In this document: one piece after another, positions 1 through 64,000 of the stretch | How the letters are laid out: each line of letters begins with the position of its first letter | Numbering within the stretch: position 1 is the first letter of the stretch | Virus record (IMG/VR): IMGVR_UViG_3300025113_000003 | Coordinates: 1-64,000 of that record | Strand: one strand, 5' to 3' | Source: a virus | DNA length: 64,000 nucleotides | Program-made: the position numbers and the translations under genes | The notes under the pieces: generated by a model | Databases searched by the model: none | What the model was told of the DNA's origin: nothing | What the model saw: only the letters and a program-made list of their open reading frames with translations

Positions 1-22
1 TAACCTGTAACCTCTTTAGAGA

Positions 23-49
23 CACCCAGGGACACCCGGTCCCTGGGTG
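23..49 (-). terminator. Hairpin after the Thg1-like gene
   Basis: An 11-bp perfect inverted repeat (CACCCAGGGAC / GTCCCTGGGTG) with a 5-nt loop lies 12 nt past the stop codon of the Thg1-like gene. On the minus strand it is followed by TCTCTAAAG, a poor U-tract. It may therefore act as a terminator or as a 3'-end stabiliser. Confidence 0.6.
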
Positions 50-61
50 ATGGACCCTACA

Positions 62-892
62 TCAAGACCCCTGCAGGTCCTCCGGCGTCCAACCGGTGAC
101 TGGCGGAACGTCACCGAACAGCACCCCCACTGGATCCACCTGCTTCGACAGCCAGACGTCCATCGACTGGACTACCGTCCGCTCGATTGGGCCGGTGGGC
201 CGGTGAGCTTCCGGGATCCGCGCCAGCGCCTCGGGCTCCAGCTCCTTCAGGACCTTCTGGCGCTTCACGAAGACACCGCGCTTGAAGAAGGGCGGGTAGT
301 CGTTGAAGTTGATCCCTTTCTCGGTGAAGAGCCGCTCCTGCATCTCAGGACCATGCATGCCCTGCAGAGACTTGTGCGAGAAGTGGGACTGCGCCGCCAT
401 CGAGATGGCGTTCTTGGTCGCGTCCTGCTGGCGCCACAGGAAGGCGTGGTAGGCCTCCTTGATGGTCGGCACCACGAAGGCCCGGCTGTCGAAGATCGGC
501 TCGCCACCGTGACCGCCAAGGCGGAGCCCGGCGAAGTGGTTGAACTTCAGGGTGCAGTAGGCGGCAGTCAGGCTTTCCAGCTTCTGGAAGCGCCCGTCGA
601 ACGGGTATTCGGCCGTGTCATGCGGCTGGACGTACCAGCAGAGGGTGATCTCGTCGGACTGCGTGTAACCGACCTTGGCCTGAAAGCGCTCGACCAGCGC
701 GAGCGTCGTGTGCTCCATACACCAGGAGAGGCGCTCGTCGTAGGGACGTTGCAGGCCCTTCGTGTAGGTGTGGAAGCTCTTGCCGTCCAGGCGGACGATG
801 AGCGGCTGGCCCTTGAAGGCGCGGCGGCCGGTGGATGGCTGCTCGTACAGCTTCATTCTGTCCCCAAGGGACGTCTTGTCGGTTTCTGACAT
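62..892 (-). CDS. Thg1-like 3'-5' nucleotidyltransferase (tRNA-His guanylyltransferase family)
   Basis: This 276-aa protein belongs by motif to the Thg1/TLP family, enzymes that add nucleotides to RNA in the 3'-5' direction, classically G-1 of tRNA-His or repair of truncated tRNA 5' ends. The first metal motif is visible as VRLDGKSFH (Asp36) and the second as YTQSDEITL (Asp80, Glu81), at the spacing seen in Thg1. The length is close to that of eukaryotic Thg1. I chose the ATG at 892 because GGAG lies 9 nt upstream; a GTG 33 nt further up would add 11 residues. A TAGAAT box lies about 55 nt upstream and a strong hairpin follows the gene. Whether it acts on tRNA-His or repairs damaged tRNA cannot be told from sequence. 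Phages with RNA ligases (one is encoded near 19 kb) often carry such repair enzymes. Confidence 0.88.
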   Translation of the reverse strand: MSETDKTSLGDRMKLYEQPSTGRRAFKGQPLIVRLDGKSFHTYTKGLQRPYDERLSWCMEHTTLALVERFQAKVGYTQSDEITLCWYVQPHDTAEYPFDGRFQKLESLTAAYCTLKFNHFAGLRLGGHGGEPIFDSRAFVVPTIKEAYHAFLWRQQDATKNAISMAAQSHFSHKSLQGMHGPEMQERLFTEKGINFNDYPPFFKRGVFVKRQKVLKELEPEALARIPEAHRPTGPIERTVVQSMDVWLSKQVDPVGVLFGDVPPVTGWTPEDLQGS

Positions 893-946
893 GGTCTCGT
901 GCTCCGAGAAGTTGAGGGTAGCCACCTGTTACAGCGACATAGGAGC

Positions 947-952
947 ATTCTA
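947..952 (-). promoter_or_regulatory. Early-type -10 box for the Thg1-like gene
   Basis: Read on the minus strand this is GTGTGGTAGAATGC, a TAnAAT box of the kind that recurs at many early genes in the window. The leader contains ATG-TCG-CTG-TAA, a three-codon minimal ORF, within the dyad CTGTTACAG (926-934). No clear -35 is visible. Confidence 0.5.
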
Positions 953-988
953 CCACACTATCAGGTCGACGTGTTGCCTTTGCGCAGG

Positions 989-1396
989 TTACAGCTTGCG
1001 GTTGGCCGCGACCAGCACCGTGAAGGCGTACCTGAACCGATCATGGTTGAAGGGCTCCAGGTCAATCTCGTGACTGGTTAGAAAGTAGATCAGCGCCATC
1101 ATATTTGCGTAGATCTCGTTGAGCACCGCGATCTCTGTTCCGAGCTTGGTCAGCAGGCGGTCCTCTCCGTGCTTCCAGCGCTTGATGACCTCGGCCAACT
1201 GGGATGAGAGTGTGGCCAGGTTCTTGATTGTTTTGTTCAGCTCTCGGCTCTTGAAGGTAGCTGAGATGGTGTCCATCGGGTAGCGATCAAGGTAGAAGCT
1301 CGTGTGGTCAAAGAGGCAGTCCAACTGAGTCATCAGTGAGATGAAGGCCTCTTCGGCCCTATAGATCAGGCTTCTGCGAAGCAGCTCAGGCGTCAT
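989..1396 (-). CDS. Hypothetical protein
   Basis: This 135-aa protein is not recognised. It is mostly helical in character, with regularly spaced Leu and Ile, one run of aromatic residues (around residues 27-40) and a basic C-terminus. An open frame continues upstream to 1633, but that part is Ser/Arg-rich and lies antisense to the small gene at 1470, so I start at the ATG at 1396. A TAAATA box ends only 4 nt before this ATG, so transcription would begin almost at the start codon; no Shine-Dalgarno sequence is seen. The gene diverges from the MoxR operon. Confidence 0.65.
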   Translation of the reverse strand: MTPELLRRSLIYRAEEAFISLMTQLDCLFDHTSFYLDRYPMDTISATFKSRELNKTIKNLATLSSQLAEVIKRWKHGEDRLLTKLGTEIAVLNEIYANMMALIYFLTSHEIDLEPFNHDRFRYAFTVLVAANRKL

Positions 1397-1400
1397 GGCA

Positions 1401-1443
1401 TATTTAAGGATGGCGCCTGTCTTCTTACCCCGTGGCGTAAATA
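1401..1443. promoter_or_regulatory. Divergent pair of T4-type late promoter boxes
   Basis: TAAATA occurs on the minus strand at 1406-1401, in front of the gene at 1396. GTAAATA occurs on the plus strand at 1437-1443, about 27 nt before the ATG at 1470. Both resemble the T4 late box TATAAATA. The plus-strand box would drive the MoxR/VWA operon late in infection. Confidence 0.5.
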
Positions 1444-1469
1444 GCAGGTACACTCTGCAGAAGGCACTC

Positions 1470-1703
1470 ATGAAGCTGCACCATTTTGTCAACCAGGAAC
1501 CACCAGACACCGCGAAGCGACTGCGTGATCTCGGCAAGGCTCTAGCCGAGCTGGCTCCAGCTCCAGTTGCTGAGGCGCGCCGACCACGCAAGAAGGTGGA
1601 GGAGCCCACCGCTGATGACTCAGATGAGGGCATGGACGCCGCAATTATGGCGCTGACCTCAGGTCAGAAGCACATTCACAAGAAGATCAAGCACCACGAC
1701 TGA
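1470..1703 (+). CDS. Small hypothetical protein upstream of MoxR
   Basis: This 77-aa protein has an acidic/basic mosaic: an N-terminal helix, an Ala/Pro-rich hinge, a basic RRPRKK stretch, an acidic DDSDEG segment and a Lys/His-rich end. It has no known domain. AGAAGG sits 6 nt before the ATG, which fixes this start over an upstream in-frame ATG at 1395. It ends 8 nt before the MoxR-like ATPase gene and is probably co-transcribed with it, so it may be a partner or adaptor of the ATPase. Confidence 0.7.
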   Translation: MKLHHFVNQEPPDTAKRLRDLGKALAELAPAPVAEARRPRKKVEEPTADDSDEGMDAAIMALTSGQKHIHKKIKHHD

Positions 1704-1711
1704 GGACGGTC

Positions 1712-4279
1712 ATGCCGAAAGTAAACGTTGAGAACCTCAGTCTGGATGCCAAGGTCCAGACGCTCGAGCACATCTTTGACAACATGCACGTCAAGGGAGC
1801 CGGTCTAGGACAGGCGGGCTACATGCTAGGTGGCGACACCGGTGTTGGCAAGACATCCTTCATCCGCGACCTGTCGGCCCTGCTGGGCATGCAGCTCGTG
1901 ATGGTGGAGACCCCGCACATCATCGAAGAGCACATCATCGACATCCCGTTCATCGTCGTCAAGCCGAACGGGACCTCGAAGACGGTGCACACGCAGGTGG
2001 ACACGAAGAGCTCTGATGTGCAGTTCGACATCAAGTTTGCGAAGTCGAACCTGCACTCGACCCTTGCCTCTGCCAAGAAGGTCCCTGACGCCGAGCTGCT
2101 GAAGATCGTCTACTCGCGCGGTGACCTGGCCCTCATCTGGGAAAAGATGGGCGGCTCCAAGACCACCATCCCACCCGAGATCGATGAGCTGCGCCAGAAG
2201 TACGACGTCATCCTCTTCCTGGACGAGTACTTCCGTCAGACCTCCAGCGCCATCCGCAACATGCTGCGCTCGATCCTCAACGGCCGCATCGGCTCCAATG
2301 AGCTGCCCGACAACGTCTACGTCATCTTCGCGTCGAACCTGGTGGACCAGGGCGTCGGCGACATCCTCGAGAACGAGGACTTCCGCCTGCTCAACTTCGA
2401 CAAGCCGAGCGTGGACGACTGGTTCGCCTACCTGCTCTCGAAGTACAAGAGCCACAAGAAGGTCAAGCTGGACCCCGACCTGGTGGACGGCATGTACGAC
2501 CTCCTCAAGAAGAAGGACGCGCTGTCGCACGACGACGCAGACGCCGACGTGCGCATCTCGCCGCGCCGCTGGGAACAGCTGATGCTCTACATCAGCGCCA
2601 ACCTACCAGTGGCGGACCAGAAGGCGGCCGACCTGCTGATGAAGAACCTCGAGGTCAGCTTCAAGAACTACCAGACCGGCGAGAAGGCCGAGCTGGCGAA
2701 GGACGTGCTGGACCTGGTGAAGGGCCTCATCGACAAGCAGTCGAAGGGCAAGATCGCCGGCAACGAGGGCAACGTTGACGACTCCGACTGGCGTGAGACG
2801 CTGAAGCACCAGGTCGAGACCCGCATGAAGATCGGACCGGACCGCAAGTACATCCCCGTCATCGGCGGCCTGCCTGGCTCTGGCAAGACCAAGCACATCT
2901 CCCAGCTGGCCCTCGAGCTCGGCATGATCCCAGTCTTCGTTGACGTCCAGAACCTCTCGCCTGAGGAGGTCATCGGCGTGCCGCTGTCCAAGACCAACAA
3001 GGACGGCGACATCGAGGTGTCGTTCTCTCGGCCCCCGCTCTACGACAACATCCAGGAGCAGATCAAGCGCGGTGAAAAGAACCTGCCGGCCGCCCTCGAG
3101 AAGGCCTTTGGCAAGGACGAGGCAGCCAAGAAGCTGGCGCAGCACAACAAGTCCGACTCCAAGTACCTTGTCTTCTTCGACGAGCTGAACCGCACCAACA
3201 CGAAGGTCTTCAACGCCATCCGCAAGGTGCTGCTCGAGAAGGAGTTCAACGAGGAGTACAAGCTGCCACCCGAGTCCGTCGTGGTGGCCGCCGTCAACCC
3301 CACCGGCAAGGGCACGCAGGAGCTGACAAAGCACGTGCGAGACGTGTTTGACGTCATCCCCGTCGGCATCAGCTGGAAGAAGTTCAACGACCACCTCGAC
3401 AAGATCGACGTCGTCAAGCAGCTGAAGGTAGACCCTGAGATCGCTGAGGTGTCCCGCCAGGCGCTCAGCGCCTTCGTCGACAACTTCCGCAGCAAGGCGC
3501 CAGGGCGTGAACAGGGAGCCGACCCGCACTTCTACCTGCAGATCGGCCCGACGCCGCTCTACATGTCCGCTCGTGAGTACACCGACGCCTACATCAACTC
3601 CGCCAAGACGCTGCAGCGCGCCTTCAGGAAGGAGATTGACAAGCTGTCTGATCCAGACCACGACGCCGGAGAGAGCGAGCTGCGGATCCGCGAGGCTCTC
3701 GCCCGCGCCTTCGCTCACTCGGTCGGCTACACGGTTGGAGTGAAGCACTCCGTCGACGCGCCTGAGTTCTCGAAGGACCTGGAGGACTGGTTCAAGTACA
3801 CCGACAAGTTCAGCCTCGGCAGCATGTTCAAGAAGAAGGTCTCGTCAGTCAAGAAGCTGGAGGACATCCTCGCCAAGCCGTTCGAGAACCAGAACGAGGA
3901 CCTCTTCAACGACCCCGAGTTCGTCAACTACATCACGTCGGTCGACCCAGTCGTCTTCAAGGAGGAGCTCGTTGAGTTTCTGACCAACTACGCGGTCAAG
4001 GACGCCAAGACCGCCTTCGCGCAGACCCACAAGCTGAAGAAGCTGGACGCCAAGAAGAAGGCAACCGCCTTCGCTGGTAAGGAGATCTCGAAGATTGAGT
4101 ACATCACCCGCGAGATCCTGCACTCCATCAAGCTGCACGACATCTCCAACAAGATGACGGACATGGTCAAGGGCGGCCTGCGCGAGGTGCTGGAGAAGAT
4201 CGCCGATGAGGACACCGACCTCATCGAACCTATCATGGACCTGGCACATGAGATGCAGGACTTCATCAAGAAGCTATAA
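1712..4279 (+). CDS. Double MoxR-type AAA+ ATPase
   Basis: This 855-aa protein contains two AAA+ modules. The first has Walker A GDTGVGKTS (residues 41-49), Walker B ILFLDE (167-172) and a sensor-1 Asn in FASN (209). The second has Walker A GGLPGSGKTK (385-394), Walker B LVFFDELNR (486-494) and a sensor Asn near 529. The DELNR sequence is typical of MoxR ATPases, which remodel or activate protein complexes together with a VWA partner. The helical C-terminal 300 residues are unassigned. Most MoxR proteins have a single module, so the tandem arrangement is unusual. The VWA gene starts 6 nt downstream. The substrate is unknown. Confidence 0.85.
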   Translation: MPKVNVENLSLDAKVQTLEHIFDNMHVKGAGLGQAGYMLGGDTGVGKTSFIRDLSALLGMQLVMVETPHIIEEHIIDIPFIVVKPNGTSKTVHTQVDTKSSDVQFDIKFAKSNLHSTLASAKKVPDAELLKIVYSRGDLALIWEKMGGSKTTIPPEIDELRQKYDVILFLDEYFRQTSSAIRNMLRSILNGRIGSNELPDNVYVIFASNLVDQGVGDILENEDFRLLNFDKPSVDDWFAYLLSKYKSHKKVKLDPDLVDGMYDLLKKKDALSHDDADADVRISPRRWEQLMLYISANLPVADQKAADLLMKNLEVSFKNYQTGEKAELAKDVLDLVKGLIDKQSKGKIAGNEGNVDDSDWRETLKHQVETRMKIGPDRKYIPVIGGLPGSGKTKHISQLALELGMIPVFVDVQNLSPEEVIGVPLSKTNKDGDIEVSFSRPPLYDNIQEQIKRGEKNLPAALEKAFGKDEAAKKLAQHNKSDSKYLVFFDELNRTNTKVFNAIRKVLLEKEFNEEYKLPPESVVVAAVNPTGKGTQELTKHVRDVFDVIPVGISWKKFNDHLDKIDVVKQLKVDPEIAEVSRQALSAFVDNFRSKAPGREQGADPHFYLQIGPTPLYMSAREYTDAYINSAKTLQRAFRKEIDKLSDPDHDAGESELRIREALARAFAHSVGYTVGVKHSVDAPEFSKDLEDWFKYTDKFSLGSMFKKKVSSVKKLEDILAKPFENQNEDLFNDPEFVNYITSVDPVVFKEELVEFLTNYAVKDAKTAFAQTHKLKKLDAKKKATAFAGKEISKIEYITREILHSIKLHDISNKMTDMVKGGLREVLEKIADEDTDLIEPIMDLAHEMQDFIKKL

Positions 4280-4285
4280 TCAGCC

Positions 4286-6085
4286 ATGCCGCTTATCGAA
4301 AGCAACGTCAAGGCCAAGCTCGGGACGGTCGCTCCGCGATCAGACCTCAATGAGCCCCGCATCCAGAAGGCAATCGACTACCTGGTAAAGAACGGCGGGA
4401 AGACGAAGGCCGAGATCCTCACTCACCTCCAGGAGAAGGAGAAGGAGTTCAAGGACCTGGAGGCGAAGTCCCCGATCCTCTACTCCGCGATCGCCGCCAA
4501 CATCCACGAGCAGGAGCTCTACAAGCTCTTTCGTGAGCTGAAGATGCCCAACCCAAAGGGCGTCGCTGAGTTTGACCCAGTCACCTTCATGCAGCTGGTG
4601 CGTCGCGTCAAGGCTGAGAACCCGTCCATGTTCCCGCTGCGGAACTTCGCTGACAAGAAGCCGATCGCCTCGCCGCGGGTCATCCTTGTTCCGACGAAGG
4701 ACCCCAAGGACGCGCACTGGAACCGAGTCGAGACCGCCGCCGCCACCCCTCAGGGTGAGTTCATCTTCGACAAGAACACCGCCCAGCGCGACATGAACTT
4801 CGCGTACACCCAGGGCGTCAAGCCAAAGAGCAAGAAGTACAAGAGCAACGGCGGACCCTTCCCAGATGAGTGGGCCCCGGTCGAGTTCACCATCCTGCAT
4901 GAGTTCATGCACTACACCCACGGCGACTTCCACTACATGAAGACGATGGGCGGCAACCCGACCATCCACAACTGGGCCGGCGACTTCCGCTCCAACCACG
5001 ACCTCATCAAGGCAGGCCACCACCCCTACGCCGAGGGGCTCTACAGCGACTACGTCAACTACGACCAGTACGGGTCGTACAAGGAGATGTACGAGGCGGT
5101 ACTGAACGAGTTCAAGAAGCTCAACAAGGAACAGCAGCAGAAGGTCGAGAACCAGCTCGGTGAGCTCGGCGATGACCACGAGCCGCATGAAGGCGAGAAG
5201 CAGAAGCCGATGCCAGGACAGGGCGAGCCCACTGAAAAGGACCTCGAGGAGCACTCGAAGAACACCAGCAAGAAGCCAGGCAAGAAGGCCGACGACGCCG
5301 ACCCTGCGGCGGCAGAGGCAGCGGCAGCCGCGGCGGGCAAGGGCGCGAAGGGTGGCCGTGGCCACGGATCATCGTCTCCAACCCCAGTGGACTACAAGGG
5401 CGTCAGGCCGCGCTACAACTGGAAGACGCTGCTGGACAAGCTGGTCAAGTCAGCTGACACGACCGAGGTCACCTACCAGAAGGTGCACAAGCGCAACATC
5501 ACGGGCGTCCATCTCGCCGCCCAGACCGGTGCGGGCGTGGTTCGTCCTGGTGAGAAGGAGGTGCCAGCCAACCTCGTCAAGCTGGTCATCGTTGTCGACA
5601 GCTCCGGCTCAATGGCGTCAGCCATCGCCACCGTGCTGGCCAACGTGCAGAAGCTGCTCAACGAGACAGGCCGCGGCGTCGCTCGCAACCTCGTCTTCAT
5701 CGAGTTCTCGAACGACTACCACATGTACTCGGTGACCATGGTCGGCCAGTCTGGTACGGCCAAGGTCATCAAGACCCCACAGGAGGTCAAGCACGGTGGC
5801 GGCGGAAAGTCGGACTCGCTGGCGGCCATCCTCAACCGTCACCAGGGCGGCGCAACCAACTTCAGCGACGAGCTGGCAAGGGACCTAGCTACCTTCGCCG
5901 CCATGGGCTACAACATCCTCGTTCTGACGGACTCGGACATCGCGGGCAGCGGAAACAAGGAGGCCTTCCTGGACCTCTACTCCAAGCACCGCGACAAGGT
6001 GTACCTCATCCTCGACAGCGCCGACACCTTCCAGGCGATGGCGCAGACGATGAAGCAGGCGTCAGCTAACTTCAGCCACCTTTGA
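4286..6085 (+). CDS. VWA-domain protein with HExxH metallopeptidase-like domain (MoxR partner)
   Basis: This 599-aa protein has three regions. The N-terminal half carries HEFMH (205-209) followed by further His residues, resembling the putative metallopeptidase domain found in VWA-like proteins of the DUF2201 type. Residues about 275-370 are a charged, Ala/Gly/Lys-rich linker. The C-terminal domain is a von Willebrand A fold with the MIDAS motif DSSGS (438-442), a later Thr in GGATNFSDE and an Asp in LTDSD. Such proteins pair with MoxR ATPases in chaperone-like systems. The gene lies 6 nt after the ATPase gene. The HExxH could be catalytic or a structural relic; a third zinc ligand is not obvious. 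Confidence 0.83.
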   Translation: MPLIESNVKAKLGTVAPRSDLNEPRIQKAIDYLVKNGGKTKAEILTHLQEKEKEFKDLEAKSPILYSAIAANIHEQELYKLFRELKMPNPKGVAEFDPVTFMQLVRRVKAENPSMFPLRNFADKKPIASPRVILVPTKDPKDAHWNRVETAAATPQGEFIFDKNTAQRDMNFAYTQGVKPKSKKYKSNGGPFPDEWAPVEFTILHEFMHYTHGDFHYMKTMGGNPTIHNWAGDFRSNHDLIKAGHHPYAEGLYSDYVNYDQYGSYKEMYEAVLNEFKKLNKEQQQKVENQLGELGDDHEPHEGEKQKPMPGQGEPTEKDLEEHSKNTSKKPGKKADDADPAAAEAAAAAAGKGAKGGRGHGSSSPTPVDYKGVRPRYNWKTLLDKLVKSADTTEVTYQKVHKRNITGVHLAAQTGAGVVRPGEKEVPANLVKLVIVVDSSGSMASAIATVLANVQKLLNETGRGVARNLVFIEFSNDYHMYSVTMVGQSGTAKVIKTPQEVKHGGGGKSDSLAAILNRHQGGATNFSDELARDLATFAAMGYNILVLTDSDIAGSGNKEAFLDLYSKHRDKVYLILDSADTFQAMAQTMKQASANFSHL

Positions 6086-6325
6086 CCGGGTCTCGACGAC
6101 CCGAACGCAGCCCAGCTCCACGACGCTGAGCGGACCGGTCAGCCCCGACCGCAGCAGGTCGTCCATGTCCAGCAGCGCCGATGCCTCGTTGCCGTAGCAC
6201 AGGATCTTGTGTACCACCAGGTTCCGCGCGTTCAGCCGTGCCCACCTCGGCGGGTTCATGGTCTCAAGGTACCACGGCTCCGGCCCCACGCCGTTGGAGA
6301 TGAGGAAGATGCCGGTGTCGGACAT
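6062..6325 (-). CDS. Hypothetical protein
   Basis: This 87-aa protein of unknown function opens with a short beta-rich segment (GIFLISNGVGP). It overlaps the 3' end of the convergent VWA gene by 24 bp. GGGAG lies 6 nt before the ATG. It is the last gene of a minus-strand cluster of small genes descending from 6867 and is translationally coupled to the membrane-protein gene before it. Confidence 0.65.
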   Translation of the reverse strand: MSDTGIFLISNGVGPEPWYLETMNPPRWARLNARNLVVHKILCYGNEASALLDMDDLLRSGLTGPLSVVELGCVRVVETRSKVAEVS

Positions 6326-6326
6326 G

Positions 6327-6503
6327 TCAGGCTCCCGGGATGGCGATCAGCCAACCAGCCAGGTGTAGGCTGACGACGACGCCATAGACGAACGAGGCGA
6401 TGAAGATCAGCTTGATGAGGATGTTGGGCCAGCCGTTCTTCGACCAGATGACCGAGATGAAGAGCAGCAGAACCGTGCTGAGAATGGCGTAGGTGAGAAT
6501 CAT
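6327..6503 (-). CDS. Small two-helix membrane protein
   Basis: This 58-aa protein has two hydrophobic segments (about residues 2-19 and 27-52) separated by a short WSKNGWPN turn. That fits a small inner-membrane hairpin protein such as a holin-like, Rz-like or superinfection protein; none can be assigned. AAGGAG stands 8 nt before the ATG. The start overlaps the end of the preceding gene by 4 bp, indicating translational coupling. Confidence 0.7.
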   Translation of the reverse strand: MILTYAILSTVLLLFISVIWSKNGWPNILIKLIFIASFVYGVVVSLHLAGWLIAIPGA

Positions 6504-6679
6504 GTGGTGGGCTCCTTGTTGGTCCATACTCGGACGAAGTGCTTTCGAAAGGCGTTGACATCGGTGATGTAGCGACACAGGCTGCGCTCCTTGAGCGCCT
6601 CCAGCGCGATGACCGTCAGCGAGGGACCAGTTATCGCCAGCATCAAGCCACGCACCAGCAGAGTTTCGATTGTCTTCAT
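6500..6679 (-). CDS. Small hypothetical protein with hydrophobic N-terminus
   Basis: This 59-aa protein starts with a hydrophobic stretch (residues 6-26), possibly a membrane anchor, followed by a basic C-terminal half containing RYITDVNAFRKHFVRVW. GGAG lies 5 nt before the ATG at 6679; a GTG directly upstream is too close to it. It overlaps both neighbours by 1-4 bp. Confidence 0.6.
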   Translation of the reverse strand: MKTIETLLVRGLMLAITGPSLTVIALEALKERSLCRYITDVNAFRKHFVRVWTNKEPTT

Positions 6680-6867
6680 CACTTCTCCAGTTGGTCCTTG
6701 AGGTCCGCGTGGATCTCAGCCACGGACCGATTGAAGGCCAGCGAGAGGGCGAAGGCCATCGAGGTGAGCGCCACGCCCTTGACGCTGCTGAAGTCACCAG
6801 CGACGGACTCGGCGCAGTGCACGATGCAGTCCTCGTAGGTGAAGGGACGGGGGTAGGGTGAGGTCAT
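6679..6867 (-). CDS. Small hypothetical protein
   Basis: This 62-aa protein has no recognised domain. It contains two Cys in the order C-x3-C (residues 14-18) and an amphipathic C-terminus ending DLKDQLEK. AAGGAG lies 8 nt before the ATG. It sits 23 bp after the AAA+ ATPase gene in the same orientation. Confidence 0.62.
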   Translation of the reverse strand: MTSPYPRPFTYEDCIVHCAESVAGDFSSVKGVALTSMAFALSLAFNRSVAEIHADLKDQLEK

Positions 6868-6890
6868 AGTGGTCTCCTTTTCGGACTCGG

Positions 6891-7865
6891 TCAGGCGTTG
6901 ATCATCGCGTACAGGGCCAGCCGCTTCCAGTGGTCGGGCTTGGTGGAGCGGGCCTTGGTCACGTTGATCAGCGTGCGGAGGTTGATCTCCTTGATCTCGG
7001 GGCGGGCGCTGTTGGCGGCGATGAACTCGAGAGCTTCGAGCTTGTGGGCCAGCTCGTAGCCGACCAGGAAGTCGCCGGCCTTGACGATAGCGGTCATGCG
7101 CTCGATGATCTCCGAGCGGGTCATCGAGACATCTGCCGGCATCGAGCGCGAGATGATCGCCTGCGGGATCTTGTACATCGGCATGTTGCTGATGAAGATC
7201 ACGCCGCCGGTGAAGAGGAAGGACTTGGGCAGCTCGTCGTCGCCGCCGAAGCCGCCTTCCGCGTTCCAGGTGATGATGCGCTTGTCGTAGCTGTCCAGCG
7301 CCGCCTTCAGGAGGTTGCTCGCGACCGGGTCCTTCAGGACGCTGTCGCAGTCATCGAACACCACGAGCCGGTCCTTGTTCTCGTAGAGGGTGCGGAAGAG
7401 ACCCTTGGCGGTGGAGAAGCCCTTGACAACGACGTAGCCTTTCGAGGAGAGACCTTCGTCGAAGCGAGCGCCGATCTCGGCGTCGTCGAGGTTGAGCAGG
7501 CCGGCGCGCTTGAGAGCTGCGAAGACGGTGTGCGACTTGCCGAGACCGCCTTGGCCGGTGATGATCGCCGACGGGATGGTGCGCGAGGCGACCATGTCGA
7601 CGAAGTCCTCCAGAATCAGGAAGCGCTCGTTGATGCTGAAGACCAGCTCCGGGTCCACCGTCTTGACCGCGGTCAGCGGCTTGGCAGCAGAACCGAGTTC
7701 CTCAACCGCCGTCACGCCGAGGGCCTTGGCCTTGGCGCTGATCTGGTTGACGATCTTGTCGACGACGTAGTCCTTCGAGCTCGACTTCAAGAAGACGTGG
7801 CCGCCGAAGGAGGCTTCCCACTTGCTGGTCTTGTCGTTGTAGGAGAGGAGAGCTGTTTTGGACAT
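6891..7865 (-). CDS. AAA+ ATPase of phage type
   Basis: This 324-aa protein is a single AAA+ module. Walker A is GQGGLGKSHT (104-113), Walker B is VVFDDCD (168-174), the sensor-1 Asn lies in FISN (227), and an Arg-finger candidate is ISRSM (Arg240). The first 90 residues form a separate N-terminal domain. GGAAG precedes the ATG, which replaces an upstream in-frame start lying inside the promoter region. The family is probably a DNA- or protein-remodelling ATPase; the substrate is unknown. A TACAAT box and TGTACA/TGTAAC elements lie upstream, so early expression is likely. Confidence 0.8.
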   Translation of the reverse strand: MSKTALLSYNDKTSKWEASFGGHVFLKSSSKDYVVDKIVNQISAKAKALGVTAVEELGSAAKPLTAVKTVDPELVFSINERFLILEDFVDMVASRTIPSAIITGQGGLGKSHTVFAALKRAGLLNLDDAEIGARFDEGLSSKGYVVVKGFSTAKGLFRTLYENKDRLVVFDDCDSVLKDPVASNLLKAALDSYDKRIITWNAEGGFGGDDELPKSFLFTGGVIFISNMPMYKIPQAIISRSMPADVSMTRSEIIERMTAIVKAGDFLVGYELAHKLEALEFIAANSARPEIKEINLRTLINVTKARSTKPDHWKRLALYAMINA

Positions 7866-7898
7866 TTGGCTTCCGTCAGGGTGTTTGTCGATAGGTGT

Positions 7899-7959
7899 AT
7901 TGTACATCATGTGCACATCTTGTACACACCTAAAGTGTAACGGTTGGGCAGTCGTTACA
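7899..7959 (-). promoter_or_regulatory. Early promoter region with TGTACA and TGTAAC repeats
   Basis: A TACAAT -10 box (7904-7899, minus) is followed upstream by repeated TGTACA/TGTGCACA elements (7900-7926) and an inverted pair TGTAAC (7936-7941) / GTTACA (7954-7959). The clustering suggests operator sites for a regulator acting on the AAA+ gene. Confidence 0.5.
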
Positions 7960-7962
7960 TGA

Positions 7963-8175
7963 TCACCAGCGACCACGCCAGCGCCGCTCGGGGGCCCAGC
8001 GCTCACGGAAGGCCTGGATGCGGTACGCCTGCGGTGTCAAGGAGTATCCCTCACAGTCCAGCGTCTGGATCTTCACCCAGCCACCTTCCACACCGAGCAC
8101 CCGACAGTGAATGTCACCGCTCAGGTAGCGAAAGAGAGCACCCGGTTCCAGCGGTCCCTCGTAGGTCTGATCCAT
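7963..8175 (-). CDS. Small hypothetical protein
   Basis: This 70-aa protein looks like a compact beta-rich domain (PGALFRYLSGD, CRVLGVEGGWVKIQTLD) with a basic Trp/Arg-rich tail. No family is recognised. The leader between the TATAAT box at 8206 and the ATG is about 30 nt and contains GGAAAG. Confidence 0.6.
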   Translation of the reverse strand: MDQTYEGPLEPGALFRYLSGDIHCRVLGVEGGWVKIQTLDCEGYSLTPQAYRIQAFRERWAPERRWRGRW

Positions 8176-8205
8176 GAAGGACTTTCCATTGAGTTGTCAT
8201 GATGC

Positions 8206-8211
8206 ATTATA
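8206..8211 (-). promoter_or_regulatory. Early -10 box (TATAAT)
   Basis: Minus-strand GGTGTATAATGCATC contains a perfect TATAAT with GGTG in front, identical in context to the box of the RNA ligase gene at 19538. The palindromic GTAACCGTTAC (8244-8254) lies 33 bp upstream. Confidence 0.65.
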
Positions 8212-8250
8212 CACCAGGACCAACGACGCGAGCAGGTAGAAGGGTAACCG

Positions 8251-8421
8251 TTACAACCGCGCGTCGATCTTCTCAATGAGGCTCTTGATGTGGTCCATTC
8301 CTGTCCAGCCGACCTGGTCGTAGCTGTAGGTCTCGATGACCTCGCCGTCCAACCAGACCTCGAGAAGATCAGGATCGTCGTCGCTCATCTCAGCGAAGAT
8401 CCGAGGTTCATAGGTGGCCAC
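8251..8421 (-). CDS. Small acidic hypothetical protein
   Basis: This 56-aa protein starts at GTG, 7 nt after AAGGAG. An upstream in-frame GTG at 8439 would place the AAGGAG inside the gene. It is acidic (SDDDPDLLEVWLDGE) and ends in an amphipathic helix. Its start overlaps the preceding gene by 14 bp. Function unknown. Confidence 0.62.
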   Translation of the reverse strand: MATYEPRIFAEMSDDDPDLLEVWLDGEVIETYSYDQVGWTGMDHIKSLIEKIDARL

Positions 8422-8611
8422 TGCGTTTCTCCTTTTCACCTAGTGAGAAGAACTCCTCTAGGTCCTCTCGAAGCGTGAAGTCATCACTGAAGTCAATCGG
8501 CACGATCACCTCAACGGTCACCCGATACCAGCGTCCCTCGTGCCACCGCCAGCTGCCACCGCGTAGGCGGCGGTACCAGGCGAAGCGGCAGAGGAGCCTA
8601 GAGAGCTTCAT
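8408..8611 (-). CDS. Small hypothetical protein
   Basis: This 67-aa protein has an Arg/Trp-rich N-terminal half and an acidic C-terminal half (DFSDDFTLREDLEEFF). The start ATG lies within the last codons of the preceding gene (14-bp overlap), so coupling is likely. A longer frame to 8782 is a shadow of the upstream gene. Confidence 0.58.
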   Translation of the reverse strand: MKLSRLLCRFAWYRRLRGGSWRWHEGRWYRVTVEVIVPIDFSDDFTLREDLEEFFSLGEKEKRSGHL

Positions 8612-9371
8612 AGGCCGTCTTGATCTCGTCCTTGAGCTGGTCCACGCGAGACGCGAGGTACCTGCCTGGCGAGTAGCCGTCTCGCTCGAGGTGCTCGATG
8701 AGGCTGAAGTTGATGCCCTCACCGGAGTGAACCGTCTGCGGGGCGACCAAGCGAAGGGCGACCTTGGTATACTCCGGCCCAAGTAGGCCGCCGAAGATCA
8801 ACAGGTTGCGGTGGAAGGCAATCTTCTTCTTCCACAGGTCCTCACGAAGAGCACCTGCACCTTCAGGAGCTTCACGCAGCTTGAGCAGCACGGTGACAGC
8901 GTCAAGGACCACGAGACGCGTGTCAGCACGACAGGCGTTGACGTAGGTTAGCTCGAAGGCTGAGAGCAGCGACCCCGAATCACCGATGTCCGGTGTAGCG
9001 ATGGTGCCCAGCCGTTGATGCAGCTTCTCGCTCAGCTTCTCGTCGCTAAGGTGGATCTGAGCTAGAGGTGGCAGCCTGCCACCCCAGCTTGCTTCCCTGA
9101 GAATAGTCGTAGCCAGCAGCTCAACGGTGTCGCTGGCAGGCTGCCATGACCGCTTTGGTAGCGGCTTCAGCATGCGGTTCTGGTTGCGTTCAAAGAGGGC
9201 GGCCTTGATGCTGATCTCATATCCCGCCACCGCCGAGTGAAACTTCGGAAGCCCACCCTGGTCACGCGCCCCCTCGCGAATGAAGCGGACAAGGTCTAGA
9301 ATGACGGTTGTCCGCTCGGTGTTGATCGCTGGATCGTACGTCCAGCTGATGAAGTCCTGCTGCTCAGCCAT
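8598..9371 (-). CDS. Hypothetical protein, 257 aa
   Basis: No family is recognised. The protein is alpha-rich with long Leu-containing helices and no P-loop or metal motif. The ATG at 9371 follows GAGG at 7 nt and overlaps the stop codon of the preceding gene. It is the largest unknown of this early cluster (8.2-10.1 kb). Confidence 0.7.
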   Translation of the reverse strand: MAEQQDFISWTYDPAINTERTTVILDLVRFIREGARDQGGLPKFHSAVAGYEISIKAALFERNQNRMLKPLPKRSWQPASDTVELLATTILREASWGGRLPPLAQIHLSDEKLSEKLHQRLGTIATPDIGDSGSLLSAFELTYVNACRADTRLVVLDAVTVLLKLREAPEGAGALREDLWKKKIAFHRNLLIFGGLLGPEYTKVALRLVAPQTVHSGEGINFSLIEHLERDGYSPGRYLASRVDQLKDEIKTAYEAL

Positions 9372-9829
9372 CACCAGTCCTCTCCGTCTTCATCGATTTC
9401 AGGACCGACCCGGTCGTCCTCAACGTCTGGGTCGGTGTCGATGTCGATGTACCCGAAGGTGATGACGTCATCGTGCCAACGGCAGGTGAAGGGCGCCGTG
9501 AACTCGTGGACGTGCGCCAGCGAGAGGTCGAGGACGCCGGCGACGTCCTCCAGCGGGATGATGCCAATGAGCCCAGCGTCGACGGGGTACTCGCGCTTCG
9601 CGCCGTCCAGGTAGACCCCGTCACCGAGCGCCGGTGAGAAGGCGACCACGGTGCCGACTGTTCCCTGCTTCGTTGTGAAGTGGGCCCAGCACTGGCCGAT
9701 GAAGTAGTCGCTCTCGTCCAACACGCGGTCCCACTCCTCCTCGTGGATGTGGTAGCACGGGTCGCCGATGACGTAGCGGCCAGGCGGGAGGACGACGCTC
9801 TCGGCACCTAGCTCGAGGTCGATGCTCAT
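9371..9829 (-). CDS. Hypothetical protein with LPPGRYVIGDPCY motif
   Basis: This 152-aa acidic protein begins with a beta-rich domain holding LPPGRYVIGDPCYHI (residues 14-28), a motif I associate with small conserved phage and bacterial proteins of unknown role. The C-terminus is very acidic (DVEDDRVGPEIDEDGEDW), which may indicate DNA mimicry or simple solubility. It overlaps both neighbours by 3-4 bp, consistent with one operon. Confidence 0.7.
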   Translation of the reverse strand: MSIDLELGAESVVLPPGRYVIGDPCYHIHEEEWDRVLDESDYFIGQCWAHFTTKQGTVGTVVAFSPALGDGVYLDGAKREYPVDAGLIGIIPLEDVAGVLDLSLAHVHEFTAPFTCRWHDDVITFGYIDIDTDPDVEDDRVGPEIDEDGEDW

Positions 9830-10053
9830 TCGGTTGTCCAGAAGGTCATGACGGACTGGCGCAGGATGGTTTCCTGCAGGGCGACGTAGCGACCCTCGAT
9901 GTCCACGAGAACGAGGCGATCGACGCTCTCGACGTTGCTGACCAAGGCCGCAACGGCGTCCTTTGCTTCCTCGGCTGTCAGCTCTCCAGTGGACTGCATG
10001 GTGCCGGCGAAGCTGCCGAGGGCGTTAACAACGATGACGTGAATTTGTGCCAT
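9826..10053 (-). CDS. Small hypothetical protein
   Basis: This 75-aa protein starts at an ATG with AAAGGA 7 nt upstream; an earlier in-frame start lies within the promoter region. It has alternating beta and alpha segments (QIHVIVVNALGSF, ELTAEEAKDAVAALV, VDRLVLVDIEGRYVAL). No domain is assigned. A weak TAGACT box at 10088-10083 may drive it. Confidence 0.65.
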   Translation of the reverse strand: MAQIHVIVVNALGSFAGTMQSTGELTAEEAKDAVAALVSNVESVDRLVLVDIEGRYVALQETILRQSVMTFWTTE

Positions 10054-10147
10054 GGGTGGTCCTTTAGTAGGTAGTTGATTGTAGTCTACCGCACCGCCGG
10101 TGTAAACTACCACTCTCAGGTCGAGGAGCTAATCCTGTGAATGAGCC

Positions 10148-10165
10148 AAGGGCCCGAAGGCCCTT
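10148..10165 (-). terminator. UUCG-tetraloop hairpin
   Basis: On the minus strand the sequence is AAGGGCC-UUCG-GGCCCUU, a 7-bp stem closed by the very stable C(UUCG)G loop typical of T4 intercistronic hairpins. It lies 28 nt after the stop of the gene at 10193. No U-tract follows on this strand, so it may protect 3' ends rather than terminate. Confidence 0.65.
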
Positions 10166-10192
10166 GTTCTTGCTTTTGTCTGGGGTGGATGC

Positions 10193-10465
10193 TCAGGCGG
10201 CGGAGACTTCGGCCGTCGGTGCAACGGCGGCGCCGGCTTCCAGCTTCGCGGCGACCTTGGCGCGCAGGGTGGCCAGCTTCAGCTTCTTCAGGTCGCTCTT
10301 GGCGCCGGCCTTCAGCTTGATGGCCTGCTCGAGCAACTTGGCCTGGTCAGTGGCGGTGCCGGCAAGGACTGCGGCGTTCCAGGTGGGGCCGAACGAGAAG
10401 CGCTTGCGTGCGGCACGCTGGGCGACTGACTTCGGGGTGGCTTGAACTTGAGTGGCTTCCGACAT
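10193..10465 (-). CDS. Ala/Lys-rich hypothetical protein
   Basis: This 90-aa basic protein is dominated by Ala, Lys and Leu helices (residues 37-75, for example LKAGAKSDLKKLKLATLRAK) with an Ala/Val/Pro tail. That composition suits a nucleic-acid- or RNA polymerase-binding small protein, but no family is recognised. GGAG lies 6 nt before the ATG at 10465. It stands alone, with its own promoter region upstream and the UUCG hairpin downstream, which suggests strong separate expression. Confidence 0.65.
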   Translation of the reverse strand: MSEATQVQATPKSVAQRAARKRFSFGPTWNAAVLAGTATDQAKLLEQAIKLKAGAKSDLKKLKLATLRAKVAAKLEAGAAVAPTAEVSAA

Positions 10466-10525
10466 GATGTGCTCCAAAGGGTTGGGTTTCGGGAGAATTC
10501 GGCTGTTTGTTTAACCGATGATGCT

Positions 10526-10586
10526 ATTTTACATCAACCACCCACCATGTACACAACTAAACTGTAACCACTCAACAGCTTGTAAC
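10526..10586 (-). promoter_or_regulatory. Early promoter with tandem TGTAAC sites
   Basis: A TAAAAT box (10531-10526, minus) precedes the gene at 10465. Upstream lie TGTACA (10539-10544) and two direct TGTAAC repeats (10563-10568 and 10581-10586) spaced 18 nt apart, about two helical turns. Confidence 0.5.
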
Positions 10587-10588
10587 CT

Positions 10589-11074
10589 CTAAGGCCACTG
10601 GTAGAAGCCGTGACCAGCGACCTCGTCGTAGAGCCGCCGCATGTCCACCAGAACCCGCTCCCGGTCACGCTCTGTCCAACCACCCGACATCGGAGAGCTG
10701 TCATCGGCGTCGATGCCGAAGTTGTGGTGCAGCCGCATCGCCATGGACCACAGCAGGCCAGGTGGCGGCTCCTTGGGAAGCTGGTTCAGCCGAAGCGCCA
10801 GCGCCTGAGAGTATGCTCGTCGCTGCTCGTCGCTGTAGAAGTCACCGCTCACCCTAAGCTGGACGTCGTGGTCGAAGTCGTCGGACGAAAGAACCCGCCC
10901 GTCAGGCGCCACTTCCCAGGGACCGGTATCCACCGTCTTCCCGATGCCGATGAGGGCCTCGGCGGCACACCGAATACGGGCCATCAGGTGGTGCTTTAGC
11001 CCGTGGTTAGCAGCACCGTCAGCAAGGGCCTCGATGTCCCGCAGCAGGTCCTCGATCAGGACTTCCTTGCTCAT
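10589..11074 (-). CDS. Hypothetical protein, 161 aa
   Basis: Not recognised. The N-terminal half is helical (VLIEDLLRDIEALADGAANH); the middle carries a WEVAPDGRVLSSDDFDHDVQLR strand-rich segment; the C-terminus has WTERDRERVLVDMRRLYDE. The ATG overlaps the stop of the preceding gene (ATGA). Confidence 0.65.
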   Translation of the reverse strand: MSKEVLIEDLLRDIEALADGAANHGLKHHLMARIRCAAEALIGIGKTVDTGPWEVAPDGRVLSSDDFDHDVQLRVSGDFYSDEQRRAYSQALALRLNQLPKEPPPGLLWSMAMRLHHNFGIDADDSSPMSGGWTERDRERVLVDMRRLYDEVAGHGFYQWP

Positions 11075-11547
11075 GCACCTAACCTCTGTTCAATCCAGCG
11101 GGTAATGGCCTCCCGTAGAAATGGCTTGATGTCCGCCTTGGTGAAGGTGATGCGCTCATCGAAGGACAGCTCACCGTCAGCGGTGACCTCAGCTGAGCCG
11201 CTGGCGGCGAAGCACTCCATCAGGTCGGTCGTGGCGTGGTCGAGGGCGTCGTCGTAGGAGACATCGCCGAGCAGGTTCTCGACGATGCTCTCGAGCTCGT
11301 CGACCTTTATCTCCAGCTGCGCTGCATCTAGCCGGGTGACTGCCAGGTCGATGGCGGCCCGCTGCAGCGTGGTGATCAAGCTGATCAGCAGAGCCTCGGT
11401 CTGTTCAACCAGACCAGGCAGATCGGGCGCCACCTGTATGATGCCGCTTTGGTCGTACGCGATGGCGCCGGTGCTGTTGTTCACCAGAACCTCCTGGAAG
11501 CGTTCCTCGACGGGTGAAGCAGTAGTACGGCTAACGATCTTGGCCAT
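11071..11547 (-). CDS. Hypothetical protein, 158 aa, coiled-coil-like
   Basis: Residues 42-95 form a long amphipathic helix region (VEQTEALLISLITTLQRAAI, then LEIKVDELESIVENLL) that probably makes a coiled coil. The C-terminus is basic. AGGAGG lies 6 nt before the ATG. It is coupled to both neighbours. Function unknown. Confidence 0.65.
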   Translation of the reverse strand: MAKIVSRTTASPVEERFQEVLVNNSTGAIAYDQSGIIQVAPDLPGLVEQTEALLISLITTLQRAAIDLAVTRLDAAQLEIKVDELESIVENLLGDVSYDDALDHATTDLMECFAASGSAEVTADGELSFDERITFTKADIKPFLREAITRWIEQRLGA

Positions 11548-11548
11548 G

Positions 11549-11836
11549 TCAGTCCTCCTCTTTGATGAAGCCCAGCTTGAGCTTGGTTCCAGGAGCGCAG
11601 TACGAGGTGAGCTCGTCTTTTTCGCTCTGCGTTAGATCTACGGGGTCAACAGGTTGAAAGGTGACAGCAAACTCCTCGTCCTCCAGCATTCCACGAAAAC
11701 CAAGAACCTGGTTGAAGGCCTGCCCACGATACGTGACAACATCGCCGTTCTTCTTGATCACCACGAGGTAGGCGTTCTTTTCGGTGTCGTAGTAGACCTG
11801 ACCTTCGAGAATCAAGGGCGCGCGATGGTTCTGCAT
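11549..11836 (-). CDS. Hypothetical protein, 95 aa
   Basis: This small beta-rich protein (GQVYYDTEKNAYLVVIKKNG, then VVTYRGQAFNQ) has an acidic end. No family is recognised. It is the first gene of a three-gene operon running down to 10589 and is preceded by an inverted repeat at 11851-11886. Confidence 0.6.
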   Translation of the reverse strand: MQNHRAPLILEGQVYYDTEKNAYLVVIKKNGDVVTYRGQAFNQVLGFRGMLEDEEFAVTFQPVDPVDLTQSEKDELTSYCAPGTKLKLGFIKEED

Positions 11837-11850
11837 GTAGCTCTCCAGTT

Positions 11851-11886
11851 GTTGACGGTATGCTGCTACTGTAACACGCCGTCAAC
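11851..11886. promoter_or_regulatory. Inverted repeat upstream of small operon
   Basis: GTTGACGG and CCGTCAAC form an 8-bp dyad with a 20-nt spacer between the stop of the large fibre gene (11910) and the start at 11836. It contains TGTAAC. It could be an operator or a weak terminator/attenuator hairpin. Confidence 0.4.
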
Positions 11887-11909
11887 CACTTGTATACTGC
11901 GGACCTTCC

Positions 11910-14900
11910 TTACGTTACGGTCAATGTCATGTTGTAGGTTGATGTCAGCGGCGCGACGCAGCTGTTGGCGCTCCAGACAACTGACAGCGTGAAGTTGTAG
12001 GTTCCGGCGACTGTCACCGTACCACCGCCGATACGCACGCGTCCTGACCCTACTGCGTTGGTGTTGGCGGCGCCTGCGTTCCAGTCAGTCACTGAAACAA
12101 GGCTGAAGCCAGGTGGCACCGTACCTGCTGTTATGGCAATGGAGGTCGCGCGTGGGTTGCTTAGGTTGCCAGTTATCACTGATCTCAGCGTGACGACCGA
12201 GTTTCTAGCAATCGTAGCGGTTGCCGATCCTGATGACGCCCACACGAACTGCGATGGCTTGGTACGAGCAAGAACGTTTATCGTGAGCGTCCTGTTTACC
12301 GTACCTGCGGCATTGGCTGTTGTGATTACCATCGCCTGTCCGTTGTTGGACAGATAGGTAAGATTAGCTGGGATCGGAGATAGATTAAACCGGCTTGTGG
12401 CAACGGTATTCCATACCATGCTTGGTACCGGAACGCTGTTTACCGTCACCGTCAGCGATGATGGAGTTGGATACGCATAGGTTTCAACGACTGGAATCGA
12501 AGAGCTCACGTCTATTTCAGCTACAACGTTGTAGGAGATGGTGCTATAGGGTTCACCACCAAGAACGGTGATAGGAGTCAAGAAGACGGCCTGAACCACC
12601 GTGAGACGAGCGCTGTTGGAGTTCAAGAAACCAGTCGGGTTGGTCACCACCGCGCGGTAGTAGAAGCCGTTGTCAGCCAGCGTCGTGGCAAAGGTGTAGG
12701 TGGCTCCTGTGGCGCCGCCGATGTTGGTAAAGGTCGTGCCATCGCTTGACCGCTGCCACTGATAGGTGATAGGTGCTGTACCCATAACTGTGACCGTAAA
12801 GGTGACCGAGGCTCCTTCAGATACCGACTGAGTAGCTGGGTGCGTTGTGATAGATAGCGGCGCGGCGGCATTGCTTGGGTAGGACCTACCTGTGCCCCAG
12901 ATAATGCGCACACCACCGGTTGCACCGGTGGTAGTTCCACCGCCAGCACCACCACCTTGAGCCCCGCCGACGGCCGCGTTTATGGTCCCATACACGCCAT
13001 TGGTACCGCCAGAGCCACCTTGCCCGCTGGCGGTGCCATTGGGACCAATACCATAGAGTCCAACGCCGCCACCGCCCTGCGAATTGGCTAGCGAGCTACC
13101 GCCGCCGCCAGCAGCGCCGCCGCTGTTAGCCTCGGGGTGATAACCGATTGAGCCTGGACCAGCTGCTCCTGCACCACCATAGCCAGCGTAACCTGCCGTG
13201 CCACCACCGCAGCCGTACGAGATCTGTTCAGTCCAGAAGCCGGTTCCACCATTACCACCGATCCCACCACCGTCGTAGGTACCGCTTGGCGCGCCACCAA
13301 CACCACGTGTGTTGTCAACGGCGTTGGAGCCCCCTAGAGCGATAAGCGTCGTGTTGAAGGACGAGGTACCGGCGGTACCGCCAACGACAATTGGATATAC
13401 ATTGCCCGGAATGACAGGGATGTTGTTGCGCCACGCGAGGCCGCCACCGCCACCGCCTGCCTTAACCAAGGAAGTTCCTGTCCAGGCACCACCGCCACCG
13501 ATAACCACCGCGCTGACAGAGGTAACGCCAGCGGGAGCGGTCCATGAGAAGGAACCTGCGGTGGTGAAGAGCGCCTCACCATCAGGAATGACTGCGGCCG
13601 CAACGGTAACCGTGCGCGTCGTGGTGGCCGCACCGTGTATATTGGAGGCCTCCATGGTGATCACCTTGGTGCCAGTTGTACCGTACGTGACGGTAGTGGT
13701 GGCGCCAGTGGCGTCGTAGTTGCCATCACCATCGGTATCCCAGTTGATGAGGGTAGGTGAGTTGCTTGATGTATCAGTGAGCGTGATGATGGCCCCGACC
13801 GTGGCTGGGTTAGGCGAAACGGTGAAGCTCGGAACTGGAATAGGCGGTGGTGCAACTTCATCACCGGTGATGGAGAGATAGCCAACGCGCGTAAGAACGT
13901 CTTGTCCTCCGTCAGTCGTTGCTCTAACGCGTATCGTCTTCAGGCCTGGGCTGTAGTACTTGTTGGTGGGCGCAGGGCCAACAGTCGTATAGACGCCATC
14001 GCCGTCAAAGTCCCATTCAATGAGCGTGGGTGCCGCTGGGGTGCCGCTCCATTGGAAGCTAAACTCGGTGGCTGGATCGGTGACACCGACCCGAGGTGCC
14101 ACCGTAAAGTCAACGACTGGAGCAGGTGTCACCGGAACGTCGATAAACAGGGGAGATGTGCCAACGCCATCGGTGCTGTTGACCCAGGCAAAGGGAGCCG
14201 GGAAAAGGTCGACGTTGTCAGCCACCCCGTCGTTGAAGACGGTGCGGTCACGAATAAGGTTGTAGGTCACAGTGGTGGTGCCTGTAAGAACGCCTGCGGC
14301 TGTTTCTGACAGCGCGAGGTTGAGGTTCATCAGCCCAGAGGTGTTGCTGGCGGTGACCACTACTGTGCCGGTAACGGTCGAGTAGGTGGCGAGAGTCACC
14401 GTGCCGCTTGTATCTAGCAGGTACTTGAAGCCATTTGAAGATGGCGCGACCGCGAGCGTGATTGGCGTGGTGTTACCGAACGCAAAGATGCCATCACCGT
14501 TGATGCGTACCCGCTTGTAGGTGTTCACGAACGCCAGCCACGCCGTGTCGGAGGCGGTAGGTGCTCCTGGGATGGTGTAGTCCAGCACTATCTCGACGAT
14601 GCTGCCGCTGAACCAGAAGCGGTTGCGCTCGAGGTTGTCAGTCCAGCGGAGGGTAGCTGTGACGTCTACAGGTGTGCTGCCACCGGGCCAAACTGGACCC
14701 GATGGCGGACCCGCCCGGCGAATGCAGTGCTGCTGCCCCACAACATCAGAGCTGAAGGACGGGTTTGCCCCGCTCCCACCCATGGTCCCGCGCAGGGTAT
14801 AGCGCATAGAGCCCGCTGTCGACAGCACGTTCATCGTCTCAGCGAAGAGACGCGTGGTGGTAACTGACCCGTAGCGACGCACAGCTCGGCGATCGGCAGT

Positions 14901-15770
14901 TGGGTAGCGTGGGTCAGCGGTTGGATAGGAGGTCAGCAGCGGCGTTGGGGCCTGACGACCGTCCTGTACAAACGGAATGTCGCTGATGTCCTGCCAGGTA
15001 TCAGCAGGCAGGTCCAGTCGGTGAACACCCCAGCGAGCGGCAGAAAGGAAGTAGTCCCAGTCGTGTGAAAAAGGCTGCACCTCCACCTGAGCAAGCGCAT
15101 CAGCGCCTACCACAACATTCGGGTCAGATCCAAGGTCAACGATCTTGGTGCTCAGGTCGGCATCAAGCGTCGCGAAGTCAGTGATGTCGGGAAACAGCCG
15201 GCCAAAGGTGTCATTGCCATAGCTCGGGTCCGTTGTGGGACCAAGCAGCAAATCAGCAAGCAGCTTGGCCTCATCGTACTCTGCGCGAAGCGCGGAGTTG
15301 TCGACCTCTGGCCACACCTGGTTCCACCCACCATTGACACCAGGGGCCGCTGGAAAGCGACCGATGCCGTCAAAGACGTACATGATTCCGCTGCTGGTAC
15401 CTGTTCGCTGGAACCAAACTGACCCGAGCGCAGCGATCGCGGGTGGCGGCTCACCAGGTTCAGTGGTAGGAATACCAGACACGGGCTCCCAGATGATGTT
15501 CCCAATGATGTCAGAGATGCAGACCTTCAGCGTCTGCGCGAGGGAGTCGTACCAGATCTGGCCCAGAGTAGGGTACTCAGGTGAGGTCTCGCCTGAGAAG
15601 TTTTCAAGTAGCCACAGCAGGTTCTCCTGCTGAATCTCACCGTAGTTGGCAGCGCCCTTGCCAGTAAATTTCAGTGAGGCCTGCCCAGCAACGGTGGACC
15701 CGACTGGGACCGTGATGTCGACCTTTGGGTTGCTGGTACCAGGACGGTACCACTTGAGAACGTATGCCAC
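11910..15770 (-). CDS. Large tail-fibre protein with PKD, Gly-rich and Ig-like domains
   Basis: This 1286-aa protein begins with a head seen on very large T4-supergroup fibre proteins (SLKFTGKGAANYGEIQQENL, residues 32-51). The middle carries two PKD-like beta domains, each with a W-D-x-D-G-D-G core. A polyglycine region (roughly residues 755-965) ends in GGVRIIWGTGR, a signature I associate with Gly-rich receptor-binding tips. An Ig-like domain follows (TYQWQRSSDG...DNGFYYRAVV), then about 220 beta-rich residues. This suggests a virion fibre or adhesin contacting the host surface. The start is GTG with AAAGGG 8-9 nt upstream. A late promoter box lies at 15844-15850, behind the PhoH terminator. 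Confidence 0.85.
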   Translation of the reverse strand: MAYVLKWYRPGTSNPKVDITVPVGSTVAGQASLKFTGKGAANYGEIQQENLLWLLENFSGETSPEYPTLGQIWYDSLAQTLKVCISDIIGNIIWEPVSGIPTTEPGEPPPAIAALGSVWFQRTGTSSGIMYVFDGIGRFPAAPGVNGGWNQVWPEVDNSALRAEYDEAKLLADLLLGPTTDPSYGNDTFGRLFPDITDFATLDADLSTKIVDLGSDPNVVVGADALAQVEVQPFSHDWDYFLSAARWGVHRLDLPADTWQDISDIPFVQDGRQAPTPLLTSYPTADPRYPTADRRAVRRYGSVTTTRLFAETMNVLSTAGSMRYTLRGTMGGSGANPSFSSDVVGQQHCIRRAGPPSGPVWPGGSTPVDVTATLRWTDNLERNRFWFSGSIVEIVLDYTIPGAPTASDTAWLAFVNTYKRVRINGDGIFAFGNTTPITLAVAPSSNGFKYLLDTSGTVTLATYSTVTGTVVVTASNTSGLMNLNLALSETAAGVLTGTTTVTYNLIRDRTVFNDGVADNVDLFPAPFAWVNSTDGVGTSPLFIDVPVTPAPVVDFTVAPRVGVTDPATEFSFQWSGTPAAPTLIEWDFDGDGVYTTVGPAPTNKYYSPGLKTIRVRATTDGGQDVLTRVGYLSITGDEVAPPPIPVPSFTVSPNPATVGAIITLTDTSSNSPTLINWDTDGDGNYDATGATTTVTYGTTGTKVITMEASNIHGAATTTRTVTVAAAVIPDGEALFTTAGSFSWTAPAGVTSVSAVVIGGGGAWTGTSLVKAGGGGGGLAWRNNIPVIPGNVYPIVVGGTAGTSSFNTTLIALGGSNAVDNTRGVGGAPSGTYDGGGIGGNGGTGFWTEQISYGCGGGTAGYAGYGGAGAAGPGSIGYHPEANSGGAAGGGGSSLANSQGGGGVGLYGIGPNGTASGQGGSGGTNGVYGTINAAVGGAQGGGAGGGTTTGATGGVRIIWGTGRSYPSNAAAPLSITTHPATQSVSEGASVTFTVTVMGTAPITYQWQRSSDGTTFTNIGGATGATYTFATTLADNGFYYRAVVTNPTGFLNSNSARLTVVQAVFLTPITVLGGEPYSTISYNVVAEIDVSSSIPVVETYAYPTPSSLTVTVNSVPVPSMVWNTVATSRFNLSPIPANLTYLSNNGQAMVITTANAAGTVNRTLTINVLARTKPSQFVWASSGSATATIARNSVVTLRSVITGNLSNPRATSIAITAGTVPPGFSLVSVTDWNAGAANTNAVGSGRVRIGGGTVTVAGTYNFTLSVVWSANSCVAPLTSTYNMTLTVT

Positions 15771-15843
15771 TTAGATATCCCTTTCACCGGCTTGAAAGAA
15801 GAGCTACCACGGCCGGTTTCTTGATGCAGTAGTCCTGTAGCCC

Positions 15844-15850
15844 TATTTAC
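15844..15850 (-). promoter_or_regulatory. T4-type late promoter box for the large fibre gene
   Basis: Minus-strand GTAAATA, matching six of the eight T4 late-box positions, about 74 nt upstream of the fibre start and just beyond the PhoH terminator. Confidence 0.6.
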
Positions 15851-15854
15851 GGAC

Positions 15855-15886
15855 AAAATGGAAAAGGGACCTCAGCGAGGTCCCTT
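15855..15886 (-). terminator. Rho-independent terminator of phoH
   Basis: A perfect 10-bp stem AAGGGACCTC / GAGGTCCCTT with a 3-nt loop is followed on the minus strand by TTCCATTTTG. It lies 22 nt past the PhoH stop codon and separates phoH from the late fibre gene. Confidence 0.85.
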
Positions 15887-15908
15887 GAGGTCTGGCGTTG
15901 CCCTCCTC

Positions 15909-16679
15909 TTAGGCTGACAGCAGGGATGAGGCCGCGTGGTACCCGTTCGAGCGGCGGGCTACACGAGCATCAGGAACTTCTAGGTGCAGCAGCAGCTCTC
16001 TAACGATAGCTGAGCGCACGCAGTCGGTTGCTGAGAAGCGAATGACGTTGATGTTGGAGCTGACGCCGCTGAGGCGCCGCACGATCCACTCCAGCCCGTT
16101 CTCAGGAAGGCCACGGAGGTCGGACTGGCTCTCGTCGCCGTTGATAGCAAACTGGCTGCCCTCGCCGATGCGCGTGATGAACAGCTTCATCTGCTCGATG
16201 GTGGTGTTCTGCGCCTCGTCAAGAACCACATACGCGTTGTTGAACGTTCGACCTCGCATGTAGGCGAGAGGAGCAAACTCGATCTTGTCTGACTCGAGCA
16301 GCTTCTTGGCCATCGTCGGACCGACCAGGTCATTGATGGCGTCCAACAGGGGAAGCAGGTACGGGTGAATCTTCTCTTCGAAGGTACCAGGTAGGAAGCC
16401 GAGGTTCTCACCAGCCTCACAGACCGGGCGGGTGATGATGACTCTTGAGACCTCACCGTTAAGCAGCTTGGAGATGGCGACCGCCATCGCGAGGAAGGAC
16501 TTACCTGAGCCGGCAGGGCCGGTGCCGATGGTAAGGATGGTGTCCTCAAGCGACTCCTTGTACAGGCGCTGCGCCTCGCTCTTTGGACGGGGGTCAAATT
16601 TCAAGCGAATGATGCGGGCTCCTTCATCGTTGATTGGTTGTGGGTACTTCTGTTTTGCGAGTGCGAGTCGACGTCCCAT
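15909..16679 (-). CDS. phoH: PhoH-like P-loop ATPase
   Basis: This 256-aa protein has the PhoH domain: Walker A GPAGSGKS (54-61), then FLPGTFEEK, RGRTF (142-146), Walker B VVLDEAQN (151-158) and GDESQSDL (181-188). PhoH proteins are widespread in large marine and T4-like phages; the domain is an ATPase/RNA helicase-like module of uncertain role, historically linked to phosphate starvation. The ATG at 16679 has a consensus AGGAGG 6 nt upstream, which rules out an upstream in-frame start. A TAGAAT box at 16832-16827 gives a leader of about 140 nt. Confidence 0.92.
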   Translation of the reverse strand: MGRRLALAKQKYPQPINDEGARIIRLKFDPRPKSEAQRLYKESLEDTILTIGTGPAGSGKSFLAMAVAISKLLNGEVSRVIITRPVCEAGENLGFLPGTFEEKIHPYLLPLLDAINDLVGPTMAKKLLESDKIEFAPLAYMRGRTFNNAYVVLDEAQNTTIEQMKLFITRIGEGSQFAINGDESQSDLRGLPENGLEWIVRRLSGVSSNINVIRFSATDCVRSAIVRELLLHLEVPDARVARRSNGYHAASSLLSA

Positions 16680-16826
16680 GGGTTTCCTCCTACCGGAAAG
16701 GACGTGGCGGGGTCCGTGGGCAGAGCGCTCACGGGGCGAGGACAACCAGCGGGGCAGAGGAAGGGGTAACGAGCGGGCACAGGCCCGTCATCGAGCGTTG
16801 TGTAGGATAGGCCCTTGGTTGGACTC

Positions 16827-16832
16827 ATTCTA
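16827..16832 (-). promoter_or_regulatory. Early-type -10 box upstream of phoH
   Basis: Minus-strand CCTAGAATGAG. The leader of roughly 140 nt down to phoH is GC-rich and includes an open but Pro-rich frame starting right at the box; I see no convincing gene in it. Confidence 0.4.
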
Positions 16833-16860
16833 GGGCGTGGTGCCTAGGATGCGTGCTTGG

Positions 16861-17268
16861 TCAGTCCTGATGCTTCAGGACGTAGTGGATCCAGTCGACG
16901 GCGCAGAGGTTCACTCCCCATGGGAGCTTCTCTGAGAACAGCACGCACTCCCTAAGGAACTGCGCGAGCTGGACCGCCTCTTCAGGGGTCAGCGCCTTGA
17001 TGGACTCAACGATCTCGGTGGAGGTGGCTCCAAGCTCACCTGGGTTGCGAAGACCGGGTGAGGCAGGTGGAATGCCGCTACGGTGCTGCGCACCGGCGGC
17101 GAGGCGGAAGTGCTCCGACAGCCAGCCTAGAATGAAGTTCTGGTAGGGATTGGTGACCTTACCGTCTCGAATGATCTCATCGAGGGTGAGGACGACGTTC
17201 TGCTCGCCAGCTTCCTCATTGACGATTGCGCGGTGAAGGTTCATAGATAGAATCTCAGGTTTGAGCAT
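16861..17268 (-). CDS. Hypothetical late protein
   Basis: This 135-aa protein (127 aa if the ATG at 17244 is used) is mainly helical, with a PYQNFILGWLSEHFRLAAG segment and a C-terminal LPWGVNLCAVDWIHYVL region. No family is recognised. An ATAAATA late box ends exactly 5 nt before the ATG at 17268, where T4-type late transcription would start at the A of the ATG. Either the mRNA is leaderless or translation begins at the internal ATG at 17244. Confidence 0.7.
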   Translation of the reverse strand: MLKPEILSMNLHRAIVNEEAGEQNVVLTLDEIIRDGKVTNPYQNFILGWLSEHFRLAAGAQHRSGIPPASPGLRNPGELGATSTEIVESIKALTPEEAVQLAQFLRECVLFSEKLPWGVNLCAVDWIHYVLKHQD

Positions 17269-17273
17269 GATCC

Positions 17274-17280
17274 TATTTAT
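17274..17280 (-). promoter_or_regulatory. T4-type late promoter box
   Basis: Minus-strand GCATAAATAGG, seven of eight matches to TATAAATA, 5 nt upstream of the ATG at 17268. Confidence 0.6.
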
Positions 17281-17319
17281 GCCTGGATGCAGAATAGATA
17301 AAGCAGGAGGTCAAGCTAC

Positions 17320-17547
17320 ATGAATGACACCAGACCAGACGGCGAGTACTTTATCGACACCGCGGTGAAGCCGATTCCGCATAGAAACACCTGGGGCTCG
17401 CTCTCAGTCAACCAGCTCATCGAGACCAAGAACGACCTACAGCAGCAGCAGTTTAACAACCGCGCTCACCCGGTCATTTCGAAGGCGCTGCAGAGCGCGC
17501 TGGAGGAGCTGCAGCGGCTGATCGACCACCGCGTTTTACAGGGATAG
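17320..17547 (+). CDS. Small hypothetical protein on the opposite strand
   Basis: This 75-aa protein is not recognised. The consensus CAGGAGGT lies 8 nt before the ATG, which is strong support for a real gene despite its isolation on the plus strand. The middle and end are helical (SVNQLIETKNDLQQQQFNNR, ALEELQRLIDHRV). Its last 74 bp overlap the 3' end of the convergent clpP-like gene, so the two C-termini are encoded antisense to each other. Confidence 0.65.
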   Translation: MNDTRPDGEYFIDTAVKPIPHRNTWGSLSVNQLIETKNDLQQQQFNNRAHPVISKALQSALEELQRLIDHRVLQG

Positions 17548-18133
17548 GCGCCTCAGCGTACTCTACAACGCGGTCGACCAGCCCGTACTTCTTGAGCTCA
17601 GCTGGAGTGAGGTAGCGGTCCGACGGGCCAAACAGCACGTCGCGTACCTGCTTCTCAGACATACTTGAGTGGCGAATGAAGTGGCGAATGAAGCGCGCCT
17701 CAAGCAGGCGAAAGGACGTCTGCGTCGCGATCAGCTCGTGCTGCTTGCCCTCGAAGTAGCCGGCGAACTGGTGCGCCATGATTTCGGTGTTCTTGGTGAT
17801 CACGCGCCGGCCCTTGGTGCCTCCTGAAAGAAGCAGCACCCCCATCGACATGATGTTGCCGATGCCAACGGTTGAGATCGGGAGGCGCGACGCGTCCATC
17901 ACGTCGATGATGGCGAAGGCCTCGCCGCACTCACCACCGACCGTGTTAAGGATGATGGTCAGCGCCGAGAGGTCCTTCTTCAGGATGTTGGACTTGAGAA
18001 TGAACTCACACGCCGCCTTGGACTTCTCCTCATCCACCTCACCAAAGAACTGATGGACGCCTAGAGATTCTAGGGTAAGGTCATCGTAGGAGGAACCTGC
18101 TTCTGATGTCTGGTCTTCGGGCTTCTTCTGCAT
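17474..18133 (-). CDS. clpP: ClpP-like serine protease
   Basis: This 219-aa protein belongs to the ClpP family. The catalytic triad is visible: Ser96 in GNIMSMGVLLL, His121 in IMAHQF, and Asp172 in GPSDRYLTPAEL followed by KKYGLVDRVV. The oxyanion-region Gly-Gly is at NTVGGECGEA. The Ala/Pro/Lys-rich last 25 residues are extra and overlap a plus-strand gene. In phages, ClpP-fold proteases serve as head-maturation proteases or supplement host proteolysis. A late box 33 nt upstream favours a virion or assembly role. The T4 gp21-type protease, which the packaged proteins would need, is not in this window. Confidence 0.88.
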   Translation of the reverse strand: MQKKPEDQTSEAGSSYDDLTLESLGVHQFFGEVDEEKSKAACEFILKSNILKKDLSALTIILNTVGGECGEAFAIIDVMDASRLPISTVGIGNIMSMGVLLLSGGTKGRRVITKNTEIMAHQFAGYFEGKQHELIATQTSFRLLEARFIRHFIRHSSMSEKQVRDVLFGPSDRYLTPAELKKYGLVDRVVEYAEAPIPVKRGGRSAAAAPPARSAAPSK

Positions 18134-18166
18134 CTACCTGCTCCGGCGGGGCAACCGCTTACCAGG

Positions 18167-18173
18167 TATTTAC
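18167..18173 (-). promoter_or_regulatory. T4-type late promoter box for clpP
   Basis: Minus-strand GTAAATACC, lying inside a larger dyad (GGCGGGGCA ... TGCCCCGCC, 18145-18182), 33 nt upstream of the clpP start. Confidence 0.55.
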
Positions 18174-18184
18174 TGCCCCGCCAG

Positions 18185-18209
18185 ACCACCTGGCTTTTCA
18201 CCAGGTGGT
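18185..18209 (-). terminator. Hairpin between an upstream small gene and clpP
   Basis: A 9-bp stem ACCACCTGG / CCAGGTGGT with a 7-nt loop lies directly after the stop of the small gene at 18217 on the minus strand. There is no U-tract; it probably ends or stabilises the RNA-ligase transcript. Confidence 0.55.
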
Positions 18210-18216
18210 ATGCAGG

Positions 18217-18393
18217 TCACCTCGGCGGGCGTAGGAGGTGTAGCGGGATCTGTTCCTCGTTCCAGTCAGCTGGCTTGAGTTCAGGCAACCCGCGCCACGG
18301 GTTAGGTGGAGCAGGGAAATCTCGGGAAATAGGCTGCAGCCAGTCAGTCGGCTGCAGCTCGGGAGGTCCATTCCAGGTACGGTAGCGATCCAT
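18217..18393 (-). CDS. Small protein with duplicated W-x-G-x-PEL-x-P-x-DW motif
   Basis: This 58-aa protein contains two copies of a Trp/Pro motif: WNGPPELQPTDW (residues 8-19) and WRGLPELKPADW (33-44). No family is recognised. GGAGGT stands 9 nt before the ATG, and the ATG overlaps the RNA-ligase stop codon (TAATG), so it is coupled to the ligase. The repeat looks like a short linear binding motif displayed twice. Confidence 0.68.
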   Translation of the reverse strand: MDRYRTWNGPPELQPTDWLQPISRDFPAPPNPWRGLPELKPADWNEEQIPLHLLRPPR

Positions 18394-19532
18394 TAGGCGT
18401 TCACCTCCACGACTTCCAAGCCCCAGTCCTGCTCGAGGTGGTGCTTGACATACCATTCCATCCAGTTGACTTCCTGGCCACGGAACAACCGCATGATCTG
18501 GCCAAACAGCGGGTGCTCCTTGTTCAGCAGCGCCATCTCCTTGGCCGTCTTGTTTTGCTTCAGGCCTGCTTCAGCGTGCAGCTCGGCGGCACCACGAGCA
18601 GCGTCGATCTTCACCTTGATCGCGTGCTGCACGTCCTCGATCGGCTTGATGGCGCGGCCCGTCAACGCGAACGCGCCCTTCAGGTCGTCGGCCTTGTCGT
18701 CGCAGACCGTCCGCGCGATGTCACGCCAGCGCGTGAAGGTCACCGCGTGGTGCAGCTCGATATACCAGGCCGTCTTCAGCTTGACCATCTCGCCGCTCTC
18801 GAACTGGATCACCCAGCCCTCGATGCCGTGGGTGGCCTCAGCGGCCGCCTTCAGCTTCTCCCACGAGACCAGGTTGGCTGGCAGGCCGTCACCGAAGAAC
18901 TGCTCCATCAGGTTCTCGACAAGCGGGAAGGGCGGCGTGAAGCTCTGCAGCTCACGCTCCGTGAGGTAGCGACCCGTGATGTTCTCGCGCACGTGCAGGA
19001 GCGTCAGCTCGTCGGTGTCGTACTTCAGCACGATCGGGAACCGCGGCGAGGTCACCTCGAAGGTCGGCGTGAAGCCGTCCAGCAGGAGCTTCTTGACCCA
19101 GCTGTAGCGAACCGAATCCGAGCAGAGCTCGTCGGCCAGCGCGGCCTCCTTCGTGCTGAAGGACTTCTTCGTCTTGAACTTGAAGCTGCCGTACTGGTCG
19201 ATCGCCACAGGCGTGACCATTGAACCGTCGCGCTTCTCCATGATGCGCGTCACGCGCTGCCACTGGAGAGCGTGCGGCTGCGTGTCCTCGCGCTCGCCGA
19301 CGTTGAAGAACTTGTGAAGACACCGAGCGGCAATGGTGCCGTTCGCGTGGAACGTGATGCCGCGGCACTCGCGCTCGACGTGCTCGTGAGGGCCAGCGAA
19401 CGTGTCCTCGTCCTGGATCATGTAGCAGACGACCGTCAGGCCGGTGCTCTCATCCGGCTTGACGCGAATGGTGGAGTTGCCCTGCACGAACGGCAGGACA
19501 TCGTCGAGGGTCTTGATGATGTGGAAGTTCAT
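18393..19532 (-). CDS. rnlA: T4 Rnl1-type RNA ligase
   Basis: This 379-aa protein aligns by eye along its length with T4 RNA ligase 1, which joins 5'-phosphate and 3'-OH RNA ends and repairs anticodon-nuclease-cleaved tRNA. Nucleotidyltransferase motifs are intact: motif I MEKRDGS with Lys100 as the AMP-accepting residue, CRGI upstream (Arg57), motif IIIa FEVTSP (Glu159), motif IV EGWV (Glu238) and motif V KLKTAWY (Lys251, Lys253). The helical Rnl1-specific C-terminal domain is present. No Pnkp-like end-healing enzyme is seen in this window. The promoter TATAAT ends 5 nt before the ATG and no Shine-Dalgarno exists, so the mRNA should be leaderless. Confidence 0.93.
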   Translation of the reverse strand: MNFHIIKTLDDVLPFVQGNSTIRVKPDESTGLTVVCYMIQDEDTFAGPHEHVERECRGITFHANGTIAARCLHKFFNVGEREDTQPHALQWQRVTRIMEKRDGSMVTPVAIDQYGSFKFKTKKSFSTKEAALADELCSDSVRYSWVKKLLLDGFTPTFEVTSPRFPIVLKYDTDELTLLHVRENITGRYLTERELQSFTPPFPLVENLMEQFFGDGLPANLVSWEKLKAAAEATHGIEGWVIQFESGEMVKLKTAWYIELHHAVTFTRWRDIARTVCDDKADDLKGAFALTGRAIKPIEDVQHAIKVKIDAARGAAELHAEAGLKQNKTAKEMALLNKEHPLFGQIMRLFRGQEVNWMEWYVKHHLEQDWGLEVVEVNA

Positions 19533-19537
19533 GGTGC

Positions 19538-19586
19538 ATTATACACCACAACCGCCAGGTTGGACGACTAAAGTGTAACCGTTACA
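19538..19586 (-). promoter_or_regulatory. Early promoter and TGTAAC palindrome of the RNA ligase gene
   Basis: TATAAT (19543-19538) lies 5 nt upstream of the ligase ATG. The perfect palindrome TGTAACCGTTACA (19574-19586) lies about 31 bp further upstream, where an activator or repressor could act. It overlaps the stop codon of the small membrane-protein gene. Confidence 0.6.
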
Positions 19587-19743
19587 CGAGGTGAAAGATC
19601 GCTGTAACCGCGGCCGTGATGGCCAGGTTGACTGCAAAGGAGATGTAGATCAGGGAGCGCAGCTTTCTGTGCTCTTCAACCTGTTGAGCACCAAGATCGA
19701 TAAGGTGCTGCTTTGTAACGGCGTCGCTGCTGTAGACCTTCAT
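19582..19743 (-). CDS. Small membrane protein, 53 aa
   Basis: This short open frame encodes a charged N-terminal helix (residues 1-30) and one C-terminal transmembrane segment (about 31-50, SLIYISFAVNLAITAAVTAI). It lies 9 bp after the stop of the virion-type gene 19753 and reads in the same direction. The ribosome site is weak (GAGTGAGA). The topology is that of a tail-anchored or signal-anchored small membrane protein; function unknown. Confidence 0.55.
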   Translation of the reverse strand: MKVYSSDAVTKQHLIDLGAQQVEEHRKLRSLIYISFAVNLAITAAVTAIFHLV

Positions 19744-19752
19744 ATGCGTATC

Positions 19753-20595
19753 TCACTCATAGATGATGGGACCCTTGACCAGGGTAACGGGAAGCTCCTG
19801 CTTGATCTCCATGACACGCGCCTCTTTCTTGGCACGGCGTGGCTTCTTTGCGGTTGGTTCCATGCACTCCGCCTGACGGTTGACGTCGCTCAGCGTGACC
19901 TGGACTGGCTTCACTTGAACTGCACCTGGCTTCGGAAGCGGGGTCTCGACGCGCGGGTAGATCTTTGGTCGGTTCTCGACCGCCTTCGAGATTGCCTTGA
20001 GCTCAGGGCGCGGCGGGTTAAAATCGACGACTGCAGGCTTGGTAGCCGGTTTGGCTACCACAGGTGGCGCCATTGTCACAAATGGGGCTACCTCAGGGCG
20101 GCGAATGACCTGCGGCGGTGGCTCTCGCTCAGCGGCCAGCTGGAAGACGCCCGAGGACTGCTTCGGCACCGTGAAGCTGAGAGTGGCTGGTGGCGGAGGT
20201 GTAAGCGGCGCGCTGACAGTTGGCTCAACGCTGGCCTGCGTGGCGACTGGTGGTGGAATTTCTGCTGGCAGCTCAACCACCTCAGGCGGCGCATTGGTCG
20301 CCACGGTCACGACCTCTGCTTCTGGCTGGGGACCAGCGTAGCTGACCACCTCGACCTGCTTCTTGACCGGCACGAAGTACCGGTTGTTGAGGAGGACCTC
20401 TACTCGCAGCGGGTAGACGCCAGGCTCAATGCCAGTAGGAACGCGTAAAGGTGCCGACCAGGCATCGCCTTTGCGGTCCGCCTGGAAGCTTAGCTCAGGT
20501 GACGTCCCCAGGACCAGGCGCACCGCAGGCTCGGCGTTGGAGCCCATCACGTTGACCTTGAAGGTCACGTCATGCGGGTGGTTGATGGTAAACAT
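19753..20595 (-). CDS. Putative virion protein with Ig-like N-terminus and proline-rich tail
   Basis: This 280-aa protein has an N-terminal beta-sandwich of about 85 residues (DVTFKVNVMGSNAEPAVRLV ... GVYPLRVEVLLNNRYFVPVK). I recall similar domains in T4-supergroup marine phages. A long Pro/Val/Ala-rich disordered region (about 90-230) and a Lys/Arg-rich end follow. It is probably structural or assembly-related. A GTAAATA late box lies 27 nt upstream, inside the end of the neighbouring gene. Confidence 0.68.
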   Translation of the reverse strand: MFTINHPHDVTFKVNVMGSNAEPAVRLVLGTSPELSFQADRKGDAWSAPLRVPTGIEPGVYPLRVEVLLNNRYFVPVKKQVEVVSYAGPQPEAEVVTVATNAPPEVVELPAEIPPPVATQASVEPTVSAPLTPPPPATLSFTVPKQSSGVFQLAAEREPPPQVIRRPEVAPFVTMAPPVVAKPATKPAVVDFNPPRPELKAISKAVENRPKIYPRVETPLPKPGAVQVKPVQVTLSDVNRQAECMEPTAKKPRRAKKEARVMEIKQELPVTLVKGPIIYE

Positions 20596-20599
20596 GTGC

Positions 20600-20995
20600 T
20601 TACGAGATGTTGAAGTCAGTGATATTTACAGCAACGACGGGTGGGAGGTCGGCATCGTCGACCTTGAGTCCAACCACCACCACGAAGTCCAGCTGCTGCT
20701 TCATCTCGAGCGTCTGTGCTCCCGAGGCGCCAAGCAGCTGCGCCGAGACGGTGACGAACGGCTGCTCGAGAGGCAGCTGCAGGTCGTCCTCTTCGCGCTC
20801 GGTCGGTGGCTGGAAGGGAGTGTGGTACGGGAACGACCAGCCTGGGCGGGTGCCTGCACCACCGCCACCGCCATGTGGCGGGACCGGGATGTCGGGGTAC
20901 TTCTCATCAATGAGACGGTCGAGCACCTTCTGCCGGATGTTGCCGCAGAAGGTATCAAGCGTGTAGCCGCTCAGCGTGCAGTAGTTGATCGCCAT
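20600..20995 (-). CDS. Putative virion-associated protein
   Basis: This 131-aa protein starts with a Cys-containing helical segment (YCTLSGYTLDTFCGNIRQK), then a Gly/Pro loop, then a beta-rich half. I recall comparable N-termini among T4-like phage structural proteins of unknown role, but cannot name one. It follows the 1854-aa fibre gene after 3 bp and reads in the same direction. Confidence 0.65.
   Translation of the reverse strand: MAINYCTLSGYTLDTFCGNIRQKVLDRLIDEKYPDIPVPPHGGGGGAGTRPGWSFPYHTPFQPPTEREEDDLQLPLEQPFVTVSAQLLGASGAQTLEMKQQLDFVVVVGLKVDDADLPPVVAVNITDFNIS
20623..20629 (-). promoter_or_regulatory. T4-type late promoter box
   Basis: Minus-strand TGTAAATATC, 27 nt upstream of the gene at 20595, within the last codons of gene 20600. 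Confidence 0.5.
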
Positions 20996-20998
20996 AGA

Positions 20999-23900
20999 TC
21001 ACACCGCGATTTCCTGAATTATGAAGGTTCCGGTAACTGCTGCTCCGAATGTTGCTGTTACTCCCTGACCATAGAAAACAGTGACACCCGAATTTGGTCC
21101 TGCTCTAAAGGAGTACGTTCTTGCTGCAGTTGAACCGGATATCTCAGTCGCTGTAACGCTGTACTGATTGCCTGCACCAGAAGTGGTTCCAAATCCCAGT
21201 ACCTGAGCATTGATATTCGTGGTTCCGTTGAACGTTGCACAGGAAACAATAACGTCGGCTGCCGAGTTTATGATGAAGAAGGAGTTTGTTGTGATGAGAA
21301 TTCGACTTGTGGCAAGGATAGGCGTGAAGGACTGCGTCCACAGCTGAAAGCCCTCTCCGCTTGTAGGGATGCTGGTGTCATACGGTATCTGAAGGTTTGA
21401 GCTCGCTTTTGCTACAGTTCCGACGACCGTCTGAATTACTGAACCGCTTGGCACCCATGCGGTTCCGGTATACGTTTCAGTTCTGCTAGTGGTCGTGTTG
21501 AACCGCGTCATCCCTGCCGTTGGTGTTCCCGGCCGCTGAGCGGTCGTACCGCTTGGAATGCGCAGGAACTGGCTGTCCAGCTCAGCGATGGTGGTGAAGG
21601 CAGAGCCACTGGCGCTTACGCTCCACGCGAAACCGGTTGTTCCATTTGCATTAGGCCCACGGCTGCCAAAGCGATTTATGATCGATGGGGCGGCGAAGGT
21701 CCCAGCCGTCTGACCAATAGCCGCTACGGTGCTGAACTCAATGTACGTTGGGTCATCGTCACCGTCAACGACGCGGATGATTGGTTGAGAGCCGTTGTAC
21801 GCGTACGAGATAAGCGCGCTCGACGCCGGCGTGCCGCTGTTGAAGTATGCCAGGAGGCCGTCCTGGCTCGCGTTGTTAGACTCGATGTACAGAGTGGCCG
21901 TGCCGACCTGCGCTGACCCACCGACGCGCAGCTGGTTGGTCGCTACAGTGCCGGTGATAGCGACGTGCGGGTTGGCACCTGCAACGAAGTTGAAGGCTGG
22001 GTCGCCACCGAAGGCACCCGCGTTGTTGTACTGAACGTTGGTAGTGGCACCGCCAGGGGCGGTACCCGCGGCTGCCGCGTTGACCCACTGCGTGCCATTG
22101 AACTGCAGGACCTGGTTGGTGGCTGGCGCCGAAACGGTGACGTCGCTGAGGTCAGTAAGCGCGATGCTCTCAGGCTGCCCACCGGCAAAGACATAGCCAA
22201 GCGTCAGCTGCTGGTTGTTGGTGAACGCCGCGCCACCGCTGCTCAGCAGCTGGATAGTCCAGGTGAAGTAGCTGTTGGCGACATCCTCAGCCACCGCGGT
22301 GATGAACCACTGCTGGAACTGGTCCGCGTCGTTGCGCGCCTGGACCCAGAGCACTGTGTTGGGCGTGATCTTGCGGTAGTAGTTCGTGAGGTCCGTCGCG
22401 GGGGCACCGGTGGACGCATCCACAAAGACCTGGGTCGCCGTGGTCTGTCCCGCGGTGTTGTAGCGAATGGTGCCATTCGCTGGCGGCGGTGTTGTTACCG
22501 TCCCAAAGTTGTAGTTGAACAGCTGAGCCGCCCGCATCGTTGGCTGGCCCCAGTAGGCGGCAGTGCCGTCGGTCAGCAGCGCCGCCCCATCGAGACCCGT
22601 CTGCGCCGGCAGCAGGGCGTTAAGGGCGGCGCTGGCGGTCGTCTGACCGGTGCCGCCGCTGGTGATTGCGAGGGTGCCGCCAGCGGTGATGGTGCCCGCT
22701 GTGGTGACTGGCCCACCCACAAAGGTGAGCCCAGTGGTGCCACCAGCGACGTTGACCGACGTGACAGTCCCTGTGCTGGCGCTCGTCGAGGCCCACGTGC
22801 CGTCAGCCCGAAGGAAGTTGGTGGTGCCGCCGCCTGAGGCTGGGACGATGCCTTCAGTTGAAGAGGTGAAAGGCACCAGGTCAAACTCGAGGGTGCCCGA
22901 GGTGGTGATTGGGCTGCCAACGATGGTCAGCCCAGGCGAGGTGGAGGTCGCCTCGACCATGACGACGGTGCCGGCACCGGCGCTCGCACCACCCCCACCC
23001 CCACCGGCGTACGCGAAGACCGCCTGCGTTGAAAGGTTGGTGGTGCCCTGTTCAACGGCGAAGCGGCAGACCTCAACGGTGGTACCCGCTGGGAAGATGG
23101 TCGTGAAGGGGGCGAAGTTGATGTTGTCAACCGCTGTGTCTAGGTCGTTGTACTGTACCTCACCCACCTGCACGAGCGCGTTGCCGCGCAGCGAGATCAG
23201 GATGCGCTGCACCGTCGCGCGGTTGTTGCCGAGGTTTACCATCGCGGTGCCGTTCCAGTACTGGTTTACCTGGACGTTGGTGGACGCGCTTGGGAACACC
23301 CCTGAGGCAAGGGTGCCGGGGTTGAAGATGCCGAAGACGAGCGGGTCCTCAGCGGGGATCGGGCGCACGTTGACGTCAGCGCCGCCCCAGTTGGCTGACT
23401 CGCCCTTGACGACGCCCTCAGTTGAGCGCAGCGTCAGGTTGGTGTTTGGCTGAATGAAGACGTCCGAGGTGATCTCGGCGTACGCCTCCAGCAGCTCGGT
23501 GTTGCCCGCGAACTCAGGCTGTGAGACGGCGTTGCGGGGGCCTGCCGCTCCGTCAATGAAGGAGGTGACCCCGCCGTTGACCTTGACCATGACGTAGCCG
23601 ACCTGCAGCAGGCCCGGGTTGTTCGTCTGGCTGTCAGCGGTGACAGTGAGGACGCCGTTCTCGCCGTAGCCGAAGTAGCGGATGTAGAGCCCGTCTACCG
23701 TGATGCCGAGGTTGGCGAGCGGGTAGACCTGCTGAGGGAAGGTTCGAATGGCGTTCTCGATGCCTTGACCCAGCTGATCGTGGAAGATAGCCTGTCCAAC
23801 CTCGTTCACCTGCACCGTGAAGTCGTCAATGGGAGTTAGGCCCGCCGAGTCGGTGGTGGTCGTCACACCTGTGCTGACGGCGACGTTCCCCAGCAGGGTA

Positions 23901-26563
23901 AGCACGGTGTCAAGGTCGCTCTGGTTGGTCATGTCCCCTGTGATGAGACCCCAGGTACCCGTGGGCTGCGCGTCAACCCATTCGGAGCCGTTGAAGGTGA
24001 GCACGTGACCAATGGCTGGCGTGGTGAGGGTGACATCGGTGAGGTCATCAAGCGCTGGGGACGGGATGTCCGTCGGGACCCACGTGGACCCATTGTAGGT
24101 AAGGACCTGGTCAGGGACGGCGGTGGTCACCGCGACGTTGCTGAGCTGGTCAAGGGAGTAGTCACCTTCAGTGGCAACGATGTTGCCGGTGCGGCCGAAG
24201 ACGGTGGTGACTGGGAAGGCGATCGACGTCGGTGTCACCGCTGTAACCCGACCATACGCGTCAGTCGTGAAGGTCGGGACGGAGATGGCGCTGCCGTGCG
24301 TACCTGCCGAGCCCGCAAGGGCGAGATCGATGCTGTCCGGGTTGACGACGATGCGACCTACGTCGGCAGTGACGACGTCGAGCTGGTTGCCGGTCTTCGT
24401 GAGGCCGGCACCGGCGGCCACCTGACCCAGGCCCGTGAACTGCACGAACGCCAGCGGCGTGGTGTCGACGACGATGGGGTCAGGGGTAGACAGGACCCAG
24501 CCGCTGTCGGCGTTGAGGGTACCGTCGGTGACAAAGACGTAGAGCCCAGCGGTGACCTCGACGTCCTCATCGGCATCAGGAACTCGCACCAGCCCGGTGG
24601 CGCTGTAGGTGTAGATGCCGTTCTCAGCGCCTGCCGCCTGGTTCTTGACCAGGATGCGGTCGCCTTCCGTCAGCGTGACGCCATCGATGACAGCAGGCGG
24701 GGTAGCGAGCGTGATGGCCGCTGTGGTGGCGGCGATGGCCGATGGCTTGAAGTCCAGGCCCGTGATGAAGTTGTCGACGTACTGCTTGGTCGCGACCTGC
24801 TGGGCTGAAACCGGGTCGGCGCCGACCGTCACCTGCGCGAAGGACGGTGTGGCGCCGGTGTGGATGTCCTGCGGGGTCGAGAGGGTCACAGCACCAGTGG
24901 CCGCTGAGACGAGGACCTGGTTGGATGTTCCTGCTAGACTGACAACGCCGGTGTTGGTGATGACCGGGTTGGTGATGACGCCGTCGCCGTTGGAGATGCT
25001 GACGCCGGTTCCAGCGATGAGGGTCCTAGCCGCCGAGACGTTGAGCGCGGTGCGCACGACGAAGCCGTTGGCGCCTGGGTCGGCGACGACCGCCGGTGGG
25101 GTGGAGTTGACCCACTCCGCTCCGTTGAAGCGCAGCAGATCGCCGGTAGCAGGGGCGGTGAGCGTGACGTCGCTAAGGAGGTCCAGCGAGTAGTCGCCTT
25201 CAGCGGCGACAACGGCGCCTGAGCGGCCGAAGACGGTGGTGACAGGGAAGGTGATGGCGGTCTCGACGACCGTGACCACCCGGCCCTTGGCATCGGTGGT
25301 GAGGACTGGAACGGTGAGCGTGTCACCATACGTACCAGGCGTTCCTGCGTCAGCGAGGTCAATGGTTGGGTTGCCGGTGCTGCCGCTGCCGTTGGTAACG
25401 CTGATGTTGGCGACGGTGCCGGTGATCGTACGCACCGCCCAGAGGTCGGCGCCGGTGCGCGCAGAGAACCCAGTTCCGGTAAGCCCCTCGATACCAGCGA
25501 GGTCGTTGGCGAGCGTTAGCACGAACGTGCCACTGGATGTAATTGGCCCACCGCTGACGGAGATGCCTGCCACTGGAGGTGTGATGTCCACCGAGGTGAC
25601 GGTACCGAGCGTTGGCACGGTGTTGGCCCAAAGGGTGCCGTTGAACTGCAGGACCTCTCCGGCGGCAGGAGCAGTCAAGAGAACATCGCCGAGCAGGTCA
25701 AGGACGTAGTCGCCCTTCACCGCTGAGACGACCCCTACCCTGCTGAAGACGCTGGTAACAGGAGCAGGTGCGACGGCGGCGGGGGCCCAGGTGCCCGCGC
25801 TGAACGTGAGCACCATTCCATTAGCTGCACCGGTCGTTGAAACGTCGCCAAGCAGGTCGAGGGTGTAGTCGCCTTCGACGGCGACTACGTCGCCGGTACG
25901 GGTGAAGACACTGGTGACCGACGCCGGTGGGAAGGTGATGGGGGTCGAGACTACCGAGGTGACCCTGCCCTTGGCGTCAGTGGTGATGACTGGCACCGAG
26001 GTCGCCGACCCGTAGGTGCCAGCGGTGCCAGCGTCAGCGAGGTCGATCGTCGGGTTGCCTGCGACGCCGGTGCCGCTTGTGACGACGATGGTTCCAGCGG
26101 TTCCAAGGATGGTGCGGGTGACCCAGGTGTCCACGGCAACGCGCGTCGCAATACCCGTTGAAGCGAGCCCTTCAAGAGCGGCTAGGTCATTGGCCAGTGC
26201 GAACGTTGGAGCATTGGCGACGCCATCTGGGTTGGTGATGGTGAGGCCGGCGGCGGGAGCTACCAGCGTACGGGTCACGACCGCTCCCTCACCTGAGCGA
26301 ATGACGAGTCCGTTCGTCCCAAGCGCAGCAAACGCGGTTAGATCGGCGTCGAGCGGCTGGGCGTCGGTGATGCCGACGCCCGCGAGCGTCGTCTCAAGAG
26401 TGGCGGAGGTCACCCGTCCTTTGGCTGAAACGACGACCTTGTTGTATGTGCCGCCTGTTACGCCAGTATCACTTAACTTTGGTTCGGTAACCGCACCATC
26501 CAGTAGATCGCTGGTCTCAACGCTGCTATCTAGGATCTGCTTACCGGGTAGTTGTGTCCTCAC
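20999..26563 (-). CDS. Giant modular tail-fibre protein
   Basis: This 1854-aa protein is built of repeated modules. Four copies of a ~26-residue unit follow the pattern V-T-[ST]-V-F-x-R-x-G-x-[VI]-[VS]-A-x-[EK]-GDYxLD (encoded near 25860-25920, 25690-25760, 25170-25240 and 24140-24215). Between them are LTDVTLTxPAxGxVLxFNGxxWV units and KGRVTSV units typical of phage fibre shafts. A ~100-aa module (ITLATPPAVIDGVTLTEGDR ... GWVLSTPDPI) is shared with the next gene. The C-terminal domain after about residue 1700 is unique and likely the receptor tip. The start is GTG with AAAGG 7 nt upstream. Confidence 0.87.
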   Translation of the reverse strand: MRTQLPGKQILDSSVETSDLLDGAVTEPKLSDTGVTGGTYNKVVVSAKGRVTSATLETTLAGVGITDAQPLDADLTAFAALGTNGLVIRSGEGAVVTRTLVAPAAGLTITNPDGVANAPTFALANDLAALEGLASTGIATRVAVDTWVTRTILGTAGTIVVTSGTGVAGNPTIDLADAGTAGTYGSATSVPVITTDAKGRVTSVVSTPITFPPASVTSVFTRTGDVVAVEGDYTLDLLGDVSTTGAANGMVLTFSAGTWAPAAVAPAPVTSVFSRVGVVSAVKGDYVLDLLGDVLLTAPAAGEVLQFNGTLWANTVPTLGTVTSVDITPPVAGISVSGGPITSSGTFVLTLANDLAGIEGLTGTGFSARTGADLWAVRTITGTVANISVTNGSGSTGNPTIDLADAGTPGTYGDTLTVPVLTTDAKGRVVTVVETAITFPVTTVFGRSGAVVAAEGDYSLDLLSDVTLTAPATGDLLRFNGAEWVNSTPPAVVADPGANGFVVRTALNVSAARTLIAGTGVSISNGDGVITNPVITNTGVVSLAGTSNQVLVSAATGAVTLSTPQDIHTGATPSFAQVTVGADPVSAQQVATKQYVDNFITGLDFKPSAIAATTAAITLATPPAVIDGVTLTEGDRILVKNQAAGAENGIYTYSATGLVRVPDADEDVEVTAGLYVFVTDGTLNADSGWVLSTPDPIVVDTTPLAFVQFTGLGQVAAGAGLTKTGNQLDVVTADVGRIVVNPDSIDLALAGSAGTHGSAISVPTFTTDAYGRVTAVTPTSIAFPVTTVFGRTGNIVATEGDYSLDQLSNVAVTTAVPDQVLTYNGSTWVPTDIPSPALDDLTDVTLTTPAIGHVLTFNGSEWVDAQPTGTWGLITGDMTNQSDLDTVLTLLGNVAVSTGVTTTTDSAGLTPIDDFTVQVNEVGQAIFHDQLGQGIENAIRTFPQQVYPLANLGITVDGLYIRYFGYGENGVLTVTADSQTNNPGLLQVGYVMVKVNGGVTSFIDGAAGPRNAVSQPEFAGNTELLEAYAEITSDVFIQPNTNLTLRSTEGVVKGESANWGGADVNVRPIPAEDPLVFGIFNPGTLASGVFPSASTNVQVNQYWNGTAMVNLGNNRATVQRILISLRGNALVQVGEVQYNDLDTAVDNINFAPFTTIFPAGTTVEVCRFAVEQGTTNLSTQAVFAYAGGGGGGASAGAGTVVMVEATSTSPGLTIVGSPITTSGTLEFDLVPFTSSTEGIVPASGGGTTNFLRADGTWASTSASTGTVTSVNVAGGTTGLTFVGGPVTTAGTITAGGTLAITSGGTGQTTASAALNALLPAQTGLDGAALLTDGTAAYWGQPTMRAAQLFNYNFGTVTTPPPANGTIRYNTAGQTTATQVFVDASTGAPATDLTNYYRKITPNTVLWVQARNDADQFQQWFITAVAEDVANSYFTWTIQLLSSGGAAFTNNQQLTLGYVFAGGQPESIALTDLSDVTVSAPATNQVLQFNGTQWVNAAAAGTAPGGATTNVQYNNAGAFGGDPAFNFVAGANPHVAITGTVATNQLRVGGSAQVGTATLYIESNNASQDGLLAYFNSGTPASSALISYAYNGSQPIIRVVDGDDDPTYIEFSTVAAIGQTAGTFAAPSIINRFGSRGPNANGTTGFAWSVSASGSAFTTIAELDSQFLRIPSGTTAQRPGTPTAGMTRFNTTTSRTETYTGTAWVPSGSVIQTVVGTVAKASSNLQIPYDTSIPTSGEGFQLWTQSFTPILATSRILITTNSFFIINSAADVIVSCATFNGTTNINAQVLGFGTTSGAGNQYSVTATEISGSTAARTYSFRAGPNSGVTVFYGQGVTATFGAAVTGTFIIQEIAV

Positions 26564-26579
26564 TCTGCACCTTTACCTG

Positions 26580-26607
26580 ATTGGTGAGGACCGGGACCCT
26601 CACCAAT
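26580..26607 (-). terminator. Hairpin between two fibre genes
   Basis: A 10-bp stem ATTGGTGAGG / CCTCACCAAT with an 8-nt loop lies just after the stop of the 541-aa fibre gene on the minus strand. It may cut down read-through into the giant fibre gene. Confidence 0.7.
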
Positions 26608-26612
26608 TCCAA

Positions 26613-28238
26613 TCACTTGAAGTAGGAAACACGGATCTTGTCGCCTACGGCTGGAACGAACTCGAACGTGATCACGGCACCAGCAATCGTGTAGTCATTG
26701 CCAGTCCCTACGTCCTGTAGCAGGCCGTTCAAGTACACGTGTTCGGTCCCAACCTTCGGGGTGTTTGCCAGCGTGAATATTGCGTTGAGGCCATCAATCA
26801 AACCGACTGGCGTTTCACGCGTGATCACATCCGCCACGCTGACGACCGTTGCTGGGTTGATCGTGACAACCCCGCCCTCGGTCATCGTGACGTCGCCTGA
26901 GAGCGCCACTGAGACGTTGCCTGCGCCGGAGCCGACGATGATCTGCGCCGGAGCAAGGGCTACGATCTTAGGTAGCGTGACGGCGCCGACGCCTATCGTG
27001 GCTGCCCCGGTCTCAGCCAGCGTGATGTCGCCCGAGACCACAACTGCTGCATTGCCGGCGGCGGTACCGATGATGATCTCGGTAGAGGCCAGCGGAGCAA
27101 GTGCGTCAAAGTCAATCTCCGCCAGAGTGATCGTACCGTCTGACGCGATCGTGGCGTCACCACTGGCGGTCACATAGGTCGGAACGCCAAGAGCGTCGTT
27201 GACGATGATCTGAGCGGCAGTCCCTGGAACGAGCTTGGTGAGCGCGATCGGTGCAAGGGTGATGGCCCCGCTTGGTGCAATCGTGGCGTCGCCTGAGGCG
27301 GTCACGTAGGTCGGAACACCGGTGGTGGCCGCCGTGACGATGATCTGCCCGGCTGGCAGACCTGCCGCCAGCTTCACAAGAGGCACCGAGCCGTCAGGAA
27401 TGTCAGCGGCTGAGATAGCTCCTGGGGTGATTGACGCTACGCCCAGCTCATCGATGGTGATGTCACCCGAGATGGTCTGCGGAGTAGCAACGTTTGTGGC
27501 GCTACCGATCAGGAACTGAGCCTGTGGTAGAGCGGCAAGGCTGAGACCACCTGCGCCAATGGCCAGCGTGGCATTTGCAAGGGTCAGCGCGATGTTGTCG
27601 GGATTGACAACGATGCCGCCGTTGGCTGAAACAACGTCAAGCGTGCTGCCGACCTTAACAAGACCCCCACCAGCTTCGATTTCGCCAGCTGACGAGAACT
27701 GTGAGAAGCTTAGCGGCGTGACGTCAAGATCGATTGGGTTAGGAGTTGACAGGACCCAGCCCGAATCTCCGTTTGCCAGGCCTTCCTCGACGAAGACGAA
27801 CATGCCTGAGTTGACCTCGCCATCTGCATCTGCATCCGCAGAGCGTACCCAGGCGCCGGCGCCAACAACGTAGATGCCGTTCGTTTCCCCCAGGGTCTGT
27901 CCGGCGACCAGCACACGGTCGCCCGCTACCAGCGAGACACCGTCAACGGTCTGGATACCAGTTAGCGGGATATCAGTGAGCGAGATGACCCGAACGGCGT
28001 CCTTGACATCGAGACCGGTTGAAACGGCATCAACGTAGCCCTTTGTGGCTAGGTCATTGGGGGTAATTGGCGCAACGCCGCCCTGCGGGGCGGTAAACGG
28101 AACTGACCCGTCGCTCTTTACGAGTAGGTCGCCATCCTCGATCTTGGAGAGCTCGATACCTGCGGCGGTAGCGATCTGCGCGTTGCCGATGGTGAGATCG
28201 ATGATTTGCGTGTTACCGCGGATTTTGGTGAGAGCCAT
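26613..28238 (-). CDS. Tail-fibre or fibre-connector protein
   Basis: This 541-aa protein begins MALTKIRGNTQIIDLTIGNA, an N-terminus I recognise from T4-like and other phage fibre proteins. The pattern PNDLATKGYVDAVSTG, then a NGIYVVG...GWVLSTPNPI module, matches part of the 1854-aa fibre. The rest is a series of short beta repeats (GDATIAxxGxITLAxI, about 25 residues each), giving a thin shaft, and it ends in a compact VGTEHVYLNGLLQDVGTGND-type beta tip. AGGAGG lies 6 nt before the ATG and a late box about 25 nt upstream. Confidence 0.85.
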   Translation of the reverse strand: MALTKIRGNTQIIDLTIGNAQIATAAGIELSKIEDGDLLVKSDGSVPFTAPQGGVAPITPNDLATKGYVDAVSTGLDVKDAVRVISLTDIPLTGIQTVDGVSLVAGDRVLVAGQTLGETNGIYVVGAGAWVRSADADADGEVNSGMFVFVEEGLANGDSGWVLSTPNPIDLDVTPLSFSQFSSAGEIEAGGGLVKVGSTLDVVSANGGIVVNPDNIALTLANATLAIGAGGLSLAALPQAQFLIGSATNVATPQTISGDITIDELGVASITPGAISAADIPDGSVPLVKLAAGLPAGQIIVTAATTGVPTYVTASGDATIAPSGAITLAPIALTKLVPGTAAQIIVNDALGVPTYVTASGDATIASDGTITLAEIDFDALAPLASTEIIIGTAAGNAAVVVSGDITLAETGAATIGVGAVTLPKIVALAPAQIIVGSGAGNVSVALSGDVTMTEGGVVTINPATVVSVADVITRETPVGLIDGLNAIFTLANTPKVGTEHVYLNGLLQDVGTGNDYTIAGAVITFEFVPAVGDKIRVSYFK

Positions 28239-28262
28239 GAAGTCCTCCTAAGGGTGTCGCTA

Positions 28263-28269
28263 TATTTAG
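28263..28269 (-). promoter_or_regulatory. T4-type late promoter box
   Basis: Minus-strand CTAAATATAG upstream of the fibre gene at 28238. Confidence 0.55.
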
Positions 28270-28276
28270 GTACGGG

Positions 28277-29128
28277 TCACGAAGCGATGAAGTCAATCGT
28301 GATATCCTGGCCCTCGTCGATCATTGCCTGCGTTAGAACGTATGGCAGCGTCAGCTGATTAGGCGCTGATTCTGTATATGATGAACCGAGCTTCTGGCGA
28401 AGGCCGCCGACGTACAGGGACGTGCTGCCAGCGATGAAGCTCTGCGTTGTTTGAAGGACCGTGTCAGGGTCGGCTGGGATCAAGGTGTACGCTGCGTTGA
28501 ACACCGGAGCGGTGCCACCAGGTCCTCCGATGTTGTCGTTACCTGGAACCCAGTTGGTGCCGTCCCACTTCAGCGTCTGCCCGATCGAGGGTGGCGCGGT
28601 GACCGTGTCAACGTCGGTTAGGTCGTCGATTGACAGGGTGGGTGCAGGTGGAGCCGGAATGGTGACCGTCTTGGCAGGACCGGCGCCGGAGACGGTGACC
28701 CCGCCGCCTACAAAGTCCAGGCTGGTTGCAGAGCCAAGTGATGTGCCCTCGTCCAAGATGTCGATGACACCGACCTCGTCCGTTCCTTGCTCCAGCGCGT
28801 TGAACATCGTCCGCGCGGTGATGCGGTGATCGACCAGCGTGTCGCTGCCTGCCGAGGCGGACCAGGCGCGAGGAGGCATGCCCTCCAGGTCCTGTTCCTG
28901 TCCGCGTACCAGACCGGTGAAGGTGTCGCCAGTCCGGCCGTTGACGCGAATGATCTCGCGAACCGTGGAGGCCTGGTCTTCGAGCGTGACAAGAAAGTAC
29001 TCACCTGCCGCGGGGGACGGGAACATCTGCCCGTTGCCTGCCATCACCGTCAGGGTGGTAGCGGTGGCGGTGATTGGGGCCGCCAGCAGCGTGACGGCGT
29101 TGTTCGTAAAGAGCTGGCGATCTGCCAT
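28277..29128 (-). CDS. Tail-fibre-like structural protein
   Basis: This 283-aa protein has an N-terminal phage beta domain (ATATTLTVMAGNGQMFPSP ... REIIRVNGRTGDTFTGLVRG), as found at the start of many baseplate or fibre proteins. Next comes an IDDLTDVDTVTAPPSIGQTL unit shared in type with the long fibre, then a C-terminal YVGGLRQKLGSSYTES-like tip domain similar to the end of the 541-aa neighbour. It is probably part of the same fibre assembly. Its start overlaps the preceding stop (TGATG). Confidence 0.8.
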   Translation of the reverse strand: MADRQLFTNNAVTLLAAPITATATTLTVMAGNGQMFPSPAAGEYFLVTLEDQASTVREIIRVNGRTGDTFTGLVRGQEQDLEGMPPRAWSASAGSDTLVDHRITARTMFNALEQGTDEVGVIDILDEGTSLGSATSLDFVGGGVTVSGAGPAKTVTIPAPPAPTLSIDDLTDVDTVTAPPSIGQTLKWDGTNWVPGNDNIGGPGGTAPVFNAAYTLIPADPDTVLQTTQSFIAGSTSLYVGGLRQKLGSSYTESAPNQLTLPYVLTQAMIDEGQDITIDFIAS

Positions 29129-29349
29129 CAGGCCGCTCCTCGCGTAGCAGGCAGCACCGAGCCACCGTGCTCAGCTAGCACCTGCAGAATTGCTGGCTTG
29201 TCCTTCTGAGAGAGCGCCTCAAAGGCCTGTTGAAAGGCGTCCGCCTGCGCCAGCGGCACCTTGAGATCAATGACCTCAATCCCGTGCGTGACCTTGAAGA
29301 CCTGAAAGGGCCTCTTCTGCGGCTTGCTAAGCGCGTTCAGCAGCTCCAT
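29128..29349 (-). CDS. Small hypothetical protein in late operon
   Basis: This 73-aa protein has an N-terminal basic segment, a VFKVTHGIEVIDLKVPL strand region and a helical end. It overlaps both neighbours by a single base, so it is coupled with the virion genes around it. Function unknown. Confidence 0.62.
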   Translation of the reverse strand: MELLNALSKPQKRPFQVFKVTHGIEVIDLKVPLAQADAFQQAFEALSQKDKPAILQVLAEHGGSVLPATRGAA

Positions 29350-29843
29350 CAGGACCCCGTGTAGTCGTCATAGTACCGTAGAAACTTGTCCCGGGAGAAG
29401 AGGTCGTTGCCGATGTCGCGCTCGATGTCGATGATCTGATTGAGGCGGACCTCGTTCTTGTCATCCTCGTCATCCTCTACCTTGCCAACGACCAGGAGCC
29501 CCTTGGCCAGCTCGTTGCGCTTGTGCAGCTTCACTCCCGTAACTCGAATGATCTCGTTGCCAGCCTTACCCTTGTAGGTCACGGTGTCATTGATCTGTGG
29601 CAGGTGAAACTTCCGCCTCACCTCGCCGGCGGCCTTGAAGACCTTGGCACCTGTCACGTACTCCATGACCTTGCCGTTGATCTTGTTGATGTCGAAGAAG
29701 TAGACAGGGTCAGACGGCACGCCGGTGGTGTGCTCGACGTAGACAGCGGGACCCTTGTCACGGTAATTGGTGTACGAAAGGACGGTAAACGTGACGCCGT
29801 CCTTCGTTTCAATCTTGTCACCCTTTAGCGGCACGACGATCAT
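29349..29843 (-). CDS. Hypothetical late protein, beta-rich
   Basis: This 164-aa protein has two SH3-like halves (GDKIETKDGVTFTVLSYTNY; NDTVTYKGKAGNEIIRVTGV), which could bind nucleic acid or a structural partner. No family is recognised. It is the first gene of a late block leading into the fibre genes; GATAAATA stands about 24 nt upstream. Confidence 0.66.
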   Translation of the reverse strand: MIVVPLKGDKIETKDGVTFTVLSYTNYRDKGPAVYVEHTTGVPSDPVYFFDINKINGKVMEYVTGAKVFKAAGEVRRKFHLPQINDTVTYKGKAGNEIIRVTGVKLHKRNELAKGLLVVGKVEDDEDDKNEVRLNQIIDIERDIGNDLFSRDKFLRYYDDYTGS

Positions 29844-29866
29844 TTGTAGCTTTCTGGTTGCACTGG

Positions 29867-29873
29867 TATTTAT
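29867..29873 (-). promoter_or_regulatory. T4-type late promoter box
   Basis: Minus-strand GGATAAATACC, seven of eight matches to TATAAATA, 24 nt upstream of the gene at 29843. Confidence 0.65.
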
Positions 29874-29897
29874 CCCAGGCTGAGCTGGTTAAAGCTA

Positions 29898-30092
29898 CTA
29901 GCGCTGGTCGTCGTCAAGTGGAGCCTCCAGCTCCTCCTCTAGCTCCGCTTGGCGCACGTTCTGCACGTACTTCTTGAAGGAGACACGAGCTAACCGGTCA
30001 ATCCGGTCGCTCTTGTCCGACCCCTTCTTCTTGGGTTTGCGCGCGGCCTTGCGGCGGTCGTCGTGCTTGTCGTAGATCTCAGAGTGCTTCAC
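29898..30092 (-). CDS. Small highly charged protein
   Basis: This 64-aa protein has a strongly basic first half (DDRRKAARKPKKKGSDKSDR) and an acidic end (ELEEELEAPLDDD). It starts within the stop codon of the packaged nuclease-like gene and is probably co-translated. It could bind DNA in the head or chaperone the neighbour; neither is shown by the sequence. Confidence 0.6.
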   Translation of the reverse strand: MKHSEIYDKHDDRRKAARKPKKKGSDKSDRIDRLARVSFKKYVQNVRQAELEEELEAPLDDDQR

Positions 30093-31060
30093 TTGGGCGT
30101 ATCCTCTTTTTCCTTGGACTTCTTCGGCGCCAAGTAGACCTTTGCGTAGGGCTGGTTGCGGTTGGTGTAGTCCAGGTCCAGCATGTCCTTCGTCATCTCT
30201 CCAACGAAGCGGATCTTCATGCTTCCAGTTTCGATGAAGATGAACTTCTTTCCGGTGATGTAGTCGGTGAAGGCCTGGTCCACCCAGCGCTGGATGATCT
30301 TGTCAACCGTGCTGATCGCGGCGTCCACGGTCACCGACCCGCCGGTATCCAGCAGGTTCTTGATGGGTGCGACCGACTTGGCCTTCTTGACGTTGAGGAT
30401 CAGGTCGTCCTCTCCCTTCTTCAGCAGGTCGCCGTCCTTCTTGAGAATGAGGTCGATTGACTTCTTGGAGCCGCCTGAGCTCTCGCCTGCCAGCTTCTTG
30501 AGGTCCAGCTTGCGCCAGTCCTTGATTGGGTTGGTGTTGGCCTTGCCTGATCCAAGCCAGCCTTCAAGCTTGTCTCCCGTGATGTCCACGTAGGTGTCGT
30601 TGAAGTCAGACAGGTCCTTCAGGAGCTGCGTAACGGCCTTGTCCCCGTCCTTGGTGACCTTGAAGTTGTTGATGGCGTCTGGGCCGTTCTTTCTACCTGC
30701 CTTCACCTCGGCGTATGGCTTGCCGTTCATGAAGACGTCGATGGGCGAGTTCTTTCCACCGATGCCGAGGTTGTCAAAGACGAAGTAGAGCACCAGCTCA
30801 CCTGGTCCGACCCCATCTGACTTTGCTCGATTGATCGCCTTGGACTCCTTAGGGAAGGCGTCGACGAAGCTGTTGTATGCCGCCATGAGATTGGAGTCCG
30901 CCGCCTTCTTGAAGTACGGCTGCATCTTCTGCAGCGTGGCGGCGTCGATACCCGCGGCGGCAGCGATGGCGGCACGCCCCTTTTCCTTAGCGGCGGGGCT
31001 GCTATCTGAGGACACCGAGCTAAGGTCAGCCTCAACGAGGAACTGCTTAAAGGTGATCAT
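30089..31060 (-). CDS. Candidate capsid-packaged PD-(D/E)XK nuclease-like protein
   Basis: This 323-aa protein opens with MITFKQFLVEA, which resembles the T4 capsid-targeting sequence (MKTYQEFIAE type) with a prohead-protease site of the [LI]-x-E form after Glu10. Residues 85-121 read GPGELVLYF (Glu88) ... SPIDVF (Asp108) ... YAEVKAG (Glu118, Lys120), the E ... D ... ExK pattern of PD-(D/E)XK nucleases. The C-terminal half is basic and unassigned. The protein would be packaged, trimmed and injected, then cut DNA such as the host chromosome (inference). A GTAAATA late box lies 22 nt upstream. No Shine-Dalgarno is evident. Confidence 0.75.
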   Translation of the reverse strand: MITFKQFLVEADLSSVSSDSSPAAKEKGRAAIAAAAGIDAATLQKMQPYFKKAADSNLMAAYNSFVDAFPKESKAINRAKSDGVGPGELVLYFVFDNLGIGGKNSPIDVFMNGKPYAEVKAGRKNGPDAINNFKVTKDGDKAVTQLLKDLSDFNDTYVDITGDKLEGWLGSGKANTNPIKDWRKLDLKKLAGESSGGSKKSIDLILKKDGDLLKKGEDDLILNVKKAKSVAPIKNLLDTGGSVTVDAAISTVDKIIQRWVDQAFTDYITGKKFIFIETGSMKIRFVGEMTKDMLDLDYTNRNQPYAKVYLAPKKSKEKEDTPK

Positions 31061-31081
31061 ATGGAAGAACAGACATCGAGC

Positions 31082-31088
31082 TATTTAC
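31082..31088 (-). promoter_or_regulatory. T4-type late promoter box
   Basis: Minus-strand AGTAAATAGC, overlapping the stop codon of the Alt-like gene, 22 nt before the ATG at 31060. Confidence 0.55.
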
Positions 31089-32761
31089 TCCGCCAGGCCT
31101 GAGGCAGCTGCCTTTATCTTCTGCAGGAAGGTAGCAGCTGCAGCGGTACGGGAGGCCTCGTTGGCCACCTCTCGAATGCGCTTGGCCTGCTCGGCATGGG
31201 TAGCTGGCACCGGCTCGTCAATGAGCTGAAAGAAGCCAGTGACGGCGTCCGCCAGCAGCGGGCCCTGCACCTTCCAGCCGGTGAGGTGCAGCTTCTCAGG
31301 TAGCTTCAGCCCTGGGCGCACCACCCTAGCCAGGTCGCCAACGACGCCGTTGATGTTCCATTGAGTCCAGCGCTTCTGGCGGGCCACGATGTCCGCCAGC
31401 TCATTGGCTCGCATGTCGTAGGCACGAGAGGTCAGCAGCTGGTCCCCAGAGGCGAGGTCCTTGATCTTGACGTAGCCTGCCTCACGGCCGCGCCGCTGTG
31501 GAGAGTTGGGGTCGGCGTAGGCTGGGTGGGCGATGCCCTCATCAAAGATCGCGTGCAGCTGCTTGATAACGTTGTAGGCCTCTGAGTTGGCACCTGCGGC
31601 GGCGGTCAGCTGTGCCAGGTCGAGATCTGCCAGGTACTTCTTGAAGTAGCTGAGCGCTGAGTTCAGCAGCTTCCCGATCTTCTCCTTGATGGCCGGGTCC
31701 AGCAGCAGCTTGATCTGCTCCAGGCGCCCCTGGGCTCCGGTGCCCCAGCTCAGGTCACGGTAGTCGATCTCGGCGAAGGGCAGCTTCAGCACCTTCGCGA
31801 AGAGCGAGAGCTGGTCCTGCAGCGCGTCGAGGTTGGCGGCGCCCTGCTCGGTAGCGGTGGGGTCCACCTCGCCGGCCTTGGTGTGCTTGCTGACGACGCG
31901 AGCTAGGCGCTTGCCTGGCTTGAGAATGACGGTGTTGTAGGAGTGGTGCGCCTCCTGCGGCCAGTAGTTCTTCTCACCAAACTTCTGCATGTCAACGACT
32001 ACGTCCTCAGGCTCCGCCAGCGTCGACACGACGAAGCCCAGCTCAGCGCCGTGCCTGCTCAGCTTCTTCTCTGGGTTGCTGTCCATCCCTCGCCATGAGT
32101 CATCTCGCCCGTAGAGCGCTGATCTAAGCGCTGAGTCGCGGTCCTTCGTCCACGCGGTGTAGTCATCGAGATCGAGGTCGACGACCCGCGTGCCTTCACG
32201 GATGGACTTCAGGAACTTCAGACCGGTGCCGTAGGACAGGAAGTTGTCACCTGCCTTCAGGGACCGCTCATCGAAGTGGAAGCCGTGATAGACGGTGATG
32301 GGGCGGGACGGCTTGAGGTTCAGGCTGCCCAGCTCGCGGGCGGTGTAGGCATCGATGTGAAAGTGGCGGCTGAACGCGACGTGCAGCACGTCGTGGGCGC
32401 GCTTGCTGAGGTCGCCCTTCTGCACCTGCCCGACGTCCTTGAAGATGTCCTTGACCAGGTTCTGCAGCCAGTCAAGGTCAATCTGCTTGAGCTCGTCGGT
32501 CGGCTTGGTGGCGGCTATCCGCTTCCACCAGTGCTTACTGACGTCGCGCGCGTCGGCGCGCTGGTCAACGTGGGCGCGGACCTGGGGATTGCTGAAGATG
32601 TAGTAGCGGAGGGTCCGGATAAACTCCGCGGGGTCCTTGAGCTCATCGACGTTCAGGGCGCGCTGGAAGACCTGCTTGACGCGCGGGTCCTTCTTCATCT
32701 TGTCCTTGAGGACGTCAACGGGGATGTTCGCGGCCTCGTCGAGCTGCTGGAGAAACTGCAT
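31085..32761 (-). CDS. Candidate injected Alt-like protein with ADP-ribosyltransferase-like region
   Basis: This 558-aa protein begins MQFLQQLDEAANI; the LDE-A junction fits the T4 prohead protease rule. Residues 153-290 resemble a mono-ADP-ribosyltransferase: PITVYHGFHF (where R-S-E enzymes have Y-R-G), DYTAWTKDRDSAL (200-212, like the S/T-containing second motif), and QEAHHSYNTVILKPG (269-283, at the place of the catalytic E/Q-x-E). T4 Alt is likewise packaged, trimmed and injected, and it modifies host RNA polymerase. The key Arg is His here and the last Glu is uncertain, so activity is open. A late box lies 24 nt upstream, and a macro-domain gene lies just beyond it. Confidence 0.62.
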   Translation of the reverse strand: MQFLQQLDEAANIPVDVLKDKMKKDPRVKQVFQRALNVDELKDPAEFIRTLRYYIFSNPQVRAHVDQRADARDVSKHWWKRIAATKPTDELKQIDLDWLQNLVKDIFKDVGQVQKGDLSKRAHDVLHVAFSRHFHIDAYTARELGSLNLKPSRPITVYHGFHFDERSLKAGDNFLSYGTGLKFLKSIREGTRVVDLDLDDYTAWTKDRDSALRSALYGRDDSWRGMDSNPEKKLSRHGAELGFVVSTLAEPEDVVVDMQKFGEKNYWPQEAHHSYNTVILKPGKRLARVVSKHTKAGEVDPTATEQGAANLDALQDQLSLFAKVLKLPFAEIDYRDLSWGTGAQGRLEQIKLLLDPAIKEKIGKLLNSALSYFKKYLADLDLAQLTAAAGANSEAYNVIKQLHAIFDEGIAHPAYADPNSPQRRGREAGYVKIKDLASGDQLLTSRAYDMRANELADIVARQKRWTQWNINGVVGDLARVVRPGLKLPEKLHLTGWKVQGPLLADAVTGFFQLIDEPVPATHAEQAKRIREVANEASRTAAAATFLQKIKAAASGLAE

Positions 32762-32784
32762 AGGTGGGCACCTGTGGTACCCCC

Positions 32785-32791
32785 TATTTAC
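32785..32791 (-). promoter_or_regulatory. T4-type late promoter box
   Basis: Minus-strand CCGTAAATAGG, 24 nt upstream of the Alt-like gene. The identical CCGTAAATAGG occurs at 15843-15853. Confidence 0.65.
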
Positions 32792-32794
32792 GGG

Positions 32795-33268
32795 TTAGTC
32801 GAGTGACCAGAGCGTGGTGTCAGGCCCAATGTGATGCTCGATAAGAGCGGCCACGACTGGCCAGTACCCGCCCCCGAGGCCGCAGCCCATGTACGGGTGG
32901 TGAAAGTCGTAGTGGAAGAGGCCCGTCAGCCGGGCGATCTGACCGGCACGGGCCAGCGCGGTGTCCAGCGCGTCGTACGAGGTGTAGCGCCGCTCGTCGC
33001 GCCCGTAGAACTGCTGACCGACCAGGTTGTAGACCCAGAGGTCCGGTTCTACCTGCACTGGAATCACCTTACCCAGGTGCTCAGCTCCACGCCCTGGTGA
33101 AACGGATCTAGGTGGCTGCACCTCAGCGGAGTAGGCCTCCCATACCGCTGGCCAGCGCTCACGGATGTCCTTGGCGATGCCGGACCCCATCACGCCCTGC
33201 GCGTTGACCTGCTGCAGGATGACGCCGCGTCGGACGTAGCTTACCAGGTTGCCCTTCTGGTGATTCAC
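32795..33268 (-). CDS. Macro-domain protein (ADP-ribose-processing)
   Basis: This 157-aa protein is a macro domain. The ADP-ribose-binding segments are visible: ILQQVNAQGVMGSGIAKDIR (residues 17-36, with Asn22) and HPYMGCGLGGGYWP (124-137). Such proteins remove ADP-ribose from proteins, hydrolyse ADP-ribose-1''-phosphate (a tRNA-splicing product) or deacetylate O-acetyl-ADP-ribose. The neighbouring Alt-like gene suggests a link to ADP-ribosylation; the RNA-repair genes elsewhere suggest ADP-ribose-1''-phosphate. The start overlaps the preceding stop by 4 bp. Confidence 0.87.
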   Translation of the reverse strand: MNHQKGNLVSYVRRGVILQQVNAQGVMGSGIAKDIRERWPAVWEAYSAEVQPPRSVSPGRGAEHLGKVIPVQVEPDLWVYNLVGQQFYGRDERRYTSYDALDTALARAGQIARLTGLFHYDFHHPYMGCGLGGGYWPVVAALIEHHIGPDTTLWSLD

Positions 33269-33756
33269 CTGGACAGCTCCGCGTAGGTGCCTTCAAGCAG
33301 GTCGGCGTTCACGCGCTTCCACGACTCGCACCGACGTGCCTCGCGAAGATTGGTGAGATAGAGGTCCTCCAGCACGTCAGCGAAGCCTGCGTACTCGATC
33401 TCCATGTACCGCTCGATGAGCAGGTGGTCGGTACCCGTCGGGCTCTCGCGAGCCCGTATGACGACGGTGGGCACCAGCACCCCAGTGCTCTGCATGTTTG
33501 GGAGGTAGCGCAGCCGCTCCAGCACGCGGGGCTCCTCCAGCGCCAGCTTGGCGCGGTCATCAGCGATGACCCGTGCCACATCTCTGCTGAAGTGGTCATC
33601 AGGGTGGCAGCGCGCGTAGGTGAAGAAGAGGTCGCCTTCAGGTAGCTCACCGAAGCGGAGGCAGATGCCGCCGGTGGGAAGGGTCACCAGCTCCACTCGC
33701 TTCTCGTCAAAGCGCTGCGGGCGGATGTAGCGGTAGAAGTGGCTTACCTCTTCCAT
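33265..33756 (-). CDS. Hypothetical protein, 163 aa
   Basis: Not recognised. It opens with an aromatic/basic segment (HFYRYIRPQRFDEKRVELVT) followed by alternating strands and helices. A C-terminal helical region (YTNL-like, REARRCESWKRV) is basic. It sits between the macro-domain gene and a small gene, overlapping both. Confidence 0.65.
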   Translation of the reverse strand: MEEVSHFYRYIRPQRFDEKRVELVTLPTGGICLRFGELPEGDLFFTYARCHPDDHFSRDVARVIADDRAKLALEEPRVLERLRYLPNMQSTGVLVPTVVIRARESPTGTDHLLIERYMEIEYAGFADVLEDLYLTNLREARRCESWKRVNADLLEGTYAELSR

Positions 33757-34049
33757 GGTTGGTCCTTCAGAGTTTCAACCAGCTCCTTGAGGCTGGTTCC
33801 AGCGGCTGCGATTGCCTCCAGGCAGAGGTGCTCTGCTTCACTTTCAGCGTCCTCGCGCTTCTCGTGGTGCTTCTTCTGCATGCGCTCCATGTAGGCCAGG
33901 CGGCCAGACCCGCAGGAGCGCTCGAAGTCGATTGCCGTCTGCACCACAAAGTCATCACCGACCACCCAGTGGTAGTCGGTGGAGGCTGGCTCATGAAGCG
34001 GCCCCTCACCAAACCACTCAGGGTGCATGTCGCAGGCGTAGTGACCCAT
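33744..34049 (-). CDS. Hypothetical protein, 101 aa
   Basis: The N-terminus carries MGHYACDMHPEWFGEGPLHE, with Cys and His spaced as in a small metal site (H3, C6, H9); the second half is a charged helix (YMERMQKKHHEKREDAESEAEHLCLE). No family is assigned. It starts 1 bp after the thyA stop and is part of the thyA-led operon. Confidence 0.63.
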   Translation of the reverse strand: MGHYACDMHPEWFGEGPLHEPASTDYHWVVGDDFVVQTAIDFERSCGSGRLAYMERMQKKHHEKREDAESEAEHLCLEAIAAAGTSLKELVETLKDQPWKR

Positions 34050-34050
34050 G

Positions 34051-34992
34051 TCAGGCGCTCATCTTGGCTGGGATGGCGGCCTGCGGGTTGTAGCCGACCA
34101 GCTGGAAGTCATCGACGGTGTACTCATCCACCTCCTTGCGCTCCGATGTGATGCGCAGCCGAGGCAGCTCAGTCGGCTCGCGCAGCAGCTGCTTCTCAAC
34201 GGCGACGACGTGGTCCTTGTAGATGTGCGTATCACCAAGCACCATCGACAGGGTGCCCGCCTCAGCGCCAACGGTGTACGCAAGCAGGTGCGTCAGCAGC
34301 GCATAGGACGCGATGTTGAACGGCAGCCCGAGAAAGCTGTCAACGCTGCGCTGGTACATCTGGCAGCTCAGCTTGCTGTCGTTGCTGAGGTAGAACTGCG
34401 CGAACATGTGGCACGGCGGAAGCGCCATCTGGTTCAGCTCACCTGGGTTCCAGGCGGTGAGGATGATGCGGCGGTCGGTTGGGTTGGTGCGCAGCTTGTG
34501 GACCACCTGAGCGAGCTGATCGATCTGTGTCTGCTGGACCTTCGCACCGAAGTATGTCGTGCCGCCAGACCCGTCGTGGTGGTTCAGGTAGTCCTCATAG
34601 CTCTCGACCTTGGCGCTGCGCCAGGCGCGCCACTGCACCCCGTAGATGCGTCCCAGGTCACCCTCAAAGGAAGGCTTGAAGCTGGAACCGCTCGTCGCCT
34701 TTGCGTTGGCAGTCCAGATGGTCTCCTTGGCGGGGTCGCGGGTACCGTGGGTCAGCTCAGCGAGCCGGCGCTCGTCCTCCGAGCCCTCGATGAACCACAG
34801 CAGCTCAGCGACGATGGAGCGCCAAGGTAGCTTCTTGGTGGTCAGAAGCGGGAAGCCATCAGCGAGGTCGATGTTCAGCGAGGTGGCGAAGATGGCACGG
34901 GTACCGGTACCCGTGCGGTCGGCGCGGTCCTCACCCTTGTCGAGGATGTAGTGCAGCAGGTCGAGGTACTCGTGCTCGAAGGTGTAGTCCAT
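34051..34992 (-). CDS. thyA: Thymidylate synthase
   Basis: This 313-aa ThyA makes dTMP from dUMP with methylene-tetrahydrofolate. Hallmarks are complete: DRTGTGTRAIF near the N-terminus, catalytic Cys194 in LPPCHMFAQF, the QRSVDSFLGLPFNIASY block with the dUMP-recognising Asn226, and GDTHIYKDH near the C-terminus. It is slightly longer than E. coli ThyA, with an insertion around residues 85-110 and 135-150. AAAGGA lies 6 nt before the ATG and a TAGAAT box about 27 nt upstream. A second, divergent member of this superfamily is encoded at 54974-55954. Confidence 0.96.
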   Translation of the reverse strand: MDYTFEHEYLDLLHYILDKGEDRADRTGTGTRAIFATSLNIDLADGFPLLTTKKLPWRSIVAELLWFIEGSEDERRLAELTHGTRDPAKETIWTANAKATSGSSFKPSFEGDLGRIYGVQWRAWRSAKVESYEDYLNHHDGSGGTTYFGAKVQQTQIDQLAQVVHKLRTNPTDRRIILTAWNPGELNQMALPPCHMFAQFYLSNDSKLSCQMYQRSVDSFLGLPFNIASYALLTHLLAYTVGAEAGTLSMVLGDTHIYKDHVVAVEKQLLREPTELPRLRITSERKEVDEYTVDDFQLVGYNPQAAIPAKMSA

Positions 34993-35018
34993 GTTGGGTC
35001 CTTTCAGCTCTAGCTGTC

Positions 35019-35024
35019 ATTCTA
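35019..35024 (-). promoter_or_regulatory. Early-type -10 box for thyA
   Basis: Minus-strand AGAGTAGAATGAC, a TAnAAT box 27 nt before the thyA ATG. Confidence 0.5.
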
Positions 35025-35054
35025 CTCTACTTACGCGGCTCCGTAGGGTAAGGC

Positions 35055-35594
35055 TCAGGTTACCCGGACCAGCAGCTCCCGCTCAGCAAGCAGCTCCAGC
35101 GCCTGAGCTACGTAGCGCAGGGTCTGGTGGTAGTTCGGCAGGGCGTCGTCGCTATCGCGGTTACCGGCGACGTTGAGGACCTCAACCTGGTGCTGAATGA
35201 TGAAGCTGACTATGGTCTCGATCAAGGTGATCTCAACTGCTACGGTGCTCCGGCTTCCCTGTGGAAACTGCACCTGCAGGCAGGGCTTGCCCACGCGGGC
35301 ACACTCAGCGGCGGTCAGGCGGCTGCCAGCTGAGTTCAGGTTGAAGCCGAGAAGCAAGGTGGCGTCTGCTGTCTCTATGTTGAGGACCGTTCGTGGTGGA
35401 TAGCTGGAGCTGGGGTGCTCAGTGAGCCCCAGCACCGCCAGCAGCGGGTTAGGACCAGCGGTCGTGCGCCAGCCCGCTGGGCAGAAGCCACCAGTGGCTA
35501 CGCCTGCTGCCCACGCCGCCATCAGCCCGCCTTGGTCAACGCCAGTCTGACCGCCTGAGATGACCTTCGAAAGTCCGCGGTAGGACGTCGTCAT
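35055..35594 (-). CDS. SLOG-fold (YpsA/putative molybdenum carrier-like) protein
   Basis: This 179-aa protein begins with [19 protein letters not shown] (residues 9-27), the nucleotide/ligand-binding loop of the SLOG superfamily group often annotated as putative molybdenum carrier. SLOG proteins bind or cleave nucleotides and NAD-related signals. Its place near the macro domain and Alt-like genes would fit NAD or ADP-ribose metabolism, but this is inference. The start overlaps the J-domain gene's stop (ATGA). Confidence 0.72.
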
Positions 35595-36529
35595 ACCTTG
35601 ACATCAATAGTTGGATGGTAGATCTTCACCGCGTCGTAGAGCGCCTTCACCTTCGCTGGGTCCAGGTTCTTTGGGGCGGCGAAGACGGGGCTGAGCCGCA
35701 CGAAGATGTCTCCTCGCTCACCAGGCTTGTTGAGGTCGTGGATCCAGTGGTAGTAGCCCTTGCCCTTGACGCGCAGCCGTGAGGTCACGGCGTCGAAACC
35801 CGCTGGCACGCGCACCTCCAGCTTCTCACCATCGAAGCCAGTAACGACTGTCCAACCGCCGATCAAGAGGTCCAGCGCATCCACGGTGGCGGTGGTCTCG
35901 ATGTGGCCTGTTTCGACGACCACCACCTGCTTGCCGTCCAGCTGTTCAGGGTGCCACGAGCACTCGGAGGCGGTGCGCACCGTGAAGTTAGGGTCATGGA
36001 TGCGGGTGATGACAATGGCGGTCAGATTGGGCGTCAGATCGTGGCGGCTCTGGTAGCCGTCGGGGGTGCCAGGAGGCACCTTGAGAACCTCGACCCCGCC
36101 GCCAGGCAGCTGCATGTCAATGGTGAAGCCCGCGAAGGCCTCCTTCAGCGTGATCCCCGCCTGGAACTGAACGGTTTGGCGGAAGTTGCTGCTTCCCTTA
36201 AAGCTAGGGCCAAAGCCGCGTGAGCGACGCAGAGCCTCCAGGATCTGATCTGTTTCCGACCCACTTGAGGCGGTGTGCCAACCCTGAAATCCACCCGCAG
36301 GGCCGTGTGGGTCACCACCCTGGTCGTAGATGGCCCGCTTCTGCGGGTCAGTGAGGATCTCGTACGCCTCCTTGACCTCCTTGAACTTCTCCTCGACCTT
36401 CTTCTTCTCGGCCTCGTCAGGCTGCTTGTCAGGGTGCCACTTGCTGGCAAGAACGCGATAGGCCTTCTTGAGGTCGTCGTCGGTGGCGTCCTTCGGAACG
36501 CCTAGAATTGAGTAGTAGTCCTTTTTCAT
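35591..36529 (-). CDS. DnaJ-like J-domain protein (full-length co-chaperone)
   Basis: This 312-aa protein has an N-terminal J domain with HPD (32-34) in [10 protein letters not shown] and the flanking helix [16 protein letters not shown] Gly-rich linker ([15 protein letters not shown]) follows. There is no zinc-finger domain, then a C-terminal substrate-binding region with RLRVKGKGY and [10 protein letters not shown], as in DnaJ/CbpA. It would stimulate host DnaK for folding or assembly. I use the ATG at 36529, which overlaps the preceding stop; the longer frame is unsupported. It is one of two adjacent J-domain genes. Confidence 0.9.
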
Positions 36530-37053
36530 GTGACATCCAGTTGAACGAGAATAGTTACATGGCGGCCCCATGTCGCCCCGATAACCTGGCTCTCGGGCAC
36601 GGTAATCTCCCGTGTGTGAGCTCGCGTTCCTGAACGGACGTCGTAGGTCATGACCTCACCGCCATGAAGATACGGCACGGTGCAGCCCTTCGCTGCCTGC
36701 TGCGCTGTGATCTGCAGCTGCACCTGGTAGGCCATCTTCCCACGCTGCCAGTTGGGCGTCGTTGCTGGCAGCCGAGGACCGGCTGCCTTCCCGTACGGTC
36801 TGCTTCTCGCGCCAGCGCTGGAGCGCGAGGGCGGAACCGGATCGAACGAGGAAGCATAGACCGGTCTCGTCGCTTCCGGTGGGGGTACCTGGTATCCAGC
36901 CTGAATGAATTCCCATGCTTCCTTGAACTCCTTGAACTTCGCCTCATTTCCACCTATGTCAGGGTGGTACTTCCCCCGCAGCGCACGCCACACCTTTCTA
37001 GCGTCCTCAATGGACGAGTTATCGGCGAGGCCAAGCACTCTAAACGGGTTCAT
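36526..37053 (-). CDS. Second J-domain protein
   Basis: This 175-aa protein has an N-terminal J domain ([22 protein letters not shown] at 30-32 in GKYHPDIGG), a Pro/Arg-rich linker (residues 57-100) and a short beta-rich C-terminal domain. That C-terminal part resembles a reduced DnaJ substrate domain ([20 protein letters not shown]). It is much shorter than its neighbour. Start ATG at 37053 overlaps the GGQ gene's stop. Together the two genes may be an ancient duplication or a pair with different substrates. Confidence 0.85.
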
Positions 37054-37457
37054 CACGCAGCGGTCAGGTTCTCCGCATCAATAGTCAGATCCAGCGGGTC
37101 ATTGAAGTCAACCTCTACCCATTTGCCGTCAACGCGAACCTCGAGGCGAAGGTTGCGCATGGTCATGCCCTCAGCGACCGCGCGATCAATCTGCTCAAGG
37201 ACGCCCATCTTCTTCCAGACCTCGCGCTGGTGCCAGGCCTTGAACTCCTTCGTACCGCACATCTTGACGAAGGCATCGGACTTGTTGCTCTGCTGGCTGC
37301 GCCCGTCCTGGGAGTAGGCATGGGCACCGCTGTCCCGATGGGTGCAGTGCACCGCTGTCAGGCTCTTGTTGCGCGCCTGCCCACCTGCCCCTTGGCCGTG
37401 ACTGAACTTCCAGTCGCAGTCAGCGGCGGTGACAGAGAAGAGAAGCTCACGCGGCAT
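37053..37457 (-). CDS. GGQ-domain release-factor-like protein (ArfB/PrfH type)
   Basis: This 134-aa protein has the catalytic domain of class I release factors: SHGQGAGGQARNKS (19-32, GGQ at 25-27), followed by TAVHCTHRDSGAHAYSQDGRS. It lacks codon-recognition domains, as in ArfB/YaeJ and PrfH, which hydrolyse peptidyl-tRNA on stalled ribosomes. The C-terminal part (WVEVDFNDPLDLTIDAE) is not the Lys/Arg-rich ArfB tail, so ribosome recruitment may differ. It overlaps a small membrane-protein gene by 11 bp upstream and the J-domain gene downstream. A role in rescuing ribosomes after RNA damage fits the phage's Thg1 and Rnl1 genes (inference). Confidence 0.85.
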   Translation of the reverse strand: MPRELLFSVTAADCDWKFSHGQGAGGQARNKSLTAVHCTHRDSGAHAYSQDGRSQQSNKSDAFVKMCGTKEFKAWHQREVWKKMGVLEQIDRAVAEGMTMRNLRLEVRVDGKWVEVDFNDPLDLTIDAENLTAA

Positions 37458-37608
37458 AGATCGCCATGAAGACTAGGAGTAGAAAGAGGTCAATCCAGAA
37501 GACCACGGTCATGCCGTTGGCGATGGGCCGGCGCCAGCTGTCTGGCACCATCAGCGCGTCGTAGGCGATCCAGTCGGCAATGAAGCGTGGAAGTTGAGTC
37601 CAGTGCAT
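37447..37608 (-). CDS. Small membrane protein, 53 aa
   Basis: This short frame starts MHWTQLPRFIADWIAYDALM, an amphipathic N-terminus, then a single transmembrane helix (residues 33-53, GMTVVFWIDLFLLLVFMAIY). A TAAAAT box ends 5 nt before the ATG with no Shine-Dalgarno, so it is probably translated from a leaderless mRNA. It overlaps the start of the GGQ gene by 11 bp and would feed ribosomes into it. Function unknown. Confidence 0.68.
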   Translation of the reverse strand: MHWTQLPRFIADWIAYDALMVPDSWRRPIANGMTVVFWIDLFLLLVFMAIYAA

Positions 37609-37613
37609 GGTCT

Positions 37614-37619
37614 ATTTTA
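37614..37619 (-). promoter_or_regulatory. Early -10 box of the J-domain/GGQ operon
   Basis: Minus-strand GGTGTAAAATAGACC immediately followed by ATG, the same layout as the RNA-ligase promoter. A TTAAATA motif at 37677-37683 could be a second, late start point. Confidence 0.6.
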
Positions 37620-37679
37620 CACCAACCCCGTGTGGACATCGCACCAAACACAGGACTGAATGCAGCAGAGGAGCTGTAT

Positions 37680-37841
37680 TTAATCTCCTACGGTGTGGGT
37701 GAAGGTGGTGCGCAGAGGGTTGACGAGATCGGACCCGTTCTGCCAGTCAATGTTGCCGCTCAGCGTGTCAAGCAGCAGCCCAACTAACGAGTAGATCAAG
37801 GTCCCCAGACCCAGGGCGCCAAGGACCCAGAGCACGATCAC
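37680..37841 (-). CDS. Small membrane protein, 53 aa
   Basis: The GTG start overlaps the stop of the preceding gene (GTGA). Residues 1-24 form one transmembrane segment (IVLWVLGALGLGTLIYSLVG) followed by a polar tail (SGNIDWQNGSDLVNPLRTTF). The arrangement suggests N-in anchoring with a periplasmic or cytoplasmic tail. Function unknown. Confidence 0.6.
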   Translation of the reverse strand: MIVLWVLGALGLGTLIYSLVGLLLDTLSGNIDWQNGSDLVNPLRTTFTHTVGD

Positions 37842-38098
37842 TGCAGGTTCGGCGGACCGCCGTCCGTGGTGATGACTGGGGGCACCTGGCTCCTTGGCAG
37901 CGGAAGGTAGATGTCAGAGGTCACCTCCTTGATCATCGCCTGCACGTCCTCCACCTTCATGGCGCCAGCTGAGTGACACGCGCGTAGCACGACAGTGGAC
38001 TTCACCAGCATCGCCGCTGCCAGGACCCGAGTGTCAAAGGTGGCGTACAGCCGGTCAAGCTCGATGGAGATCGCGCTGATGATGTCGTCTTGGCTCAT
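37838..38098 (-). CDS. Hypothetical protein, 86 aa
   Basis: A helical N-terminal part (IISAISIELDRLYATFDTRV) and a Pro-rich end. No family is recognised. AGGA stands 9-10 nt before the ATG. It belongs to the operon headed by topoisomerase subunit gp52. Confidence 0.63.
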   Translation of the reverse strand: MSQDDIISAISIELDRLYATFDTRVLAAAMLVKSTVVLRACHSAGAMKVEDVQAMIKEVTSDIYLPLPRSQVPPVITTDGGPPNLQ

Positions 38099-38109
38099 GG
38101 TGCGGGTTC

Positions 38110-38553
38110 CTACGCAAGGTGCTTGCGGATGACGGCGTAGATCTCAGGCTCAACCGCCTTCCACTTCTGCCAGGTCTCGATGAGCTTCTCAACCTGGCGC
38201 TCCATGTTGATAAGCCCAAGCGGGCGACCGGACTCCTCGTCGTGAATGACGATGTAGCTAAACGCAGCGTTCGGTCCGGTTTTCTCTTGATTGTAGATGA
38301 TGTAGAGCTCCTCACCTAGGGTATCCAGCTCCTGCGATGGGTTGCGCAGCGACATATCTGGGTTGCGCCACGGACCGTCGCGCAGCGGCCGCTCAAAGTG
38401 CAGGTACTCCTTGGCTGGAGCAGCAGCGTAGCGATAGTAGAAACCGACCTTGTGGTGGCTCTCGTCAATGTAGGCGTCGCCCACCTCCACCAGCTGGCTG
38501 AGGTCGATCGTCCGACCCAGCAGCTTGTCGTAGTGGAGCGGACTCGAGAGCAT
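38110..38553 (-). CDS. Hypothetical protein, 147 aa
   Basis: This protein is rich in aromatic residues in a strand-like middle (HHKVGFYYRYAAAPAKEYLH) and has a C-terminal helix (VEKLIETWQKWKAVEPEIYA). Its ATG lies in the gp52 stop codon (TGATG) behind GGAGGT, so it is coupled to the topoisomerase gene. The longer frame up to 38892 is a shadow of gp52. Function unknown. Confidence 0.66.
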   Translation of the reverse strand: MLSSPLHYDKLLGRTIDLSQLVEVGDAYIDESHHKVGFYYRYAAAPAKEYLHFERPLRDGPWRNPDMSLRNPSQELDTLGEELYIIYNQEKTGPNAAFSYIVIHDEESGRPLGLINMERQVEKLIETWQKWKAVEPEIYAVIRKHLA

Positions 38554-39917
38554 CAGACCTCCAGCGCCTTCAGCTCGCGGCGGTACATGTCCATGGCGGT
38601 GTCGGCCTCGATCTTCGCCAGGGCGGCCTTGAGCGCGGCGAGCTTTTCCTCCAGCTCGGCGATGCGGTCCTTCGTCAGCGACCAGATCTGCATCGCGAGC
38701 AGCCGCTCGTAGTCGACGAAGTGATGCTCGAGAAGCGTGGCGATCAGCTCCTTCTTGCTCGTGTCGCGGAAGAGCGCCACGTTCTTGAGGTAGAACTTGA
38801 TGAAGCGAATGACCTCGCTCGCGAAGCGAACCTGCTCCTTGAGGTCGGCGATGAGGAACTGCCGACGGGTCTCCATCACCGCCAGCCGCCATGGCACGAA
38901 GGCATCTATGAGCGCCTCAGCGGACTCGAACCGCTGGAGGGTGCCGCCGATGTTCCACACCGTGAAGTTCTCGGTGTCGCGGCTGATGAGGCCGAACTTC
39001 TTGTAGAGCTCCTCGGTCGAGAGCGCCGTCGTGCTGCGTGGTACCGTGATCGTGAAGTCGAAGCCCTGCTCGGTGGAGCGGTCCTCGTAGTCCTTGATGA
39101 ACTCGGCGTCCTCGAGCTTGTTGAGGCGGTCCTTGTACTGGTCGAGGTAGGTGCCGATCGGCAGCTCAGTGACCTTGATGGTGGTGCTGTTCACCACCTC
39201 CAGCTTGCCGGTGACCACGACCTGGCCGGTCTCGGGGTTGCGCTCGACGGTGCCGTTGAAGCCGTTGAACCATGGAGTCAGGGTGCCTGGCTTGAGGCGC
39301 TTGCCGGCGAGGACCGCCAGACAGGCGTCGCGGACCTGGCCCGGGTGGTAGGAGAGGATGAGACACGCGTGGCCAGTGCCGGTGCCCTGAGCCCCGTTGA
39401 CGAGAACCAGCGGGAGCAGGGGCGCGTAGGTCTTGGGCTCGATCTTCTCGCCGTCGGTCTCATGGTGCTCGAGGATCGCGTCGTCGGCCTTCGGGAAGAG
39501 AGCGCGAAACCAGGGTGAGAGCTTCGTCTCGATGTAGCGGTGAGCGGCGGACTCGGCCGTCAGGCGCGATCCGAACTGACCTTCAGGCACGAAGAGGTTG
39601 CAGTTGTTGGAGCCTGGGTAGGCGTTCGCCATACCGACGATCGTCGAGGCGAGAGAGCCGGTGCCGTGGTGGTAGTCAGTGGAAGCTGCGACCGCTGAGG
39701 CGAGGCGCTCGACCTGGATCAGTCCCGCGTTCTCGCCGCGGAGCTGCGTGCCGTAGATAGCCTTGCGCTGCGCCGGCTTGAGGCCGTCGGTCAGCTTCGG
39801 GATGGAGCGGACGTTGTCGTAGAGCGAGAAGTCCTTGAAGGCCGTGTTGAAGAAGTGCCGAGCGGGAATACGCCGAGCATGAACGCTACCGGTTGGAGCA
39901 GGTTTGGTTTGTTTCAT
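38553..39917 (-). CDS. Type II topoisomerase, DNA-cleaving subunit (T4 gp52-like)
   Basis: This 454-aa protein is the breakage/rejoining subunit of a T4-type topoisomerase II. IPKLTDGLKPAQRKAIYG (39-56) and the catalytic tyrosine Tyr128 in AAHRYIETKLSPW are visible, with QGTGTGHACLILSYHPGQ downstream and a C-terminal coiled coil. It is shorter than GyrA because the beta-pinwheel domain is absent, as in T4 gp52. TACAAT ends 6 nt before the ATG and no ribosome site is seen, so translation is probably leaderless. The ATPase subunit is encoded about 1 kb upstream in the same direction. Confidence 0.93.
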   Translation of the reverse strand: MKQTKPAPTGSVHARRIPARHFFNTAFKDFSLYDNVRSIPKLTDGLKPAQRKAIYGTQLRGENAGLIQVERLASAVAASTDYHHGTGSLASTIVGMANAYPGSNNCNLFVPEGQFGSRLTAESAAHRYIETKLSPWFRALFPKADDAILEHHETDGEKIEPKTYAPLLPLVLVNGAQGTGTGHACLILSYHPGQVRDACLAVLAGKRLKPGTLTPWFNGFNGTVERNPETGQVVVTGKLEVVNSTTIKVTELPIGTYLDQYKDRLNKLEDAEFIKDYEDRSTEQGFDFTITVPRSTTALSTEELYKKFGLISRDTENFTVWNIGGTLQRFESAEALIDAFVPWRLAVMETRRQFLIADLKEQVRFASEVIRFIKFYLKNVALFRDTSKKELIATLLEHHFVDYERLLAMQIWSLTKDRIAELEEKLAALKAALAKIEADTAMDMYRRELKALEV

Positions 39918-39923
39918 ACTGCT

Positions 39924-39929
39924 ATTGTA
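39924..39929 (-). promoter_or_regulatory. Early -10 box of gp52-like gene
   Basis: Minus-strand GCGTGATACAATAGCAGT-ATG, an extended TGn-TACAAT box 6 nt from the start codon. TGTAAC/GTTACA half-sites (39962-39977) stand about 35 bp upstream. Confidence 0.62.
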
Positions 39930-39972
39930 TCACGCTGGCGACCCGCGTGTTGATGAAAATGTGTAACGCGTG

Positions 39973-40113
39973 TTACAGCAGGGACCTCACGAGATAGCCG
40001 AAGGCGAAGCTGATGACCATGAGAACGAGCAGTAGCGGGGCCAAGGTGCGGTGGGCACCGGTCATCCAGATCAGAATGAGCGCCCCCTTCAGGCTGTCAA
40101 TGAAGTGTCTCAT
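39973..40113 (-). CDS. Small membrane protein, 46 aa
   Basis: This short frame has one or two hydrophobic stretches (residues 10-18 ALILIWMTG and 24-46 LAPLLLVLMVISFAFGYLVR). It starts 3 nt after the stop of gene 40117. Function unknown; possibly a tiny phage membrane modulator. Confidence 0.58.
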   Translation of the reverse strand: MRHFIDSLKGALILIWMTGAHRTLAPLLLVLMVISFAFGYLVRSLL

Positions 40114-40116
40114 GGG

Positions 40117-40323
40117 TCACCAGGTGGAGTAGTCCGTGACGTCCATCTCGAGGACCTCGCCCTTCGGCCCCTTCACAGTGACGGTGACCGAGCGGCCAAT
40201 GCCTGAGCTTGCCCTGAAGACGAGAGCGTAGTCGGCACCCGCCTCCATCAGCTCACGGGCCTTGCCTTCTAGGAAGCGCTTAACGCCCTTCTTCTCTTCC
40301 TTGGAAAGGGAAACGTAGCTCAC
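40117..40323 (-). CDS. Small hypothetical protein, 68 aa
   Basis: A GTG start overlapping the previous stop (GTGA) with AGGGGA 7 nt upstream. The protein has a basic helical N-half (LSKEEKKGVKRFLEGKAREL) and a beta-rich C-half (SVTVTVKGPKGEVLEMDVTD). No family is recognised. Confidence 0.62.
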   Translation of the reverse strand: MSYVSLSKEEKKGVKRFLEGKARELMEAGADYALVFRASSGIGRSVTVTVKGPKGEVLEMDVTDYSTW

Positions 40324-40646
40324 GTGATGTCCCCTTCCAACATTCCGGTATCGACCATGCCCTCGCCCGGCGCACCCGCCGCAAAGATGCGCCCGTTCCA
40401 CAGCGCGTACTGATAGCCGGTCTGCATGCAGGTGGTGTACAGGTCCTGCGGCGTTGTAAGGAGCTTTGGCACGAAGACCAACTTCCAGGTAGGTGGGTCG
40501 AGGATCAGCTTCCTCTCTGCCTCTGCCCGAAGAAGCGCCCGTTTGGCGTCACTCAAGGCCTCCTCACACTGCCACACGTGCTGCTTTGCCGCCTCAACCG
40601 TCGCGGTGGCCTGGCTCAGCTTGGTCGATTGGGTTTCAGCGCTCAT
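40320..40646 (-). CDS. Hypothetical protein with N-terminal coiled coil, 108 aa
   Basis: Residues 8-47 form a heptad-like helix (ATATVEAAKQHVWQCEEALS), followed by a compact domain with WKLVFVPKLLTTPQDLYTTC. I start at 40646, 7 nt after AGAAGGA; an upstream ATG at 40673 has no ribosome site. Function unknown. Confidence 0.62.
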   Translation of the reverse strand: MSAETQSTKLSQATATVEAAKQHVWQCEEALSDAKRALLRAEAERKLILDPPTWKLVFVPKLLTTPQDLYTTCMQTGYQYALWNGRIFAAGAPGEGMVDTGMLEGDIT

Positions 40647-40662
40647 CTTTGGTTCCTTCTGG

Positions 40663-40959
40663 TCAGTCGACATTGATGGTAACCCGGCGCTCGACCTTCG
40701 CCGGGATCACCTTGATGATGCGGTAGCTCTTTCGCGAGTAGCTGGCGTCGGTCTCCAGCAGCCACTTCTGTAGGACATCCTCGGCCTCGAACGCGATGTA
40801 GCTGATCACATTCGCGGACTCGGACGGATCTCCCTGGTCGTAACCAGGCACCATCACCGTGTCAGAGACAAGGGCAGCGAAGTGCGGAACCGAGGGAACA
40901 TCCTCTGCCGAGTGCACGTAGATGATGCCGTCTTGATTGAACTGCCCTGGCTGCCTCAT
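40663..40959 (-). CDS. Hypothetical protein, 98 aa
   Basis: It starts within the stop of the topoisomerase ATPase gene, with GGAGG 5 nt before the ATG. It is beta-rich (GIIYVHSAEDVPSVPHFAAL) with a basic C-terminal strand pair. Not recognised; probably co-translated with the topoisomerase subunit. Confidence 0.63.
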   Translation of the reverse strand: MRQPGQFNQDGIIYVHSAEDVPSVPHFAALVSDTVMVPGYDQGDPSESANVISYIAFEAEDVLQKWLLETDASYSRKSYRIIKVIPAKVERRVTINVD

Positions 40960-42932
40960 GCTGCCTCCATGATGTGATCTTCGAAGTTGTCAGCCGGCGT
41001 CTCGAGCCAGCGCTTGCGGTCATCAGCTCGTTCGCCGTTGAAGGCGAGGTCGATGGCGGACTTGTCCTCGTCGCCATCCATGGTGATCTCGAACAGGTAC
41101 CTGTCGAGGTCCTCCATGTACGGGATGAAGTCGGGGGTCTTGGTGGTGCCGAGGCCCTTGAAGTAGCGGTGCGTCCAGCCCTTCGTCTTCTCGCCAGTCC
41201 TGTGGACCCACTCCTTGAACTCGCGCTCGGTGAAGAACTCGATAACGGTCTTGTCCTTGAGATAGACCTTCACGGTCGGCGTACGCAGGAGATTGACGAA
41301 GCCCATGGTGAAGAGCTCCGGCCAGAAGGTGTCGATCACGTTCATCAGCAGGCCGGCGATGTGCGAGCCGTCGACGTCGGCGTCGGTGGCGAAGGCGACC
41401 TTGCCGAAGTTGAGCTCGTGGACGGACTTCACCGGCACACCGATCTGGAGGCCGATGATCGTGAGGATCTTCTGGATCTCATTGGGCTCGGTCTTGCCTT
41501 CCTTCTTCTTGTCGAGGCCGAGGACGCGGGCGATGTCCTTCTCACGCACGTTGAGCGGCTTGCCCTTGAGAGGGAAGGTACCGATGAACGGGTTGGCACC
41601 GCGCGCCGCGAAGAGAGACTTGGCCGCCGAGTCTCCTTCGGCGAGGAAGAGGATGCACTGGTGCCGCTTGTGCTTCTCGAGCGCGTCCGCGAACTTGTCG
41701 ACGCGCCGGTAGTTGACCTTCGCGGTGTCCTTGTTCAGCCGACGGAGGTCAGCGAGGACCTGTGCCTGCTCCTTGGCCTGCACCCAGTCGAGGATGGACT
41801 TGACCACCTCGGTCTGCAGGAGCTTCTTGATGAACTTCTCGGGCACCGCCCAGGTGCGGCCGTAGGCGCTCGGCTCGGTGATGAGCTCGTCCTTCGTCTG
41901 CGAGGAGTAGCGCGGGTTGACGATCGTGGCGTCCACAAAGAGGTGCAGGTGGTTGCGCACATCCGCCGGCTTGACCTCGACCTTGTGCTTCTTCTTGATG
42001 AAGGCGCGGACCTCGTCGACGATCTGGTTCACCACGTAGGTGATGTGGGTGCCGCCGATCTTGGTGCGGCTCGTGTTGACGAACGAGGTGTGGGTGAAGC
42101 CGTCATCGGACTTCGCCACGCCGACCTTGAAGCTCTCACCTTCGTCGAAGACGTACTCGCCGTCCTTGCCGACGAACATCTCGATGTAGTCCTTGAACGA
42201 CCGCGTCATCACACGGGTGCCGTTGAAGTAGACCTTGAGGTGCGTGTTGGTCGCCGCCACCTCGTAGACCCGAGCGAGCAGCATGTTCATGGTATCGCCG
42301 TCGATGCCGGTCATACCGAGCTTCTCGAAGTCGGGGACGTACGTGATGCGGGTGTAGCCCTTGTCGCCCTTTGCCGGCTCGACCTTCGGGTTCCGACCGC
42401 CCTGCGAGTTGTCGGTAAAGGTCATCAGGAAGCGGTTCTTGCCGTCGCAGGTCTCGACGCGAAACTTGGTGGAGAAGATGCACGTGAGCGCCGCGCCCTC
42501 GCCGTTCTGACCGGTCAGAACGGACTGGTCGCTGTCGTCGAAGTTGGTACCGGCGCGGAGCTCGAAGATCATCTCCGGGACCCACTGGTCGTACTCGGCG
42601 TGCTTGACGACGGGGATGCCGCCGTTGTCGTAGATGGAGATCTCGCCCTTGGCCTGGTCGACCTCGACGCGGATGGTGTCGAGGTGCTTTCCTTCAGGCC
42701 GCTTCGAGTGGTCCGCCGAGTTGGAGATGACCTCGTCGAAGAGCTTCAGGAAGCCAGGGTTGAACGTGACCTGCACGCGCTTCATCTCGACGTCGGTCGC
42801 GGACCTGACGTTGGGAATGAACTCGGTGCTGGTGTGCGGGGCGATAGCACCGATGTAGCGACCGGGGCGAAGCAGAACATGTTCTACTTCGTTCAGCTTG
42901 CGGAACTTCTGTTCGATTGACTTGGGGGCCAT
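40956..42932 (-). CDS. Type II topoisomerase, ATPase subunit (T4 gp39/gp60-like, fused)
   Basis: This 658-aa GyrB-type subunit has GHKL ATPase motifs FDEVISNSADHSK (Asn71), YDNGGIPV (101-108) and GQNGEGAA (141-148). The TOPRIM domain has LAEGDSAAKSLF (Glu432) and ATDADVDGSHIAGLL (Asp517/519/521). In T4 this protein is split between genes 39 and 60, with a translational bypass in 60; here it is one continuous frame. With the gp52-like subunit it should form the phage topoisomerase needed for replication. A TATAAT promoter lies 27 nt upstream. Confidence 0.95.
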   Translation of the reverse strand: MAPKSIEQKFRKLNEVEHVLLRPGRYIGAIAPHTSTEFIPNVRSATDVEMKRVQVTFNPGFLKLFDEVISNSADHSKRPEGKHLDTIRVEVDQAKGEISIYDNGGIPVVKHAEYDQWVPEMIFELRAGTNFDDSDQSVLTGQNGEGAALTCIFSTKFRVETCDGKNRFLMTFTDNSQGGRNPKVEPAKGDKGYTRITYVPDFEKLGMTGIDGDTMNMLLARVYEVAATNTHLKVYFNGTRVMTRSFKDYIEMFVGKDGEYVFDEGESFKVGVAKSDDGFTHTSFVNTSRTKIGGTHITYVVNQIVDEVRAFIKKKHKVEVKPADVRNHLHLFVDATIVNPRYSSQTKDELITEPSAYGRTWAVPEKFIKKLLQTEVVKSILDWVQAKEQAQVLADLRRLNKDTAKVNYRRVDKFADALEKHKRHQCILFLAEGDSAAKSLFAARGANPFIGTFPLKGKPLNVREKDIARVLGLDKKKEGKTEPNEIQKILTIIGLQIGVPVKSVHELNFGKVAFATDADVDGSHIAGLLMNVIDTFWPELFTMGFVNLLRTPTVKVYLKDKTVIEFFTEREFKEWVHRTGEKTKGWTHRYFKGLGTTKTPDFIPYMEDLDRYLFEITMDGDEDKSAIDLAFNGERADDRKRWLETPADNFEDHIMEAA

Positions 42933-42958
42933 AGGTCTCTTGGTGAGTTGCTGGTGCT

Positions 42959-42990
42959 ATTATACACCACTGGCCACCGCAGGTTGTAAC
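42959..42990 (-). promoter_or_regulatory. Early promoter of the topoisomerase operon
   Basis: Minus-strand TATAAT (42964-42959) within GTGGTGTATAATAGC, with the half-site TGTAAC (42985-42990) about 21 bp upstream and a second GTTAC at 43003-43007. Confidence 0.65.
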
Positions 42991-43003
42991 AGAGGGTGGC
43001 CTG

Positions 43004-43171
43004 TTACTTTCTCTCGCACGTGAGCAAGATGAACTTGCCACCTGTCGCCTTCTCGCGAATGCTCTCTTTGGCGGTCTCACAGGTACCTTGGGTGAGGAAC
43101 TCCTGTGAGAAGGAGGTAGCCGTGTTCGACGGATAGACGAACACGGCTATCAGCACCCAGATGGTGTTCAC
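43004..43171 (-). CDS. Small secreted or periplasmic protein, 55 aa
   Basis: A GTG start in the stop of the preceding gene (GTGA). The short hydrophobic N-terminus (NTIWVLIAVFVYPSNTA) looks like a signal peptide or anchor. The mature part contains two Cys (residues 31 and 52) that could form a disulphide. Function unknown. Confidence 0.58.
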   Translation of the reverse strand: MNTIWVLIAVFVYPSNTATSFSQEFLTQGTCETAKESIREKATGGKFILLTCERK

Positions 43172-43680
43172 TCCCAGACCGCCTTCTGCACCTTGACCTT
43201 GCCGACGATGCGCAGCAGCACGACCTCGATTCCGCTCTCTGCAGCGATACGCTCCGCCTCAGCCCTTACCGTGGCCTCAGTTAGGTGAAACACCGGGTTC
43301 GTGCCGAAGGCCAGCTTGTCGGTGGGGGTCAGCGTCGCCAGCAGGAAGCCACGAGCCCCGGCGGCCGTCCTGGCGGACTGGGTCCGACCTTGCAGCGGCG
43401 CTGGGGGCGTCGCCTTGGCGACGGCCAACTCGATGGTCTTGGCGGTCTCGGACGCAAAGGTCTTGTGTGCACGGGCCAGGTAGACCAGCTGATCCGCCCG
43501 GTGCGAGCGCTTGTTCAGCGTGTAGTAGCGTCCAGACGGGGTACTCGAGCCCGTCAGGCGGGCAGGGACCCGGCCCCTGGTGGACCAGACGCCGCCGTCG
43601 GCGTCCATGTAGTAGCCGTCCATGTAGGTGTCGATGGTCTTCAGCGAGAAGACGCGAACGGGGATTCCGAGAATGTTCAT
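43168..43680 (-). CDS. Hypothetical protein, 170 aa
   Basis: The N-terminal part contains DGYYMDADGGVWSTRGRVPA, reminiscent of the small beta-hairpin domain at the start of some phage HNH-associated and DNA-binding proteins, but no HNH follows. The middle is basic and Ala/Thr-rich; the end (IEVVLLRIVGKVKVQKAVWE) is a strand pair. AAAGGA lies 7 nt before the ATG. Not assigned. Confidence 0.66.
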   Translation of the reverse strand: MNILGIPVRVFSLKTIDTYMDGYYMDADGGVWSTRGRVPARLTGSSTPSGRYYTLNKRSHRADQLVYLARAHKTFASETAKTIELAVAKATPPAPLQGRTQSARTAAGARGFLLATLTPTDKLAFGTNPVFHLTEATVRAEAERIAAESGIEVVLLRIVGKVKVQKAVWE

Positions 43681-43692
43681 GGTGATGTCCTT

Positions 43693-43920
43693 TCAGTCGT
43701 GATCGTTGCTGTCGTACTGGGCGTCCATGTAGCCTTGCGCGCGGCCACCTGCCCAGAGAAATTCAACCTCGGTCTTGGCCGCAGCCGGGGTCAGGCCGCC
43801 CTTGATGAGGGCGTCCATGATGGTCTCGGCTCGCTCGTGGTTAGCGAGCTTGAAGTTCTCACGCTCGTTCCAGAAGTGATCTAGCGAGGTGCGAAAGACC
43901 GGGGTGCGAGGGTTCTTCAT
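43693..43920 (-). CDS. Hypothetical protein, 75 aa
   Basis: A mostly helical small protein (ERAETIMDALIKGGLTPAAA) with a Gly/aromatic segment and an acidic end. TAGAAT ends 6 nt before the ATG and no Shine-Dalgarno is present, another probable leaderless gene. Function unknown. Confidence 0.65.
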   Translation of the reverse strand: MKNPRTPVFRTSLDHFWNERENFKLANHERAETIMDALIKGGLTPAAAKTEVEFLWAGGRAQGYMDAQYDSNDHD

Positions 43921-43926
43921 GTAGTC

Positions 43927-43932
43927 ATTCTA
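43927..43932 (-). promoter_or_regulatory. Early -10 box with short spacing to ATG
   Basis: Minus-strand GCTGTGATAGAATGACTAC-ATG, an extended TGn box exactly 6 nt from the start codon. TGTAAC (43964-43969) and the dyad GGTATACCACCTGGTGGTAT lie upstream. Confidence 0.6.
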
Positions 43933-43992
43933 TCACAGCAGGCTGGGATGTACATCGCGTGCGTGTAACCTGGTATACCACCTGGTGGTATG

Positions 43993-44508
43993 TTACGCCA
44001 GGCGATACTGCTTGATGTGCGAGATGAACTGGCCGGCGGGACTCGTGAGCGGGTATCGCACCTGCTGCAGCTGCCCACCCACTTCGTAGCCGTGCTCCCA
44101 GTACGGGTCGACGAACTTCACCGTCTTGCCGTCCTGATCCTGCGTGGCGCCGCCCTCAAAGAACTCGACGTTCCAGTACTTCTCTGGCACGATGACGCCG
44201 CACGCCGTGGCCATGCAGTTCATCGACTCGAGGTCCTCATGAAAGATAGCCACCTGCAACGCGAGCTCCGTGAACCCCAGCATGTACAGCTGATCGTAGC
44301 AGTCACGCACCCCTTTGTGGTTACCCGCACCACAGATGATGATCGTCTTGTCCTCACGTGCCCATGTGTGAAAATCCGTTGTGGCAGGTGAAGCTGGGCT
44401 GCAGGAAGCGGCAGTCGCCATCTCGCTGACGACGTGGGCCGTCTGGAGCCCGCACTGCAGCGGCGAGATGTAGTGGTTGGCAACAAAGGAGTAGAGGCGG
44501 TAGTTCAT
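43993..44508 (-). CDS. Hypothetical protein, possibly peptidyl-tRNA hydrolase II-like
   Basis: This 171-aa protein has an N-terminal LQCGLQTAHVVSEMA segment (18-32) and a central TIIICGAGNHKGVRDCYDQL, followed by a helix-strand region with SMNCMATACGVIVPEKYW. The Q-x-x-H arrangement and the D/E...T...P order remind me of PTH2 folds, which release peptides from tRNA, but the match is weak and I treat it as a phage family of unknown role. It sits 4 bp inside a small secreted-protein gene. Confidence 0.6.
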   Translation of the reverse strand: MNYRLYSFVANHYISPLQCGLQTAHVVSEMATAASCSPASPATTDFHTWAREDKTIIICGAGNHKGVRDCYDQLYMLGFTELALQVAIFHEDLESMNCMATACGVIVPEKYWNVEFFEGGATQDQDGKTVKFVDPYWEHGYEVGGQLQQVRYPLTSPAGQFISHIKQYRLA

Positions 44509-44786
44509 GGGGCTTTCACGGTGATACGAGGTTTGACGGTGACCTGCGGCGGTGCCACGTTGACAACGGGAGCTGGCACGTTGACCGTTACGGTGCCTTC
44601 CTTAGGCACCCATTTTGCGACCTGGGTGCATGCACCGGCGACGTAGACGTGCCCATCGCTTCGATTGGATACCTGTGAGCGCAAGCGCAGCCGCTCACAG
44701 TCCTCCCAGTTATCGAGGTTGTCGACAACTACCATTCCACCGGCACTGGAGTTCAACACGAGTATCCAGACCAGAATCTTGATCAT
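44505..44786 (-). CDS. Small exported protein with Pro/Val-rich tail
   Basis: This 93-aa protein has an N-terminal hydrophobic segment (IKILVWILVLNSSAGGMVVV) resembling a signal peptide. A short domain with two Cys (residues 30 and 53) and a repetitive tail of VTV/PAP/VKP units follow. GGGAG lies 5 nt before the ATG. It is probably periplasmic or membrane-anchored, perhaps a spanin-like or adhesin-blocking protein (speculative). Confidence 0.62.
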   Translation of the reverse strand: MIKILVWILVLNSSAGGMVVVDNLDNWEDCERLRLRSQVSNRSDGHVYVAGACTQVAKWVPKEGTVTVNVPAPVVNVAPPQVTVKPRITVKAP

Positions 44787-44812
44787 CACAGCTCCCTCAC
44801 CAACGCGCGCGA

Positions 44813-44923
44813 ATTATAGCATTAGCGCACAGATAGCGCGCGCTGCTTCATGGTGTATTGTAGCTTGAGTGCCCCACAAAGTACACAGGGCAACCTGAGC
44901 TGCCCTGTAACAGCTGTTACAGG
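44813..44923 (-). promoter_or_regulatory. Regulatory region: two -10 boxes, hairpin and 20-bp palindrome
   Basis: The 140-bp gap holds TATAAT (44818-44813) for the exported-protein gene and TACAAT (44862-44857). Hairpin CAGGGCA / TGCCCTG (44886-44907) lies downstream of the guanylate kinase stop. The perfect palindrome CCTGTAACAGCTGTTACAGG occupies 44904-44923, a TGTAAC/GTTACA dyad that does not overlap a stop codon. Confidence 0.6.
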
Positions 44924-44929
44924 CCTGTC

Positions 44930-45664
44930 TTAGGCGGCGAGCAACGTGTGAGTGTAGGTGGTTGGTGGTGCGACCCTGGTGTTGCGCCACCTAATGGCGA
45001 TCTGAATGTCAGCGATGGCCTTTTCAGTGTTTTCACCTGTAACGATGGCGTCCCATGAAGAGGTGTTCTGCCAGCGGCGCTCGTCTCCAACGATAGACAG
45101 CAACCGACGGTGGTGCTCGGTGATAGCCGTGGCCACCTTCTTCTGTGCCGAGTCAGTTGACACACCGGCGAAGGCCCCCGAATAGCGGCTGCCTGAGGAG
45201 CTTGACACCTTGTCAATTGCATGCCATGAGTCATTGAGAGTGCGGTTAAGTAGGCGCTCCAACCGAAGGCTCTCCACTGCGTGAACGTAGATCTTGAAGA
45301 TGTCCCATCCATGTTCGTGGCACTTCTGCTCGTAGATGGCCAGGCCCTGCGGCTCAAGCACCACTATCGGCGCTACTGCTCCAGCCATCTTGTCAGCCAT
45401 CTCCTCATGCGTGACGCCGTAGCGGGTGCCGTTGAACTCGATGAGCTCAAAGAACTGACCGAGCTGCTCAAGGTTGTGCGACTGCGACTCGTTGATGAAG
45501 TAGTAGTCGACGCCTTCCTGTTCGCCTGGGCGAGGAACCCGCGTCGTCGTGCTCACGATGCGGCTGAAGATGTTCTGCTTTACCAGCTCATTGAGCAGGT
45601 AGGACTTGCCGCTGCAGGTGGGGGCTGTGATGGTGACGAGAGTGGGGTTGGTGAACTGACTCAT
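44930..45664 (-). CDS. Guanylate kinase-like protein
   Basis: This 244-aa protein has Walker A APTCSGKS (14-21), then the GMP-binding loop STTTRVPRPGEQEGVDYYF (38-56) and FFELIEFNGTRYGV, all characteristic of guanylate kinase (GMP/dGMP to GDP/dGDP). It is about 35 residues longer than bacterial enzymes, with a Ser-rich insertion near 155-170 and an extra C-terminal strand. It would support dGTP supply. Its start is 4 bp inside the HNH gene's end. Confidence 0.86.
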   Translation of the reverse strand: MSQFTNPTLVTITAPTCSGKSYLLNELVKQNIFSRIVSTTTRVPRPGEQEGVDYYFINESQSHNLEQLGQFFELIEFNGTRYGVTHEEMADKMAGAVAPIVVLEPQGLAIYEQKCHEHGWDIFKIYVHAVESLRLERLLNRTLNDSWHAIDKVSSSSGSRYSGAFAGVSTDSAQKKVATAITEHHRRLLSIVGDERRWQNTSSWDAIVTGENTEKAIADIQIAIRWRNTRVAPPTTYTHTLLAA

Positions 45665-46260
45665 GGATGTTTCCTTTTGCTTCTACCTTGATACCAATCC
45701 TCTCCAGGACTGGTGACGGTTCTTTGGTTGTTTGTTCCATTGGTCCACCACTTTGTTCCTGCTGTGGCAAGACCTGCTTTCATCTTAGTTTCTGCTGTAT
45801 GATATGAAAGTCGTCCGTCAATCCATCCTTCTGGACATGAGATAAATCGCTTGCTCACTGTGCCGTTGTTGCACCAAATTAACCTGCGCTCTTTCCATTT
45901 ACGACGTTGTCCTTCTGAAATATCCGGCCTAATACGTCCTTTCAATTTGGCGCTGTTTATCTTCCCAAGTCTCTGATAGAAACCGTTTTCTTGCTTCACT
46001 CGATGAGCCTCTTCAGCGCCCCTAGCACACATATCTCTAAACAGCTGCTGCTTTACTTCGTCAAAGTTCACGTAGAGACTTGCGTGAAGGAAATTTGCAG
46101 AAGCAAGATCCGCTTTCTTTCCATACGTTTCATAGAGCCGACGATGTGCAGCAATATGCTCTTCGATAGTTACGTATTCGATGTTGTCATCATCGTCTGT
46201 TCCACCTGCGTGTTTTGGAGTTTTGTGATGACGATGATAGCCTTTTATTGGTTTCTTCAT
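45661..46260 (-). CDS. HNH homing-type endonuclease
   Basis: This 199-aa protein starts with GYHRHHKTPKHAGGTDDDDN and NIEYVTIEEHIAAHRRLYE, an HNH-like His-rich nuclease region as in free-standing phage homing endonucleases. Two C-terminal DNA-binding repeats follow the pattern W-x-N-N-G-T ... P-x-x-W-x-x-GR (WCNNGT...EGWIDGR; WWTNGTNNQ...EDWYQGR). The gene is visibly more AT-rich than its neighbours, pointing to recent arrival. It has the only perfect TATAAATA late box found, and AGAGGTG 7 nt before the ATG. Confidence 0.82.
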   Translation of the reverse strand: MKKPIKGYHRHHKTPKHAGGTDDDDNIEYVTIEEHIAAHRRLYETYGKKADLASANFLHASLYVNFDEVKQQLFRDMCARGAEEAHRVKQENGFYQRLGKINSAKLKGRIRPDISEGQRRKWKERRLIWCNNGTVSKRFISCPEGWIDGRLSYHTAETKMKAGLATAGTKWWTNGTNNQRTVTSPGEDWYQGRSKRKHP

Positions 46261-46278
46261 AGCCCACCTCTTGCGGGC

Positions 46279-46286
46279 TATTTATA
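46279..46286 (-). promoter_or_regulatory. Perfect T4 late promoter TATAAATA
   Basis: Minus-strand ACATATAAATAGCCC, identical to the T4 late consensus octamer, 18 nt upstream of the HNH endonuclease ATG. Confidence 0.75.
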
Positions 46287-46289
46287 TGT

Positions 46290-47546
46290 CTATGTTGACA
46301 CACTCTTCAGGTTAAGCCAATCACGGGCTATTTTCAATGATTGAGCAATAACAATCCACATATCGAGATATTGATAGGTGCCGCAGCGGCCGATGAAGGT
46401 GACATGGTGCAGCGCCTCGGCCTTCTCCTTGTAGCGCTGGTAGAGCGCGCGGTGCGGGCAGTCAGGTAGGGACGTCTTGACTGGGTAGTACCGCTCCAGG
46501 TCGTTGTCCTTGTAGTCGCACGGCTCCTCGACCGTTAGCGTCGTCCAGTAGGGGTTGTCGCCGTGCACCGGCAGGTTCTTCCACTCGGTGACGCGCGTGT
46601 GCGGCCCGTCATGCGTGAAGTTAACGACTGGGGCTCCCTGAAAGGTAGGGACCGGCAGTGAGAAGGTGTGCATCTTGATGGACCGCCAGGGTAGCTCGCC
46701 AAGCTCGCAGTTGAAGTAGGTGTCGATCGGCTCAGAGGTGAAGACGTGATCAAACACCCGGTCCTTGATGCCGCACCGCGCGCACAGCCAGGCCTCGATG
46801 TCGGCTCCTGGCTGAACCAGCAGCTGACGAGAGAGCTCCAACCGTACAGTGATGTTCGGGTGATCCAGAATTCGACTGACCATCGCCGTGTAGCCGTCCT
46901 TAGGCAGGTACTGGTGCTTGTCCTTCGGAAAGTAGTGCCAGCTGCCGCTCTCAACGTTCGTCGGGATACGCGCAGCTACCGAGGCAGGTAGCTCCTCGAG
47001 CTCAAGGCCCCACATCTTCTTGGTATAGGGCGCGAAGAGGAGGTCACAGAGCTCCTTGCCAACGGAGTTCTCGACGTGTTGACGGGAGTTGGTGACCGGG
47101 TCGTGGTGAGTGACCAGAGTTTCAAGGAAGGCGGAATGGGCGCCCCGCCGAGCGCCAAAGCCACCGATGTCGTTGTGCCGCTCAGCGTACCACTGGGGGT
47201 GATCTTCTAACCACTCCTCGAACTGAATGTCCAGCACCTCCTCTACGGTGTCGTGGTTGATAGGCAGCGGAACGGTGATGCCATCCTTGAGCAGCGCCAG
47301 CACCCAGTGGTGATACGGTTCCCACTCGGTGAATCGAGACGCCCACTCTTGGACATCGTCGTTGGAGGTGTGCCAGAGGTGCGGTCCGTAGCGGTGTACC
47401 CGGATACCGTGCTCATTGACGTAGTCAAAGGCGTTACCAGCCACGTGGTCCCGCCTGTCGATGACCAGCACCGTGTGACCCGCCTCAGCAAGCTCGCGTG
47501 CCACAGTTGCACCGGCGAAGCCGGCACCTACCACAAGTACCTTCAT
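46290..47546 (-). CDS. glf: UDP-galactopyranose mutase
   Basis: This 418-aa flavoprotein has the FAD motif VVGAGFAGATVAREL (5-19) and IDRRDHVAGNAFDY (29-42). It also has Glf-type segments RYGPHLWHTS, YTKKMWG, RIPT and GRCGTYQYLDM near the C-terminus. It converts UDP-galactopyranose to UDP-galactofuranose; relatives can act on UDP-arabinopyranose. GGAG lies 8 nt before the ATG at 47546. Together with the GalE-like epimerase and the glycosyltransferase-like gene (47.9-50.2 kb) it forms a sugar-nucleotide pathway. The HNH element is inserted just downstream. Confidence 0.92.
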   Translation of the reverse strand: MKVLVVGAGFAGATVARELAEAGHTVLVIDRRDHVAGNAFDYVNEHGIRVHRYGPHLWHTSNDDVQEWASRFTEWEPYHHWVLALLKDGITVPLPINHDTVEEVLDIQFEEWLEDHPQWYAERHNDIGGFGARRGAHSAFLETLVTHHDPVTNSRQHVENSVGKELCDLLFAPYTKKMWGLELEELPASVAARIPTNVESGSWHYFPKDKHQYLPKDGYTAMVSRILDHPNITVRLELSRQLLVQPGADIEAWLCARCGIKDRVFDHVFTSEPIDTYFNCELGELPWRSIKMHTFSLPVPTFQGAPVVNFTHDGPHTRVTEWKNLPVHGDNPYWTTLTVEEPCDYKDNDLERYYPVKTSLPDCPHRALYQRYKEKAEALHHVTFIGRCGTYQYLDMWIVIAQSLKIARDWLNLKSVST

Positions 47547-47854
47547 TCTTCTTCTCCGCAGAGCTTCACTATGGTCATTGTATCTGCTACGTACCACAGA
47601 CCGCCCTGACTTGCAGGTCGAGCGTGCCTGGTGTAGCCGTCAAACCTGACTCGAGCCCAGACCCGCCCCTTCTTACTGAGATGCGGTGCTAGCTTTCGGG
47701 CGCAGATGTGCCAGCCAGGTCGAAAGGCGTAGCCCTTCGTGGGGTGGCTCTCCGCCTGGTAGGTCTCACCGACCTCTAGCCGCTGGGATCGGTTGATGAA
47801 GAGAGGCCCCAGCGACCCGTCCCGGCGACGCCGGAGCAGCTTGTAGCCGAACAC
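47543..47854 (-). CDS. Hypothetical protein, 103 aa
   Basis: A basic beta-rich protein (GYKLLRRRRDGSLGPLFINR, GYAFRPGWHICARKLAPHLS) with an acidic end. It starts at GTG directly after the preceding stop codon. I recall similar RPGWH-containing proteins in other phages but know no function. It lies inside the sugar-gene cluster between glf and the glycosyltransferase-like gene. Confidence 0.64.
   Translation of the reverse strand: MFGYKLLRRRRDGSLGPLFINRSQRLEVGETYQAESHPTKGYAFRPGWHICARKLAPHLSKKGRVWARVRFDGYTRHARPASQGGLWYVADTMTIVKLCGEEE
47577..47582 (-). promoter_or_regulatory. Early-type -10 box upstream of glf
   Basis: Minus-strand GCAGATACAATGACC, an internal TACAAT box within gene 47543, about 30 nt before the glf start; glf may be separately transcribed. 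Confidence 0.4.
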
Positions 47855-48091
47855 TCAGATATCCTCGACCGCGTGCTCGATCTCCGCCTCGGTCAGCGGC
47901 ACCCCCAGCGCCGCCTGCAGCGCCGTGCAGACCATTCGGGCGGTGGCCAGCTCCCCGTGCTCGAGCAGGTAGTCATCGACGACGTTGAGGTCGAAGTTGA
48001 TGTAGGCCTTGCCGGTGTCGTGCTCGAAGAAGCCGAGCGTACGGACGCCGTCCTCGTCGTTGTAGACCTCTTTGTAGAACCGGTAGCTCAT
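47855..48091 (-). CDS. Small acidic hypothetical protein, 78 aa
   Basis: An alpha/beta small protein (SYRFYKEVYNDEDGVRTLGF, then LATARMVCTALQAALGVPLT). GGAGG lies 7 nt before the ATG, which overlaps the glycosyltransferase stop. Function unknown; its position suggests a role tied to the sugar genes or simple operon packing. Confidence 0.64.
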   Translation of the reverse strand: MSYRFYKEVYNDEDGVRTLGFFEHDTGKAYINFDLNVVDDYLLEHGELATARMVCTALQAALGVPLTEAEIEHAVEDI

Positions 48092-49338
48092 TTTGATGCC
48101 TCCAGGACGAGTTGAAGCTCAGCGCGCTGTACAGATCTATCTAGTGGGTGGAGCTCGTATAGGCAGAATCGCTGCGTTGCAGCGATCTCCTTCAGCTCCG
48201 GGTCAGTCGCCACTGTCAGGTCGGTAGCCTTCAGGCCAAAGAACGGGTAGTCGACTCCATAGTAGACCCGCAGCTCCTTGTCGTCACCAATGAGGATTGA
48301 CCCCGCGTCGGCGCACTGCAGCGGTCGGGCCCGCCACCAGCCTGAACCGGCATGCTCGTAGCCCGGCATCAGGCAACCCCAGTCACGGGTAATGGTGATC
48401 ACCATGTCGTCCTCAGTCAGGCGCTTCTGGCTCTCGGCCTTTGAGCCGTAGAGGTCCACTGGCCAGGTGCCGATGAAGCCCTGCTCATCGTCCTTCGGGT
48501 TGCTCGTGTAGCCCTGCTTCTTCAACCACTTTTGGGTCTTCGACTGGACAAGGCTGGCGAAGTTGAAGCGGCGCTCCTTTTCAGGACGCGGGGACTGGGT
48601 GACGCTGAGAAGACTTGCCTTGAACGTCGGGTCCTCGGCGCCTTCATGACCTTCGTCGTTCCACATGCGGTTGCGGTGATACGGGTTCGGATTGTAGACA
48701 AAGAGGCGGCTGCGTGGGTAGCTGATCTTGTCGAACAGCAGGTGCGGGCCGTAGGCCTCGTTGTCGCCGAGGTGCTCAGTACGGAAGGCGCTGATGAGCA
48801 TGCGGTTCTTCATCGTCGTGATCGTCTTGATGGCGGCCATGTAGGCGTTGATATGCGGTACCTGCTCCTCGTACGTCGTCTTGTTCACGTCCAGAATGAA
48901 CTGCGCTAGCAGCTCCTTCGCGTCTGCGCACTTGGCCACACCTTTGAAGAGGTCAGGTACCTGCCAGTCGTCGAAGGCCAGGATGCAGTTGGGTCGATCA
49001 GCGATGGCCCACAGCCCGTTGAAGACGGTCGTGGCCACCAGCTGCCGCGGTCCGGCGATGAAGACGATCACCTCGTCGTAGCCGCTGAGGTCCTCGCCAA
49101 TGGTCACCTTGCGCTGCTCAACCTCGTAGCCCATGTCGGTCAGGCAGTTGAAGAGCGAGTAGTGCGACGGCACCACCTTCAGCTGCTGGCGCAGGTAGAA
49201 CTTGCGGGTGCACTGGTTGGCGTTGAAGCCGGTGATGAGGATCTTTGGCTTGGTCATGATCAGCTCCTGGGCTCGTTCTTCAATTGCGGTGCGTCGCCCT
49301 TCAGGCAGCGCGTCAAGGACGTCGGTCAGCGTTCTCAT
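48088..49338 (-). CDS. Putative GT-B glycosyltransferase with an extra N-terminal segment
   Basis: This 416-aa protein has an N-domain beginning KPKILITGFNANQCTRKFYL and a C-domain block GSGWWRARPLQCADAGSILI (340-359) followed by GDDKELRVYYG. That resembles the donor-binding helix region of GT-B enzymes such as T4 beta-glucosyltransferase. The surrounding GalE and Glf genes suggest a galactofuranose or arabinofuranose donor; the acceptor may be modified DNA or cell-surface sugar. Two starts are possible: ATG 49338 (overlapping the GalE stop) or ATG 49257 behind AGGAG. The first 27 residues (LTDVLDALPEGRRTAIEERA) look like the N-terminus of an HTH antitoxin. Confidence 0.66.
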   Translation of the reverse strand: MRTLTDVLDALPEGRRTAIEERAQELIMTKPKILITGFNANQCTRKFYLRQQLKVVPSHYSLFNCLTDMGYEVEQRKVTIGEDLSGYDEVIVFIAGPRQLVATTVFNGLWAIADRPNCILAFDDWQVPDLFKGVAKCADAKELLAQFILDVNKTTYEEQVPHINAYMAAIKTITTMKNRMLISAFRTEHLGDNEAYGPHLLFDKISYPRSRLFVYNPNPYHRNRMWNDEGHEGAEDPTFKASLLSVTQSPRPEKERRFNFASLVQSKTQKWLKKQGYTSNPKDDEQGFIGTWPVDLYGSKAESQKRLTEDDMVITITRDWGCLMPGYEHAGSGWWRARPLQCADAGSILIGDDKELRVYYGVDYPFFGLKATDLTVATDPELKEIAATQRFCLYELHPLDRSVQRAELQLVLEASK

Positions 49339-50222
49339 ACGTTACGGAAAGCTGAGAGGCACATGTCAGAGAGGGTACGGGTGATGGCGGCGTGGGGGTA
49401 CAGGGACCTCGCATGGCAGATCATGATGTCGTCATCACCAGCGCGCCGGTCAGTGATGACGACCGGGAAGCTGGTGTTGGTCACGTGCTTCATCTCGTGG
49501 ATGACCTCCAGCACGCTGTAGCCCATGCCGGTGCCTAGGCATTCAAATGGCGTGTTGACTGGCCCGACCTCAACGGCGTTGGCGATGGAGGCGGCGATGT
49601 CCTGCACGTGGACGTAGTCACGAACGGCGGTACCGTCCTTGGTCGCGTAGTCGGTACCGAAGACCTTGACATCTCCGCGCTTACCACGCGCCGCCTCAGC
49701 GCAGATGCGAATGAGGTGCGTCGGCTGCCCTGTTGGTCGAATGCCAGGCGCCAGCCCTGACACGTTGTAGAAGCGGAAGATGGTGTGCCCGTCAAACCAG
49801 CGGGGCGTTGCCGCCGCCACGTCGGTGATGTAGCTCTCGCAGGCCACCTTGGTGCGCGCGTAGGGTGACGTGGGGTTGAAGGCGGTACCAGTCGAGGCGA
49901 AGATGAGGTGCGGTGTCCGCAGCTGCTCCAGCTCCATGAGCGAGGTCAGGTTGTTGTGCCAGTAGGTGTGTGGTTCCCGCGTGCTCAGCTCCACTGAGAT
50001 AAACGCCGCGAGGTGCACGATGGCGTCGTACTCGCTGCACAGCTCACCAAGCCCGCTCTGCACCGCGCGGTTAAGCAGCCGTCCCACGCGCTGGTGCACG
50101 AAGTCAAAGTTGACGTGGTCGCTTGAACCGTCGACCACGTCGACGCTGTGCCCACGGTTGACCAGCTCATCCACCACGTGCGCGCCGATGTAGCCCAGTC
50201 CACCTGTAACCAGTACCTTCAT
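49335..50222 (-). CDS. galE: UDP-glucose 4-epimerase-like SDR enzyme
   Basis: This 295-aa extended short-chain dehydrogenase has the NAD motif VTGGLGYIGAHVVDEL (5-20), catalytic Tyr121 and Lys125 in SPYARTKVACESY, an ASTGT strand before it, and VRDYVHVQDIA late in the protein, as in GalE. It is about 35-40 residues shorter than E. coli GalE, which may alter substrate range. It should supply UDP-galactose (or UDP-arabinose from UDP-xylose). AAGGAG lies 5 nt before the ATG. Confidence 0.88.
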   Translation of the reverse strand: MKVLVTGGLGYIGAHVVDELVNRGHSVDVVDGSSDHVNFDFVHQRVGRLLNRAVQSGLGELCSEYDAIVHLAAFISVELSTREPHTYWHNNLTSLMELEQLRTPHLIFASTGTAFNPTSPYARTKVACESYITDVAAATPRWFDGHTIFRFYNVSGLAPGIRPTGQPTHLIRICAEAARGKRGDVKVFGTDYATKDGTAVRDYVHVQDIAASIANAVEVGPVNTPFECLGTGMGYSVLEVIHEMKHVTNTSFPVVITDRRAGDDDIMICHARSLYPHAAITRTLSDMCLSAFRNV

Positions 50223-50269
50223 GTCATCTCCTTAGAGCCCAAACCCGGGCCCGCGCACCTACTTATCGC

Positions 50270-50275
50270 ATTCTA
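50270..50275 (-). promoter_or_regulatory. Early-type -10 box for the galE/glf cluster
   Basis: Minus-strand CGCTTAGAATGCG, about 47 nt before the galE start. The gap 50223-50305 also holds CCCGGGCCCG near its downstream end. Confidence 0.5.
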
Positions 50276-50305
50276 AGCGAAAACCAATCTGACTGAGGCA
50301 CCATT

Positions 50306-50821
50306 TTATAGGTCGAGCGCCAGCTGCAGTACTCCCATTAGCTGGTATGGTTCCTTCGCGTGAAAGCGCTTGTGTGCCTGTGGGTGGTAGACAGTGGAAA
50401 CAGGAGCGTACTCGCTGAAGTTCCTGCTGAACCACTTGTTCGCATTACCACCGAGACAGACCACCAGCACTCCAGGATTGGCGTTCAGCTGAAGCTCCAC
50501 CAGCTTGGGATCCAGCGCAGTGCCATCCGCCAGCTTTGTGTTGAACCACAGCAGCACCGTCTCAGGTATGTGGTGCTCCACCAGCAGCTTGTTCAGCCAC
50601 AGGCTGCTGTTCTTCGTGCTGTAGAACGGCGTGTGGTGATAGCCAGGGGTGTTGGGCCGACCTGGCCCAGGCGTGTCCCCTAGCAGGATGACCTCAGTTG
50701 ACCGCTTTACGCCCTTCATCGCCTCGATGTAGCGCTTACGCCGGTGCTGCAGGCGCTTCGAGATGCCGGTCTGGATCTCACGGTCAAGCTTGTCAAAGGC
50801 AGCACCAAACAGCGAGGCCAT
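50306..50821 (-). CDS. Uracil-DNA glycosylase-superfamily protein
   Basis: This 171-aa protein has the order of motifs of UDG-like folds: ILLGDTPGPGRPNTPG (45-60), TPFYSTKNSSLWLNKLL, VLLWFNTKL with Asn94, VLVVCLGGNANKWF (118-131) and VYHPQAHKRF (144-153). It may remove a damaged or modified base, or recognise one in the phage's own DNA. The catalytic residue of classical UDG motif 1 is replaced (GDTPG in place of GQDPYH or GExPG), so specificity is unclear. Its ATG overlaps the previous stop. Confidence 0.7.
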   Translation of the reverse strand: MASLFGAAFDKLDREIQTGISKRLQHRRKRYIEAMKGVKRSTEVILLGDTPGPGRPNTPGYHHTPFYSTKNSSLWLNKLLVEHHIPETVLLWFNTKLADGTALDPKLVELQLNANPGVLVVCLGGNANKWFSRNFSEYAPVSTVYHPQAHKRFHAKEPYQLMGVLQLALDL

Positions 50822-51039
50822 CAGAGCCGCCCCACCTCATCGGCGACCGATTGGTCAGCCTGGATGAAGGCGATCTTTTCACGCATCTCGTCATCGCTGT
50901 AGATGTACATGAACTTGTCCTGCTTCAGCTGCCGCTTGGGGTCAGCGTGATCGTAGATGAAGGTGATGTAGCCCTGCTCCTTCGCCGCATGCATCCGCAG
51001 CGCCGTGTCATCATGAGTGGAGATGATGACTACCTTCAC
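50821..51039 (-). CDS. Small hypothetical protein, 72 aa
   Basis: A GTG start overlapping the kinase stop. The protein looks like a truncated alpha/beta fold (VVIISTHDDTALRMHAAKEQGYI then a helical, charged end). No family is recognised. It lies between the P-loop kinase and the UDG-like gene and is coupled to both. Confidence 0.62.
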   Translation of the reverse strand: MKVVIISTHDDTALRMHAAKEQGYITFIYDHADPKRQLKQDKFMYIYSDDEMREKIAFIQADQSVADEVGRL

Positions 51040-51611
51040 TCGAGCGCTTCAGCGAGGACCCAGTCCCTGGGCTTGAAGCCACCAAGCGCGGGGTCCGTGA
51101 CGCAGATGATCCGTTTGTCGCGGATGATGGAGCGCCTGAATGCAGCTAGAAAGCGGTTCTGCTCCTCTTCGCGCTGCTGCAGCTCGCCTAGACTCTGCCC
51201 GTCGTCGACGAAGTGGCTAGAGACATGGAAGTCCTCAGTCAGCAGGATGAGCCGTATGTCGGCTGCGTCAAGGTGGTGCCGTTCTTCGAAGTCAAAGACG
51301 TACTCACCGCTGTACGCACGGTACATGGGCGCGTACACCATCTCACCTAGGTGCCAGCGATCAAAGATGAGACGGGCACCCGAGCGCGCCATGATCATCG
51401 AGTTGCGGAAGCCCTCCTGCTGGTAGTGGTAGGCAGCTAGACTACCAGGCGGCACCCCTTCGATCGGCGAGGTACCAGCGTAGGCATCTAGCTTCTTCGG
51501 CTTGGAGAAGTGGATGACCTGGTAGTAGCCAAGGCGATTGATGATGCCCTCGATGAGGGTGCTCTTACCGAGGCGGTCGATTCCCTCGATGGCGTAGACG
51601 GCGTGGGCCAT
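51036..51611 (-). CDS. P-loop kinase of thymidylate-kinase type
   Basis: This 191-aa protein has Walker A EGIDRLGKST (9-18), IFDRWHLGEMVYAP (82-95, the DRxHxGE-type motif of TMP-kinase-like phage enzymes) and an Arg-rich lid (QQREEEQNRFLAAFRRS). It probably phosphorylates a deoxynucleoside monophosphate. Related P-loop kinases act on hydroxymethylated bases in hypermodified phage DNA, so either role is possible. It is flanked by the UDG-like gene and an AAA+ gene. Confidence 0.78.
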   Translation of the reverse strand: MAHAVYAIEGIDRLGKSTLIEGIINRLGYYQVIHFSKPKKLDAYAGTSPIEGVPPGSLAAYHYQQEGFRNSMIMARSGARLIFDRWHLGEMVYAPMYRAYSGEYVFDFEERHHLDAADIRLILLTEDFHVSSHFVDDGQSLGELQQREEEQNRFLAAFRRSIIRDKRIICVTDPALGGFKPRDWVLAEALE

Positions 51612-51613
51612 GC

Positions 51614-51922
51614 TTAGACCTCGATCGTGATGTAGTGATCGCCAGGGGTGCTCTTGAAGACAATCATGCCACGATCATCCTCAACAGTTACGTGCGGATC
51701 AACGGTGTCGTAGGCATCACCTAAGAAGTCAGAGCCGTACACATCTTCGATCTGCGTAATGATCTCGAAGGCGGCGTTGGCGTATGTGCCCTTCCCGAGG
51801 CGGCAGGAAGATACCAGGGCGGCGATCAGCTCAAGCTGCTCATCGGTAAGATTGAGCTGGCTTCCACCAGTACCGATGATCACTGTGTCGCTGTCCTCAT
51901 CAGGGCGTGATTGGATCTTCAT
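51614..51922 (-). CDS. Hypothetical protein, 102 aa
   Basis: An acidic alpha/beta protein (LNLTDEQLELIAALVSSCRL; acidic DAYDTVDPHVTVEDDR). The ATG overlaps the AAA+ stop codon (ATGA). No family is recognised. Confidence 0.64.
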   Translation of the reverse strand: MKIQSRPDEDSDTVIIGTGGSQLNLTDEQLELIAALVSSCRLGKGTYANAAFEIITQIEDVYGSDFLGDAYDTVDPHVTVEDDRGMIVFKSTPGDHYITIEV

Positions 51923-53043
51923 ACGAATCCTACTCCTCGTCGGTTCTTGTTACTAGAAGGCTGAGAGTTGAAGAGCTCAGCCAAAGTAAACTCACTGCCA
52001 TCTGGCAGCTCACGGTCAGATCCCAGCTCCGCGTAGACGGCCTGCGCCTCCACTCGGGTCAGGGGGCGGAACTGCTGCACATCGAAGCAGCGACCCTCGC
52101 GCAGCAGCGCGGGATCGATATCGTGGATGTTGGGTAGGTTGGTGGAGAAGACCAGCTTCTTGTCGGCCGCTGAGATGAGGCCGTCCGACAGGTTCAGGAA
52201 CCGGTGCATCATCGTGTTGCCGTCCTGACGGCTGTCGAGGAAGCTGTCGGCGTCCTCCATGATGAGGAAGCGGCACTCGTCCTCGATGAAGCCAGCGAAG
52301 AAGTCGTCGGCACCCAGGACCTTCTCGTCGTAGGCCACCTTCGCGTTGCCGCCGGCCTGGTGGATCAGGTTCTTGATGAAGGTCGTCTTGCCAGTCCCGG
52401 GTGGGCCGATGAGGATGAGGACGTTGGCCTCGCTGTTCAGGTAGTCGTCGATGTACTGGCTCATCGAGCGATCGAGCCAGGGGTAGGCCGCCTGAACCGC
52501 CGCGCGGTAGTTCAGCGGCACCGAGATGGTATCGCCGCGGGTGTTGTAGACCCATTCGATCAGGTTCTCGGCGCGCTTGAAGTTGGCGTCGAAGTAGGTC
52601 TCCCACTTCTTGACCCAGGCGACGTCACCGGTAAAGGTCACCAGCACCTTGCCGCGAGAGGCCTCAACCACCAGGTTGCCCTCTCGACAGGGGACGAGAA
52701 CCTTCAGGTGCCCGAAGAAGGTATACGACGGAAAGCGCATGCGCTCGATCCAGTCAGCCAGCTTGAACTCAGCTGGCGTGATCCAGGTGTTGTGCTTCTC
52801 CAGGGTCTGCCGCCCGGCCAGGTGGCGGGTACGAAGCAGGTCGGCGTTGATCCAGTCCTCAGACCCGTACACCCCAAGGATTACTTCATTCTTAGGCGTG
52901 ATTTCCGGTTTGAAGAGCGGGTAGTCATCCATTGGGTGTTCCCATTTTCTCTGGTTATGGCGGCGCGTGCGACGAGTGCGGCGCGAGCTCCTTACGAGGC
53001 GCCTGGTGTCAAAGTCAATCAGTGGCTTGGCTCCAAACGGCAT
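51919..53043 (-). CDS. BCS1-like AAA+ ATPase
   Basis: This 374-aa protein has Walker A IGPPGTGKTT (212-221), Walker B FLIMEDAD (259-266), sensor Asn302 in FSTNLPNI and DIDPALLREGRCFDV (309-322), the second region of homology found in BCS1-type AAA proteins. The N-terminal 200 residues include a BCS1-like beta domain. The first 37 residues are Arg-rich; an alternative ATG at 52932 would remove them. TAGAAT ends 7 nt before the first ATG. The role is probably protein or DNA-complex remodelling. Confidence 0.82.
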   Translation of the reverse strand: MPFGAKPLIDFDTRRLVRSSRRTRRTRRHNQRKWEHPMDDYPLFKPEITPKNEVILGVYGSEDWINADLLRTRHLAGRQTLEKHNTWITPAEFKLADWIERMRFPSYTFFGHLKVLVPCREGNLVVEASRGKVLVTFTGDVAWVKKWETYFDANFKRAENLIEWVYNTRGDTISVPLNYRAAVQAAYPWLDRSMSQYIDDYLNSEANVLILIGPPGTGKTTFIKNLIHQAGGNAKVAYDEKVLGADDFFAGFIEDECRFLIMEDADSFLDSRQDGNTMMHRFLNLSDGLISAADKKLVFSTNLPNIHDIDPALLREGRCFDVQQFRPLTRVEAQAVYAELGSDRELPDGSEFTLAELFNSQPSSNKNRRGVGFV

Positions 53044-53050
53044 ATGTCCT

Positions 53051-53056
53051 ATTCTA
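53051..53056 (-). promoter_or_regulatory. -10 box close to the AAA+ start
   Basis: Minus-strand AAATTAGAATAGGACAT-ATG. The box lies 7 nt from the ATG, and AGGA between them could serve as a weak ribosome site. Confidence 0.45.
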
Positions 53057-53067
53057 ATTTATTGGGC

Positions 53068-54825
53068 TCAGTCGGCGTCAGTCGAATTGAGGTTGGAGGT
53101 GTAGGAGGTCTGGAACTCGTTCGCCCAGACGTTGTCCTTCCCGGTCCAGAGCCGCTGGATGCCGGTGTCCAAGGCGTAGGTAACCGCATGGTCTTCCGAG
53201 GATCGCACTGACCGACCAGCTCCCTGCACGATCTTCATGAGGGTGGTCAGCGAGTAGATGTCAGGGTACCGGTCAAGGATGACCTTGATGCGCTTGTCGC
53301 CCAGCGAGGCGAAGGGCGCCTTCACGATGACCTGGAAGCGGCTCAGGTCGCCAGGCAGGTCGATGCCCTCAAAGCCGGAGGGCGTCAGCATGACCGCTGG
53401 CCCAGCGGTGTAGGCCTTGAAGTCAGCGAGCACGTCGGCCAGCTTCTCGCCGCGCAGGTGCTCGAAGATGCGGTAGGACGGGCTCATTCCGCGCAGAGTA
53501 GCAGCGACGCTCTCGACGACCGCGAAGCTAGGCGCCAGCACGATGCCGCGGTGCCCCTGTTTCACGTGGTGGTCCACGATCTGCCAGGCAGTGGCGCACA
53601 GCTTCTTCACCGTTTCGGGCTGCTTCATGCTGCTGTAGTTGAGGGCCTGCGGCTTGAAGAAGACCATCCGCTTGCTCTCACGCGGAAACGACGGCTCTAA
53701 GCGGATGCCGATGGTGTCGCCCGGCAGCGTCATCGTGCGCTTGGCGTACGCCTCGCTCACCGTTGCCGACATCAGGAGGTTGTGCTCAGCGTTGTCAAGC
53801 GCCTCGAACATGTCACCCACGAAGATGGGCTTGACGCTGAGCTCATCCTCCGCCTGCCCCTTCTTGACGTCACGCGGCTTGTGTTCGAAGACATGTGGGT
53901 ACTCGAAGAGGAAGAGGTCGTCGATCTTGCAGCCCAGGTTGTAGAACTTCTTCGAGAGCCGCTGAAGCTTGATGAACTTAGCCGGCTGCCGGATGCTCCG
54001 CTCCGCCGCCTGCTTAGCCGCCTCGCTGATCGCGGTGTAGGTGTCAAGCAGGACCTGCAGCCACTTCAGGTACGACCCGTCCTCGTCGCTGATCTTCCCT
54101 CGAACGAGAGCCTCACGCACCGCCTTCAGGTTGCGGAAGACGTCGGTGTGTCCCAACGTCAGGTGCTCGTTGACCTCCTCAGCGAACTGGTTGAGCCGCT
54201 TCTCAGAGACGTAGATGGCGTTGTGCTCAACGAAGAGGTCGTTCAGCAGGTGCGCCTCATCGAAGACCGTCAGGGTGCGCCGCGGCATCGGTGTCGTCGA
54301 GTACATGCGATCGATGAAGTAGAACGCGTAGTTGGTGATGATGTGCCGCGCCCCCGCCTTCCGAGCCCGTGAGACCTGGTACTCGCACCCACCGCAGTAG
54401 AGGTCGATGAGGTCCTGCGCACCGGTCTTGCGGAAGATGGGAATGGCGCAGGCCTCAGCGGTCTGCGGCTCCTCAGGGGTCGAGAGGGCCTTGCACTCGT
54501 AGTTGCCGGCGCCCTTCAGGAGCAGGAAGCCGTTCTCGGCGCGGTCACCGAACGTCTGGAAGTACTGGTCCAGCAGGACGTTGGTGGCCGACAGGAGGAA
54601 GGTCGCGTTGGCCTTGGTATCTGGGTAGCGAATGGAGTGCAGGACCTCACCGACCACGGTGCCGATGATGGACTTGCCGGTGCCGGTGGGAGCGGAGAGC
54701 ACCACGTTCTTGGCCTTGTCGTCCAGGAAGGCGGACACCACGCGGTCCACGCGCTCGGCCTGGTGGTCGCGTGGCGTGAAGCCGAGGCGGGTGAAGGCCT
54801 CGTGGATGGGCTGCTCGTATCTCAC
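53068..54825 (-). CDS. DinG/XPD-like superfamily 2 helicase with Fe-S cysteines
   Basis: This 585-aa helicase has a Q-motif-like RDHQ (19-22), Walker A APTGTGKS (45-52) and DEAH in VFDEAHLL (188-194). C-terminal motifs include GFEGIDLPGDLSRFQVIVKA and QGAGRSVRSSEDHAV. Four cysteines between motifs I and II (111, 126, 144, 147; ECK, ACA, YCGGCE) match the 4Fe-4S domain of XPD/DinG 5'-3' helicases. It may unwind R-loops, forks or branched DNA during phage replication. The GTG start overlaps the preceding stop (GTGA) with GGGAAG 5 nt upstream. Confidence 0.88.
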   Translation of the reverse strand: MRYEQPIHEAFTRLGFTPRDHQAERVDRVVSAFLDDKAKNVVLSAPTGTGKSIIGTVVGEVLHSIRYPDTKANATFLLSATNVLLDQYFQTFGDRAENGFLLLKGAGNYECKALSTPEEPQTAEACAIPIFRKTGAQDLIDLYCGGCEYQVSRARKAGARHIITNYAFYFIDRMYSTTPMPRRTLTVFDEAHLLNDLFVEHNAIYVSEKRLNQFAEEVNEHLTLGHTDVFRNLKAVREALVRGKISDEDGSYLKWLQVLLDTYTAISEAAKQAAERSIRQPAKFIKLQRLSKKFYNLGCKIDDLFLFEYPHVFEHKPRDVKKGQAEDELSVKPIFVGDMFEALDNAEHNLLMSATVSEAYAKRTMTLPGDTIGIRLEPSFPRESKRMVFFKPQALNYSSMKQPETVKKLCATAWQIVDHHVKQGHRGIVLAPSFAVVESVAATLRGMSPSYRIFEHLRGEKLADVLADFKAYTAGPAVMLTPSGFEGIDLPGDLSRFQVIVKAPFASLGDKRIKVILDRYPDIYSLTTLMKIVQGAGRSVRSSEDHAVTYALDTGIQRLWTGKDNVWANEFQTSYTSNLNSTDAD

Positions 54826-54977
54826 AGGTGCTTCCCGAACCAGCAGTAGACCGCGAACCACTTGAAGCCAGGGCCACGCGTATCATACACGCGGTTGTGG
54901 AACCAGTACAGCTTCCAGTCACGCGAGAGCTGAATGTGCTTCGACCCGAAGCGGATGTTGAACAGCAGGTTGCTCAT
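54822..54977 (-). CDS. Small aromatic-rich protein, 51 aa
   Basis: This short gene starts in the stop codon of the hydroxymethylase-like gene (ATGA) and ends in the start of the helicase gene. It is rich in Trp, Tyr, Phe and Arg (FNIRFGSKHIQLSRDWKLYW; WFAVYCWFGKHL). The overlaps on both sides support a real gene. Function unknown. Confidence 0.6.
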   Translation of the reverse strand: MSNLLFNIRFGSKHIQLSRDWKLYWFHNRVYDTRGPGFKWFAVYCWFGKHL

Positions 54978-55954
54978 TCGTGCTCGGCCTGGTCGAAGAT
55001 GGTGTGGAAGGCTTTCTCGTCGTTCCCGAAGAAGGCCCGCACGAGGGTACGCCAGTACGGGGACAGCATCTGGAAGCTCATGCACTCGTAGAAGTCGAAG
55101 TCCTCAGGAGCGCCGGCTGCCTGCCACGCGGCCTCGGTGCCCACCAACCCAGTGAGAATTCGGTCATTGAACGCGTCCATCGGGATCATGCTGACGTCGA
55201 TGGCACGCTCAGTCGCGATGATCTTCTCAGCCATCTCGAAGTGGCGGTCGTAGATGTGCATCGACCCGGCGTTGTGGAAGTAGAAGCCCAGCTTGAGGTC
55301 GGGGTAGGTCGCCTTCAGCTGCAGCAGCATCGCTTCCTGCAGCATCGTGAACTGGAAGACGTCGTTCGTGAAGCCTAGGATGACGTCGTTGGACCGCATG
55401 CTGACGATCAGGTGCAGGCGGCTGTCGCGGATCAACCACTGCAGCGTCAGCGTGCAGGGCACGTCCTTGTTGCCGGCATGGCGATCATGCGGCACGTGGA
55501 TGTTCATGATCGCCTGGCGGGTGTCCTTGTCGCGTTCGAGCAGCGCCGCTGTCTCGTTCCACTGGTTGATCGGTTCTGACTGTGGACCAATGTACCGGTC
55601 TGTGCCTACGAAAGCAGGGGCCTTGGAATGGCCGAAGAGCCGGTGCCCGTAGTTGGAGTTCACGGTGCCGTCGGAGTTGCGGATGCTGTCCCAGAACTTG
55701 GCGTACGGCAGGATGCCCTTGGGGTCCGCAGAGCCTGAGATGTACCAGATGAACTCGCCAAGCAGGTACTTGGTGCTGGTCTTTCGCGCCGGGAAGGTGA
55801 TGACCCGGTTGCGGGGGTCGGTCAGCGTGATGTTGTAGTTGATGAGCTCCCGGGTCGTGGTGCCGCGCGGGTGGGCGACCGAACCGTTGGTCATCAGGTT
55901 GGATAGACAGAGCCTGAAGTCGTTGTTCAGGTAGAAGGTCGGGACTTGCTCCAT
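54974..55954 (-). CDS. Thymidylate-synthase-fold nucleotide hydroxymethylase-like enzyme
   Basis: This 326-aa protein is a divergent thymidylate synthase superfamily member. The catalytic Cys is 167 in DVPCTLTLQW. The block RSNDVILGFTNDVFQFT (188-204) aligns with the ThyA block QRSVDSFLGLPFNIASY, but Asp198 stands where ThyA has its dUMP-binding Asn. That Asn-to-Asp change is the hallmark of dCMP hydroxymethylases such as T4 gp42 and of CMP-type relatives. It probably makes hydroxymethyl-dCMP, or hydroxymethyl-dUMP, for modified DNA. AGGAG lies 6 nt before the ATG and a TAAAAT box 24 nt upstream. Confidence 0.78.
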   Translation of the reverse strand: MEQVPTFYLNNDFRLCLSNLMTNGSVAHPRGTTTRELINYNITLTDPRNRVITFPARKTSTKYLLGEFIWYISGSADPKGILPYAKFWDSIRNSDGTVNSNYGHRLFGHSKAPAFVGTDRYIGPQSEPINQWNETAALLERDKDTRQAIMNIHVPHDRHAGNKDVPCTLTLQWLIRDSRLHLIVSMRSNDVILGFTNDVFQFTMLQEAMLLQLKATYPDLKLGFYFHNAGSMHIYDRHFEMAEKIIATERAIDVSMIPMDAFNDRILTGLVGTEAAWQAAGAPEDFDFYECMSFQMLSPYWRTLVRAFFGNDEKAFHTIFDQAEHE

Positions 55955-55977
55955 GTGGGCTCCTGTAGTGATAGGCT

Positions 55978-56096
55978 ATTTTAGCCCACCGGGGAGGTGA
56001 CCTCTGGGCAAAAGGAGGTAGAAGAAAAGGTGGGACCCCGAGAGGTCCCACTAAAGCGGGTCTTAGGAGAGACACCGTGCAACTAAGTACATTCTA
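55978..56096 (-). promoter_or_regulatory. Promoter, terminator-like hairpin and second promoter upstream of the hydroxymethylase-like gene
   Basis: On the minus strand a TAGAAT box (56096-56091) is followed by a hairpin GTGGGACC / GGTCCCAC with a 6-nt loop (56051-56030) and CTTTTCTTC, an intrinsic-terminator layout. A second TAAAAT box (55983-55978) then drives the gene at 55954. The first promoter could make a ~70-nt RNA or an attenuated leader. Confidence 0.5.
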
Positions 56097-56120
56097 CACT
56101 GGCTGCCGACCAGCTGCGCC

Positions 56121-56128
56121 CATAAATA
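56121..56128 (+). promoter_or_regulatory. T4-type late promoter box for tail-fibre genes
   Basis: CATAAATA on the plus strand, seven of eight matches, 31 nt before the ATG at 56160. Confidence 0.68.
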
Positions 56129-56159
56129 GGTTGAAGCGGAACCTGCTAGGACAATACCC

Positions 56160-58391
56160 ATGACAACCAAGAACTTCTTCGGCGGTGCCATCATCAACTA
56201 CGGTTCGGTACTACCGTCCGTTGGCGGTGTTCCTGACGGCGCGCTGTTCTTCAAGACCGGCACCAGCCCGGGCATCTACATCTTCAGCCTCAACATAGAT
56301 GCCAACAGCACCAACCTAGGCAACCAGCCTGCGCAGACCTGGCAGCAGCTCGTTTCAACCGCTTCCAGCGGTTCAGATGCTGCCTCGCTCGGTGGTCAAC
56401 CAGCCAGCGCCTACTACCGCAACAACCTGTCAGGACTGAGCCCCACAACCGCTGACCCAACGGCAAGCTTCTGGATCGATACGACGTCTCCAGCCATCAA
56501 GTCCACCGTAAACACGGCCAGCCTTCCTGGCAATTTCCCATCAACGACAGGGGCAACCTGGACCTTCCTGTCAAGCATGAATCTTGGCGGTACGGTTGAT
56601 AACTACCAGCGCGCCCTTGACCTGCACAAGAGCTATGCTGGTGCTGCACACGGTTTCTACCTGCGTTCCTACAGCAGCGCTGGTATCCCAAACAACTGGG
56701 AACGCATCATCACCGACGCCACCATGGGTCCTGGGTCAGGACTTGACGCTGACCTGCTCGACGGCGAGGACGGGCTCTTCTACCGCAACGCCAGCAACAT
56801 CAACGCCGGCACTCTAGCCACCGCGCGTGGTGGCACTGGGGTCAGTCACACCTCGCTGACGCAGGGTGCGGTCATGTATGCCGCGTCGGCCACCACCATT
56901 CAGGACTCTGCCGTTGGCGCAGCAACCTCAGGATCAGGCACCAACCAGAACTGGCAGGTGCTGACCTCAGGGGGTGGAGCCGCTCCAGCGTGGGTGAACT
57001 CCACAGGGCTAAACGTAGCATTTGCCACCAACGCTGCCTTTGCCAGCTCAGCGACGACCGCGACGACCGCCACAACGGCGCTAACAGCCAACGCAGTCGC
57101 GTGGACAGGTATCACAGGTCTACCTTCTGCTCAGCAGAGCTGGACAGATTTGCCGGCTGCTGGTTTCGACACCCGAGCCGGTGCGGCGCTGTTCTATGAC
57201 ATGGGCAACATCGCTGCTCTGTCAATGAACCCATCGCAGTTTGTACCTGGAACCCTGAGTGGCTTTGATGCCTACAGCACCTCAGATATGGGCCAATACC
57301 AGGTCGGCCTAACAGTCGTTGGACTGGGCGGCGCCGGGCGCCGGGCGGTGCAGCTTGCTGCCAACTGGAACTTCGAAGAAGCGGCACCAAGCGGGCTTCG
57401 CTTCCGTGTCAACGACGACACAGGAACCGCTGGGGCGTGGGGAGCGTTTAGAACGCTTTGGGACAACGGTAACTTGAACGCCCTCTCACAGCTGACCAAC
57501 GACCAAGGGTTCATAACCGGAGCATCTCTGGCAAACTACCTTGACAAGACGACGGCAACGGCGCAGTCGGTCGTCAGCAACGTCACGTTCAATAACGACA
57601 TCAGCGTTGGTGATCGCGCCACTGCTAACAGCTTGGCGGTGACTGGCGGTGCGGGAATTGGTGGAGTTTCAATACCTGGTGTTGGTAGCTTGAACGTGGG
57701 AGCAAACATTCTTGCTTTCGGCAACATCAGCGCTCAGGGGAACCTAAACACAACTGACAACGTATACGCCAGCGGTGGATCAAGCGGTATAGTTGCCTAC
57801 GGGGCAAGCGGGATGGTGCACGCAGGCGTTTCAGCCGCGCACGGCGGTGGCGGAGGCTCAGGAGCCATCCGTATGCAGGGGTCAGGGTCAGCGAACTCAG
57901 GATATATCGAGTTCTATGCCTCCAATGGCACCTCACAGACGCGCACCAGCTACATCGGAACCTCAACGTTTTCCACTCAAGATGCTGGTACGTTGACCTA
58001 CTCAGCTGGGCTCCACAGCTTCGCTGGAGATATCTCTACCAACGGCAACGTCACCGCCTACTCCTCTGACGCCCGCCTGAAGGAAAACGTGACGGTCATC
58101 CCAGACGCCATCAAGAAGGTAAAGAAGCTAGGTGGCTACGAGTTTGATTGGAAGGAGCGCCTCTGCGAGCAGGTCGGTTTTCAACCAGCGCAGCGGCACG
58201 AGCACGGGCTGCTGGCGCAGGAAGTTGAGCAGGTAATGCCTGACGCGGTGACAGCTGCAGCGTTCAACTCTGACTACAAGACGGTGCGCTATGAGCGGCT
58301 CGTGGCGCTACTGGTCGCCGCCATCAATGAGCAACAGGAGCAGATAGCTGCGCTTCAGCAGCAGGTAACTGAGCTGGCGAATGGCGACTAA
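56160..58391 (+). CDS. Tail fibre with C-terminal S74 self-cleaving chaperone
   Basis: This 743-aa fibre protein has repeated beta units (for example VPDGALFFKTGTSPGIYIFS, DADLLDGEDGLFYRNASNIN) and a C-terminal intramolecular chaperone of peptidase family S74. The cleavage motif is SSDARLKENV, with nucleophile Ser636 and Lys641 at the same spacing as the Ser911/Lys916 pair of the K1F endosialidase. The GLLAQEVEQVMPDAV segment and a terminal coiled coil (INEQQEQIAALQQQVTELAN) follow. After trimerisation the last ~108 residues should be cut off. AGGA lies 9 nt before the ATG. Confidence 0.9.
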   Translation: MTTKNFFGGAIINYGSVLPSVGGVPDGALFFKTGTSPGIYIFSLNIDANSTNLGNQPAQTWQQLVSTASSGSDAASLGGQPASAYYRNNLSGLSPTTADPTASFWIDTTSPAIKSTVNTASLPGNFPSTTGATWTFLSSMNLGGTVDNYQRALDLHKSYAGAAHGFYLRSYSSAGIPNNWERIITDATMGPGSGLDADLLDGEDGLFYRNASNINAGTLATARGGTGVSHTSLTQGAVMYAASATTIQDSAVGAATSGSGTNQNWQVLTSGGGAAPAWVNSTGLNVAFATNAAFASSATTATTATTALTANAVAWTGITGLPSAQQSWTDLPAAGFDTRAGAALFYDMGNIAALSMNPSQFVPGTLSGFDAYSTSDMGQYQVGLTVVGLGGAGRRAVQLAANWNFEEAAPSGLRFRVNDDTGTAGAWGAFRTLWDNGNLNALSQLTNDQGFITGASLANYLDKTTATAQSVVSNVTFNNDISVGDRATANSLAVTGGAGIGGVSIPGVGSLNVGANILAFGNISAQGNLNTTDNVYASGGSSGIVAYGASGMVHAGVSAAHGGGGGSGAIRMQGSGSANSGYIEFYASNGTSQTRTSYIGTSTFSTQDAGTLTYSAGLHSFAGDISTNGNVTAYSSDARLKENVTVIPDAIKKVKKLGGYEFDWKERLCEQVGFQPAQRHEHGLLAQEVEQVMPDAVTAAAFNSDYKTVRYERLVALLVAAINEQQEQIAALQQQVTELANGD

Positions 58392-58393
58392 AC

Positions 58394-59572
58394 ATGACGG
58401 TGCAAACAAGCGGAGCAATAAGCCTCCTGAACCTCCAAACTGAGTTTGGCGGAACAAGCCCAATCTCCATCGCGGAGTACTACCGTGGTGCTGGGCTGGT
58501 CCCAGCCGGCACCGCCGCTGGAACTGGATCCTCTCAGACCGCGCCGCTTCCACCAGCTGCACCTGCTCAGATCTCTACATCACCGGCGCCTATTCAGCTG
58601 TCGATGTTCTATGGGACCAGCGCGGCAATTACACCAAATCAGGCGCTTAGCTTCTTCTACACCAATACGCTTCGGCTGATGTCATACGATCTCGATGACA
58701 ACCCGGACTGGGCACCACGCGGGCGCTTTTGGGTAGAGGACGCAAACGACAACGGTGATTGGATAAACCGCACTGAGCTGTTTGACTACACAACAGGGGC
58801 ACTAACTGGCGCCGGCGCTGACACCGCCTCCTCAACCGTATTCATCATTGCTATGGGTCCCGACGACTACGCTGACGCTCCCGGTGGTAATGAAAAGGAG
58901 TTCTCCAACATGGTGCTGGCACGAACTAGCGGCGGCACCATTAACCTGGCGGTGCCTACCTATTTTGGGTGGTATCTGCCAGATGGCAAAGATCACGGAG
59001 ACGGCTGGGGGATCTTTCACGTCAATACAAATGTGACAGACGTCAACAACGTCATGATCACCATGTCCAAGGACTCCAGAGACGATGCCAACGTGTATCA
59101 CACGGCGCTCTTTCCTGGAAAGTGGAAGTTTGGATTTCAACAGACCGTGGCCGTCGATGTAGTTGGACAAGGACTATGGCCAACCGTACCTGTACCAGGT
59201 ACTCAGGTAACAAGGTATCGAGAATGGACGGTGACAATGCCTCCTGCCAGCTTCCTGCTGTATAACTTTGCGTCAGATCTGGGTTACGACGTCTTTTCCC
59301 TGAATGGTGGCGGTTACGTCTGGCAGTATTCGGTAATACCCGCTGGTGTCCAGGTTGCCTATGGCCGAGTGGCGGTAGCTGATGGAGTAACAGAGGACTT
59401 CATGCTGGTAAACCCAACCACATCATCGCGCCAGGTACACATTCGGGTACCAGCAGAGTATCGCTACACCACTACTGACCCCGAGTCGGGCACCTCGTCA
59501 GAGGGTCTCGCATCCATGAGCGTGCGCCCGTCCATCTACGTATTCATTGCTGAGACCAGCTTCGGTGGTTAA
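58394..59572 (+). CDS. Tail-fibre tip or adhesin-like protein
   Basis: This 392-aa protein starts 2 nt after the S74 fibre stop. It opens with GAISLLNLQTEFGGTSPISI, an N-terminal module found in many phage structural proteins (consensus IsmldI-x-EFGG-x-x-PisLseYY). The rest is a beta-rich domain with many aromatic and Asp/Asn residues (WAPRGRFWVEDANDNGDWIN, YFGWYLPDGKDHGDGWGIFH), suitable for a carbohydrate-binding tip. No enzymatic motif is seen. It probably works with the preceding fibre. Confidence 0.75.
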   Translation: MTVQTSGAISLLNLQTEFGGTSPISIAEYYRGAGLVPAGTAAGTGSSQTAPLPPAAPAQISTSPAPIQLSMFYGTSAAITPNQALSFFYTNTLRLMSYDLDDNPDWAPRGRFWVEDANDNGDWINRTELFDYTTGALTGAGADTASSTVFIIAMGPDDYADAPGGNEKEFSNMVLARTSGGTINLAVPTYFGWYLPDGKDHGDGWGIFHVNTNVTDVNNVMITMSKDSRDDANVYHTALFPGKWKFGFQQTVAVDVVGQGLWPTVPVPGTQVTRYREWTVTMPPASFLLYNFASDLGYDVFSLNGGGYVWQYSVIPAGVQVAYGRVAVADGVTEDFMLVNPTTSSRQVHIRVPAEYRYTTTDPESGTSSEGLASMSVRPSIYVFIAETSFGG

Positions 59573-60456
59573 GCGAACTTCTTGATCTCGTCGGGGACAG
59601 GAAGGTCCTTCTTCTCGATACCTTCAGCTGCGTCCTTGAAGATGGCCGCGTGATCAGGCCGCTTGAAGATCAGCTTGATGACCTGCTCAGCTGACAGCGC
59701 GTCCTTGGCTCTGACCCCCTTGCCAAACATGAACTCGGCTGCCTTGTCGGGGCTGAAGATTGGGTCAGCGTCCTTCGTGAACTTACCGTGGTGCCCAAGC
59801 TTCTTAAGCTCCGCCTCCACCTCATCTGGTGTGGCCTTACGCAGCGCGACGCGCCCCTTGCCGTCCTTGCGCATAGGGGCCGCTCGAAAGTTACGAGCTA
59901 GACCCTCAGCGCGACCAAACCCTCGGCGCACCCGCACTATGACGTTGCCGTCGTCGTCCTTCACCTGCAGGTCCTTGCCTGGCTCAAAGGTGAACTTCAT
60001 CAAGCTGTCAATGAGAGCGTTGCGCACCGCGCCCTTGTGAGCGCTGTCAACCGCTGAGTGAAAGCCAAACTTGGCCCACTCGGCTGACGGCACGAACATC
60101 AGGTCAACCTGAACTCGACGATCAGGGCCAGTTGGCACAGCGAACGAGAAGGTGCCACCACCGATCTGCTTCACCTTGTCCATGCCGGTGGCTGCCTTCA
60201 TTTTCTCGACGAGGTCCTGCCGATCGTAGCGGCCCTCTTCGATGGCGATGTCCAGGTCACCGCTGTCCTTGCGCTTTCCAGCCAGTGTGTGACCGGTTGA
60301 GCCAAGCAGGTTGTCGGCCAGCTGCGCATAGGGAATGCCGGTGTGCTCCTCAACGAAGCGCAGCGCGATCTCCATGTCCTGCTTGTTGGCGCGTACCGTG
60401 TTGAAGGCGGCCGTGGCGGCGCCGCCCTCCAGAAGAAACTGCTTGAAGGTCATCAT
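59569..60456 (-). CDS. Candidate capsid-packaged nucleotidyltransferase-fold protein
   Basis: This 295-aa protein begins MMTFKQFLLEGG, with the same TFKxFLxE leader as the genes at 31060, 61088 and 61749 and an L-x-E cleavage site after Glu10. Residues 52-71 (GSTGHTLAGKRKDSGDLDIA) and VQVDLMFV (115-122) give the GS ... DxD ... D pattern of DNA-polymerase-beta-like nucleotidyltransferases (Asp67, Asp69, Asp118). It could modify tRNA, nucleotides or proteins after injection. The C-terminal half is basic and unassigned. Convergent with the plus-strand fibre genes by 4 bp. Confidence 0.76.
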   Translation of the reverse strand: MMTFKQFLLEGGAATAAFNTVRANKQDMEIALRFVEEHTGIPYAQLADNLLGSTGHTLAGKRKDSGDLDIAIEEGRYDRQDLVEKMKAATGMDKVKQIGGGTFSFAVPTGPDRRVQVDLMFVPSAEWAKFGFHSAVDSAHKGAVRNALIDSLMKFTFEPGKDLQVKDDDGNVIVRVRRGFGRAEGLARNFRAAPMRKDGKGRVALRKATPDEVEAELKKLGHHGKFTKDADPIFSPDKAAEFMFGKGVRAKDALSAEQVIKLIFKRPDHAAIFKDAAEGIEKKDLPVPDEIKKFA

Positions 60457-61088
60457 CGAATGTATTCCTTTGGGTCCTTACCTTGCTGCCTGATGAGGTC
60501 GGCTACCTCGTCCTGAACGTAGTCCTCGTAGCTCATACCTGGATGCCTGACCTTGCTGACCGCCTCGGGGTCCCAGCGTGCGATGATCGGGTTGCGTGAC
60601 GTGGGTTTAATGTCGCGAAAGTCTCGGTCACCAGTGAACCAGACAGCCAGCTCCTTGGCCTGCTCCCTGGTAGCCTGGAACTCCCGTCGGAAGAACATCT
60701 CCAGCCAGAGATCGTCTAGGTCCGTCTCCACCCCCTCCTCGGTATACTCAGGGATGTCAGCGATCTCCAACCGGTACTTCTCACGAGCTACTCGAGCGAT
60801 GAGTCCCTTGACAACCAGCTCAGGTGACAGCGGCATGGAGTAGATGCTCTTTCCTTCCTTGCTCAGCTGGGCCTCAGCCCAGTCAATGATGTGGTCCCAG
60901 CCATCCTCAGCGATGAACTGAGGGTCGGGAGCCGTTGTCGTACCAGCGCGCCTTACCCAGTCCACGGCATCAACCGCTGCCTCTCTGGTCAGGTGCAGCT
61001 CCTTGCGAAAGAAGAGCACCCATGGCAGCCATCCTAGCGGGATGGAGGCAGCTTCTACCTCTTCAAGAAAGCGCTTAAAGGTCAGCAA
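60453..61088 (-). CDS. Candidate packaged repeat protein A
   Basis: This 211-aa protein has the leader MLTFKRFLEEVEA if it starts at TTG 61088, 5 nt after GGAG; a longer ATG start at 61106 lies inside the preceding gene. Two internal repeats share the pattern [LM]FF-R-[KR]-E-[LF]-x-[LA]-TRE-x-A ... W[VF] (LFFRKELHLTREAAVDAVDW and MFFRREFQATREQAKELAVW). The same repeat occurs in the next gene. There is no catalytic motif; it may be a head-packaged binding protein. The TTG start is supported by the matching leader. Confidence 0.68.
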   Translation of the reverse strand: MLTFKRFLEEVEAASIPLGWLPWVLFFRKELHLTREAAVDAVDWVRRAGTTTAPDPQFIAEDGWDHIIDWAEAQLSKEGKSIYSMPLSPELVVKGLIARVAREKYRLEIADIPEYTEEGVETDLDDLWLEMFFRREFQATREQAKELAVWFTGDRDFRDIKPTSRNPIIARWDPEAVSKVRHPGMSYEDYVQDEVADLIRQQGKDPKEYIR

Positions 61089-61749
61089 AGCCGCTCCCCA
61101 TGTCAAGTGGGATGTTGAAGTGCTGGCGCACGCGGTGCGCTACTCGGCGCATCCGTACCGGCGCGCCTTGATCGTGGTCCTTCAAGAACGTGTCAAACAC
61201 CTTCTGTCCTGACTCGTTACTCATCTCAAAGAAGAGGTCAGATGTATCGGGGTCCTCATGAGCCCAGCGCACCAGCAGGGCGGCGTCGCGACGCGGAATC
61301 TCCAGCTCCTTCGCTACCTTGAGCGCGTAGCCCAGCTCGTCAAGCTCTTCCATCGACTCATAGGCGGCGTCAGGCCCGTAGTAGTCATCATAATCACGAT
61401 GCGGCATCGGGTCGCTGGAGTCGCGGGGGCGGTGCTGCTTGGTCGACTTGAAGTGCGTGTCAATGCCGGCGTCCTGCAGGTCATGCAGGACCATCTCATA
61501 GACCCATTCCTCAGTGGAGTAGTCAGGTGCATCAGCTTTCGCTACATCATAGGGCATCGTGTCAGAGTAGTGATCGTACAGCTTTGTCCAAACAGGGTGC
61601 TGCTCAATGTCTGCTATCTCGCCGTCAACCCAGTCAGCGACAAGCTGTCGCTCCTCCTTGGAGAGGTCGAACTGCTTCTGCAGGAAGAGCTGCATCCGAA
61701 GGTCCTCAAGGGCGTCGGTTTCAGCTAGAAAGGCTTTAAATGTCAGCAT
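61075..61749 (-). CDS. Candidate packaged repeat protein B
   Basis: This 224-aa protein starts MLTFKAFLAETDA, again fitting the capsid-targeting pattern with a predicted cut after Glu10. Residues 19-40 (QLFLQKQFDLSKEERQLVAD) are a copy of the repeat in protein A, and a degenerate copy occurs at ALKVAKELEIPRRDAALLVR. An Asp/Tyr-rich region (RDYDDYYGPDAAYESMEELD) separates them. A late box ends 7 nt before the ATG and no Shine-Dalgarno is seen, so the leader is 1-2 nt at most. Confidence 0.7.
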   Translation of the reverse strand: MLTFKAFLAETDALEDLRMQLFLQKQFDLSKEERQLVADWVDGEIADIEQHPVWTKLYDHYSDTMPYDVAKADAPDYSTEEWVYEMVLHDLQDAGIDTHFKSTKQHRPRDSSDPMPHRDYDDYYGPDAAYESMEELDELGYALKVAKELEIPRRDAALLVRWAHEDPDTSDLFFEMSNESGQKVFDTFLKDHDQGAPVRMRRVAHRVRQHFNIPLDMGSGFADL

Positions 61750-61756
61750 GGCTTGT

Positions 61757-61788
61757 TATTTAGGACCGGAAACCGGTGCCCATAAATA
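61757..61788. promoter_or_regulatory. Divergent late promoter pair
   Basis: CTAAATA on the minus strand (61763-61757) for the packaged-protein genes and CATAAATA on the plus strand (61781-61788) for the fibre gene, separated by a GGACCGGAAACCGG segment. Confidence 0.65.
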
Positions 61789-61814
61789 TCACTACGACCT
61801 AACGGGAAAAATTC

Positions 61815-64000
61815 ATGAAGTTTCACGGTATCACGTTGGAACAGGGCAGCAGCGTAGCCAACCTTACGGTGTCCTCTGGAACTGCCTTCCCAACTTCCCC
61901 AGATGAAGGTGAGCTATTCTTCCGCTCAGACACCGATCTACGGCTCAAGGGGCTGTACCTCTACGTTGGTGGTAGCTGGGACCGCATCGCCAGCACCGAC
62001 TCGCTGACGTTGCCCAACGGCGCGGTGCTGCCAACGCAGGCCAATGAGGGAGATGTCTTCTATCTCAGCTCAGGGGATGCCAGCGAGGGGATCTACGTCT
62101 TCCGAAACGACAGCTGGGTGGCCGCATCAGGTGAGGGTACCGCGCCTATCTTTGACGTCACAGGTGACGTCACTGGTACCATTGACGGCGGCACGGATGT
62201 TCTCACGTTGGTTTCAACGACTGTCACTCCCGGATCATACGGTTCTGCTACCCAAGCGGGTACCTTTGCAGTTGACGCAAAAGGGCGCCTCACAGGTGCT
62301 GCCGATGTGTTGGTCACTCCTGCTTGGTCCTCTGTAACGGGAACCCCGACAACCCTGGCTGGCTATGGTATCACCAACGCTGTACTGAAGACCGGTGACA
62401 CGATGACAGGTCCGCTGGCAATCACCGGAACTGGCAGCGGGCTGACCATTGCTGACGGTAACCTGCTCCTCACACGCGCCATTGATAACATCGCTGGTGC
62501 TCAGTTCACGAACACAAGCACCGGCGGTGACGCTGAAACGGCGCTGTATCTCACCAACGACGCTGGTGATTACTTTACTGTGTCAATTAGCGGTTCAGGC
62601 TTTACGCCTGTCGCTCAAGCCTCAACTGCCTATGTCTGGACAGATGCGGCAGCTATCAGCTTTGGTACGAACAGCATCGAGCGCCTGCGCATCTCCAATG
62701 GTGCCTTCGGTCTAGGGGGCGCCAACTACGGTACCAGTGGACAGGTGCTGACTTCAGCCGGTTCCGCAGCTGTTCCAACCTGGACCACGCCTCTAGGCGG
62801 TACGGTAACCTCTGTTGCCACGGTGCAACCCACAGAAGGTCTCACCATCACTGGTGGACCAATCACTTCTAGTGGAACGCTTACGTTCGAGCTGGCTAAT
62901 GACCTTGCTGCGCTTGAAGAACTCACGACCACTGGGCTGGCGACACGGACAGCAGCCGATACCTGGGTTTCCAGGTCGATCGCTGTCGTTGGATCTGGAA
63001 TCTCTGTCGCTGATGGCGGTGGGGTTGCCGGCAACCCCACCATCACTCTGGTTTCTGCTACAGCCGCAACGCCCTCAACGCTGGTCTTCCGTGATGCCAG
63101 CGGTAACTTCAGCGCAGGCACGATTACGGCAGCCCTGACCGGCAACGCCACGACTGCCACTACGCTTGCGACTGGGCGTACCTTCTCCATCACTGGAGAT
63201 GTCACTGCCAGCGGCATCAGCTTTGATGGTAGCGCCAACGTAGCTCTAGCCTCTACGCTTGGCACCACCGCCGTTGCTCCTGGTTCCTACGGCTCTACCA
63301 CCCAGGTAGGCACCTTCACCGTGAGCGGTCAGGGGCGCCTCACCGCCGCTGCCAACGCCGCTATCGCCTTTCCCGTAACCTCGGTCGCCGGTCAGACCGG
63401 AGCTGTCACGCTGACCACCGCCAACATCACTGGTTACGGCACCGTTACCGACGCGGTCTTCACGCTGACCGACGACGGGGACCCCACCAAGGTCGCCAAG
63501 TTTGAGGCGTCAGGTATCACCACCGCCACTACCCGTACCTATACGCTGCCCAACGCTGACGGAACCATCGCCATCACGGGTGCCTTGGCGCAGACCTTCT
63601 CGGGCGCGCTGACCTTCTCCAACGCGGCGCTGACAGTTGGTTCGGCGACCACTGCCGCCACCTACAACCTTGGTACCGGCGCGACAACCAGCGGTAACAC
63701 CAAGACCATCAACCTCGGCACGGCTGGCGTGGCGGGTTCCACTACCGTGGTAAATGTCGGTTCCAGCACCAGTAACACCACCATCAACCTCACTGGAAAA
63801 GTCGTTCTAGCAGGCGACCCAGCGACCAGCCTTGAGGCAGCCACCAAGTCCTACGTGGACGCCATCAAGGAAGGGCTCAATGTCCACGCTGCCTCGCAGG
63901 TGGGGTCTGCTGTCAACCTTCCAGCTACCTACGCGAACGGCACCGCTGGTGAAGGAGCTACCTTAACTGCCTCCGCTAACGGTGTCCTCGTTGTGGACGG
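61815..64000 (+). CDS. Tail-fibre protein, incomplete at window end
   Basis: The frame opens at ATG 61815 (GGGAAAAATTC upstream) and stays open to the last base, giving at least 728 residues. The start is MKFHGITLEQGSSVANLTVS, followed by two copies of the phage module PxxxNEGDVFYLSSGD...GIYVF. Later come fibre shaft units (VTPGSYGSATQAGTFAVDAKGRLTGA-type, twice; GYGITNAVLKTGDTMTGPLA) and, near the end, SLEAATKSYVDAIKEGLNVH, a module also found in the fibres at 24-28 kb. The receptor-binding end lies beyond the window. Confidence 0.88.
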   Translation, partial: MKFHGITLEQGSSVANLTVSSGTAFPTSPDEGELFFRSDTDLRLKGLYLYVGGSWDRIASTDSLTLPNGAVLPTQANEGDVFYLSSGDASEGIYVFRNDSWVAASGEGTAPIFDVTGDVTGTIDGGTDVLTLVSTTVTPGSYGSATQAGTFAVDAKGRLTGAADVLVTPAWSSVTGTPTTLAGYGITNAVLKTGDTMTGPLAITGTGSGLTIADGNLLLTRAIDNIAGAQFTNTSTGGDAETALYLTNDAGDYFTVSISGSGFTPVAQASTAYVWTDAAAISFGTNSIERLRISNGAFGLGGANYGTSGQVLTSAGSAAVPTWTTPLGGTVTSVATVQPTEGLTITGGPITSSGTLTFELANDLAALEELTTTGLATRTAADTWVSRSIAVVGSGISVADGGGVAGNPTITLVSATAATPSTLVFRDASGNFSAGTITAALTGNATTATTLATGRTFSITGDVTASGISFDGSANVALASTLGTTAVAPGSYGSTTQVGTFTVSGQGRLTAAANAAIAFPVTSVAGQTGAVTLTTANITGYGTVTDAVFTLTDDGDPTKVAKFEASGITTATTRTYTLPNADGTIAITGALAQTFSGALTFSNAALTVGSATTAATYNLGTGATTSGNTKTINLGTAGVAGSTTVVNVGSSTSNTTINLTGKVVLAGDPATSLEAATKSYVDAIKEGLNVHAASQVGSAVNLPATYANGTAGEGATLTASANGVLVVD

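Follow-up and report, generated by a model that had tools for sequence, protein, structure and literature searches.

The window analysed here (bases 1 to 64,000 of a virus record of 92,868 bases in total; G+C 60%) carries three consecutive open reading frames on the plus strand. The first encodes a small charged protein of 77 aa (MKLHHF...KIKHHD; positions 1470 to 1703). The second (1712 to 4279) encodes a tandem MoxR/AAA_5-type AAA+ ATPase of 855 aa, recognised by Pfam, by the PHROG family phrog_1297, by its motifs and in an AlphaFold model, and the third (4286 to 6085) encodes a protein of 599 aa in which a DUF2201-type metallopeptidase is fused to a VWA domain, as indicated by the Pfam family DUF2201_N and by a model. 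The intergenic gaps measure only 8 nt and 6 nt, and the positions and strand that a preliminary description of this DNA had given for the three frames proved exact. The small ORF probably has its ribosome-binding site in the AAGG that is read directly from the sequence at 1461 to 1464 (plus strand), and a T4-type late promoter element, GTAAATAG, is located at 1437 to 1444 on the same strand, 32 nt 5′ of the ATG at 1470. The whole set is kept at about 25–74% identity in 21 other contigs and therefore does not represent a chance pattern of ORFs; this conservation, together with the intact motifs described below, rules out such a reading.

The operon adjoins a gene for a Thg1-type tRNA-His guanylyltransferase on the minus strand (window positions 62 to 925; Pfam Thg1, 90 bits), which occupies an equivalent position in two related loci, L004 and L052; reports of Thg1 in jumbo phages are sporadic (PMC7824862). 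Between the Thg1 gene and the operon lies an ORF without assigned function (989 to 1633, minus strand), also conserved in L004 and L052; the 5′ part of this ORF, as listed, overlaps the small ORF in antisense orientation. Past the end of the operon, a P-loop ATPase gene is found on the minus strand (6891 to 8006; phrog_1250 match, 180 bits). Neither Rfam families nor tRNA genes were detected when the window was scanned for them.

Architecture of the ATPase and of its partner

The ATPase contains two complete AAA+ modules, recognised by motifs and in the AlphaFold model (pLDDT 86.0, pTM 0.74), as anticipated when it was first described as a double MoxR-type protein; its scores against the Pfam families AAA_5, AAA and AAA_3 exceed the cut-offs. 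Module 1 (residues about 12–305; 1745 to 2626, plus strand), delimited by motifs, tree and model, carries Walker A GGDTGVGKT (40–48), Walker B LFLDEY (167–172), sensor 1 N209 and sensor 2 R285/R286. Module 2 (residues about 357–640; 2780 to 3631, plus strand), for which the PHROG match provides additional evidence, carries Walker A GGLPGSGKT (385–393), Walker B VFFDEL (486–491), sensor 1 N529 and sensor 2 R621. The remaining residues, 641–855 (3632 to 4276, plus strand), form a C-terminal region that is mostly helical according to the secondary structure of the model. The AAA+ motifs of both modules are invariant or almost so across 20 relatives; the candidate DRF-type arginine finger residues, R225 in the first module and R543 in the second, are variable among relatives. 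A helix-2 β-hairpin insert is predicted in both modules from the secondary structure of the model, consisting of H72–75/E78–84/E104–111/H113–120 in module 1 and of H417–421/E424–428/E434–438/H442–466 in module 2.

The best PDB fold matches of the ATPase are dynein AAA2–4 and Rea1/midasin, with both modules aligned (TMq 0.32–0.42), and midasin is likewise its best PDB sequence match. The comparison with ClpA yields a TMq of only 0.18–0.19, despite about 700 aligned columns. Since the values for dynein and Rea1 are higher than that for ClpA, an arrangement of the two modules side by side in one ring is favoured over stacked rings, the ClpA-like stacked double ring being less favoured by this comparison, which concerns a single-chain model. 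In a phylogenetic tree of the modules, the first modules form one group (100/99), the single-module ATPases another (100/99) and the second modules a third (80/88). With midpoint rooting, module 2 is nearer than module 1 to the ATPases of the N4 gp24 type; given the long branches between the groups, the tandem may have arisen by duplication or by fusion. In one relative (L043, 7837 to 11547), an intein-like insert with a LAGLIDADG_3 domain splits the Walker A motif of module 1.

The partner protein matches Pfam DUF2201_N with 36.5 bits (cut-off 23.2). It contains an HExxH sequence (HEFMH, residues 205–209; 4898 to 4912, plus strand), predicted to bind zinc, and further towards the C-terminus a conserved aspartate, D233. 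The VWA domain (residues 430–599; 5573 to 6082, plus strand), identified by motifs, model and fold match, possesses a complete MIDAS (D438-x-S-x-S, T524 and D549) that is kept in 18–19 relatives, and its best fold match is NorD of the NorQD system. The AlphaFold model of the protein reaches a pLDDT of 78.1, with a disordered linker. Taken together, the DUF2201_N match, the HExxH motif, the full MIDAS and the modelled VWA fold agree with the original view of this gene product as a VWA protein that also has HExxH. The preliminary description had named the lack of a real VWA or of a second AAA+ fold as grounds for abandoning its proposal, and both folds are present in the structure models. At the N-terminus, the residues L-I-E (3–5; 4292 to 4300, plus strand) fit a propeptide-cleavage-like signature, [LI]xE, whose enrichment in the family is considered below.

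In L004, L032/L041 and L040 the metallopeptidase and the VWA domain are encoded by separate adjacent genes, which suggests that the two parts can function as separate chains. A frameshift is unlikely to be the cause of the split, as L004 and L032 each show a separate start for the second gene, and the in-frame TAG of L040 precedes a fresh start whose product has an N-terminus resembling that of L032. As for the annotation of these proteins, the DUF2201 metallopeptidase-VWA family phrog_1314 is labelled "HNH endonuclease", a name that clashes with its domain content and that is found in many phage records.

Relatives, phage background and late promoters

Scans of viral contigs returned 25 loci which, with the window, correspond to 21 non-redundant contigs of up to 342 and 360 kb; one further contig, L052, was found in a bacterial metagenome-assembled genome (MAG), so that the tandem clade comprises 22 non-redundant contigs. 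The ATPase is tandem in every complete member of the clade (840–956 aa, or 1236 aa with the intein-like insert), and the motifs for catalysis and metal binding (both AAA+ modules, HExxH and MIDAS) are kept across 18–22 relatives. The three-gene order, which the preliminary description had proposed to look for in phage genomes, is conserved: 20 of the 22 loci have a short ORF in front of the ATPase gene and, equally in 20 of 22, the partner gene lies immediately 3′ of the ATPase or one gene apart. In two fragments, L007 and L008, the partner gene was absent even when the whole record was searched. The small proteins (71 aa in L001) are fast-evolving and have a common C-terminus, approximately NPxLYxKIxxWD. 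Their last residue is D or E in 13 of 19 cases, compared with 64 of all 567 genes of these loci. An adaptor role is possible for the small protein, whose acidic C-terminus is a plausible candidate for a MIDAS ligand.

L052 (JAKQFZ010000996.1) is a contig of 12.7 kb in a Candidatus Omnitrophota MAG. Its ATPase is 74% identical, and its genes follow the same order as in the window, namely Thg1, the conserved ORF, the late promoter, the small ORF, the ATPase and the partner. Given this matching phage gene order, L052 is probably a binned phage contig, and a cellular origin of the operon, which this single match in the genome collection could have implied, was discarded for the same reason. The occurrence of L052 in the Omnitrophota MAG is a weak hint as to the host, or the result of mis-binning.

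The tandem branch is so far confined to uncultured phages. No tandem relative was detected among 50,697 phage records with five tandem queries, all matches being single-module or short; a match in MT838194 ("Bacteriophage sp.") was rejected, as this record looks bacterial and carries a restriction HsdR-like gene. On the other hand, the BFVD library contains a clear tandem relative of 840 aa (A0A8D4GM15, 39% identity), so that public viral proteins already include one or more unnamed members of the tandem type. Homologues with a single module are widespread. For instance, the metallopeptidase of Alteromonas phage A5 matches 743 records, mainly from Schitoviridae and also from Vequintavirinae and jumbo phages, and single-module ATPases of 351–447 aa are found in N4, RaK2, GAP32, Atu_ph07, Vibrio 2.275.O, MIJ3, PHA46 and A5. 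All inspected relatives from isolated phages are single-module, consistent with the earlier remark that two modules in one chain are unusual for a phage.

The relatives and the late promoters identify the phage of the window as a large T4-related phage. A gp21-type prohead protease is present in 7 of 15 records and a gp23 major capsid protein scores over the cut-off in 7 of 15, the larger ones included; neither gp21 nor gp23 was found in the 93-kb record containing the window. The assignment of this DNA to a phage, made at first from the sequence alone, is upheld. As to the late promoters, TAAATA occurs 15 times in the window, and 11 of the 15 occurrences lie no more than 120 nt in front of predicted starts, where 1.1 would be expected (p ~4e-10). 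The 11 sites of this NTAAATA late element precede both structural genes and genes without assigned function, and among the genes behind it are those for a head maturation protease (17474 to 18133), a head decoration/fibre protein (26613 to 28238) and a tail fibre (56160 to 58391). Upstream of the small ORF, TAAATA is found at a distance of 26–51 nt in 16 of the 20 evaluable loci, window included, and in 17 of 21 when L052 is added; from the per-locus densities, about 0.9 matches would be expected by chance in the 130-nt upstream stretches. Late expression of the operon is best supported by this recurrence of the element across diverged phages, which confirms the late promoter originally noted in front of the operon.

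The surroundings of the operon vary. Genes for tail sheath, sheath stabiliser, tail tube or head closure are located near it in L006, L009, L025, L027 and L029, while it adjoins replication genes in L040 and L044 and topoisomerase II genes in L032/L034.

Comparison with known systems and possible function

Adjacent genes for a MoxR-type ATPase and a DUF2201 metallopeptidase-VWA protein are found, as in the window, in N4 and other Schitoviridae (gp24/gp25; phrog_1297/phrog_1314). They are core genes of N4-like phages, gp25 has a vWFA domain, and the pair belongs to a middle and not to a late transcript (PMC4193335). The HExxH motif, the downstream aspartate and the MIDAS of gp25 are those of the window partner; however, gp24 has one AAA+ module (352 aa) that belongs to a tree group apart from both window modules, and the small protein with the C-terminal motif was not recognised in N4, unlike in the tandem clade. 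The N4 pair is located among nucleotide-metabolism genes. A MoxR/metallopeptidase-vWA pair has also been reported in group 2.2 jumbo phages (ASV44729.1/ASV44728.2; Iyer et al. 2021, PMC7824862), with a role in virion assembly proposed by analogy to Acidianus two-tailed virus (PMC7824862). These two are genes of Atu_ph07, whose ATPase of 417 aa has one module. Indeed, Atu_ph07, RaK2, GAP32 and 121Q, which are large and partly T4-like phages, share the two-gene logic of the window, and in 121Q the single-module pair comes after a block of structural genes. The jumbo-phage ATPases, however, have one module and 417–447 aa, as compared to two modules and 840–956 aa in the tandem clade, which in addition has the conserved small ORF and the T4-type late promoter. 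Owing to the N4 gp24/gp25 homologues and the description of 2021, the MoxR/metallopeptidase-VWA kind must be regarded as already known; new here are the tandem ATPase clade, its late promoter and a third gene conserved alongside the pair, and no papers on the tandem form were found in the literature searched. The pair occurs in hundreds of phage genomes, and our search found no functional report on it.

Outside these phages, NorQ/NorD combines a MoxR ring with a VWA partner, as we propose for the window operon, but has one AAA+ module and no metallopeptidase, and its target is nitric oxide reductase (PMC13036017). NorQD is the best-resolved model for the mechanism: a finger of the NorD VWA domain is inserted in the MoxR pore, the ring is bound by the NorD C-terminus, and the partner is twisted as ATP is hydrolysed (PMC13036017). 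Midasin (Rea1/Mdn1) and dynein resemble the window ATPase in concatenating AAA_5-type modules in each chain, and midasin also makes use of a MIDAS/VWA; both, however, are eukaryotic proteins with six modules per chain, and the VWA of midasin resides on the same chain. Finally, p618/p892 of Acidianus two-tailed virus are a MoxR-VWA pair cited in PMC7824862 and PMC7159879 as chaperones in tail development; this virus is archaeal, and the pair is without a peptidase domain in the account that PMC7824862 gives of it.

In our opinion, there is an even chance that the operon encodes a late ATP-driven remodelling machine, possibly proteolytic, for virion morphogenesis. Such a protein-remodelling machine of the MoxR/VWA class would be expressed late by a T4-related large phage. 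Its two AAA+ modules would be neighbours within a single ring, an arrangement resembling that of dynein and midasin; three tandem chains, or else some other pseudo-hexamer, would probably make up this ring. The VWA domain could dock on this ring and present the substrate via its MIDAS, as NorD does on NorQ, whereupon the fused putative zinc metallopeptidase might clip the remodelled substrate; the small protein may act through its acidic C-terminus as adaptor or regulator. Most likely, the substrates would be virion assembly proteins of the tail/neck or of the prohead.

Virion morphogenesis is favoured by the combination of the T4-type head genes, the tail/neck neighbours, the context in 121Q and the detection of a related protein in phAPEC6. 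Virions of the latter contain a 49.5-kDa ATPase, detected with 6 peptides (PMC7247149, table), whose mass and distance from thymidylate synthase agree with those of a MoxR ATPase homologous to N4 gp24; since thymidylate synthase is likewise found in the virion preparation (PMC7247149), the ATPase may be carry-over. Arguments against a role in morphogenesis are the middle expression of the N4 pair, the replication and topoisomerase neighbours in L040, L044 and L032/L034, and the partner-less fragments L007 and L008. Of the two functions initially offered for the operon, remodelling of virion complexes gains support from the late promoter, the T4-type head genes and the tail/neck neighbourhoods, whereas counteracting host systems does not, as PADLOC returned nothing convincing. 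The two-module chain would offer, in a prokaryotic virus, a parallel to the concatenated rings of dynein and midasin. Furthermore, the tandem clade makes the phage function of the machine directly testable, through the tie of the late promoter to virion production and through the C-terminus of the small protein as candidate MIDAS ligand.

The T4-type prohead protease cleaves after [LI]xE. It was considered whether the small protein and the metallopeptidase-VWA protein, joined in some phages by the ATPase, enter the prohead by means of T4-type capsid-targeting or propeptide N-termini ending in [LI]xE, are trimmed by the gp21-type protease and leave with the DNA, to remodel a complex of the host as infection begins. 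We hold this to be unlikely. In its favour, [LI]xE, the predicted cleavage signature, is enriched near the start of two of the proteins: within 25 aa of the N-terminus it is present in 15 of 18 metallopeptidase-VWA proteins, where shuffling predicts 4.3, and in 13 of 19 small proteins, where shuffling predicts 5.8. Both counts exceed those of all 2000 shuffles, although shared descent weakens them. N-termini of the type MK..[LI]xE, which resemble the T4 capsid-targeting sequence (CTS; PMC9958956), are likewise frequent in these contigs: 39 of the 567 genes have one, as compared with 6.4 after shuffling. Clear cases are the L040 partner (MRFIEILQEM), the ATPases of L032 and L034 (MRSIIGQILTEA / MRSLLARALQEA) and the small proteins of L023 and L044. 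In addition, L[MTA]E followed by T in the major capsid N-termini of three relatives is consistent with the [LI]xE consensus, a gp21-type protease is present in all larger relatives, and the phAPEC6 ATPase mentioned above was found in virions (PMC7247149). On the other hand, the ATPases as a family are not enriched in the motif (7 of 21; shuffling gives 4.0 and internal windows 6.6), and the motif of the partner may simply be the start of a conserved domain (ExAF block) inherited by descent. Moreover, a large ring inside the head would be unusual, and the T4 capsid-targeting sequence is known from few internal proteins only (PMC9958956). That all three proteins constitute a prohead-targeted and protease-matured machine is a decidedly unlikely extension of this idea; if true, an injected AAA+ remodelling protease would be delivered into the host with the genome.

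A machine for host takeover or counter-defence, recognising and disabling a host complex or an immune ATPase, appears quite improbable. Bacterial conflict systems include MoxR-vWA pairs (PMC7159879), against which an operon of this kind could be acquired as an antagonist, and the N4 pair is made in the middle phase (PMC4193335); yet the late promoter in 17 of 21 loci and the conservation of the operon across diverse large phages speak against this role. Pfam and PADLOC scans showed neither the third component nor the effector domains of the MoxR-vWA ternary conflict system (VMAP, iSTAND), bpMoxR remaining below the cut-off, and the only PADLOC match was a weak one of Walker type, so that a defence system was dismissed as well. 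Lastly, a metal-insertion or enzyme-activating chaperone of the CobS/CobT, NorQD or CbbQO kind, acting on a phage or host metalloenzyme, is highly improbable: NorD is the best VWA fold match and there is a weak PHROG match to the CobS-type phrog_249, but late expression counts against it, no metalloenzyme or chelatase large subunit (CobN-type) was recognised among the scanned flanking genes, and the partner has a metallopeptidase domain in place of the CobT architecture. To our knowledge, a fused DUF2201 metallopeptidase domain is absent from both NorD and CobT.

Two further gene sets were observed in the related loci. Leucine-rich-repeat-like proteins (cluster c2, 37 members) flank the operon in L006, L008, L009, L032, L035, L038, L042, L043 and others; several have CTS-like N-termini, they share a C-terminus of approximately ELIxxGLxEFAKL, and they are possibly internal or injected head proteins. 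In L044, four adjacent genes on the minus strand (15579 to 19496; cluster c26) all start with MR[IL]FKNLVE and represent a CTS-like paralogue set.
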